From: a virus
Direction: 5' to 3' (one strand)
Length of the DNA: 33,627 nt
Virus record (IMG/VR): IMGVR_UViG_3300033143_003827
Location: 1-33,627 of that record
The notes beneath the pieces are model-generated. The model worked only from the letters and a program-made list of their open reading frames with translations, searched no databases and was not told the DNA's origin. Below are positions 1 through 33,627 of the stretch, one piece after another; the first letter of the stretch is position 1; the number at the start of each line of letters is the position of its first letter. The translations under genes and the position numbers were made by a program.

Positions 1-272
1 TCCCTCAAAACACTCTCCGCTGTGTCCTTAACTATTGGGGTTATATTAATTAAGAGGGCTTTGTGGGTATTGGTTTTTTTTACATCGAAGTTTAAGTCAT
101 GTACCATATTTTCTTCTTTAATCAGATTAACCTCAAGGGCCTCATCTATAGCTTTGTTTAATGGCTTTATGTGAGTTTTAAACCACCAGTCTATCTCATA
201 CCAAGAAACGCTTTTGTCATGCCAATTTACATATATCAGTTTGCCCCAATCTGGCCTTTCAATCTTTTTCAT
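1..272 (-). CDS. Hypothetical protein, 3' end beyond the window
   Basis: An open frame of 90 codons runs from an ATG at 272 off the left edge with no stop. The product starts MKKIERPDWGKLIYVNWHDK and is rich in Trp, Lys and acidic residues. An AAAGGA ribosome site lies 10 bases or so upstream. It is the last visible gene of the leftward group (1216 to 1), and lies 49 bases after the stop of the preceding small membrane protein. I do not recognise the family and no domain can be named. The ribosome site and protein-like composition make it likely to be real. Confidence 0.7.
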   Translation of the reverse strand, partial: MKKIERPDWGKLIYVNWHDKSVSWYEIDWWFKTHIKPLNKAIDEALEVNLIKEENMVHDLNFDVKKTNTHKALLINITPIVKDTAESVLR

Positions 273-321
273 AATTTTAGTATCCTTTTCAATCCCTATT
301 ATCCGCATGTATAAGACTTGC

Positions 322-498
322 TTATGGATAAATCAATTCATTAGTTTTCTTACATTTGTAAGTCGCATCGTGGATTTTTATCACTTGCTCACTCTCAACC
401 TTGTCTTGGAACTTTTCGTGGTCAAATAATGTAAAGCCAATTATGGCCATAAATAACAGCACTGTAAATATATATAAAATCGTTCCGTCTTTATCCAT
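322..498 (-). CDS. Small single-pass membrane protein (58 aa)
   Basis: The ATG at 498 is preceded by GGAGA on the minus strand and overlaps the last bases of the upstream 67-aa gene (stop at 491-493), which suggests translational coupling. Residues 6-25 (TILYIFTVLLFMAIIGFTLF) form one hydrophobic helix after a short charged N-terminus. A charged tail of about 30 residues with a single Cys follows. This is the shape of many small early phage membrane proteins, but no family is recognised. Topology and function are unknown. Confidence 0.7.
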   Translation of the reverse strand: MDKDGTILYIFTVLLFMAIIGFTLFDHEKFQDKVESEQVIKIHDATYKCKKTNELIYP

Positions 499-694
499 AT
501 CGTCTCCACTTAATTGGTTTAGTTAAGAATTCACTTTGGCTCTTGTACCATATCTCTGCTGACTTTTCCGTCATATAGAATTCGTCTAGTTTCCATCTAA
601 GTCCCTTATCGTAAGAATATAGCCATCTGTGGAGAGGCTCCTCTTTCATTATTTTAGGTGGTCCTTTTGGGACCCTTGGTTTCCTCTTTGCCAT
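491..694 (-). CDS. Hypothetical basic protein (67 aa)
   Basis: The product begins MAKRKPRVPKGPPKIMKEEP and is rich in Lys, Arg, Trp and Tyr, consistent with nucleic acid contact or an inhibitor role, though this is only inference. A strong GAGGAG lies about 7 bases before the ATG at 694. Its stop overlaps the start of the membrane protein gene downstream. It belongs to the leftward group. The family is not recognised. Confidence 0.72.
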   Translation of the reverse strand: MAKRKPRVPKGPPKIMKEEPLHRWLYSYDKGLRWKLDEFYMTEKSAEIWYKSQSEFLTKPIKWRRYG

Positions 695-898
695 AAGTTT
701 ACTCCTCTGTTTAAAAAAGTAGGGGCCAGTCGCTACTCTGGCAAATATTATAGGATAAGTCTGTTATAGCCGACCTCATTAAATCCATGCATTGCGTTTC
801 TCCAGTGGTGCATCTAGTGCTTAATGTCTGTACAAACGCATCACGCCCACAGCTTCCAACGCCGCCCTACAAAATCTTGTTTCGTGTATATGTGATCT
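695..898. other. Gap between leftward genes, with a start-less reading frame
   Basis: These 204 bases separate the 105-aa and 67-aa minus-strand genes. On the minus strand, 866 to 711 is open between two stops and reads like a protein with three cysteines (it contains SCGRDAFVQTLSTRC), but it has no ATG, GTG or TTG near its beginning. Very short ATG frames inside it (for example at 813) have no convincing support. It may be a gene remnant or a frame with a non-standard start. No tRNA fold was seen. Confidence 0.35.
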
Positions 899-1216
899 TT
901 ACAGCGTCTTAACAAATGTCTTGATTATTTCCATTCGGGCTGTATCAGCCATCTGTAGTCCGATCGTCGTAGTTATGAAGTTCAAATTTACAGACGCCTC
1001 ATCTATAGTCACCTCAGCAGTCGCTGTCGCTCTTTTGGTAACGGTGGTAGCCGTACCGACCTTCTTCACTAAAAAAGTCAAATATGGGGCCTTCAGCTTC
1101 TTCCCTGTGGCCGACAAAACTCCAGCTCGAGCAAACTTGCGCTCAATCTGTTTCCAGCTAGCGCCAGACTTACGTAAACGATTTACCTTCTTTACTATCT
1201 CTTCATCTTTAGTCAT
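899..1216 (-). CDS. Small protein with a recombinase-like helix-turn-helix region
   Basis: This 105-aa protein has an N-terminal stretch, about residues 8-52 (KKVNRLRKSGASWKQIERKF and on), that resembles the helix-turn-helix segment of resolvase/recombinase accessory domains: repeated short helices, then a GKKLKAPYLTFLVKK stretch. The rest is Thr/Ala-rich and not recognisable. AAGGAG precedes the ATG at 1216. It is the first gene of the leftward group next to the origin-like region, a common place for a phage regulator, so a DNA-binding role is plausible but inferred. No catalytic recombinase residues are present. Confidence 0.65.
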   Translation of the reverse strand: MTKDEEIVKKVNRLRKSGASWKQIERKFARAGVLSATGKKLKAPYLTFLVKKVGTATTVTKRATATAEVTIDEASVNLNFITTTIGLQMADTARMEIIKTFVKTL

Positions 1217-1597
1217 ATATAGACTCCTTTATATTGTTTGGTTTACTTGTACATATCACCATGCGCTGCGTTAAGCAAGAGATTATTTAGGCTCGGAGAG
1301 GGGGTTGACCTAATACATCCACGCGCCACCCTGTAGTTTGGGGGTACCCCCTTTGTATTATCTATGAGTATATGTCATCCCTATCCTTACATACATGCAT
1401 ATACTATGCCACGTGCTCACATCGAAGGAGAAGCATAGCCACCTTATGCATATAACATGCCAACTTAAGCATGCCACCAATTCATAAATAAATAAACATA
1501 TAATCACTAGTGCATACACGTACTTAACATAAATGTAATGTAGTATTAAATGTTATATTATTTCTTATCACCACCAAAACCACTACAATCAACCTCA
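1217..1597. other. Non-coding region between the leftward genes and the origin-like repeats
   Basis: No convincing gene lies here on either strand. It holds a 12-bp perfect palindrome GGGGGTACCCCC at 1340-1351 and, between about 1390 and 1480, several short related words (atgcatat, tatgccac, catagccacc, catgccaac, catgccacc). Both are plausible protein-binding sites. The right part becomes increasingly AT-rich towards the iteron-like repeats. Confidence 0.5.
1250..1278 (-). promoter_or_regulatory. Candidate promoter for the leftward genes
   Basis: Read on the minus strand, TTGCTT (1278-1273) is followed after 17 bases by TATGTA (1255-1250), about 34 bases before the ATG at 1216. The spacing is ideal for a sigma-70-type promoter but each box matches the consensus at only about three of six positions. 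Confidence 0.3.
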
Positions 1598-1948
1598 GCT
1601 AGGCACAGGAGGAACAGGCTAGGCACAGGAAAGGCACAGGTAAAAAAAATCCCTTGTGCCCAGATAAAACCTAGTAATACTAACCAGATGAGTCATATTC
1701 TCAGACCTAAGGTACTAAGGTACAGGCAAAATGGCCGAACAATATATATATATTTAAATATTATATATATTACAATATTACAATATTGTAATACAATAAA
1801 TAATTTTTTTTTTATATTAAAAGGCATATTTACTTGTACCTTAGTACCCTACACCCAATCTCCCCCAGATTAAAAGAGTCATATTATACTACTTACCTTA
1901 GGGCACAGGGTATTTTCAAAAGGCACAGGTAAAAACATTGCCTGTTCC
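1598..1948. other. Putative replication origin: iteron-like repeats around an AT-rich core
   Basis: Left cluster: gctaggcacagga occurs at 1598-1610 and exactly 20 bases later at 1618-1630, then aggcacagg at 1632-1640 and an inverted near-copy ccttgtgcc at 1652-1660. Right cluster: gggcacaggg at 1901-1910 and aggcacagg at 1921-1929. A 17-base direct repeat (aaaggcacaggtaaaaa) links 1630-1646 with 1919-1935. The word ggaacaggc at 1611-1619 recurs inverted at 1940-1948. Between the clusters, about 1739-1830 is almost pure A/T and is flanked by a 14-bp inverted repeat. Initiator-binding iterons beside an AT-rich unwinding element are the usual plan of plasmid and phage origins, and an SF3 helicase is encoded in the same arm. 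Function is inferred. Confidence 0.6.
1711..1848. repeat. 14-bp inverted repeat flanking an AT-rich core
   Basis: GGTACTAAGGTACA at 1711-1724 and its exact reverse complement TGTACCTTAGTACC at 1835-1848 face each other across about 110 bases that are nearly all A/T. Both arms contain a GGTAC/GTACC word. The arms could be paired binding sites of a dimeric protein at either end of a melting region, or could form a cruciform. Confidence 0.7.
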
Positions 1949-2017
1949 TAAACTCCAAAAAACCCCCACATTTTTTTTACATGATATTCCGCAGTATTTA
2001 CACGTTGTTAGAAAATA

Positions 2018-2036
2018 CTTTAGAAAAATGCTAAAG
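2018..2036. promoter_or_regulatory. Palindromic operator candidate
   Basis: CTTTAG (2018-2023) and CTAAAG (2031-2036) form a dyad separated by seven bases, ending six bases before the proposed -35 box of the rightward early promoter. This is where a repressor or activator of that promoter would bind; no binding protein can be assigned. Confidence 0.35.
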
Positions 2037-2041
2037 TTTTG

Positions 2042-2070
2042 TTGCAATGCACCGAAACATTTGTTACAGT
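2042..2070 (+). promoter_or_regulatory. Candidate rightward early promoter
   Basis: TTGCAA (2042-2047) and TACAGT (2065-2070) are separated by exactly 17 bases and lie about 60 bases before the first rightward ATG at 2131. Each box matches the sigma-70 consensus at four of six positions. Position and spacing favour it, but other AT-rich boxes nearby cannot be excluded. Confidence 0.4.
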
Positions 2071-2130
2071 GAAAACACGATCAACTTTGAATTTTAAAAC
2101 AAAACAATTTAAACCACGGGAGAGTAAACG

Positions 2131-2334
2131 ATGAGACAGATAACCATAGAGGTCATAGCCATATTAATAGTTCTAGCCACTGGCGTTAATACGATAGACG
2201 ACATAGCCATGAGTCATGCATTAGCTGACGAACGTACTGAGAGACTGGCTGAGTTAGAGCGCATCAACTCTAACCTGAACAGTAACCAGTACGAACTCGA
2301 TGAGAGCGAATTAGCTGAATTGAACACACACTGA
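2131..2334 (+). CDS. Small membrane-anchored protein (67 aa), first gene of the rightward arm
   Basis: GGGAG precedes the ATG. Residues 4-21 (ITIEVIAILIVLATGVNT) make one hydrophobic helix. The remainder is acidic and predicted helical (ALADERTERLAELERINS), perhaps a short coiled coil. It is the first gene after the origin-like region, so probably expressed immediately after infection. Its stop codon TGA is directly followed by the hammerhead ribozyme sequence, so self-cleavage would separate its mRNA from the downstream operon and leave it with a stable 3' hairpin. No family is recognised. Confidence 0.7.
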   Translation: MRQITIEVIAILIVLATGVNTIDDIAMSHALADERTERLAELERINSNLNSNQYELDESELAELNTH

Positions 2335-2389
2335 AGTCGAAACGCCCCGGAGGAGGGCGTCTTAGGCTAATGGCCTAACTGATGAGACT
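2335..2389 (+). ncRNA. Hammerhead ribozyme, type II (circularly permuted)
   Basis: All conserved core parts occur in the order of a type II hammerhead (open at stem II): stem II 3' strand AGTC (2335-2338); GAAA (2339-2342), whose last A begins stem III; stem III ACGCCC (2342-2347) with GGGCGT (2355-2360), 6 bp and a 7-base loop; the cleavage base C at 2361, preceded by the required U; stem I TTAGGC (2362-2367) with GCCTAA (2373-2378), 6 bp and a 5-base loop; CTGATGA (2379-2385); stem II 5' strand GACT (2386-2389). Every invariant core base is present. Predicted cleavage is between 2361 and 2362. The element starts right after the stop codon of the 67-aa gene and ends 23 bases before the next ATG. 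Cleavage itself is inferred. Confidence 0.9.
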
Positions 2390-2412
2390 AAACTGAAACT
2401 AGGAGAGAAAAT

Positions 2413-2700
2413 ATGAGTGAAATAAAAAGATTTAAAGTTAGATGGTATGACTCTTTAACAGGAGAGGGCGTTTTGAGAGAAGTTGACACTAAAAAAAGTT
2501 ATGTATTCTATGCTTGTAACTTTAAGCATGCAAATAGCATGTTTCCGCATCTTGTAACCAACGTGAGTCTTGAGAAAGGGCTAACAGTTTATGGCATAAT
2601 ACCTGAAGACATTTATACGCTGAGAGCTTGTGGTATTGATCAAATGCAATACCCGACTAAAGAGCTAATTATGGCTCACGATTATAAACTTGAGGAGTAA
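2413..2700 (+). CDS. Hypothetical protein (95 aa), faintly cold-shock-domain-like
   Basis: AGGAG lies in the leader just before the ATG. The first 60 residues (RFKVRWYDSLTGEGVL, then SYVFYACNF, then LEKGLTVYGI) follow the order of a cold-shock OB-fold: KWF-like strand, G-rich turn, FVH-like strand, G-V-F strand. The similarity is weak and the RNP motifs are not canonical, so an RNA or single-stranded DNA binding role is only a suggestion. Its mRNA would begin at the hammerhead cleavage site, giving a 5'-hydroxyl end. Confidence 0.7.
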   Translation: MSEIKRFKVRWYDSLTGEGVLREVDTKKSYVFYACNFKHANSMFPHLVTNVSLEKGLTVYGIIPEDIYTLRACGIDQMQYPTKELIMAHDYKLEE

Positions 2701-2704
2701 AAAC

Positions 2705-2760
2705 ATTAGGACGGGTAAAACCGTCCAAAATTTAACTAAATTAAAACTAGGAGATAAAGT
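2705..2760 (+). repeat. Leader repeat copy A with GGACGG hairpin
   Basis: GGACGG (2709-2714), loop GTAAAA, CCGTCC (2721-2726) form a perfect 6-bp hairpin. It is followed by tttaactaaattaaaactaggagat, which includes the ribosome site of the 162-aa gene. The same arrangement recurs before three later genes. There is no T-tract, so it is not an intrinsic terminator. Confidence 0.75.
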
Positions 2761-2761
2761 T

Positions 2762-3250
2762 ATGAGAGAAGAAACTATTACAATTAAACATTTTAAATTC
2801 GATGAATTAAATGAAAAGGCAAAGAGTAAAGCCATAGAAAAACTATGGGATTTAAACATAGAGTATGATTGGTGGGATTATATATATGAAGACGCAAAAA
2901 GAATTGGCTGTAACATCACTGAATTTGATATTGATAGAGGTTCTTTTTGTACTATGGACTTTTCCAATGATTATCTTATAGATATTGCAAAAAATATAAT
3001 TAAAGAACACGGTGAAGCTTGCAATACTTATAAACTAGCAAGTGAATATATTATAAATCACAAGAGTGCTTATGATGCGGAAACTGATTCTGTTCCAATG
3101 TCCCTAAATAGGCCCTTTATTGACTCTTTACAAGAAGAATATTTAAGCATGTTAAGACGTGAATATGAACATTTAACAAGTGAAGAAGCCATTGTTGATT
3201 CGATTGAATCTAACGAGTATGAATTCGACGAAAATGGAAACTTAAACTAA
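2762..3250 (+). CDS. Conserved phage protein of unknown function (162 aa)
   Basis: The start is set at the ATG at 2762, because the AGGAG of the shared leader lies just before it; an upstream in-frame start would translate the leader hairpin. The N-terminus FKFDELNEKAKSKAIEKL followed by DWWDYIYEDAKRIG is a pattern I recall from many phage and prophage proteins of unknown function (F-x-E-L..KAK..A then WW..VYEDA). It is strongly acidic at its C-terminus. It sits in the early group between two leader repeats. No enzymatic motif is visible. Confidence 0.8.
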   Translation: MREETITIKHFKFDELNEKAKSKAIEKLWDLNIEYDWWDYIYEDAKRIGCNITEFDIDRGSFCTMDFSNDYLIDIAKNIIKEHGEACNTYKLASEYIINHKSAYDAETDSVPMSLNRPFIDSLQEEYLSMLRREYEHLTSEEAIVDSIESNEYEFDENGNLN

Positions 3251-3253
3251 AAA

Positions 3254-3306
3254 CATCAGGACGGGTAAAACCGTCCAAATTTTAACTAAAACTAGGAGAG
3301 GAAAAT
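3254..3306 (+). repeat. Leader repeat copy B with GGACGG hairpin
   Basis: GGACGG (3259-3264), loop GTAAAA and CCGTCC (3271-3276) repeat copy A exactly, followed by a shortened AACTAAAACTAGGAGAGG segment carrying the ribosome site of the next gene. The bases before the hairpin (aaaacatcagg) are also shared. Confidence 0.75.
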
Positions 3307-3307
3307 T

Positions 3308-3589
3308 ATGAACTCAGATTATACAGATAAAGACGGGTTTGAAATGATAAAACGAGCTGAAAAGTGCGATATGTTTCAAATACCTTCAGAATTATTTGCG
3401 CACAATAGAGGCGTTGAGATTAGACTAGTACATATTGCGTATGACCACACTCACACTAAATCTGTGTATTTCGTAGACGGAGACAACGGGGACAGTTATG
3501 GCCAATTCAATACAATCGAAAAAGCTAGGGTTAAATTTGCGCAAATGATTAAACTAACTGAAAAAGAAAGGGGAGTTTTTGATGAATAA
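3308..3589 (+). CDS. Hypothetical protein (93 aa)
   Basis: The ATG at 3308 follows the AGGAGAGG of leader copy B. The product is soluble and mixed alpha/beta by appearance (EIRLVHIAYDHTHTKSVYFV in the middle), with two His near residues 46-49 that form no recognised metal motif. It is a small early-type gene without a recognised family. Confidence 0.65.
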   Translation: MNSDYTDKDGFEMIKRAEKCDMFQIPSELFAHNRGVEIRLVHIAYDHTHTKSVYFVDGDNGDSYGQFNTIEKARVKFAQMIKLTEKERGVFDE

Positions 3590-3617
3590 CACTCAATTAA
3601 TGCTAGCGAGTGTTTTT
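3588..3617 (+). terminator. Terminator-like hairpin after the 93-aa gene
   Basis: AACACTC (3588-3594) pairs with GAGTGTT (3608-3614), 7 bp around a 13-base loop, and the descending arm runs into a stretch of five T. It overlaps the stop codon of the 93-aa gene. It could be a weak terminator or attenuator within the early operon. Confidence 0.45.
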
Positions 3618-3628
3618 AATAAATAAAA

Positions 3629-3674
3629 CATCAGGACGGGTAAAACTTAACTAAACCAAAACAAGAGAGGAAAA
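3629..3674 (+). repeat. Leader repeat copy C, lacking the second hairpin arm
   Basis: aaaacatcaggacgggtaaaa matches copies A and B, but CCGTCC and the next bases are missing, so the sequence passes straight to cttaactaaacc and the GAGAGG ribosome site. The hairpin cannot form, as if by a short internal deletion. Confidence 0.65.
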
Positions 3675-3675
3675 T

Positions 3676-3936
3676 ATGAAACATACTAATGGACCATGGA
3701 AAATCAAAGATATTGACCCCAATTGGATTTATAAAGGCGCGCATTTAATATGCAAGGTCACTGATTCTAATGGGGATAAAAACATAACAGATAGAAATAT
3801 GGCCAACGCCCAGCTTATAGCCTCAGCGCCGGAATTATTGGAAGCACTTGAGCACCTAATACATTATGACTTTGGTGATTCTGTGGGTGCAATAAAAGCA
3901 AGAAATGCCATTAAAAAAGCAAAGGGGGAGAAATGA
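3676..3936 (+). CDS. Phage protein with ANAQLIASAPELLEAL motif, copy 1 (86 aa)
   Basis: A GAGAGG ribosome site precedes the ATG. The N-terminus HTNGPWKI and the C-terminal block ANAQLIASAPELLEALEHLI ending AIKKAKGEK are typical of a family of small proteins scattered through phages and prophages, whose function is unknown. A second member lies at 4228-4527 with the same C-terminal block, so this segment has been duplicated. Confidence 0.8.
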   Translation: MKHTNGPWKIKDIDPNWIYKGAHLICKVTDSNGDKNITDRNMANAQLIASAPELLEALEHLIHYDFGDSVGAIKARNAIKKAKGEK

Positions 3937-3949
3937 AAATACACTATAT

Positions 3950-4002
3950 GGAGCGGATATAACCGTCCAAAATTTAACTAAACTAAAACAAGAGAGGAAA
4001 AA
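3950..4002 (+). repeat. Leader repeat copy D with bulged hairpin
   Basis: GGAGCGG (3950-3956) pairs with CCGTCC (3963-3968), leaving one bulged G, so the pairing of copies A and B is kept although the sequence of the first arm and the loop (ATATAA) differ. It is followed by tttaactaaactaaaac and the GAGAGG site of the 87-aa gene. Confidence 0.65.
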
Positions 4003-4003
4003 T

Positions 4004-4267
4004 ATGAGTAAATTAGACGCCAAAAGTATTTTAAAAAGTAAATTAGGTAAAATTAAAACCGAAATGGAATTAACAAACCGTATTGCTAGGCTAGAGGCCA
4101 TAGTTTTAGAGTTATTACCTAACCCAGCTAAATGCGAAGCTTGTAATGAATTTGCTAAAAACATAGATGAAGAGGAATTTATGTCTATGACTGATTATTG
4201 TTTTGACTGTCAAAAGGACCTTGGAAAATGTATAAAAATATTAGTAGTGAAACTAAGCAACCAATAG
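4004..4267 (+). CDS. Small protein with a cysteine cluster (87 aa)
   Basis: The ATG at 4004 follows the ribosome site in leader copy D; a longer frame upstream would run through the leader and is rejected. The N-terminal half is helical and basic. Near residues 44-76 it has CEAC, then CFDC and a further Cys (QKDLGKC), consistent with a small zinc-binding unit. It may bind nucleic acid or protein, but this is inference. Its end overlaps the start of the following gene by 40 bases in another frame. Confidence 0.65.
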   Translation: MSKLDAKSILKSKLGKIKTEMELTNRIARLEAIVLELLPNPAKCEACNEFAKNIDEEEFMSMTDYCFDCQKDLGKCIKILVVKLSNQ

Positions 4268-4527
4268 CAGGCTATCATATTTCAGGATATGACTGGACTG
4301 CTATGATAGAAGTTCATTTGAGGCTGGCACACGATAAAAATAATAACTTGCAGTATGAATCCGAATCTAAAGCCAATGCCCAACTAATAGCCGCAGCGCC
4401 GGAATTATTGGAGGCATTGGAGCTATTGGTCGATGCACTTAACGAAAGCGGAGACATAGAAAATATTAGTTTGGATATGGGAGTGTCTATTTTAAATGCC
4501 ATTAAAAAAGCAAGGGGGGAGAAATGA
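4228..4527 (+). CDS. Phage protein with ANAQLIAAAPELLEAL motif, copy 2 (99 aa)
   Basis: This is a paralogue of the gene at 3676: it has the same C-terminal block (ANAQLIAAAPELLEALELLV ... AIKKARGEK), while the N-terminal part differs. AAAGGA about 12 bases upstream serves the ATG at 4228, which lies inside the end of the cysteine-cluster gene. Its stop overlaps the next start (ATGA at 4524-4527). Function is unknown, as for the family. Confidence 0.75.
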   Translation: MYKNISSETKQPIAGYHISGYDWTAMIEVHLRLAHDKNNNLQYESESKANAQLIAAAPELLEALELLVDALNESGDIENISLDMGVSILNAIKKARGEK

Positions 4528-4680
4528 ATAAAGCTGAATTAATAAGCAAAATCATTATAAGTTACACTGAAAATGAGGGCCAAGACGTTAAAGCTCTGAA
4601 AATTAGAAAACTTAGAATAAAACTAAACAATTTTACCGTTGACGAATTAAAATTATTTTTAAAAAACAGAAAAAACTAAA
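4524..4680 (+). pseudogene. Small ORF apparently broken by a frame change in an A-tract
   Basis: ATG at 4524 is coupled by an ATGA overlap and follows a strong gggggag. The frame reads MNKAELISKIIISYTENEGQ and continues to RIK, then meets a run of five A (4619-4623) and stops at TGA 4641-4643, giving 39 aa. In the +1 frame beyond the A-run the sequence reads LNNFTVDELKLFLKNRKN and stops at 4678-4680, which fits the first part far better. So either one A was gained, the sequence has an error, or translation shifts frame here. Confidence 0.5.
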
Positions 4681-4695
4681 CAAAGGGAGTTAAAA

Positions 4696-5028
4696 ATGAA
4701 GAGTTTAAAAGAATTACTAGACATATATAAGCCAGAAGTAATCATAAACAGCGTTGAAAAACACGAATTCGAGGGAGTTTTAAGAGATTCTTTAGGTTTT
4801 GACATACCTATTGACGGGTCTTTTGATGTTCACGCGAATTTTGATGAGGGTTACACTGAAAACATAGAGGTCTTTAAAAAAGGGACTGAGATTAAATTTG
4901 ATGGGAAAATTTGTGAGTTAGTTGGAGAAGAACTTGATAGTTGGATTGATTTTGACCATGAGGCCCAAGAAAATGCCATTGATAGAGCCTGTCATCTATA
5001 TGATCAAATGAAAGGCGAGGGATATTAA
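4696..5028 (+). CDS. Hypothetical acidic protein (110 aa)
   Basis: AAAGGGAG precedes the ATG. The protein is acidic and soluble (IDFDHEAQENAIDRACHLYD near the C-terminus). No motif or family is recognised. The next gene starts one base after its stop, so the two are probably co-translated. Confidence 0.7.
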   Translation: MKSLKELLDIYKPEVIINSVEKHEFEGVLRDSLGFDIPIDGSFDVHANFDEGYTENIEVFKKGTEIKFDGKICELVGEELDSWIDFDHEAQENAIDRACHLYDQMKGEGY

Positions 5029-5029
5029 T

Positions 5030-5299
5030 ATGAAACAACTAATTGTATTTATATTATTGACCTCATGCGCTCCAAAACAGAAGTCTGTTATAATTGAAGA
5101 GCCAGTTGAGAGTCTGTGTTTATCACTTGAAGAGAATATACCTTTAAAATGGTCTCAAGGTGCTGCTTTTGGGCCTGTACAAGTCGATTTATGCCAGTTT
5201 GAAAGTGATTACTGCTTATTATTTCAAGCCCTAGACACGGGTTTGAGTGCCCTAGACTGCTCGACTTCAATTTTTGAAGAAACTAGAACTGTACTTTAA
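5030..5299 (+). CDS. Small lipoprotein (89 aa)
   Basis: The N-terminus MKQLIVFILLTSCAPK has a short positive start, a hydrophobic core and a lipobox LTSC with Cys13 as the lipidation site. The mature part contains five further Cys, possibly disulphide-bonded in the periplasm. Being in the early region, it is more likely an envelope or superinfection-exclusion type factor than a spanin, but that is a guess. No family is recognised. Confidence 0.7.
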   Translation: MKQLIVFILLTSCAPKQKSVIIEEPVESLCLSLEENIPLKWSQGAAFGPVQVDLCQFESDYCLLFQALDTGLSALDCSTSIFEETRTVL

Positions 5300-5313
5300 C
5301 GAAAGGAAAAAAG

Positions 5314-5598
5314 ATGTTAGAAATTATAAAAACTATAGTCATGATATGTAATTTAAACAATACGAATGTCTCTACTTATGGCTCCAAATGGGCTGATGTA
5401 ACTCAATGCCAGGCCTTTTATTTGAATTGCGTTGAGAGTGAGAGATTAAATTATAGGAAAAAAGGCGTGAAAGGGAGCTACGAGACTCTTTCTCAAATAG
5501 GTCTGAATTATTGTATTCAAGACCTTCATAAAATTTTTAAAAATAAAGATAACAAGAAAGTAAAAGAGGAGAAAAAAGATGCAAAATATTCTATCTAG
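5314..5598 (+). CDS. Hypothetical protein with four Cys and a lysine-rich tail (94 aa)
   Basis: AAAGGA lies about 8 bases upstream of the ATG. The protein has a hydrophobic start (LEIIKTIVMIC), four cysteines and a strongly basic C-terminus (KNKDNKKVKEEKKDAKYSI). It follows the lipoprotein gene after 14 bases. It has no recognised family. The first 12 residues could be an atypical signal, leaving a small disulphide-bonded exported protein, but this is uncertain. Confidence 0.6.
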   Translation: MLEIIKTIVMICNLNNTNVSTYGSKWADVTQCQAFYLNCVESERLNYRKKGVKGSYETLSQIGLNYCIQDLHKIFKNKDNKKVKEEKKDAKYSI

Positions 5599-5737
5599 AC
5601 TTTTTTCTGTTGTGATCAGGCTGAGGTTTGCCTTGAATGCGTTTTATTTTTGGCTGAAAACCAGCAAAAAATGCCTTCAAGAGAGATTTTTCCTTAGGAA
5701 CAACGGGCTTGGGCGCTTTTTTTTCTTTATCAGCCAT
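5591..5737 (-). CDS. Small lysine/proline-rich protein on the opposite strand (48 aa)
   Basis: On the minus strand an ATG at 5737 preceded by AAGGAAG opens a 48-codon frame beginning MADKEKKAPKPVVPKEKSLL and ending in a basic tail. Its composition is protein-like. The plus-strand frame over the same bases reads as Phe/Leu-rich sequence typical of a shadow, so the minus strand is preferred, even though the plus frame also has a good ribosome site at 5570. It faces against the surrounding early genes. Function is unknown. Confidence 0.5.
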   Translation of the reverse strand: MADKEKKAPKPVVPKEKSLLKAFFAGFQPKIKRIQGKPQPDHNRKKSR

Positions 5738-5875
5738 GGTTCTTACTTCCTTTTGAGAGTATTGATAATTTATATGATGCTATCATATGTAAGCTATGAG
5801 CCAAAGTTTTTAAAGGAATATTTTAGTTATTGCCGCAACCACTCAGATTGTACAATTTTCTAAAAGGTTTTGACA

Positions 5876-7687
5876 ATGCGAGGGGTCATACTTAAACATA
5901 GAAACTCTAAAACATCAGGGGGAAACATTTCGGACTATAACAAAACAGATTACATCAAAGAATTTCCGAGCAGTATTGATGTTTTTGGCATTCAAGATAC
6001 CTGTCTCTTTTACAAGGACTTAGTCACTAGAAAACCAGAGAATAAAGAAGAAGAAGAGTATATTTTAAGGTATGTAGCCAGTTTCCCTCGCAATAATGAG
6101 TTCCAAAACCTAAGAAAAGAGTTCATTGTTTATGCTGATTTAACTAAAACTAGGCATATAGAGGCCTTAAGATCATATAAAAAAGACGGTTTAGCTCCAA
6201 CTTGCGACAAAATAGCAAGATCAAATAAAAGTTGTCTAAAATGTCCTCATTATATAGAGGACGATATACTAAGCCCTTTTGAAATAGTCGATGACCCCTT
6301 TGTTCAAATGATTTCTCAGGGTTTTAGGGCTGTAAACTTAAAGAAAAACCCGGTACTAAACAGGGAGCTTGTTAATTATTATAAAGAACAGACTGATTAC
6401 ATAGCCCTTTCCGATGCCTCTGGGATCTATTTATATAATGGCGCGTACTGGGAGCGTGGAAATAATATGGATATTGATGTTTTTTGCGAAGAAAATGTTA
6501 ACAACCCAGAGCCAAAAAACGCTGAGGTTCAAGAGTTTAAAGCCAAAGTCTTGAGAAATAATGTTGAGGACAGATCTTTTTTCGATAACAAAACAGGGTT
6601 TATCAATGTTGGAAATGGCATTTTTGATGTTGAGAAAAACAGGCTCTTACCTCATGATAAATCTTACGGGTTTACTTACAAAACTAATTTTGATTATAAC
6701 GGAGAGGCAACCTGTCCTATGTTTAGAAAGTTCTTATCTCAAGTGTTTATCAGCAATAAAGAAGTTATAAGTGTCACTCTTGAATTTATGGGAGCGGCGC
6801 TAGCTGGAGTTCCAAATAAAGTTCTGGAAACTAGTATGATGTTCTACGGTGATGGATCTAACGGAAAGTCAACCTTTGTGAACGTACTAAAACAAGTCTT
6901 TGGAGCCGCTTCTGTGTCTGATAAAACGATGACAGCCCTTGCAAAGCCAGAGCAAAGAGTAGCTCTTGAAGGTAAGATTTTAAACATTGGAGATGAAACA
7001 GCTAAGAACTCAATGCTGTTTTCAGATACTTTCAAACAACTAACATCGGGCTCTAAAATAGACGTAAAAAGGCTATACCATCAGCCATACGATATCGAGT
7101 CGAATGCTAAACTTATCTTTTTATGTAACGACTTGCCAAAAACTACAGATAAATCTTATGCGTTTTTGAGAAGACTTTTGATCATACCTTTTCAAGCCAC
7201 CTTTAAGGATGAGTTAGGCAATATAGACAGACATATAGAGTCCAAGTTGATCAAAGAATTGCCAGGCATTTTTAACTTGGTAGTTAAACACTATAAGATT
7301 TTAAAAAAGAACAAATTTGTATTTAGTAATTGTGAGGCTAGTGACAGCCTTAAAAAAGACTATGAGTTTGATAACGACAGTATGAAGCTCTGGTTTGACG
7401 ATAATTGTGACTTATTGAAAAATGGCTCTCATGAATATGAAGATGTCTCTTATAAAAAGAACGTACTTTATGACAACTACAATATGTTTTGTCAAAGCAT
7501 GGGCATACCACCATTAAACAACGCTAATTTCTTTAAGCAGATGAGAAAACAACTAGAGGAAAACTTCAAAGAAGTACATAAAAGAGATGATAATGGCCGA
7601 TATAGAGTTATCCATGGCCTTAAACTCTTATCTTTACATAAATATAAGCTAGAAAGATTACATCAAACAAGCCCGAGGAGATGGTGA
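5876..7687 (+). CDS. SF3 replicative helicase (D5/P4-type primase-helicase family)
   Basis: This is the phage/plasmid D5/P4-type helicase that unwinds DNA at replication. The ATPase has Walker A GDGSNGKST at residues 325-333, Walker B-like GDE around D373, motif C LCND with N418, and an arginine-rich FLRRLLIIPF just after. The D5_N-like region precedes the ATPase. Near residue 110 a C..C..CxxC group resembles a small zinc site. No complete archaeo-eukaryotic primase active site is seen in the N-terminal part, so primer synthesis may be lacking. The ATG at 5876 is chosen over a TTG at 5870 because AAAGG lies eight bases before it. It probably acts at the origin-like repeats at 1.6-1.95 kb. Confidence 0.9.
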   Translation: MRGVILKHRNSKTSGGNISDYNKTDYIKEFPSSIDVFGIQDTCLFYKDLVTRKPENKEEEEYILRYVASFPRNNEFQNLRKEFIVYADLTKTRHIEALRSYKKDGLAPTCDKIARSNKSCLKCPHYIEDDILSPFEIVDDPFVQMISQGFRAVNLKKNPVLNRELVNYYKEQTDYIALSDASGIYLYNGAYWERGNNMDIDVFCEENVNNPEPKNAEVQEFKAKVLRNNVEDRSFFDNKTGFINVGNGIFDVEKNRLLPHDKSYGFTYKTNFDYNGEATCPMFRKFLSQVFISNKEVISVTLEFMGAALAGVPNKVLETSMMFYGDGSNGKSTFVNVLKQVFGAASVSDKTMTALAKPEQRVALEGKILNIGDETAKNSMLFSDTFKQLTSGSKIDVKRLYHQPYDIESNAKLIFLCNDLPKTTDKSYAFLRRLLIIPFQATFKDELGNIDRHIESKLIKELPGIFNLVVKHYKILKKNKFVFSNCEASDSLKKDYEFDNDSMKLWFDDNCDLLKNGSHEYEDVSYKKNVLYDNYNMFCQSMGIPPLNNANFFKQMRKQLEENFKEVHKRDDNGRYRVIHGLKLLSLHKYKLERLHQTSPRRW

Positions 7688-7863
7688 TGACTAAAAACGA
7701 GAAAGTAGAGGCTTTTAAGAGAATGCTAGAGCTTAAAGAAGACAGGGTATTGGCTCTTGAAAAACAACTCTCTAAAATAGAGAAAGTTCTTGGCGAAGAC
7801 AAGTACATGACCCATAAAATTAAGCTTAATAGCATTAAAAACATAGTGAGTGAGTTCGTATGA
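7687..7863 (+). CDS. Small coiled-coil protein (58 aa)
   Basis: The start overlaps the helicase stop (TGATG) with GAGGAG six bases upstream. Its stop overlaps the next start, so it is coupled on both sides. The sequence (EKVEAFKRMLELKEDRVLAL and on) is almost entirely heptad-like helix. It lies between two helicases and may be an accessory or adaptor subunit, which is inferred from position only. Confidence 0.7.
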   Translation: MTKNEKVEAFKRMLELKEDRVLALEKQLSKIEKVLGEDKYMTHKIKLNSIKNIVSEFV

Positions 7864-9254
7864 TACCACCTCTCTGGGAGCATCAAAAAAAAGCAGTTGA
7901 TCTTTGCTTAGAGCAAAAGAGATTCGGCCTATTCTTTGAGATGGGGACTGGTAAAACCAGGACCATGGTCGAAGTAATTAAAAGAATTCAGGGCAAGGTT
8001 ATTATCTTTGCCCCTCCTATCGTCTTACAAAACTGGAAGGATGAGATCATAAAATATTGGCCTGAAATAGTCCCGGCTCAAATACTCATATTAACTGGGA
8101 CTGAAAGACAGAGATGTGATCAAATAGCGAATTTTGAGGGAAAGATCATAGTGACAAATTACCACTCAATGTTGATGGTGGCCCTTAAAGCATGGCTAAA
8201 CAGTATAAAGCCAGAGTGTTTAATTTTAGATGAGTCTCACAAATGTAAGTCCTTTAAGTCTAAAATATCAAAAGCAGTTCTCAACTTATCTTTAGGTGTA
8301 AAATACAGGTATCTTTTGACGGGAACTCCTGTGACTAATAGTCTTGACGATGCTTTTATGCAGTTTCAGATCATGAAACAAGATGTATTTAGATGTAGAA
8401 GTATAACAGAGTTTAGAAATATATATTTTAAGGACAGAAACTCAAATAACCCTCATATAAAATGGCCTAAGTGGGTGGCTACTTCGAGAGGCCTTAATGA
8501 AATACCAAAACTCATGGGTGAGAATTCCATGAGCGTGAGAAAGAGCGAGTGCCTTGATTTACCTGATTTAGTGAAACAAGAAGTCCGTTTTGAGCTATCA
8601 TCCGATCAAAAAAAGGCCTATAATGAGCTGAAAAAGGACTTTATTAGTTATATTAAGAATGAAAAAGAAGAAGAAAAAGAAGTTATCGCAACATCAGCCG
8701 CAGTCAAACTCATCAGACTCCAACAAGTCGCTTGCGGATTTTTTAAACCAGAGAATGAAGACCCCTCAGAGTTCAGAACAAACGAAAGAATCAAAGCCCT
8801 CTCAGAGATCATTGAACAAACGCCCCAAGATAGTAAAATTATCATATGGGCAACGTTCAAGAAGAACTACGAACAAATAAGAAAGCTATGCGAGTCATTA
8901 AAAATAGATTGCGTAGAAGTTCATGGCGGCGTTTCTTTGAAAAACAAGGGCGTTAATATAGAGAGGTTCAAAAGCGATCCGAAATGCAGAATTTTAATCG
9001 GTAATCAGAAAGCCGCTGGCATAGGCATTAATTTAATTGAAGCCAGTTACATGGTGTACTACTCTAAGAACTTCAGTTTAGAGGATGATTTACAAAGTGA
9101 GGCAAGAAACTATCGTGGGGGTTCAGAAATCCATGAGAAAATAACTAGAATTGATATCGTTGCAAACAAAACTTGTGATGAGTTAATTAATAAAGCATTA
9201 AAAAACAAAGAAGACTTATTAGAGTCTATCTTAACTATAGGAGATAAAATATAA
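7860..9254 (+). CDS. SNF2-like superfamily 2 helicase
   Basis: DNA-dependent ATPase of the SF2/SNF2 group. Motifs in order: a Q-motif-like HQ near residues 8-9, Walker A MGTGKT (28-33), DESH box at 124-127, TGTP motif III at 154-157, then a helicase C domain ending in GIGINL and QSEARNYRGG with Q412, R416 and R419 as motif VI. Such short phage SNF2-like proteins are common in replication/recombination regions and are thought to remodel forks or protein-DNA complexes. The start overlaps the preceding stop (ATGA). Confidence 0.9.
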   Translation: MIPPLWEHQKKAVDLCLEQKRFGLFFEMGTGKTRTMVEVIKRIQGKVIIFAPPIVLQNWKDEIIKYWPEIVPAQILILTGTERQRCDQIANFEGKIIVTNYHSMLMVALKAWLNSIKPECLILDESHKCKSFKSKISKAVLNLSLGVKYRYLLTGTPVTNSLDDAFMQFQIMKQDVFRCRSITEFRNIYFKDRNSNNPHIKWPKWVATSRGLNEIPKLMGENSMSVRKSECLDLPDLVKQEVRFELSSDQKKAYNELKKDFISYIKNEKEEEKEVIATSAAVKLIRLQQVACGFFKPENEDPSEFRTNERIKALSEIIEQTPQDSKIIIWATFKKNYEQIRKLCESLKIDCVEVHGGVSLKNKGVNIERFKSDPKCRILIGNQKAAGIGINLIEASYMVYYSKNFSLEDDLQSEARNYRGGSEIHEKITRIDIVANKTCDELINKALKNKEDLLESILTIGDKI

Positions 9255-9460
9255 TGGACAGACAAGTAAACGTAGAGGAAAACAGCAGCAACTACAAAGA
9301 ACTATACCTTCAAAGGAATGGGGAGTGTCTTGAGCTGAGGAAAGAGATTGATAATAATGACTGCGTAGTAGCTAGAATGACAGAGCAAAACTATAGACAA
9401 AACATACAACTACAGGTTTATAAAGAAATGGTTGACAAGTTGTTAGATAAAAGGTTATAA
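9254..9460 (+). CDS. Small helical hypothetical protein (68 aa)
   Basis: The start overlaps the helicase stop (TAATG). The protein is Gln/Asn/Glu-rich and helical (ELYLQRNGECLELRKEID), likely a coiled coil, with no recognised family. It is co-expressed with the recombination genes. Confidence 0.65.
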   Translation: MDRQVNVEENSSNYKELYLQRNGECLELRKEIDNNDCVVARMTEQNYRQNIQLQVYKEMVDKLLDKRL

Positions 9461-9493
9461 TAATAGAAACAAAACAAACATAAGGAGTAATGA

Positions 9494-10285
9494 ATGAGTA
9501 AAAAACTAGAGACTAAAATGGCAATGTCAGACTACAGAGGTCATGAAAACACTTCTGCGAGTGAGTTAAAATTTGCCTTAAAATCAGCAGCCACATATAA
9601 AGCCTATAAGGACGGTAAGATTATCTTTAAATCTACGGCGTTAGATGTTGGAACAGCGGCCCACGCTGCTATATTAGAACAGGATTATTCACAATATGTA
9701 GAAGGTCCTGATGTTAAAACGAAAGCCTCTAAAGAGTGGAAAGCTTTTGTCGCAGAAAATGAGGACAAGGTAGTTTTAAAGCCTGATGAAATGACTATGA
9801 TCAAAGAGATGTTTAGTGGATTTTTCAGTCACAAAATAGCAAAGAAAGTGATTAATGGTGGTAATCCTGAGGTTTCTTTATTTGCTGAGGGATTCAAAGC
9901 TAGGTTTGATTACTTTGTTCAAAGTGAGGAGGGTGATTATATAGTTGATTATAAAACAGCTCAATCTGCTGATCCTAAAGATTTTCAAAGGTCTGTTTTT
10001 AAATACGACTATGACTTAAGTGCTGCCCACTATATGAATATGGCAGAGCGAGTGACTGGCAAAAGGCCTTTAGACTTTATTTGGATTGTCCAAGAAAAAA
10101 CAGCTCCATATTTGGTCAATGTATTCAAAATATCTGAACAAGTACTTCAAAATGGACAAGCTAAAATAGCTATAGCAATGAAAAACATTAACGAAGCCAA
10201 AGAGAGTGGCATCTATAAAGGTTATTCTGAAGAAATAACTGAAATAGATTTACCTTCATGGGCCTCAGTCAGAGAGGAGTACTAA
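9494..10285 (+). CDS. RecE-like PDDEXK exonuclease
   Basis: The product resembles the C-terminal exonuclease domain of RecE / exodeoxyribonuclease VIII. Visible motifs are GTAAHAAILE with H57, a conserved Asp in ARFDYF (D139), and the D-x-K pair VDYK (D152, K154), followed by Q156 and the conserved YxxQ-like AAHYM helix. The 263-aa length fits a stand-alone domain. The enzyme would resect double-stranded ends 5' to 3', leaving 3' tails for the Bet-like protein encoded two genes downstream. AAGGAG precedes the ATG. Confidence 0.88.
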   Translation: MSKKLETKMAMSDYRGHENTSASELKFALKSAATYKAYKDGKIIFKSTALDVGTAAHAAILEQDYSQYVEGPDVKTKASKEWKAFVAENEDKVVLKPDEMTMIKEMFSGFFSHKIAKKVINGGNPEVSLFAEGFKARFDYFVQSEEGDYIVDYKTAQSADPKDFQRSVFKYDYDLSAAHYMNMAERVTGKRPLDFIWIVQEKTAPYLVNVFKISEQVLQNGQAKIAIAMKNINEAKESGIYKGYSEEITEIDLPSWASVREEY

Positions 10286-10286
10286 T

Positions 10287-10496
10287 ATGGGACGAGTAAT
10301 ATTAAATCTTGGATCCACATGTTTCTCTAAAGAAGAGTGGGCCGAAATGAAAAGACTTGGATATAGTCGGGCCGACATCAGGTTGACTATAGTAGATGCT
10401 GGAGTTGGAGAGCTAGACTTATTAATTGGAGGGCATTTAGCCCAAGAAGAAGTGGAAAAAAACTATAAAGAAAACTCTGAACGCGAGGAGGAATAA
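10287..10496 (+). CDS. Hypothetical protein (69 aa) between exonuclease and annealing protein
   Basis: Starts one base after the exonuclease stop, preceded by GAGGAG, and ends one base before the annealing protein gene. The product begins MGRVILNLGSTCFSKEEWAE and is acidic at its end. It lies inside the RecE/Bet pair, so an accessory recombination role is possible. No family is recognised. Confidence 0.65.
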   Translation: MGRVILNLGSTCFSKEEWAEMKRLGYSRADIRLTIVDAGVGELDLLIGGHLAQEEVEKNYKENSEREEE

Positions 10497-10497
10497 T

Positions 10498-11256
10498 ATG
10501 GGACAAGTAGTTGAAGTTAATAACGCTTGGTTATCTGAAGAGAAAATTAATCTACTAAGACAGACTTATGCTCAAGATCTTGGAGACAAACAGTTTGAAT
10601 TATTCTGTCATATAGCTCAAAAAATGGACTTAGATCCTATAAATAAAGAGATATATGGGATGGTTTTAGCTAAAAAACTAGTTATAGTTGTAGGCATTGA
10701 TGGATTTAGAAAGACTGCTCATAAAACTGGCGACTATATGGGTATGGACAAGACAGATATTGTAAGGGATGATGAAACTAATAAGATAATCTCTGCATCT
10801 TGTACTGTCTATAAAAGGGTCCATGGTGAGAAGTGTGCCTTCCATGCTGAGGTTATATTCTCTGAGTACAACAAGGGCCAAGGCAACTGGGTTAAAATGC
10901 CTCAGACTATGATAAGCAAGGTAGCCGAGAGTCATGCTCTTAGAAAGGCTTTTCCGGCACTGAGCAATGTTTACACTCCTGAGGAGCTAGACAAGCAGGG
11001 AGCTGACTTTGAAAGCGATAGAGCAAAAACTTTAACTGACAGGTTCGTAGGAGAGCCTGAGGTGAAGGCTAAAAAATATATGGATGAAGTAGAGCTTGAG
11101 CCTGAAGATATAGAGATTGAAGTAAAAGAAGAAATTAAAGAGCCAAAAAAAGTAAAACCTGAGGAGGTAAAAAATGGTAAACAAAGTAATGTTAGTGGGC
11201 CGATTAGGAAAACAGCCAGAACTAAAAAGCCTAGACAACGACAACAGCGTAGCTAA
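10498..11256 (+). CDS. bet: Phage recombination protein Bet (RecT/Red-beta family)
   Basis: Single-strand annealing protein. Recognisable Bet-family stretches are [36 protein letters not shown] in the middle, and the [16 protein letters not shown] segment that corresponds to the conserved R/K-AxxxxxLRxAFP region. The C-terminal 60 residues are charged, as usual for the family. It pairs with the RecE-like exonuclease two genes upstream and SSB downstream. GAGGAG precedes the start. The last 83 bases overlap the SSB gene in another frame. Confidence 0.9.
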
Positions 11257-11527
11257 TTTTAGTGTAGCTACTAGCGAAAAATGGGTTAAAGATGGCGAAA
11301 AACAGGAGGCTACAGAATGGCATCGGGTAGTATGTTTTGGCAAGCTAGCCGAAATCTGCGAAAAATACCTCGATAAAGGTTCTCAAGTATATGTTGAAGG
11401 TAAACTTCAAACAAGATCTTGGGAAGATAAAGAGGGGGCCAAAAGGTATACTACTGAAATACTAGCTAAAAGTGTTCAGTTCTTATCAACTAAGCCAAGC
11501 GGGGAAAGTAACGAAGAAAAATTCTAA
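11174..11527 (+). CDS. ssb: Single-stranded DNA-binding protein
   Basis: An OB-fold [20 protein letters not shown], then [43 protein letters not shown] are all classic positions of bacterial and phage SSBs. At 117 aa it is shorter than bacterial SSB; the linker is reduced and the tail ends NEEKF rather than the usual acidic tip ending in Phe (DDDIPF), though the final Phe and acidic residues remain. GAGGAGG lies before the ATG. It overlaps the end of bet, so the two are probably translated together. Confidence 0.93.
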
Positions 11528-11544
11528 AACATAGGAGCGATATA

Positions 11545-11787
11545 ATGATTAAGAGTAGATCGAATGAAGAAGAAGAAGCCGGGAATGATGTTTTTATCCG
11601 AGGAATAACTCATGACAACTGGACCTTCATAAAGAAAAGGTCCAAAGAAACAGGTTATTTAGTAGGTGAGTATTTCAATGCCTTGATAGAGCAGGAGATG
11701 GAAGAAATTGAGCAGCACGAAAAAAAACCAGCTAGAAAAAAGCTACGAAAAGCAGTTCGTAAAAAGACTAAAACTGCTACCGAATAG
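11545..11787 (+). CDS. Hypothetical basic-tailed protein (80 aa)
   Basis: AGGAG precedes the ATG. The product has an acidic start, a centre (DNWTFIKKRSKETGYLVGEY) that recalls ribbon-helix-helix proteins, and a strongly basic tail (KKPARKKLRKAVRKKTK). DNA binding is plausible. The end overlaps the VRR-NUC gene by 80 bases in another frame. The family is not established. Confidence 0.65.
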   Translation: MIKSRSNEEEEAGNDVFIRGITHDNWTFIKKRSKETGYLVGEYFNALIEQEMEEIEQHEKKPARKKLRKAVRKKTKTATE

Positions 11788-12034
11788 CTTTTGGCCAGAC
11801 AAGCCCATTGCACAAGCCAGGGGCATAGCCGACAGGATTGGTTGTGTAAATGGAATTTATGTATATCTAGAGTTTAAGAGAGAAAAGAAATCATTTGTAA
11901 GCAAGGTCCAACTTGCTTTTTTAATTAAGGCCAATCAAGCCGGAGCATTTGCCAGGATAGTCTGCCCAGAATCAGGAGCAGATGTTTATGAAGATATAAA
12001 GAAAATAGCTTATGGAAAGGTGAGGGGCTTATAA
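11708..12034 (+). CDS. VRR-NUC domain nuclease
   Basis: A compact 108-aa VRR-NUC (PD-(D/E)XK superfamily) protein. Visible active-site pattern: E14 in the first helix, D42 in RGIADRIG, and E55-x-K57 in LEFKRE, followed by QLAFLIKANQAGA. Small phage members of this family may act as structure-specific nucleases on recombination or replication intermediates. No ATG is available; the frame opens at a TTG (11708) with GGAG ten bases upstream, inside the preceding gene. It is the last gene of the replication operon. Confidence 0.85.
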   Translation: MSSTKKNQLEKSYEKQFVKRLKLLPNSFWPDKPIAQARGIADRIGCVNGIYVYLEFKREKKSFVSKVQLAFLIKANQAGAFARIVCPESGADVYEDIKKIAYGKVRGL

Positions 12035-12078
12035 AGCCCCCCATGAAGAGAAGTCCATCCATGGACAGACGATTGTCT
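12024..12078. terminator. Hairpin cluster between converging genes
   Basis: GGGGCTT (12024-12030) with AAGCCCC (12034-12040) makes a strong 7-bp hairpin overlapping the VRR-NUC stop. It is followed by GTCCA/TGGAC (12053-12066) and AGAC/GTCT (12067-12078). They lie where the rightward replication operon meets a leftward gene ending at 12088. No clean T-tract follows any of them, so termination is likely but not certain. Confidence 0.4.
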
Positions 12079-12087
12079 TCCTATATT

Positions 12088-12330
12088 TTAATGTACATCT
12101 GAGAGAGAATCAATATCATCCTCAAAAACATCAAGATCTTGTTCTATAGCGCATGTAATAAATGCTTGAACTGTCGTCAGGAAGTCGTTACTATCCAACA
12201 TCTTTTCGGCTTCGACTATCAGGGTCACAGTCCTTTGAGAAGAGTCATACTTTAACCTAATGCTTACTTCATCATTATCCTCTAAACTCATTCTCACCAT
12301 CCCTGTAAATAAGTTAATGTATATATCCAT
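12088..12330 (-). CDS. Hypothetical acidic protein (80 aa)
   Basis: A lone minus-strand gene. The sequence is beta-strand-like (EVSIRLKYDSSQRTVTLIVE) and ends in an acidic helix (LDVFEDDIDSLSD). The ATG at 12330 has only a poor ribosome site; internal ATGs at 12300 and 12291 follow GGG or GGTGAGA and are alternatives. It is transcribed away from the lysis genes and shares a divergent promoter region with them, which fits a small regulator. No family is recognised. Confidence 0.55.
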   Translation of the reverse strand: MDIYINLFTGMVRMSLEDNDEVSIRLKYDSSQRTVTLIVEAEKMLDSNDFLTTVQAFITCAIEQDLDVFEDDIDSLSDVH

Positions 12331-12353
12331 AAACTTAACACGTAGTTACGTAA

Positions 12354-12382
12354 AATGTAATCTTTATGTATAGCATTGACAA
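12354..12382 (-). promoter_or_regulatory. Promoter for the leftward 80-aa gene
   Basis: On the minus strand TTGTCA (12382-12377) and TACATT (12359-12354) are 17 bases apart, five and four of six matches to the sigma-70 consensus. The start at 12330 would lie about 24 bases beyond the -10 box. The -35 lies within the palindrome shared with the opposite promoter. Confidence 0.5.
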
Positions 12383-12401
12383 TAATTGTCGGTTATATAG
12401 T
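12376..12401 (+). promoter_or_regulatory. Promoter for the first lysis block
   Basis: A perfect TTGACA (12376-12381) faces rightward. The best -10, TATAGT (12396-12401), sits at a short 14-base spacing; weaker boxes fit at 16-18 bases. Transcription would begin close to the ATG at 12407, so the first message may have almost no leader. Confidence 0.4.
12378..12390. promoter_or_regulatory. 13-bp palindromic operator GACAATAATTGTC
   Basis: GACAAT and ATTGTC are exact reverse complements around a single A. The dyad overlaps the -35 boxes of both divergent promoters (TTGACA rightward and TTGTCA leftward), so a bound dimer would block both. No repressor can be assigned from the sequence; the adjacent 80-aa gene is a candidate by position. 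Confidence 0.55.
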
Positions 12402-12406
12402 TAAAC

Positions 12407-12517
12407 ATGATGAAGAAACGTAGAATATTTGCTTTAGAGCTAGCTTTGTTTATAATAGTTTTGACTTATTTTTTGATAGGGGTAGGGTACACTTTCGCGT
12501 CATGGGAGGCCCGATGA
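12407..12517 (+). CDS. 36-aa single-pass membrane protein, possible holin-type
   Basis: From ATG 12407 (or 12410) the frame reads MMKKRRIFALELALFIIVLT and on, a basic N-terminus and one hydrophobic helix at about residues 8-30, stopping at 12517. The stop overlaps the transglycosylase start (ATGA, 12514-12517), strong evidence that it is translated. No Shine-Dalgarno is seen upstream, in line with a nearly leaderless message from the promoter just before it. Small one-helix proteins before a muralytic enzyme are often holins or lysis regulators; that role is inferred. Confidence 0.6.
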   Translation: MMKKRRIFALELALFIIVLTYFLIGVGYTFASWEAR

Positions 12518-12975
12518 TTTTTTTACACTCTTTGATCGGGCTTCTCATGGTATTTTCATTTGGAGCAAAAGCCGATATAATTGAAGACTTAATTATAGCT
12601 GAGGCTATAGTCCAGAAAGTACCTGTTCAAGTCGCCTTAGCAATAGCTAAGACCGAATCAAGTATGAAGCAATTTAAAATTAGATATGAAGAAAACGTAA
12701 AAGACTTCAGTATAGGGGTATTTCAGGTCAGAACTGCTACAGCGAGAGAAAAATGCGGGGTTAAAACTATAAAGAACTTGATTAAATTGAGAGTGAATAT
12801 TAGGTGTGGTGTGACCTATATTAAGTATCAAATGACTAGATATAAAGATATAAGGCACGTAATTCTGGCTTACAATTCGGGGAGCCTGAGATATTATAAG
12901 GGCGAGTATTTAAACCAAGGTTATTTATTGAGAGTTTATAAATATATAAATGAAAACAAAGGGAGTAATAAATGA
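12514..12975 (+). CDS. Secreted lytic transglycosylase (SLT family)
   Basis: Cleaves the glycan strands of peptidoglycan. The ATG at 12514 is chosen over 12502 because GGGAGG lies just before it and it couples to the upstream stop. A Sec signal (MIFLHSLIGLLMVFSFGAKA, cut likely after residue 20) leads into an SLT fold: catalytic Glu48 in AKTESS, then SIGVFQVRTATA, NIRCGVTYIKYQ, and ILAYNSGS. These are the family motifs I-IV. The 153-aa length is minimal for one catalytic domain. It may act in lysis or in local wall opening, and it sits with two lipoproteins in one operon. Confidence 0.9.
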   Translation: MIFLHSLIGLLMVFSFGAKADIIEDLIIAEAIVQKVPVQVALAIAKTESSMKQFKIRYEENVKDFSIGVFQVRTATAREKCGVKTIKNLIKLRVNIRCGVTYIKYQMTRYKDIRHVILAYNSGSLRYYKGEYLNQGYLLRVYKYINENKGSNK

Positions 12976-13262
12976 AAACAATACTAATAATAAGTCTGCT
13001 TTTTTTAGCAGCGTGTAGTTCACCAAAGAAGAAAAAAACATATGTAGCAAGTCAACCAATTGAAGCCATTGACAACGCGTTTTTCAATGAGACTTTAAAC
13101 CAAGCACTTAAGGAAACTTTAGAGCTTGAAGAAAAGCGCAAGAGTAAAGTAGCGCGTGATTTAGCCAGAGAGCGAGCCGAGTTAGATTGTGAAATCTTTG
13201 AAACAGAGTTCACTGATTATGAACTCACTTATGATAAACAAGATGCAAGGATAAAGAAATGA
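12972..13262 (+). CDS. Lipoprotein with helical mature region (96 aa)
   Basis: The start overlaps the transglycosylase stop (ATGA). MKTILIISLLFLAACSSPKK has a classical lipobox LAAC with Cys15. The mature part is Lys/Glu-rich and helical (NQALKETLELEEKRKSKVAR). A spanin or an outer-membrane anchored partner of the lysis genes is possible, since it follows the transglycosylase, but no spanin family signature is visible. Confidence 0.75.
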   Translation: MKTILIISLLFLAACSSPKKKKTYVASQPIEAIDNAFFNETLNQALKETLELEEKRKSKVARDLARERAELDCEIFETEFTDYELTYDKQDARIKK

Positions 13263-13474
13263 AATACATTATTATAATATTATTATATTGTGTTATAGGT
13301 TGTGACCAAAATAAAAGCTCTAAAAATACGCAGTATCAGACACCACGGAATACTGTTAATAATCGAACCAATCAGTGTACCGAATATTTAAACGGACACA
13401 GATATGATGTTGATTGCCCTATGGTCTATTGTTCAGGCAATCTCTATGGATGGGTGACTTGTCATTGGAAATGA
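13259..13474 (+). CDS. Second small lipoprotein, cysteine-containing (71 aa)
   Basis: The start overlaps the preceding stop (ATGA). MKYIIIILLYCVIGCDQNKS carries a lipobox VIGC with Cys15. The mature part is Asn/Gln/Thr-rich and then has CTEYLNGHRYDVDCPMVYC and a final TCHW, four Cys that may form disulphides. It ends exactly against the convergent HExxH gene. Function is unknown; it could pair with the previous lipoprotein in envelope disruption or in exclusion. Confidence 0.7.
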   Translation: MKYIIIILLYCVIGCDQNKSSKNTQYQTPRNTVNNRTNQCTEYLNGHRYDVDCPMVYCSGNLYGWVTCHWK

Positions 13475-13771
13475 TTAAAGTTTTTTAGGGACGTAATACT
13501 TTTCTATGTATTCGGCCACGATCTCAATGAGAGCATGTTCAAAATGCTTGTCAAGGTCTCTAATGCCGTTCTCGTAAAAAGAAGCGTGGAGATCTTCGTG
13601 GGCAACGGTTTTGATCATAGAATACTCTGGGTTTTCTGCGATATATATTTTCTTTGGATCATATAAGACAAACCCATCATGATCAGGGCTGTTGGGGTCA
13701 CTCTCTTTCAGGTAATAATACCTATAAGTGTGCCTCCCAAACCTTTTGCTTTTGGGCCTGTAGTCGTTCAT
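13475..13771 (-). CDS. Small HExxH putative zinc metalloprotease (98 aa)
   Basis: The motif HEDLH at residues 58-62 (in TVAHEDLHASFY) is the HExxH signature of zinc peptidases. A downstream Glu-rich helix (HFEHALIEIVAEY) could give the third ligand as in gluzincins. The rest is Tyr/basic. The ATG at 13771 is chosen over 13789 because AGGGA lies seven bases before it and it overlaps the phosphoesterase stop (ATGA). Similar tiny HExxH proteins occur in phages and toxin-antitoxin-like contexts, but the target cannot be told. The remaining length is short for an enzyme, so activity is uncertain. Confidence 0.65.
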   Translation of the reverse strand: MNDYRPKSKRFGRHTYRYYYLKESDPNSPDHDGFVLYDPKKIYIAENPEYSMIKTVAHEDLHASFYENGIRDLDKHFEHALIEIVAEYIEKYYVPKKL

Positions 13772-14478
13772 AAAAGTTTCCCTATCCATCGACCGTGTCT
13801 ATCTAAGACCATGGGCTCTGGCTTCGGGACTCCATCAGTTATAGACCCAGCCCCTATAGCAACTTGCTTACTTATTTGCTTTCCATAATCAAAAGCCGCG
13901 ATTCTACTATTAATTAAACAACCAACCTGAAGACCAAAAAGACTCTTTCTTAGGCTGTGCATATACATTTGAACAGCCCATAGCTTCGTGTGATAGTGAC
14001 CCTGGACCACATTCATTCCAAGATCCTTGATCACATTGAGAATATTAGCCCCTATCCCATGGACAAACATAACCTCCTCATTATTGCAGAGCTTAAGAAC
14101 CAACCTGTCGTGCCAATTCCAGCCCTGAGGAGCCTCGAGAGCCTCTCTATACCCGACGATAAACTTCTTAGGAATGCCGCCTGTCTTGGCCTTTCGCTTG
14201 TGTAGGGAGCCGTGGTTAGACTCAACCACATCAACCTTAGGGAATAGATTATAAAGTCCTTCAAGCTGATCTATGGCAAGCTCAAGCTCTCTATCAGCAC
14301 TTGGCAGATTAGTAGAACTCTCATGATAACTCCAACTATGCCCGTCTATTTCGTCTCCTATATGAACTACTTTCTGAGGCTTATATTTTTGTTTCATAGC
14401 CTTTAGAAAGGGGACCGCATCTGGGTGCATATATGGAGCGTGAGTGTCTGAAATAATTAGTATTCGACTATATTTCAT
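13768..14478 (-). CDS. Calcineurin-like metallophosphoesterase
   Basis: All family motifs are present: D-x-H at residues 11-13 (ISDTHAP), GD at 41-42 (HIGDEIDG), SNHG in place of GNH(D/E), then VHG and GHYHT. These bind two metals and hydrolyse phosphoesters. Phage-borne versions are widespread and often unassigned; candidate substrates are nucleotides, DNA or RNA ends. At 236 aa it has the usual length. It is coupled to the HExxH gene and has its own promoter-like sequence. Confidence 0.9.
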   Translation of the reverse strand: MKYSRILIISDTHAPYMHPDAVPFLKAMKQKYKPQKVVHIGDEIDGHSWSYHESSTNLPSADRELELAIDQLEGLYNLFPKVDVVESNHGSLHKRKAKTGGIPKKFIVGYREALEAPQGWNWHDRLVLKLCNNEEVMFVHGIGANILNVIKDLGMNVVQGHYHTKLWAVQMYMHSLRKSLFGLQVGCLINSRIAAFDYGKQISKQVAIGAGSITDGVPKPEPMVLDRHGRWIGKLL

Positions 14479-14484
14479 GCACTC

Positions 14485-14513
14485 ATCATAAGCATAAATG
14501 TAAGATACTGTAA
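14485..14513 (-). promoter_or_regulatory. Promoter for the phosphoesterase pair
   Basis: Minus-strand TTACAG (14513-14508) and TATGAT (14490-14485) are 17 bases apart; the -10 matches five of six consensus bases. It lies directly before the ATG at 14478, so the leader would be very short. Confidence 0.4.
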
Positions 14514-14549
14514 GGCTTTTATTGATATTGTGACTCAGTGTTTAAGTTA

Positions 14550-14578
14550 TTGGCATCTCAGATCGAATATAATACTAT
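14550..14578 (+). promoter_or_regulatory. Promoter for the second lysis block
   Basis: TTGGCA (14550-14555) and TACTAT (14573-14578) are 17 bases apart. A perfect TATAAT at 14568-14573 overlaps but has no good -35 at normal spacing. Either would drive the XhlA-like gene starting at 14606. Confidence 0.45.
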
Positions 14579-14605
14579 ATTAGATAGCAACTTAGAGGGA
14601 CACGA

Positions 14606-14821
14606 ATGGCCGATAAACTGCATGACTGGAAAGACTTAGTTTTACTTGAGATGAAAAGCTTAAGAAAAGAAGTTATTGAGGGACGAAAAGATATAGCAGG
14701 TCTAAAAACAGAGATGGCTGTTCTAAAGGTTAAGTCTGGAATTTGGGGATTTGCAGCCGGGGCAATACCAGTTGTGGGCAGTCTGTTAATTTGGATATTA
14801 AAGAACCAACTAAGTGCCTAA
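14606..14821 (+). CDS. XhlA-like membrane protein, holin candidate (71 aa)
   Basis: GAGGGA precedes the ATG. The N-terminal 45 residues form a charged heptad helix (EMKSLRKEVIEGRKDIAGLK) and residues about 48-67 (WGFAAGAIPVVGSLLIWIL) a single membrane helix with a short tail. This is the arrangement of the hemolysin XhlA / phage holin-associated family. It lies immediately before the M15 endolysin gene, which it overlaps by eight bases, supporting a role in releasing or regulating that enzyme. Confidence 0.75.
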   Translation: MADKLHDWKDLVLLEMKSLRKEVIEGRKDIAGLKTEMAVLKVKSGIWGFAAGAIPVVGSLLIWILKNQLSA

Positions 14822-15221
14822 GTTTAGCCATAAATCAGCCATGAAATTAATGAACTGTGATAAGCAGCTTATAGACCTAATGAATGAGGTTATACTATAT
14901 TACGATTGTATAATATTGTGTGGTCATAGAAACAAAGAAGACCAAGACGATGCTTATTTTTCAGGCCACTCAAAAGTTAAATATCCAAAATCTAAACACA
15001 ACAATACACCATCAAGAGCTGTAGATGTAGCTCCATATTTTGCAGAAAAACCCCACATAAGATGGAATGACACAGAGAGTTTTTATCATTTCATGGGTTA
15101 TGTAAAGGCTGTTGCAGACAGATTGAAGATCAGGATTAGATTCGGCCTCGACTGGGACTCTGATAATAATTTCAAAGACCAAACTTTCTTTGACTTGGTC
15201 CATATCGAGCTGCTAGATTAG
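14814..15221 (+). CDS. M15-family peptidase, probable endolysin
   Basis: A 135-aa zinc endopeptidase of the M15 (VanY/CwlK/T5-endolysin-like) type that cuts L-alanyl-D-glutamate or D-Ala bonds in the peptide stems. Metal ligands are recognisable: H62 and D71 in SKHNNTPSRAVDVAPY and H130 in DLVHIELLD. The conserved GHRN...D segment starts at residue 37. No signal peptide is seen, so export would need a holin, here the coupled XhlA-like protein. Start is a GTG at 14814 with a weak ribosome site; translation probably depends on coupling. An intrinsic terminator follows. Confidence 0.88.
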   Translation: MPKFSHKSAMKLMNCDKQLIDLMNEVILYYDCIILCGHRNKEDQDDAYFSGHSKVKYPKSKHNNTPSRAVDVAPYFAEKPHIRWNDTESFYHFMGYVKAVADRLKIRIRFGLDWDSDNNFKDQTFFDLVHIELLD

Positions 15222-15251
15222 CTTCAATTTAATAAAAACAATGCCGATTGT

Positions 15252-15277
15252 ACCCCTTGATAAGAGGGGTTTTTTTT
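15252..15277 (+). terminator. Rho-independent terminator after the endolysin
   Basis: ACCCCT (15252-15257) pairs with AGGGGT (15265-15270) around a 7-base loop and is followed by eight T (15270-15277). Placed 30 bases after the endolysin stop, it ends the rightward lysis transcript. Read leftwards it lacks a T-tract. Confidence 0.85.
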
Positions 15278-15446
15278 ATACTATTTTATCTTTTGAAATA
15301 GATCTTAAAACTAAATTAACTACAGTCAAGATTGCAGATAATTTCGCAGGGCCAACAAATGCTAAAGCAGGCGGATAGATTAAAATCAATCCCGCTGCAA
15401 TGTTGGACCACATAGTCTTAGACCAATACCATTTTTTTTCTTTCAT
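15276..15446 (-). CDS. Small membrane protein, holin candidate (56 aa)
   Basis: ATG at 15446 with AAAGGA upstream on the minus strand. The product MKEKKWYWSKTMWSNIAAGL and on has two hydrophobic segments (about 14-31 and 36-48) and a basic tail (SISKDKIV). The pattern of W-S-K-T-x-W-x-N followed by helices is seen in many small phage membrane proteins annotated as putative holins. It is the last gene of the virion operon, next to the endolysin terminator, which it abuts by one base. Confidence 0.7.
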   Translation of the reverse strand: MKEKKWYWSKTMWSNIAAGLILIYPPALAFVGPAKLSAILTVVNLVLRSISKDKIV

Positions 15447-15469
15447 ATTATTTCCTTTTGTTAATCCTT

Positions 15470-17056
15470 TTAATATTCTTTAATAGGAACAGTGAAGTTG
15501 AACCTGATGGCATCATTGTTTGCAAAAGTTATGGGCACTGTCGTTGATAGGCTAGCTCTGGCTGCGTAAGTTCCCGATACATCAATAACGTAAGCCGTAA
15601 CATCGGTCGCGTTTGCATAAGCAATGTACCCGCAATAAATACCAACCCCAGAGTCAAACACTGTTATTTGTCCGACAGGAGGGTTGGCAATACCTCTGAA
15701 TCTCCTAGCATCAATATTAAACCCACTAGGCAACGTTATATTTCCGTTCCCGGTCGTAGGTGCTCCCGTGAATGAGATCATGCCAAGGCAGCTAAGCCAA
15801 CCATTTGTGAGAGAGTATGACGTTTGTATTGTGGCGTTGTCCCAATTTATTGTTGAAGTTAATTCGCCGAGGTACCCGTCTCTCCTCGTAGAAAAGTCAC
15901 CAATAAGAACATGATCCGGGGCGGCCCACGTTCCCCCGCTGGTAAACGAGTCCCATCTTAGTCTGCCTAAAAGCTTTATGGTACAGCCCGTTCTTGCTGT
16001 AGTTGAATAAAGCTCCCCGTCTGTATCTGAGTTAGTATCAATTAATGTTGTAGCAACTGCGTTGTCGTTAGTCTCATGAGCGCCAGCAGTAGATACAGCT
16101 ATTTCTAAATTAGTTCCATCATATATAGAGTATACATACACGTTGCCAACGAACCCGGAGTCAGCGTTATAACCAAGTGTGGCTCCACTTGGAATTGTTA
16201 TGCTCTCGTCAGCGATATAACTTAGCTTTCTAAAAGAGGCCGATGTTGTGGGGACATTTGTGTGGAGAGCATGAACAGGGCCAGTTGTTGAAGGGGCGCT
16301 GCCATTTGCCTGTTTTAAGTTTATAGTTAAGGCCCCTGCGTTCACCGAATAGGCCAAGCCAACATTTTCAAGAGAGTGCCTTGCATCTAAATATTCTCTC
16401 CCCCTAAAAGGTGTCATCAATTTATCGTTATCCGTACCAGCCTCAGCCTCAGCTTGGTTAGCCAGTCTAGCAGTATTTTGCTGATACCCTCTTAAAGGAG
16501 ACAAGAAAGCAGCGTTATTAGTTGCTATCTCGGCCTCTGATTGAGTAGCTAACCCGGCATCAGTAGTGGTAAAATCTCTCCACTCTAAACCAGTAAGCCC
16601 AGCGTTAACAGAGAGAACGGAGGCCCCAGTATCAGGATCAGGTACTGTAGGATCAAAACCATTTAAAGTTTGTTTCATTTTTACAGCACGATCTATCACT
16701 TCATCAAGCTCTTGAGTAACTCTAATAATTTTATCTAATCCATCTTCATGAGACTCTGCTGGGAACTGAGAGTTTCCGTTATAATCTATATCCTGAGTCA
16801 ATGGATTGGATCTTTTAACTAAAACCTTATCGGTAGAGAGTGGAGCTACTATAAATTCAACATCAGTAGCCGGAGAACCCGTTAAGGTATAATCAACCCC
16901 TAGTGATTGAGTGGTCTCAGTGGCAGGAGTCACGCTCTCGTCTCTTACTACTACTACTATTTCAGCAGAAGTTTTAAAATCAAAAGGTATGGCAAACGTA
17001 GTATTCGATCCCGTCCCTGTATATAATTGTTTAACTACCTCATTCGATACTGCCAT
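15470..17056 (-). CDS. Tail fibre protein with T7 gp17-like N-terminus
   Basis: The first 130 residues (MAVSNEVVKQLYTGTGSNTT, FAIPFDF, GVDYTLTG, DKVLVKRSNPLTQ, ESHEDGLDKIIRVTQELDEV) are the attachment domain of T7-like tail fibres. Next come short repeats of the type AT(Q/N)xEAEAGTDNDKLMTP that are common in fibre shafts. The remaining 300 residues are Thr/Ser/Gly-rich beta structure and should bind the receptor. AAGGAG lies before the ATG. It is the last large virion gene. Confidence 0.9.
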   Translation of the reverse strand: MAVSNEVVKQLYTGTGSNTTFAIPFDFKTSAEIVVVVRDESVTPATETTQSLGVDYTLTGSPATDVEFIVAPLSTDKVLVKRSNPLTQDIDYNGNSQFPAESHEDGLDKIIRVTQELDEVIDRAVKMKQTLNGFDPTVPDPDTGASVLSVNAGLTGLEWRDFTTTDAGLATQSEAEIATNNAAFLSPLRGYQQNTARLANQAEAEAGTDNDKLMTPFRGREYLDARHSLENVGLAYSVNAGALTINLKQANGSAPSTTGPVHALHTNVPTTSASFRKLSYIADESITIPSGATLGYNADSGFVGNVYVYSIYDGTNLEIAVSTAGAHETNDNAVATTLIDTNSDTDGELYSTTARTGCTIKLLGRLRWDSFTSGGTWAAPDHVLIGDFSTRRDGYLGELTSTINWDNATIQTSYSLTNGWLSCLGMISFTGAPTTGNGNITLPSGFNIDARRFRGIANPPVGQITVFDSGVGIYCGYIAYANATDVTAYVIDVSGTYAARASLSTTVPITFANNDAIRFNFTVPIKEY

Positions 17057-17068
17057 TTTTATTCTCCT

Positions 17069-19459
17069 TTAGAATAATTCTTCCTTTTTTAATCGTCTTT
17101 GTCTACGTCTTTCTTTCTTTGGATCAGCCATCTTTCTCGCGTGATTAAAAATCATCTGATCTGTAGCCCATCTGCTATAGATGAGGTTATTTCCGGGCGT
17201 GTTTCTTATTAAAAGGTTCATCATTTCCCCAGATACAGGCTTGTTGTTAACTATGCCTTGCTGTATAGTCTTTGCTGCTCTTGAGGCTTCACTTATAACA
17301 GGCCCCGCCGCAGTATCAAGAAGGCTATTAAAATTCATACCCTCTCCGAGAACCATGTCAGCATATAAACCCCCGGCTCCTCCCCTTACAAATGCTTTTT
17401 GCCAAGTCTCAGCATCAAAAGGATCTCGAGGTTCTTTATTCTGAGAAAACCTCACGGCAGAGTCAGCGGCATAAGCCATAGCAGTAAGGCCTGAAATAGT
17501 CCCGGCAACATTCGCAGCGCCACTAAGGTTATTAGCTCTAGCATCCCATATTTGGAACATTGTATTGAACATCTTAATAGGAACAGACTTAAATTGTAAA
17601 ACACTCCTAGCAACTTCTCCAGGTATAGTCCCGGCCTTTGACCCTCTAGTGATAAGAAACTTTTCTTTTTGTCCAGGCTGCGGAGATCCGGCTTCAGCAG
17701 TATCTATTATAAAGTCTCTGAAATTATTAGCGGCATTCCTGGCCTCAACAGATGAATCAAGTTTTGTAATCTGTCTTATATCTATTATCTTTTGTCCGTT
17801 ATCTAACTCAACAATACCTTTGGAAATGAATTTCATATCAGCGTCTTCTATATTAAAAGCTGAAAGAACTTTCTTTAACGATGGATGAATACTTTTCTTT
17901 ACAATCTGATTCGCAACAATCTTACTCGTAGATAAACTAACCGCTGTTCTTGCCATCTCAGTTTGGGCACTCAGCCCAGACCATCTAAAAAACATTCTCA
18001 TAGCCTTCGTAGTGTTGCCTGCCAAAGCATCGTCCCCGGCATCAATTCTTGAATGAAATATCCCCATCATATCATTAGCCATAAGACCAAAATATTCAGC
18101 CGCCATTTTCCTTTGGCTCTTTGGAAAACTACTGACAAACTCGTTAACAAGCTTTCCACTTGTCGAAAACATATTTTCACCAGTCCTGCTGGCGACAACT
18201 CCCATTGATAAAGGGAGGTCAGTAAACGCTATAGCAACAACGCTACCTAATTTAGAAACAGATTGGTGTGCCCTAAGTATTCCCGCCGCCTGAGCTAACA
18301 TATCATTGGCTGGTATATCAGATTCTCCTGATACAGTATCAAACATTCTCTCTAATTTATTTCTTTGGTTATTAAACTTTTCCAGAGCTGTGCCTTTAAG
18401 CCCAGCCCCCATTCTTTTAAGATCAGCCTCAAAAGCAGCCCTTGGGTTGACGCCAAAGAACTCGACTAAATTTGTTGTCTTAGCATATTTGTTTATTGAC
18501 GAAAGCAAATTCTCCGAGAAGTTACCCTTGCCTAATTCTTTATTATAGCTATGAAAATTCTCGGGGCTAGAGAAGTGTAGTTTACGAGACCCCTCTATTT
18601 TTGCAGCCCGAGGGCCCAAGTCTTTAAACCCAACAAGAGTATCGTTAAGACTTGTTTGGGCTGGGTTATTCCTGCCGTTGACGATGTCATCAAAGGCGCC
18701 TCTTAACATAACTAGTTTTCCGGCATCACCATCTGCGCCTGGAAACGTTTTCTCGCTATCCAACAAAGGTAATATTTTACTGGACCAAGCCTTAAAAGAT
18801 TCGTCCATTGTAGAACCGAGATTTCTTATCTTAATAGCGTCATGAGATTGACTCACAATAAAGCCCTCGAGAGATCTAATGTTAATCCCAGCGTGTTGAG
18901 CGTCTATAAGCATTTCGTCTTGTACAAGCCTAACAGCCTTTGCTATAGCCTTGGCGTCCTCACTAACATTTAACTTATCTATTTCTGGCTCAGACTTTCT
19001 CAATTCAGACAATACTTTTGCTATTGAAAGATCCTCATGGCCACTATGAAATAGTTTGACCCTGTCCTCGTCAAGTAATTGCATTGTAATCATAGACATA
19101 TAATGATCTCTTTTGCTAGAAATCTTTCTATCAATGGTAGACAAAGAGCCTTTTGATATTCCTCTAGTCCCTAAAAGAACAGACTCCATAGCCTTAGCTT
19201 TGTTTGGACCAAGAGAATCATATCTTTCAAACCTAGACTTTCTTTTAACAAGGTCTTGCAATAATCTTTGTTCAATGAACTCAGCCAACTCCTCGTTAGC
19301 CTCCCTAGCAGATTTAGATTTTGCAGTTATTTCTCCCTGATCTTTAGATGTTTTCCTAATGGAGTCCATCTTGTCAATGATCTGACCCAACAACTTAGCA
19401 TCAAGCTTTTCGCCTTCGTGATTCTTTAATATAGCCTTTAAACATTTCTTATTCGCCAT
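17069..19459 (-). CDS. Large internal virion protein (796 aa)
   Basis: Long, mostly helical, Lys/Glu-rich protein in the position of the T7 gp15/gp16 ejection proteins. A block around residues 280-370 (GSRKLHFSSPENFHSYNKEL, then NPRAAFEADLKRMG) is the kind of segment I know from large phage ejection proteins. A conserved later region (KFLITRG, VARSVLQFKSVPIKMFNTMF) contains a hydrophobic part that may cross membranes. Strong GAGGA ribosome site; the start overlaps the preceding gene by 11 bases. It is expected to travel with the DNA into the cell envelope. No enzymatic motif is seen. Confidence 0.75.
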   Translation of the reverse strand: MANKKCLKAILKNHEGEKLDAKLLGQIIDKMDSIRKTSKDQGEITAKSKSAREANEELAEFIEQRLLQDLVKRKSRFERYDSLGPNKAKAMESVLLGTRGISKGSLSTIDRKISSKRDHYMSMITMQLLDEDRVKLFHSGHEDLSIAKVLSELRKSEPEIDKLNVSEDAKAIAKAVRLVQDEMLIDAQHAGINIRSLEGFIVSQSHDAIKIRNLGSTMDESFKAWSSKILPLLDSEKTFPGADGDAGKLVMLRGAFDDIVNGRNNPAQTSLNDTLVGFKDLGPRAAKIEGSRKLHFSSPENFHSYNKELGKGNFSENLLSSINKYAKTTNLVEFFGVNPRAAFEADLKRMGAGLKGTALEKFNNQRNKLERMFDTVSGESDIPANDMLAQAAGILRAHQSVSKLGSVVAIAFTDLPLSMGVVASRTGENMFSTSGKLVNEFVSSFPKSQRKMAAEYFGLMANDMMGIFHSRIDAGDDALAGNTTKAMRMFFRWSGLSAQTEMARTAVSLSTSKIVANQIVKKSIHPSLKKVLSAFNIEDADMKFISKGIVELDNGQKIIDIRQITKLDSSVEARNAANNFRDFIIDTAEAGSPQPGQKEKFLITRGSKAGTIPGEVARSVLQFKSVPIKMFNTMFQIWDARANNLSGAANVAGTISGLTAMAYAADSAVRFSQNKEPRDPFDAETWQKAFVRGGAGGLYADMVLGEGMNFNSLLDTAAGPVISEASRAAKTIQQGIVNNKPVSGEMMNLLIRNTPGNNLIYSRWATDQMIFNHARKMADPKKERRRQRRLKKEELF

Positions 19460-21314
19460 TTATCCTCACACATACTTGAGCTTCTTTTAAGAGCTTATCT
19501 ACTTTAGTCTTCTGAGACCTTAACTCTTTAATTACTTTTAAAACCTCTTTGTCCGAAGCGTCTATTTTGCCCTCAGTATCTAAAAACTTAACCGTTTCAT
19601 CAAGCTCTTTTGTAACATTGGATATTTCAGCCACGGTTGGTTTTTTATATGGAGCTGACTCTCTATTCTTTATAACAGACTCTAACTCAGGATTATATAG
19701 AACATCACTTTTAAAGCTATGCAGTTGATTTGCCGTCTCTCGAACTTCGCTTGGCGACATCTTATTTACAAATGATTTGTCTGGTTCCAACACTTGATTA
19801 ACTTTTGACTTAACATTATTAAACAAAAATACTCTGTTATTATCTGCCGTTATGCCTGAGGTTTTTGACTTTCCATTCTCGAGGAAACCATCAAGACCAC
19901 TCTTTCTAAACAACTCGTTTAAACCATCTAACGATTCTTCAAGATAACCGTGTATTTCTAGTTGATCGCTTAACTCATCAAGAGCCTCTCTCGCCGTTTC
20001 AGCTTTGTCTATTTTATCAAAGTCTATTTTTTGTCGGCCATCTTTTATGAACTCTTTTATAATGCCTTGATATTTTTTAGGCATAGGCAAGTCTATATCT
20101 AATATGTTTTTCTTTCCAAGATCTATATCTGATATAGCCCCTTTAACTCTTTTTGTAGCCCCCGCCGCGAGACCATTAGCCACGGTGAGGTTGTCTGTCA
20201 TATATGTTCCCTGGCCTCTCCAGTCGCCAATAACTTGCTTTCCAGAAGACAAAGACTCAGTAAGGTTTTTACCTACAGAGAACATTCGATTTGTTTTGCT
20301 GGTTAAGTCTAATTTTGTGTATGAATATCCTTGCTCATGAACGTATTTAGAAATCTTTCCTATATCGCTACTTATGGATTTTATTCTTAACTCTTCCGGC
20401 CTAACGTGAAAGCTTTCACTAGATTCTCTCACTAAGGACTTATAAACAAAATCAAGATTTACTTTCTTGTCACTAGATAATTGCGAATGAGCGAGCTTTC
20501 CGTTTGTTTCTATATGTTCTACACCATGGTTAAAGTCTACATTAGATGACCTTGACTTAGCTAACCTAAAAGCCTTCTTGCCAGCAAACATTAAGCCCGG
20601 AAAAGCAATAGCCCCCGCAAATATATTAGTGGCACTCTTAGCTAAAGAAACCTCAGCCCCATCATCTAATGATGCCACCACATCTAGAGGTTCAACAAGA
20701 GCATTCCCTATAACACCCTCTACAGCCCCCCTAGCAAAAGCCTGTCCAGCAGTTGCTTTCGTTATGCTAGCACTAAGGCCTAGTCTTGTAGCTGTCGCGG
20801 CTGATACTCCAAGAGCCCCAACTAAAACAGGAGTGGCCAGGGATATAGCAACTCCGGCCCCTATGTTGAGAGGGTCTATTACATGAGGAGCCATCCCAGA
20901 GACAAAATTACCAACACTATATGCTGCCCCCTGAGGGCCTTTTGCTACAACTTCTTCAAGCTCTTTTCTCTTACGGACTCTGCTGTCTATAATCTCAGCA
21001 ACGCCTAAGGTCTTCGGCTCTCTGAATATTCCTTTTGAGTGTGGAAATTTAGCATTCAACTCTTCAACAGATAACTCTGTTTCTCTGTTATCGAAATCTT
21101 TCTTTTGTTGTGTAAAAATCTCGTTAATTCTGTTTATGGAGTTAATAGGTGTGCTCTCAGCGCCAAGAGAAAAGCTCGCGCTCATAGCTTCCCCGCCCGT
21201 AGCATCAGGGATCATGGTGGCCATATCATTGTTATCATAAATAGGCTCACCCTCTTTTAAATCCACAGGAAATAACTTAGGAGACCCGCCTATTGAATCA
21301 CTTTGAACGGCCAT
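19449..21314 (-). CDS. Internal virion protein with ADP-ribosyltransferase-like segment (621 aa)
   Basis: The ATG at 21314 is chosen (GGAG eight bases upstream) over one at 21344 that would overlap the previous gene. Residues about 125-240 form Ala/Gly-rich hydrophobic segments (GAGVAISLATPVLVGALGVS) suited to membrane insertion. Residues about 300-425 contain VHEQGYSYTKLDL, GDWRGQGTYMTDN (363-375) and a following SDIDLGKKNILDIDLP, the order seen in ART-PolyVal type ADP-ribosyltransferase domains (HGT..., G.G.Y.TD..., long beta strands). The HGT element is degenerate here. The last third is a long coiled-coil-like helix. Sits between two other virion proteins, so ejected with the DNA. Confidence 0.7.
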   Translation of the reverse strand: MAVQSDSIGGSPKLFPVDLKEGEPIYDNNDMATMIPDATGGEAMSASFSLGAESTPINSINRINEIFTQQKKDFDNRETELSVEELNAKFPHSKGIFREPKTLGVAEIIDSRVRKRKELEEVVAKGPQGAAYSVGNFVSGMAPHVIDPLNIGAGVAISLATPVLVGALGVSAATATRLGLSASITKATAGQAFARGAVEGVIGNALVEPLDVVASLDDGAEVSLAKSATNIFAGAIAFPGLMFAGKKAFRLAKSRSSNVDFNHGVEHIETNGKLAHSQLSSDKKVNLDFVYKSLVRESSESFHVRPEELRIKSISSDIGKISKYVHEQGYSYTKLDLTSKTNRMFSVGKNLTESLSSGKQVIGDWRGQGTYMTDNLTVANGLAAGATKRVKGAISDIDLGKKNILDIDLPMPKKYQGIIKEFIKDGRQKIDFDKIDKAETAREALDELSDQLEIHGYLEESLDGLNELFRKSGLDGFLENGKSKTSGITADNNRVFLFNNVKSKVNQVLEPDKSFVNKMSPSEVRETANQLHSFKSDVLYNPELESVIKNRESAPYKKPTVAEISNVTKELDETVKFLDTEGKIDASDKEVLKVIKELRSQKTKVDKLLKEAQVCVRINGE

Positions 21315-21315
21315 A

Positions 21316-23475
21316 TTAGAGGCTCCCCATTGGCTCTTTCTCAATTCTTAATTTATCTGTTTGAAACTTAAACACTCCAGGTTGTCTAACATCTAACAAG
21401 CCTGAACCAATATCCTTTAAGTCAAATTCTAAAGGCTCTCCGCCGCTAGAGACACCCATCTTTTGTCCATTAGCATTTGTGTAAACAAGTCTTAACCTGT
21501 TCATCCCGGCCACTTCCCATCTTGCATTATCAGATAAAAACTCATAAGTGTTTTCTGGAGACCTGCCTGGAGGTAGGTCTATATTCAGTTTCTTTAGGTT
21601 TTCAGGGAGAGAATTCTTATCAATAAATGTTCTAACAGCTTCAGTACTAATTCTTTCTCCATTTATAACATTAGGTATAAGCACGTGAGAATTACTTTCT
21701 TCTATAGCAGAGAAATTTGTATTAACATACAGACTAACTGACTTTTCTACAGCATCGTCCATTTCTTCGCCATCAGACATAAGAGATTTCGTATTCAAAG
21801 ATATCTGCTCTCTCATAGACTTAAGGAAACCAACATTAGAATTATCGTTCTGAGTAATGCCGAGAGCGTCCTTAAATTTTATATAATCATCGTTATCGTC
21901 TATAGCTGTTGGTATTTTTTCTTTAAGGCTAACATTTTCAGCACTAAGTTTAAATCTACTTTCGATTTGATCTCTGTTCTTCATGTTCTTTATTACACGT
22001 TGAGACGACTCTGACTCACCCATATAACCAGCAACAACTATTCCCTTGTTTCCAAAACCTTGAACCTTATCAACTTGAGTCATGATCTCATTGAAGTCAT
22101 CACCATACGCTAGCTTCATAGATTTTATAGTTGCATTGATTTGGCCTTCGCTCCCGTTGTCTAGCCTGCTCGCGTAGCCGTATAATGTTTTAACAGGTAG
22201 CATAGCTTTTAAGCCCATAGACTTAGACTTAACAGATAACTTGTTCCACGAAGCCCTAACAGCATCGGTGTCCGGCTCTTGGGTGTAATCAACAACAGAG
22301 TTAAAATTAGCTGCGTCTTGAGCAAATTCTCTCTGATTGTGCTTTATAATATAGCCGCCAGGATCATAGGCTCTTTCTTTTTTAATTCGGTTTCGCCCTA
22401 CCTCCAAAGAAGAACTAAGCTTTCTTCTCTCGTTTGCCGTATCAGCAACGCCCTCTAAATTAAAAACGTGAGAATCTAACTCCTCATTGTCCATATCATG
22501 TAAACCAGCAAGTCCCGAATTTTGTTTCTTTAGAAGCTCTATATCGTTTAAGAAGATCTGTCTTCGAGCAGGGTCTTTTACTTTCCTGGCCTGAAGTTCA
22601 AGATTAGCTATAAACTTAGGATCGGTCTCTATACCCTCTCTAGTCTCAGCATTAAGATCTCTTATTCCCTCGCTAACACGAAGAGAGGACTCTCTGCCAT
22701 TTTGCTTTATTTTAGAGAGTGTTTTTCTCTTAAGCTTAATTATTAATTCAGGGCTTACTCTCCCTATCATTTGCTTTCCTATACCAGCATTATCTTTACC
22801 TTCTAATAGTTTTAAAGCTGATGGAGCTTGGTTATTGAATAACATTCCCTCAACCATGCTTTCTACATGCCGCTCTCTCTTCCCTTCAAGGAAAGGCTTT
22901 CTATCCCCAGGGTTGAAATGTACACCCATTGAAGATCCATAGTCTCTATCTATATCGTCAAGCTGTTCAAGAAGAACTACAGGATTAGGACTGTTTGTTT
23001 GATCTACAGCTATGTCCCCAAAGAAGTCATTAATGTTATTCATTTGAGTTTTTGCTTTATCTGCCCTAAACTCCGCTCCAGCATCTAATATAGCCTTATT
23101 AGCTACTCCTTGAAGCCTGCCAAAATTAGCGCCAAAAGCACCGGGAAAAGGGGCTTGATCTCTGAATTTTTCTAATCTTTCTTTTGCAAAATCATTAAGT
23201 CTTTCATCTAATGGTTTTAATTGAGGGCCAACTTCCTCGAGCATATCTTCTTTCTTCTCAGCAAGATCTTTCTGATATTCTCTAGAGGCATTAAGACCAA
23301 AGTCTAGAGACTCAGCATGGGCTCTTTTCTCTGACAACATTGAACCAGCTCGCTCGATCGCTTTTCCTAAATTAACTTGAGCGGCCCCTTCTATAGCTGC
23401 CCCGCGCTGAACGTTCGGAGCCTGAGGAGTGCTGAGTTGACTAGTTGCCATTTTTGATTTTGGTATAGTTGGCAT
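21316..23475 (-). CDS. Internal virion protein (719 aa)
   Basis: Starts by TAATG overlap with the gp14-like gene. Mostly helical and charged with a low-complexity N-terminus (MPTIPKSKMATSQLSTPQAP). By gene order it corresponds to T7 gp15, the second core/ejection protein, but sequence-level family assignment is not possible by eye. No transmembrane helix is evident. Confidence 0.7.
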   Translation of the reverse strand: MPTIPKSKMATSQLSTPQAPNVQRGAAIEGAAQVNLGKAIERAGSMLSEKRAHAESLDFGLNASREYQKDLAEKKEDMLEEVGPQLKPLDERLNDFAKERLEKFRDQAPFPGAFGANFGRLQGVANKAILDAGAEFRADKAKTQMNNINDFFGDIAVDQTNSPNPVVLLEQLDDIDRDYGSSMGVHFNPGDRKPFLEGKRERHVESMVEGMLFNNQAPSALKLLEGKDNAGIGKQMIGRVSPELIIKLKRKTLSKIKQNGRESSLRVSEGIRDLNAETREGIETDPKFIANLELQARKVKDPARRQIFLNDIELLKKQNSGLAGLHDMDNEELDSHVFNLEGVADTANERRKLSSSLEVGRNRIKKERAYDPGGYIIKHNQREFAQDAANFNSVVDYTQEPDTDAVRASWNKLSVKSKSMGLKAMLPVKTLYGYASRLDNGSEGQINATIKSMKLAYGDDFNEIMTQVDKVQGFGNKGIVVAGYMGESESSQRVIKNMKNRDQIESRFKLSAENVSLKEKIPTAIDDNDDYIKFKDALGITQNDNSNVGFLKSMREQISLNTKSLMSDGEEMDDAVEKSVSLYVNTNFSAIEESNSHVLIPNVINGERISTEAVRTFIDKNSLPENLKKLNIDLPPGRSPENTYEFLSDNARWEVAGMNRLRLVYTNANGQKMGVSSGGEPLEFDLKDIGSGLLDVRQPGVFKFQTDKLRIEKEPMGSL

Positions 23476-23963
23476 TATTCTTTCCCTTTATCCTCTGGAG
23501 AAAAGTCGGCAAATCGTCCTGCCACACTGGCCCCCGTAGTAATTAGAGATCCAAGGTTTTGAGTTCTTGCGGCTCTTTCCCCTGCTCTTCCAGCGGCGGC
23601 TGTAGCGGCCCCTCCAGCTCTAATGTTTTTAGCTTCAAATTCTGCGCTTCTTCCTGTTTCATAAGCTTGTCTTTTTGTATTTGCAATGTTTTCTTCAAGT
23701 AATAATAAAGGACTGCCGCCGCCTACATCAACCCCAGCTTTAGCAAAGCTTGACACCTGCTTAGATTCTAGTTGCTCACCTTCAGCCTTTATAGCTTCAA
23801 CGTTAACTTTAGATCTTCTAAGCACCTCATCAGCTCTTTTATTGGCTAAAAACTGTTGAAGTTCTGCGGCCTTTCTAGCAGCTCTTGCTGCTTTTCTATT
23901 TCCATCAGCCCCTATTATTGTGCCAACAGCTTGCATACCTGCGAATGCTAATGCGAATGACAT
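23475..23963 (-). CDS. T7 gp14-like internal virion protein (162 aa)
   Basis: Opens with a short hydrophobic stretch (MSFALAFAGMQAVGTIIGAD) followed by long Ala/Arg-rich amphipathic helices (ARAARKAAELQQFL, AGGAATAAAGRAGERAA). This is the pattern of T7 gp14-like internal core protein A, thought to form the outer-membrane pore for DNA ejection. It follows tail tubular protein B and precedes the two larger internal proteins, as in T7-like phages. AAGGGGG precedes the ATG. Confidence 0.82.
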   Translation of the reverse strand: MSFALAFAGMQAVGTIIGADGNRKAARAARKAAELQQFLANKRADEVLRRSKVNVEAIKAEGEQLESKQVSSFAKAGVDVGGGSPLLLLEENIANTKRQAYETGRSAEFEAKNIRAGGAATAAAGRAGERAARTQNLGSLITTGASVAGRFADFSPEDKGKE

Positions 23964-23975
23964 TACAAAGCCCCC

Positions 23976-26801
23976 TTATTCATACATAATACCCCTCATA
24001 ACTATTCCAGACAAAAACATAGGAAAGGGTGTATCTGAAGTTACTATGACAAACGCCTTTCTATCGGGATCACTCGGAAAGAATACTATCTTATCCCCAG
24101 TAAATAAAGGAATAGGTGTGTCCATTACTAAATTAGCAGGTCTAAAATTGATTATATCAAGAGATGACTCGTCAGAACCATAACTGGCGCCAACAGTTCG
24201 ATAAAACCTGAGCATTGCTTTATCTATCTTAGAGATGCCGCCCTGAGCAGACCCAGCGGCAGAGCCAGCCTCTATTGGCAAAGTCTTAATAGTAGTGGTA
24301 TATTTCAATCCTATGATTAACTCACTGGCAAAATCAACCTCTGAAGAGATATCAATTTCTCCGCTCGAAACAGTATAGTCTCCGATATAAAAACCATCAG
24401 CGATAACTTGAACTTCTTCCCCTTCTAGATGTCCTATAGGAAAATTCTGCCCAGTGATAAGGGCCGAACTCCTCACCCACTCTGTCGGAGTAAAGTCTTT
24501 TGTGTTTGTTACAGACTCAGTAACAACAACTTCATCAATAAAGTAATCAGTAGTACCTGAATTTCCTCCAAGCCAAAACTCATCCGCATTATTAAATGTA
24601 TGGCCAGTTACATCAATGTCGCTACCAACCTGTCTACCATTAAGGAAAAGCCTAACTTTCTTTTCAACATCAAAATCATAATTAATCTCGAGATCATAAA
24701 TCTCTTCTTTAACAAATGCAAAATCTTCGGCCACAACATCAGTTACTAAGGCCGCCGCATCATCCCTAACTTTCAAGCCAATAGATACATAATCTCCAGA
24801 ACCATTGTCATCTACATCTAACAATATATTGGCGTCACCGCTTACCGTGTCCCATAAAGTTGCTATAGGAGTCTGAGCCACAAATGGTGCGACATCAGGT
24901 CTGAAGGCGACTTTGATAGTTCCCTTCTGTCCAGAATCAGCACTTATAGTATATTTAGCCGTAGAGAGGGCTCCTGAAGTCATATCTAGCCCGTCAACAG
25001 AAGAAACAATAGTGCCCGTTATAGCCGGAACTTGGCTACCGTAATCCATGTTTACATTAGCTCTAAAAGTTGACTGAGCATAAGTATCTGGAGCCGAGCG
25101 AATATAAATGGCTGAGTCACAATAAACAGGTTTTTCTTTTATGTTATTGCTTGAATTTAAAACAGTATTAAACTGAAATTCTTTTCCGGCCCGTTCGATA
25201 TAAGTGACAACAGACCCATCAATAGTTCTTTCTACTACAATCCATAAGTCGTCATGATCGTTATTTGGACTAGAAACTGATGCAATAGAATGAACCTTAG
25301 GAACATCGCTGCCATTTGTCCCTCCCAAAACATGAGAGTGCCATGCTACAATGTCTTCTTCTCTGTCTCTGGTACAACCATACAAACCACCATTATTATC
25401 AAGACACCAGATAATACCGTTATCAGCTTCCTGATTTACTATATATTTAAACCTTGGAGAGTCTGCATCTGTAAAGTTATCTAAAGATTTTTTAACAATA
25501 TGCTCGCCTAAAAGAGTTATGTCTTTTGCTCGAAAAGCATCCTCATCTCTATTGAAATAGATTTCTCTCATTTTTTGTCCAGATGTTTGAACAAAGATCG
25601 TTGTGTTTGAAACCTTTATTGCCTGAACATAAGAAGATCCATGAGAGGTCTCTGGAGAAAAACTTACTGCTAGTGGTCCCATTGCTTGAGTAGCATCACC
25701 TTGAGCTATATATTCACGGCCCCTAGTTCCAATGAATAAAGTCTTACCTGGAACCATCCATTGAATTTCTGAAGCCTCAGTAGAGGCTATTGAAAAACTA
25801 AAAGGCCTATCGTTTGTTACTGTGCCAAAAGCCGGATCTTGGGCAAATCTTACTGCCATCAGTTCAAAGATGTCTCCTATCTGAGACCCCCAAATTGTAT
25901 CAGGAGAACTCGATGCTCCTCCTAGATATAATCTTTGTTCAAAAAATGTAATTGTGCGCGGCCATCCTCGGCGGTCAGACCATGCAGATTCATTCCATGT
26001 TGAATAAGCCCCTGTCCCTGGAAGTGTCGCCTTAACAACCCCGGTGGCACTTGTTGGACTAGCTACAGCAGTTACAACAAAAACGCCCGTGTTTCCTCCT
26101 GTAGTTAACTTGAAAGGAACCCCTACGTGACCATCGTCCCAGAAATCTATGGCACTTGTAATGGTGGCTGTGCCCGTGGTGGCTGATGCCTGAAGAGTAT
26201 GAGCAGAGTTAGTGTTCTCTCCGAAATAAGCCCATGACTCCCAGTCTTCGACCGAGGTTATTCGCTGTCCAGAATCTGTAGTGGCCGGAATAGCCCATAG
26301 CTCCCCGTAGACAAAAGTATTTTCTGCCGTTCTTCTTATATAAATAGTAGGATGATTTTTGTGAGATAAAAATAAGAAGTCACCGTTCTGTGCATATTGC
26401 ACTTCGTCTAAGTCACCCTCTAGATATCCTCCAAAGGACTTATAATCGGCCAAGGTCTCTGAACTCACATCGGCCTGAAGCTGGTTATCTGTTCTTATTA
26501 CCCGAATATGCTCATCTGCTTTTGGCCCGAGAACAACAATGTATTTTTCGCTAGAGCTGATTGATAAAGGTAACACTCTATACTTACCAGCTAAGGCTGT
26601 GTCTCCGCTAGCTCCAGCAAGTAAACTTGAAGATATAAACTGAGTCCCTGCTCTTCTTGAAACCCCGCCCTGAGGCAAGACCGCTGCATTTTCGAGATCT
26701 TCACATCCCTCTTTATATTCCCTTAAATCCGTACGAGAGTGAGCTTTAGGCGTTAGTTCTCCGGCTAAAAAGTTGTTTTGTATATTTCTGTAACGCGCCA
26801 T
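23976..26801 (-). CDS. Tail tubular protein B (T7 gp12-like) with LamG-like insert
   Basis: The N-terminus MARYRNIQNNFLAGELTPKA then LENAAVLPQGGVSRRAGTQF is the hallmark of gp12-like tail nozzle proteins in podoviruses. The usual beta-propeller body follows (RGWPRTITFFEQRLYLGGAS, TIWGSQIG). Between about residues 580 and 760 is an inserted segment (YDLEINYDFDVEKKVRLFLN, then DVTGHTFNNADEFWLGGNSG) that looks like a LamG/concanavalin-like jelly roll. Start overlaps the tubular A stop (TAATG). It forms the nozzle and may also help in receptor or polysaccharide contact. Confidence 0.9.
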   Translation of the reverse strand: MARYRNIQNNFLAGELTPKAHSRTDLREYKEGCEDLENAAVLPQGGVSRRAGTQFISSSLLAGASGDTALAGKYRVLPLSISSSEKYIVVLGPKADEHIRVIRTDNQLQADVSSETLADYKSFGGYLEGDLDEVQYAQNGDFLFLSHKNHPTIYIRRTAENTFVYGELWAIPATTDSGQRITSVEDWESWAYFGENTNSAHTLQASATTGTATITSAIDFWDDGHVGVPFKLTTGGNTGVFVVTAVASPTSATGVVKATLPGTGAYSTWNESAWSDRRGWPRTITFFEQRLYLGGASSSPDTIWGSQIGDIFELMAVRFAQDPAFGTVTNDRPFSFSIASTEASEIQWMVPGKTLFIGTRGREYIAQGDATQAMGPLAVSFSPETSHGSSYVQAIKVSNTTIFVQTSGQKMREIYFNRDEDAFRAKDITLLGEHIVKKSLDNFTDADSPRFKYIVNQEADNGIIWCLDNNGGLYGCTRDREEDIVAWHSHVLGGTNGSDVPKVHSIASVSSPNNDHDDLWIVVERTIDGSVVTYIERAGKEFQFNTVLNSSNNIKEKPVYCDSAIYIRSAPDTYAQSTFRANVNMDYGSQVPAITGTIVSSVDGLDMTSGALSTAKYTISADSGQKGTIKVAFRPDVAPFVAQTPIATLWDTVSGDANILLDVDDNGSGDYVSIGLKVRDDAAALVTDVVAEDFAFVKEEIYDLEINYDFDVEKKVRLFLNGRQVGSDIDVTGHTFNNADEFWLGGNSGTTDYFIDEVVVTESVTNTKDFTPTEWVRSSALITGQNFPIGHLEGEEVQVIADGFYIGDYTVSSGEIDISSEVDFASELIIGLKYTTTIKTLPIEAGSAAGSAQGGISKIDKAMLRFYRTVGASYGSDESSLDIINFRPANLVMDTPIPLFTGDKIVFFPSDPDRKAFVIVTSDTPFPMFLSGIVMRGIMYE

Positions 26802-27397
26802 TAGAACCTACTGTTTACCCATTCACTCGCCTGGACATTCATTAAATGTCCTTCTTGAGCATCAAAGCTTCTAGCTTTTCGCAATAGCTCTTGGTAAACA
26901 GCTAGTAATTGTTGTTGATAAGATGTTGATTGGACTAATCCATAAGATAAATCGGCAGCTAGTCTTGTTGCCAAGACTTCAACAAAAGTTGGAGAATATA
27001 GAGAAACTGCCGTTACCCGTTTAATATATAAAATTTTAATAGCATCTACGTTTGCAAGTAAAACTCTTACGTCAGAATCAGGCCTTGTTTCTACTGACCA
27101 TTCTACTTCTGTTAAGTTTTGTTGATAATTTTGATCTTCACCTATTACTCTTAAGCAATCAGATGGTAAAATAAATTCAGATGAATATTGATATTCAGGA
27201 GTGTTTGTTGTTTTTGCTAATTCTTTTCGAGCGATAGCAAAGTTCCAAGGATGAGAAGATAAAACCTCATCTCTTAATATAGGGTATTGATGATTACAAT
27301 ATCGTGCTGTCTTTGTCTCATCATTGAGGCTGAGAATTAACTCAGCCCCAACTTTGATCAATGCACTATTACAGATTTGTACTTCTGATGTAGCCAC
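26801..27397 (-). CDS. Tail tubular protein A (T7 gp11-like)
   Basis: The adaptor ring below the portal. Recognisable family stretches are CNSALIKVGAELILSLNDET, EVLSSHPWNFAIARKEL and FILPSDCLRVIGE, and the C-terminal LAADLSYGLVQS. At 198 aa it has the normal length. It starts with GTG at 27397 (AGGAA upstream). Gene order with tubular B matches T7-like phages. Confidence 0.92.
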   Translation of the reverse strand: MATSEVQICNSALIKVGAELILSLNDETKTARYCNHQYPILRDEVLSSHPWNFAIARKELAKTTNTPEYQYSSEFILPSDCLRVIGEDQNYQQNLTEVEWSVETRPDSDVRVLLANVDAIKILYIKRVTAVSLYSPTFVEVLATRLAADLSYGLVQSTSYQQQLLAVYQELLRKARSFDAQEGHLMNVQASEWVNSRF

Positions 27398-27409
27398 TGA
27401 ATATTCCTA

Positions 27410-27871
27410 TTAGTCTAAAGCATAGTAGATTATTACTTCTATAGTCCCGCCTGCGTCAGTTGCAGTCGTCGCTAAGATTTCAACATCAACAGCTTCCGAA
27501 AAAGTTTTGTAACCACCAGCAGTAGCAATGCCATCTATAGCCAAACTAGATACTTGAGCGGCAGTCTTTACATCAACCCCACTTAAAAATCCGTCTGGAT
27601 CAGCGACTTCGCCGCCAGCAGCACTAGCACCCCAGCCAAGGTCAAAAACCCCAACAGATCCTAAGTCATCAGTCTTAAGAATTGCATCATAAACTTTTGC
27701 GCCAGCAGGGATTTTTCCTACCTTGATAACATCGTTTATAGCAACTGCGCCAGCAGCTTCATAAAGATCGTAAGAAACTCTAAGTCTTCCATGCTGTTCG
27801 TTGACGTTAACCTTCACAGAAGGAACAGTAACATCCATTTTTGTGGCGTTTACGCCGTATAATGTAGACAT
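27410..27871 (-). CDS. Probable capsid decoration/cement protein (153 aa)
   Basis: An all-beta, Gly/Ala/Val-rich protein (HGRLRVSYDLYEAAGAVAIN, AGAKVYDAILKTDDLGS, DAGGTIEVIIYYALD) directly after the major capsid gene. In BPP-1-like phages the gene here encodes a jelly-roll cement protein, and the length fits. GGGAGG precedes the ATG. The assignment rests on position and composition. Confidence 0.75.
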   Translation of the reverse strand: MSTLYGVNATKMDVTVPSVKVNVNEQHGRLRVSYDLYEAAGAVAINDVIKVGKIPAGAKVYDAILKTDDLGSVGVFDLGWGASAAGGEVADPDGFLSGVDVKTAAQVSSLAIDGIATAGGYKTFSEAVDVEILATTATDAGGTIEVIIYYALD

Positions 27872-27886
27872 TTAAGCCTCCCTTAA

Positions 27887-28825
27887 TTAAGATTCATCAC
27901 AAAGAATTTCTAACACTTTCTCATCTTCAAGTCTAGTTGATCCAATATTCATTGAAGCAAATACTTGAGTAGAGTAGTTTTTATCTTCTCTTTCGCTAAT
28001 TCTTGTTTTCATTTCTTCACCTACAGACAGAATCATCCCGTCCTCAGCCCAACATAACACTTTTCTAAAACCGTCAGCGTCAGTAGAAGATCCATCGTAT
28101 AATCCTGTAGCAGGATCGAACAATAAAGCACCACTTTGGTTAACAAGTCTTTCGATTTGGATAAACTCAAAGCCCATAAAGGTGTTGATATCACCCTGAA
28201 CTAGAGCCTTTACAGTATTGAAATCTGAGCTTGTAACTTCAGTTTCAGAAAGTAAAGATTCAATTTGGCTAGAAGTACATGCAATGTAACGTTTGATTGA
28301 TTTATCAATCTCGTTAGCATCAAAATTCTTCTTAGCTCTGCGAAGAGCTTGAACATTTAAGTTAGCTGAGCCTGTGCCAGCAGCATCGCAAGCCATGATT
28401 TTTTGGCCAGTTCCGAGAGGAACAGCAGTAGCTCCTTCTTCACCAGAATAAGCGTTACCACTCATTGCAGCAATAAGTTCATCGTCCTTAGCTCTGCCGA
28501 ATGCCCACATAAAAGCTTGTGCATATTGGCTAGTAGGATCAATTAACATTCTCACTTTATCATCGTCGTCAATTAAATCTGCGTGTTTGTAGCTAGATAA
28601 AGTAACGCGTCTTCTAGAGTGAGGAGTGTCGATTAATGGTGTATCCGCATGGCGGCCCGTGTGTTTTTGAGCAACAACATTTCCTAATCTCTCAAAAAAC
28701 TTACTCTTACCTTTTTGGCTTTCCATTCGGACAGCGGCTTGTAAAAGTGAACCTTTTTGTTGAGAAAGATGGAATATGTTATTTTCAAATTGCTTAGTAA
28801 AAGCTTCAGTAATTTGATTAGACAT
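27887..28825 (-). CDS. Major capsid protein (BPP-1 / Phage_capsid_2 type)
   Basis: 312 aa. The opening MSNQITEAFTKQFENNIFHL, the block FFERLGNVVAQKHTGRHADT, PHSRRRVTLSSYKHADLIDD, and the later ALRRAKKNFDANEID ... RYIACTSSQIESLL are typical of HK97-fold capsid proteins of BPP-1-like podoviruses. A strong GGAGG lies before the ATG. It follows the scaffold gene after a gap of 171 bases with a hairpin. Confidence 0.9.
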   Translation of the reverse strand: MSNQITEAFTKQFENNIFHLSQQKGSLLQAAVRMESQKGKSKFFERLGNVVAQKHTGRHADTPLIDTPHSRRRVTLSSYKHADLIDDDDKVRMLIDPTSQYAQAFMWAFGRAKDDELIAAMSGNAYSGEEGATAVPLGTGQKIMACDAAGTGSANLNVQALRRAKKNFDANEIDKSIKRYIACTSSQIESLLSETEVTSSDFNTVKALVQGDINTFMGFEFIQIERLVNQSGALLFDPATGLYDGSSTDADGFRKVLCWAEDGMILSVGEEMKTRISEREDKNYSTQVFASMNIGSTRLEDEKVLEILCDES

Positions 28826-28958
28826 ATTTTGTCCTCCAAGTAATTATTAATAAATTGCATATCTTCGCTGAACTACCCGAAAAACGGATTCAATTTGTCT
28901 AGACCTTAAACATCGGGATCTTGCGATTTGTCCGACTAGAATCTAAGAAAGGAATATA

Positions 28959-28981
28959 CCCCTAAAGTGAAATTTTAGGGG
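28959..28981 (-). terminator. Hairpin between scaffold and capsid genes
   Basis: CCCCTAAA (28959-28966) and TTTAGGGG (28974-28981) form an 8-bp stem around a 7-base loop just after the scaffold stop. Read on the minus strand it is followed by TATATTCC, a weak T-tract. It may end part of the upstream transcript or stabilise the capsid message's 5' neighbour. Confidence 0.45.
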
Positions 28982-28996
28982 CATAAATTTTAAATG

Positions 28997-29893
28997 TCAA
29001 GCAGGACTAGGATGTTTCTTTTGAAGAAGCACTTCAACTTCTTTAACAGCAGCCGCATGGTTGGGATGTCTCTGATCATAGTAAGGGCCTTTGATGTCTC
29101 CCATAATGGAATTAATTTGGTCATCAATACCTTTTGAGTCGATACCCGTTCCGTCTCCTCCTCCTACCAATCCATCTTCCTCTAATAACCCACTAATTTT
29201 CATGAACATTTTGATGAAGTTAGGATCGTCCCCCATTCCAGATTCATTAACCCATGAGAACAGCCCCTCATCATCTTTAAATAGATGTTTAAATGCGGCA
29301 CTGGCTTGATTAACTTTTGTGTTGTATTCGGCGCCTAATTCTTTCTTGAATTCTTCAAGTCTAGAATCGACTTCATGCGTAATTCTTTGGTCTTCATCTT
29401 CAAGAGCTTTATTGTTTGCTTCATTATACCAAGTAAGAAGATTATTTAATTGTCCTGGCATAATATTATTCTCAAAAGCTACTTGTTTTATTTGAGTGAT
29501 AAACCCATCATCAAAGGCAGAGCCTTCTGGAGAGGCTACTTCATATTGGTCTAAAGACTCTGGGTGGCCTAATTTTCTATAAAGAGAGGTCCAGTCATCA
29601 GGCGTGGAGTGTTTGCCGGGGACTACTACTCTGTCCATCCCAACTTGCTTCTGAGCGTGTATATAGCTCTTAGCCAATGATTGTATATCGTTAATAACGC
29701 CCATTGAGGGTTCTGATCTAAGCTCTTCAGATAACGATTCTTTCCAGTTTTCTGGGATGTTAATTGAAGGTACGTCGATAGGAGTTGGTTCTGGCTCTGG
29801 AGATGGCGCCGGGTCCGAAGGTGGCGCTGCCGCTCCCCCTCCGTCTGTGAGGATATTAAATTTAAATGTTGATTCACCATAATTCGTCTTCAT
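28997..29893 (-). CDS. Scaffolding / capsid assembly protein (298 aa)
   Basis: A T7 gp9-like assembly protein. Low-complexity Pro/Glu N-terminus (PPSDPAPSPEPEPTPIDVPS), then IPENWKESLSEELRSEP, a central SLYRKLGHPESLDQY that is typical of podovirus scaffolds, and a helical acidic C-terminus ending HPNHAAAVKEVEVLLQKKHP. It drives capsid assembly and leaves before packaging. Its start overlaps the Bbp19-like gene by 20 bases. Confidence 0.87.
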   Translation of the reverse strand: MKTNYGESTFKFNILTDGGGAAAPPSDPAPSPEPEPTPIDVPSINIPENWKESLSEELRSEPSMGVINDIQSLAKSYIHAQKQVGMDRVVVPGKHSTPDDWTSLYRKLGHPESLDQYEVASPEGSAFDDGFITQIKQVAFENNIMPGQLNNLLTWYNEANNKALEDEDQRITHEVDSRLEEFKKELGAEYNTKVNQASAAFKHLFKDDEGLFSWVNESGMGDDPNFIKMFMKISGLLEEDGLVGGGDGTGIDSKGIDDQINSIMGDIKGPYYDQRHPNHAAAVKEVEVLLQKKHPSPA

Positions 29894-30158
29894 GTTGTTC
29901 TCCTTCTTTTAAAAGTGTTTTAAGTTGTTTTATATCTGTATTCAATTTGGACAAAATATCAAGAGCACCTTTTCTGGTTCCCTCGTTAAATGCCGTAGAA
30001 TAAGGGTCTCCCTGGACGAATGACGAATGCCATATGCCAGAACTCTTTAAGATACTTTTCAACACTCTCTTTCCGTGAGGAGTACTAAAAGTCTGTTTAT
30101 AATCTACAATCGTAGCAAGGCTCCGCTTTGCTACCTCTTTAGAATTTTGTTTACTCAT
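29874..30158 (-). CDS. Bbp19-like protein (94 aa)
   Basis: The phrase FSTPHGKRVLKSILKSSG followed by DPYSTAFNEGTRKGALDI is the signature of the Bbp19 family named after Bordetella phage BPP-1, usually found between portal and scaffold. The role is unclear, probably in head morphogenesis. Starts by overlap with the portal stop (TAATG). Confidence 0.82.
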   Translation of the reverse strand: MSKQNSKEVAKRSLATIVDYKQTFSTPHGKRVLKSILKSSGIWHSSFVQGDPYSTAFNEGTRKGALDILSKLNTDIKQLKTLLKEGEQHEDELW

Positions 30159-31750
30159 TATTGCCCTTGTCCTATGGCGGCTACTGGAGCCAACTTACTG
30201 GCGTTTTCAGCTTTCTGTTGTTCCTCTAGTGCCTTTTGTTGTTCCTCTTGCGCTTCTTGTTTTGCTTTTCTCATTTCTTCAACTTTATCTTTATCTCTTA
30301 AAATCTCCTGAGGAGAACTATATAGTTTAGATAAAAATCTAACAGCAGCATCTCCATCAAAATTATCCGCAACACTAGGATCTACTTGCATAAACGGAGT
30401 GGCCGCCTCGAAAGTTCTTAGTATGTTTTGAGCTTCAGAAATTCTTTGAGTTTTAGCTATTAAAGACGAGTATTGAACATCAAGCTTTACTCCGTCTAAA
30501 ACATCAGGGTGTTCTGAGAACATGCCTCTAGCAATCATTATTTCAAAGACTCTGTCTATCATAGGCTTAAGAAACTCTGATTGTTGCCTTCCTAATACTG
30601 GGCCTAATAAGCGCATTGATTCTTCTGTTCTCTGAAGAACCTCAGTTGCTGTCATTTGAGGACCTTGTTTTAAATTCAGTTGATCAACAAAGAAAGACTC
30701 TCTTACTCTTTCTCTGCTTTGATTCATGGCCTCATATCCAAAATCAATTCTAGCATCGTTACCAAAAGATTCAATCCTATCAGGCGTCCCTGCTCTGTAA
30801 TAATTTAAGCTCCCAGGACGAGTTCTTACTGGCATTATAAATCCATCATCAGGAATTTGCAGTGCCGGGTCTACTACTTTTTGAGCGCCACGAAGGGTTG
30901 TTTCGGTCATTTTATTTAATGTTTTTACTTCTGGGAGGGCTACCATTGCAGGAGATCGACCATATATCTCTCCAGATGTTTTACTCCATCTTGGGACGAC
31001 ATAAGGCAATTCTCGAAAACCTGAGGCTCTTAATTGGTGCTTTTCTTCTTCAAGAATATATTGTGAAACAAAGCGCAAACCAACCTGTTTTGATGGCTCT
31101 ATCTCTTTAGGATAAACGGCTTGAATTATTTTCCACTTCTTGCTCTGGCTGGGGTCTTTAAGTTGTTTCAAAACTTTTTCCCCAACATTTTTCTCCCCAA
31201 ATTCTGCAATAATTTGAGAAGCGTCCCAACTAAATTCTCTATATACTTGGTCAATAACTCCGAGATTATTTTCGGCTACAAATATAGAGTCGATAATATG
31301 TGTTTTAAATCTAACAACTTTATCGTTGTCGGACTCAATACTCATAGCTCCAGTGCCGAAACCACACAGGTCTAAATATAATTCATGAACTTCTGTTTGA
31401 AAATTTGAATTATTTAAAACATTGTGCATTTTTCGCGAAGACTCTTGTAACCATTTTCTGACTTGGTCATTATCATCAAGTTCTAAATTCCCGGTTGTAA
31501 GCTCAAAGAAAAAACCATTCGGATTTGTTAGGAGGCCGTGGAGGGCCCCTGCCAACAGTTCTAAAGATTTCATTCCTGTATTGTCAAATAAATGTAAATT
31601 CCTTTTGTCGCCCGGAGTTCTCTTCGTGTTTATAATATCTTTTCTCGGGATCATGTATTGAGCAATTTCTTCCCAGTGATTAAGCCAGTTTATTCTAGCA
31701 TTTTTGAGAGCATCTCTTTTTGAAATTACTTGCTGAGGTGTTAAAATCAT
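30158..31750 (-). CDS. Portal / head-tail connector protein (T7 gp8-like)
   Basis: 530 aa. The start ILTPQQVISKRDALKNARIN, WEEIAQYMIPRKDI, LLAGALHGLLTNP, and VPRWSKTSGEIYGRSPAMVA, LPEVKTLNKM are family-defining for podovirus head-to-tail connectors. A Gln/Ala/Glu-rich C-terminus (AQEEQQKALEEQQKAENA) likely forms the barrel helix. It makes the dodecamer through which terminase packages DNA. AAGG lies eight bases before the ATG. Confidence 0.93.
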   Translation of the reverse strand: MILTPQQVISKRDALKNARINWLNHWEEIAQYMIPRKDIINTKRTPGDKRNLHLFDNTGMKSLELLAGALHGLLTNPNGFFFELTTGNLELDDNDQVRKWLQESSRKMHNVLNNSNFQTEVHELYLDLCGFGTGAMSIESDNDKVVRFKTHIIDSIFVAENNLGVIDQVYREFSWDASQIIAEFGEKNVGEKVLKQLKDPSQSKKWKIIQAVYPKEIEPSKQVGLRFVSQYILEEEKHQLRASGFRELPYVVPRWSKTSGEIYGRSPAMVALPEVKTLNKMTETTLRGAQKVVDPALQIPDDGFIMPVRTRPGSLNYYRAGTPDRIESFGNDARIDFGYEAMNQSRERVRESFFVDQLNLKQGPQMTATEVLQRTEESMRLLGPVLGRQQSEFLKPMIDRVFEIMIARGMFSEHPDVLDGVKLDVQYSSLIAKTQRISEAQNILRTFEAATPFMQVDPSVADNFDGDAAVRFLSKLYSSPQEILRDKDKVEEMRKAKQEAQEEQQKALEEQQKAENASKLAPVAAIGQGQ

Positions 31751-31759
31751 CTTGTTGCC

Positions 31760-32140
31760 TTATCTAGTTAGTATAGTCTGGCTTCTGCCAGGACGATCTG
31801 CTAAAAGCTCAGATCTCGCTTGTGATTTTTGTCTTTGTTTAAACTTAGCTTCTTTGCCTTCTCTTGCCGCCGAAAATGTTGATCTTAATCCCTTCTCTTG
31901 TTCTGCTGAAAGAAGAGATCCTTTCTCTCCAAAACCAGAGGTAAGCTCTCTTCTTGTTAAATCAGAGATGGCTTCATCCTCTCCTATCTCAGAGAGTAAC
32001 AAAGATTGTCTTTTCAAGCTCGTTTGTTTTAGGGCAGCGGCATCAGCGTCTTGTTTTTTTCTCATAAGCCTATTAATGTTTCCAGACTTAGAAGATCTTT
32101 GACCTTCTGCAAATGCTAATAAATCACTTTTTTTACTCAT
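31760..32140 (-). CDS. Hypothetical charged protein between terminase and portal (126 aa)
   Basis: AAAGGGGG before the ATG. A highly charged, Ser/Lys/Arg-rich helical protein (NINRLMRKKQDADAAALKQT, QKSQARSELLADRPGRSQ). Small genes at this place are common in podoviruses of this group but I do not recognise the family. It may be a minor head component. Confidence 0.7.
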   Translation of the reverse strand: MSKKSDLLAFAEGQRSSKSGNINRLMRKKQDADAAALKQTSLKRQSLLLSEIGEDEAISDLTRRELTSGFGEKGSLLSAEQEKGLRSTFSAAREGKEAKFKQRQKSQARSELLADRPGRSQTILTR

Positions 32141-32152
32141 ACAATGCCCCCT

Positions 32153-33451
32153 TTAATATGAAAATACATCATAATCCATTTCTGCCTGTCTTGGCAAATT
32201 CTTTCCTTTAGTTTTAAATTCTTCCCCCCTTGAGCCAAGGGCTAAATACCTAAAAGCATCTGCGGCGTGAGACGCCCAGTTATGTTTCGGTTTATTTAAA
32301 AAGATTTTTTCCTTTGCGTCCCATTTTTTTTCGTAAGACCTTAGGGCCTCAAGACCTTTCCTGCAATTATCCTTATCAAACCAACACTTAGGTATTAAGT
32401 TTCTAGCAGCCTCAATCCCGTCCTCTATGGACTGTCTCTTTAAAATAAATGTTCTTAATCCTAAAGATTTGAAAACCTCTTGCCTTGTTCTTCCTGTCTC
32501 AAGAGAACGGGCTGCCGCGTCATGTGGTAAAACGTGATCCCCATAAATATAGGGCTTATCTTTAATCATTTTGACGTAATCCGCTATACCTATGCCTGAA
32601 TTCTCCTCGTAGTCTATTATGTGATATTCTCTGCCAACTTGTTGCATAAACCAAATGGCCGTAGAATCACCAATGCCAAGATCCCAAAACGTATCTACAG
32701 GAATGGCATTATCATAAGGAACTTTTGTAATTTGTTTTTTTGCATCTATTCTATCTATTATTTTCCCGTAATAGGAACCGACCAAGGCTGCGCTAAAGTC
32801 ACACTCATATTCTTGATTATATTCTTCCTCACTCATTGTCGCCTGATTGTCTTCAAGCTCTTTTTTGGAAAGAATATTTGTTTCACTTGCTTTGAACATG
32901 CAACGGAACCAGCCGCCGAGCCTACCTGCCGCATTATATATGTCCCAAAATTGGTTTCTACCTTTTGGAGTCCCAATAAAAACGGCCCATCCTTTTCTGT
33001 CTGAAAGAGTCGGACGAACAACCTGAGACCAGACCGTAGGGTCCATTTCTGCATATTCATCTAAAACAGCTCCGTCAAGATAAATACCACGAATTGAGCC
33101 CGGCCTTTCTGCCCCCAAAAGCATAATTCTTATCATATCCCCAGCCCACGGCCTTGGAATATCTATTCGAAGATCGGCTTCATTTGGGTTCGCCCCTGGA
33201 ATTTTCATGCAATAATCTTTAAACATATTCCATGCAACACGCTTAGCCTGGCCAAAGGTCGGGGCTATATAGGCATATTGTGGGTTTCTTTTTTCACACC
33301 TAAGGGCCTGATCTATAATTTCAGCTAAACAGAATACCGTTTTTCCAAAACGTCGATGACACACTATAACATTGAATCTTTCTAGTTTTCTGTGTAAGTA
33401 ATTTTGATGTTTTCTTGGGCTATAACCAAGAACTATTTTTTCCTCAGACAT
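32153..33451 (-). CDS. Terminase large subunit
   Basis: 432-aa packaging ATPase/nuclease. Walker A-like HRRFGKT at residues 32-38 (the R-rich form usual in terminases), Walker B VLDEYAEM with D131 and E132, motif III region FIGTPKGRNQFW, and nuclease acids in TFWDLGIGDSTA, EENSGIGIADY and the final HNWASHAADAFRYLA. ATG at 33451 is preferred to a TTG at 33469; it overlaps the end of the previous gene. Confidence 0.93.
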   Translation of the reverse strand: MSEEKIVLGYSPRKHQNYLHRKLERFNVIVCHRRFGKTVFCLAEIIDQALRCEKRNPQYAYIAPTFGQAKRVAWNMFKDYCMKIPGANPNEADLRIDIPRPWAGDMIRIMLLGAERPGSIRGIYLDGAVLDEYAEMDPTVWSQVVRPTLSDRKGWAVFIGTPKGRNQFWDIYNAAGRLGGWFRCMFKASETNILSKKELEDNQATMSEEEYNQEYECDFSAALVGSYYGKIIDRIDAKKQITKVPYDNAIPVDTFWDLGIGDSTAIWFMQQVGREYHIIDYEENSGIGIADYVKMIKDKPYIYGDHVLPHDAAARSLETGRTRQEVFKSLGLRTFILKRQSIEDGIEAARNLIPKCWFDKDNCRKGLEALRSYEKKWDAKEKIFLNKPKHNWASHAADAFRYLALGSRGEEFKTKGKNLPRQAEMDYDVFSY

Positions 33452-33627
33452 TCTCGCCTGCGCCCTCAACTTCGCCCCCGGCAGACTTGTTTTGTTTCAC
33501 TATAGTGCTTATGATTTCTACAGCTTGATCTACTGCCATCCATTCTTGATCTGAGCGCACTACGTTTCTCTTATTAAGTAAAAGAGTTATATTCATTAGG
33601 GCTTGCTCTGGTGTGAGTGCTTTTTGT
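33444..33627 (-). CDS. Gene before the terminase, 5' part beyond the window
   Basis: The frame is open from the right edge to TGA at 33444-33446 and reads KALTPEQALMNITLLLNKRN then EWMAVDQAVEIISTIVKQN. It ends inside the first codons of the terminase gene. This is the C-terminus of a small helical protein of the sort found at the small-terminase position, though its family cannot be judged from 61 codons. The gene order suggests co-translation with the terminase. Confidence 0.65.
   Translation of the reverse strand, partial: QKALTPEQALMNITLLLNKRNVVRSDQEWMAVDQAVEIISTIVKQNKSAGGEVEGAGENV

Follow-up and report, generated by a model that had tools for sequence, protein, structure and literature searches.

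Bacterial and phage hammerhead ribozymes of type II, including their clustering around single phage genes, were described in 2011 (PMC3088659), and Perreault et al. already proposed at that time that phage hammerheads process messages (PMC3088659). Tandem natural arrangements of hammerheads cleave in vitro and one set of them also in E. coli, and a pseudoknot is present in the majority of the published type II hammerheads but is not required (PMC3088659). Hammerheads of the RiboJ type, placed before a ribosome-binding site, mostly cleave with an efficiency of 0.84-0.94, and uncleaved mRNA was modelled in the same study as decaying twice as fast (PMC7536230). As late as 2023, what self-cleaving ribozymes do in phages and why ribozymes cluster were still called unknown (PMC10085705).

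The whole stretch of DNA analysed here, referred to as the window, is a virus record of 33.6 kb with podovirus-like genes. Judged from its sequence, the segment at 2335-2389 on the + strand is almost certainly a type II hammerhead ribozyme of a compact, pseudoknot-less form. It shares with the published type II hammerheads (PMC3088659, RF02276) the core, a stem II that is open while stems I and III are closed, and a position between phage genes, where such elements often occur several to a gene cluster. It differs from them in having no pseudoknot between loop I and the 3' tail, a stem-loop I of 17 nt instead of 22-24 nt, and a stem II of 4 bp without the A bulge. The catalytic core is the same as in type I and type III hammerheads (RF00163, RF00008), of which the element is a circular permutation that opens at stem II rather than at stem I or III. 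Twister-P5 (RF02684), which we encountered in two contigs (L023 and L093), is likewise a self-cleaving RNA in phage gene clusters, but its fold is unrelated to the hammerhead. The closest functional likeness is to RiboJ, an engineered hammerhead plus hairpin, in which a hammerhead before the ribosome-binding site trims the 5' leader and a hairpin lies near the new 5' end (PMC7536230). Whereas RiboJ is engineered and stands directly after promoters, the window element is natural, lies between two genes of one operon, and would also define the 3' end of the upstream message. Type II hammerheads between phage genes are thus not new (PMC3088659), and we do not claim a new class. What we offer is a regularity, namely a stop codon abutting the ribozyme, a ribosome-binding site just after it, a single strand per cluster, and hairpins on both products; the window copy, on a phage contig of 33.6 kb, is a clean example.

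Parts of the element and its relation to covariance models

The features of the locus, with the basis of each in brackets, are as follows.

2131-2334, + strand: gene 1, predicted small protein of 67 aa (ORF list)
2335-2389, + strand: whole compact type II hammerhead (custom covariance model, 66.8 bits; RF02276, 30.9 bits, sub-threshold)
2335-2338, + strand: first arm of stem II, AGUC, open-ended, C2338 being position 11.1 (sequence, fold)
2339-2341, + strand: core G12 A13 A14 (sequence; invariant in alignment A1 of relatives)
2342-2360, + strand: stem-loop III, ACGCCC 2342-2347 / GGGCGU 2355-2360, 6 bp, 7-nt loop (sequence, fold)
2361-2362, + strand: predicted cleavage site, C17 (2361) / U1.1 (2362) (position homology to the hammerhead core)
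2362-2378, + strand: stem-loop I, 17 nt, TTAGGC 2362-2367 / GCCTAA 2373-2378, triloop AAU (sequence, fold)
2379-2385, + strand: core C3 U4 G5 A6 U7 G8 A9, CUGAUGA (sequence)
2386-2389, + strand: second arm of stem II, GACU (sequence; outer pair covaries GC/AU in relatives)
2401-2405, + strand: Shine-Dalgarno AGGAG of gene 2 (sequence; leader similar to those of the early gene boundaries that follow)
2413-2700, + strand: gene 2, predicted protein of 95 aa (ORF list)
2466-2476, + strand: segment GGGCGUUUUGA within gene 2 that may act as an anti-core (pairs with ribozyme strand 2337-2347 over 11 bp, one of them G-U)

As RNA, the element reads AGUC-GAA-ACGCCC(CGGAGGA)GGGCGU-C/UUAGGCU(AAU)GGCCUAA-CUGAUGA-GACU, with the slash at the predicted cut. 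With the core consensus for type II hammerheads taken from Perreault 2011 (PMC3088659), every position of C3 U4 G5 A6 N7 G8 A9 G12 A13 A14 A15.1 U16.1 H17 is present, A2342, U2360, and C2361 included. All core-adjacent pairs are found as well: 10.1-11.1 as G2386-C2338, 1.1-2.1 as U2362-A2378, and 15.1-16.1 as A2342-U2360, the last lying within stem III, whose corresponding inner pairs covary in relatives. Stem I extends to 7 bp, the 6 bp listed above plus a terminal U2368-G2372 wobble. Stems I and III are loop-closed and stem II is open, which is the type II permutation, and both the RF02276 model and the custom covariance model align over the full length of the element. The 17-nt stem-loop I with a U-N-A-N-G loop, the 4-bp AGUC/GACU stem II, and A2334 opposite A2390 place the element in the compact group described below. 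A pseudoknot between loop I and the 3' tail is absent from the window element, where the longest match is 2 nt. Folded alone, the element has the hammerhead three-way junction as its minimum-energy structure, and its folding energy is unremarkable (z -1.6). The original prediction had placed AGTC, GAA, the stems, CTGATGA, and GACT correctly to the base. Its claim that all invariant core positions are present in type II order is borne out by the sequence, the fold, and an independent covariance model, and its predicted cut position at 2361/2362 agrees with core homology.

A search with the Rfam Hammerhead_II model had been proposed as a check in the original prediction. RF02276 matches the element from end to end, but at 30.9 bits against a gathering score of 37, and a default Rfam scan of the window returned nothing at gathering scores; we note that the gathering threshold is a curation cut-off and carries no structural criterion. 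A covariance model built from 56 compact phage relatives with the window left out scores the element at 66.8 bits (E 1.4e-19), and the element is the only match of this model in the window. Shuffling the window gives an expected count of 0 for the fixed pattern of core plus arms. In the alignment of the 56 relatives, 97.8% of base-pair cells form pairs, and two-sided changes occur at 13 of 17 pairs, far above slid controls, in a set that was script-chosen for pairing, which biases these counts towards structure. The comparison with relatives that had also been proposed thus yielded covarying stems in 56 unrelated phage copies, but no homologous early region. A pattern scan of a viral contig collection, in which the core was fixed and no stem was demanded beyond the fixed letters, is the cleaner test because the covariation set was selected for pairing: both stems I and III are formed in 134 of the 144 distinct pattern matches listed, as compared with 0.5% for shuffled spacers. 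Together with the independent model and the covariation, this result upholds the type II assignment, and at the level of sequence the resemblance is beyond doubt greater than chance.

Compact and long forms of phage type II hammerheads

After a structure filter, at least 159 unique viral hammerheads remain, and these fall into two clean forms. The long form accounts for 102 of 159 among the matches listed; it has a stem-loop I of 22-24 nt and a stem II of usually 3 bp, and 97% of its copies, versus 31% in the shuffled control, have a pseudoknot of 4 bp or more. The compact form makes up the other 57 of 159 among the matches listed, with the window copy counted. Its stem-loop I is 17 nt long in 51/57, with a U-N-A-N-G loop in 36 of those 51, and a pseudoknot is no commoner in it than in the control (10.5% vs 9.2%). 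Stem II is exactly 4 bp in 55/57 compact copies and is followed by a conserved A opposite A in 42/57. The window copy has this same arrangement, which settles the doubt raised in the original prediction over an imperfect extension of stem II beyond its four pairs.

The Rfam cut-off separates the two forms: it is reached by 0 of 29 compact members in 20 loci and by 19 pseudoknot-class copies in 20 long-form loci. The failure of the window element at this threshold therefore reflects the library model and not the sequence, and published counts that rely on the cut-off are probably too low, since the whole compact form falls below it. Phage PaP3, a published hammerhead phage, was considered as a possible carrier of the compact form and rejected (best model score 9.9 bits); it serves as a negative control. 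Compact hammerheads are also common in contigs of Candidatus Gastranaerophilales and of rumen and gut bacterial MAGs (L123-L173), where two copies often lie ~360 nt apart in the same orientation. The literature searched, outside which lie most subscription papers and all supplementary alignments, yielded no account of either the compact form or the stop-codon rule presented below.

Position of the ribozyme between genes

In the window, the TGA stop of gene 1 at 2332-2334 abuts the ribozyme, so that the element begins on the next base, as had originally been observed. The gene 1 protein has no Pfam or PHROG match, and the gene 2 protein has no family match in Pfam, PHROG, viral contig, or phage protein searches. 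The early cluster runs rightward from 2131 and includes primase, helicase, exonuclease, and RecT genes, while the virion genes run leftward; the portal protein is ~45% identical to Pelagibacter phage portals. A sigma-70 promoter scan of 1500-6000 found sites no more numerous than in shuffles, and the label "early operon" hence rests on gene order and strand. Searches for relatives of the early region, with the gene 2 and primase proteins among viral contigs, with blastn of 1900-2900 in annotated phages, and with the gene 2 protein in phages, found none. One contig (L214) encodes a helicase relative of 41% identity and has no compact hammerhead. Phages with a compact hammerhead have no more in common with the window than distantly related replication or virion proteins, from which it follows that the element recurs in unrelated genomes and is not inherited with one gene.

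The position of the ribozyme is shared among these unrelated phages, in which the order stop codon, ribozyme, Shine-Dalgarno, ATG recurs. The stop of the upstream ORF lies 2-10 nt before C11.1 in 124 of the 159 viral copies listed (3% for random positions), and a start codon usually follows ~20 nt downstream. A hold-out set of viral loci gave a stop in 24/31 and an ATG within 50 nt in 28/31. Frequently in the long form, the stop is a TAG that overlaps the first guanine of stem II. Where a locus has multiple copies, all of them are on one strand (27/27 loci), and in the same loci the median gap with a hammerhead is 82 nt versus 2 nt for the other co-directional gaps, which indicates that the added length is mostly the ribozyme itself. 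Diverged type II hammerheads form same-strand arrays of 8, 7, 5, and 4 copies in L085, L031, L078, and L118, respectively, most of them within the gaps that separate small genes. In L023, a Twister-P5 ribozyme (1070-1124) occupies the same slot between stop and Shine-Dalgarno one gene downstream of a compact hammerhead, and this suggests that cleavage in the intergenic gap is what is kept, whichever fold supplies it. Another Twister-P5 (L093, 917-972) shares its contig with a type II hammerhead.

Hairpins are also found at later gene boundaries of the window, two of which are listed here.

2709-2726, + strand: hairpin GGACGG-GUAAAA-CCGUCC at the following gene boundary; its distance to the Shine-Dalgarno, 22 nt, equals that of ribozyme stem I
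3259-3276, + strand: second copy of the intercistronic hairpin, 17 nt before the Shine-Dalgarno

Three later early-gene boundaries have this hairpin, which differs from that of the ribozyme (GGACGG..CCGUCC plus a variant), at a distance of 17-23 nt from the downstream ribosome-binding site, as compared with 22 nt for stem I. The intercistronic modules at 2709-2726, 3259-3276, 3625-3646, and 3949-3968 consist of the hairpin GGACGGGUAAAACCGUCC followed by an A-rich leader and a Shine-Dalgarno; one copy is without its 3' arm and one is bulged. The leaders after the early-gene hairpins and the ribozyme are alike at 70-77%. The window phage thus seems to place a hairpin, an A-rich leader, and a Shine-Dalgarno at these early genes.

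Proposed function and alternatives

The explanation that we favor, with a probability of roughly two in three, is that the ribozyme cuts the early transcript at the junction of genes 1 and 2, thereby separating their lifetimes and insulating the gene 2 leader. The hammerhead would fold behind the polymerase on an early polycistronic RNA and, by homology, cleave at 2361^2362. The gene 1 message would then end in the stem III hairpin plus one base with a 2',3'-cyclic phosphate, and the remaining early message would start with a 5'-hydroxyl stem I that leaves no unpaired base at the 5' end, followed by a ~34-nt leader with the ribosome-binding site and then by the gene 2 start codon. In this way, the gene 1 message would be parted from the rest, each piece would have its own lifetime, and the gene 2 leader would be freed of upstream sequence; at this first boundary, the ribozyme would turn the leader hairpin into a genuine 5' terminus. 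The engineered insulator RiboJ acts in this manner (PMC7536230). For the window copy, the path that would lead from cleavage to stability or insulation is an inference. The original prediction had likewise proposed a cut between the first gene and the rest, and the slot position fits this proposal and recurs across unrelated phages, with the cleavage itself being predicted.

Two other roles at this boundary were considered and rejected. The idea that cleavage directly gates the ribosome-binding site of gene 2 was set aside since the predicted accessibility of the Shine-Dalgarno is similar in the uncleaved and cleaved RNA, which favors message separation and leader insulation over translational gating. 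Stem III as a transcription terminator was set aside as well, having no U-run and not being listed in a consensus scan. Other points count against the favored explanation. The loop pseudoknot gives speed to other type II hammerheads, and the compact form is without it. In addition, a competing fold with gene 2 sequence is predicted to be up to 8 kcal/mol more stable in longer context.

The ribozyme might instead be active and have no role in gene expression, as a portable self-cleaving motif that spreads among phages and is tolerated after stop codons. The neighboring genes are unrelated among carrier phages, the window has a single copy, and the post-stop slot is the only place that would leave a 55-nt structured RNA untranslated, all of which would fit such a motif. 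We nonetheless consider it unlikely, because diverged copies keep intact cores and compensated stems, up to 7-8 of them stand on one strand in one gene cluster, and two different ribozyme folds occupy the same slot in L023. Moreover, compact phage genomes, with their median gap of 2 nt where there is no hammerhead, would rarely keep 55 idle bases.

The competing fold suggests a further reading, in which the hammerhead is gated: the segment at 2466-2476 would pair with core strand 2337-2347 and block cleavage unless the RNA has been cut first or ribosomes on gene 2 occupy the segment, so that cleavage would depend on transcription speed or gene 2 translation. The 11-bp complement, which lies 76 nt downstream of the ribozyme, is worth -18.7 kcal/mol, a strength reached in 0 of 5000 shuffles; leaving the ribozyme's own sequence aside, no stronger one exists on the window's + strand. 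With the segment included (2290-2480 and 2320-2480), the competing fold is predicted to be better by 6-8 kcal/mol. This advantage falls, however, to ~1 kcal/mol in the longest stretch folded (2250-2600), the local hammerhead is expected to fold first, the complement was noticed post hoc, and we found no relative in which to check conservation of the segment. Anti-core segments are also not enriched in 155 other hammerheads, and we therefore rejected them as a general device of the family. Gating is, on balance, distinctly improbable, and from the modelled folds the complement may be either chance or a local brake on cleavage. It is a longer shot still that compact hammerheads are a widespread, Rfam-invisible insulator in the slot between stop and ribosome-binding site of phage operons and that the window copy is additionally gated via gene 2.

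A circular or spliced RNA, made by cleavage and religation or by pairing with a second ribozyme, is very improbable: hammerheads are able to ligate and paired copies exist elsewhere, for example in the Gastranaerophilales contigs, but the window has only one copy, and Perreault et al. sought such products and found none (PMC3088659). Least credible of all is a chance or decayed resemblance with no ribozyme activity, for which the sub-threshold Rfam score and the ordinary folding energy could be cited, but which is opposed by the 66.8 bits of the independent model, the unchanged core, and the equal failure of all 29 compact relatives at the Rfam cut-off.

Some minor observations on the window complete the analysis. 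A sub-threshold match to freshwater-2 RNA (RF02980; 17.9 bits vs 49.9) was dismissed as a chance resemblance to a pair of hairpins ahead of a start codon. L213 (IMGVR_UViG_3300033153_006708), a contig from a different sample, is 100% identical at 1-473 and 8124-13029 to window positions 1-473 and 28722-33627 and joins the right end of the window to its left end via ~7.65 kb of further sequence; this join makes it probable that the genome measures roughly 41 kb and that the window covers only part of it. Finally, two neighboring small early genes contain 52-nt stretches that are 87% identical (3802-3853 and 4372-4423, with the motif AQLIASAPELLEALE), which, from their sequence, likely arose by gene duplication.
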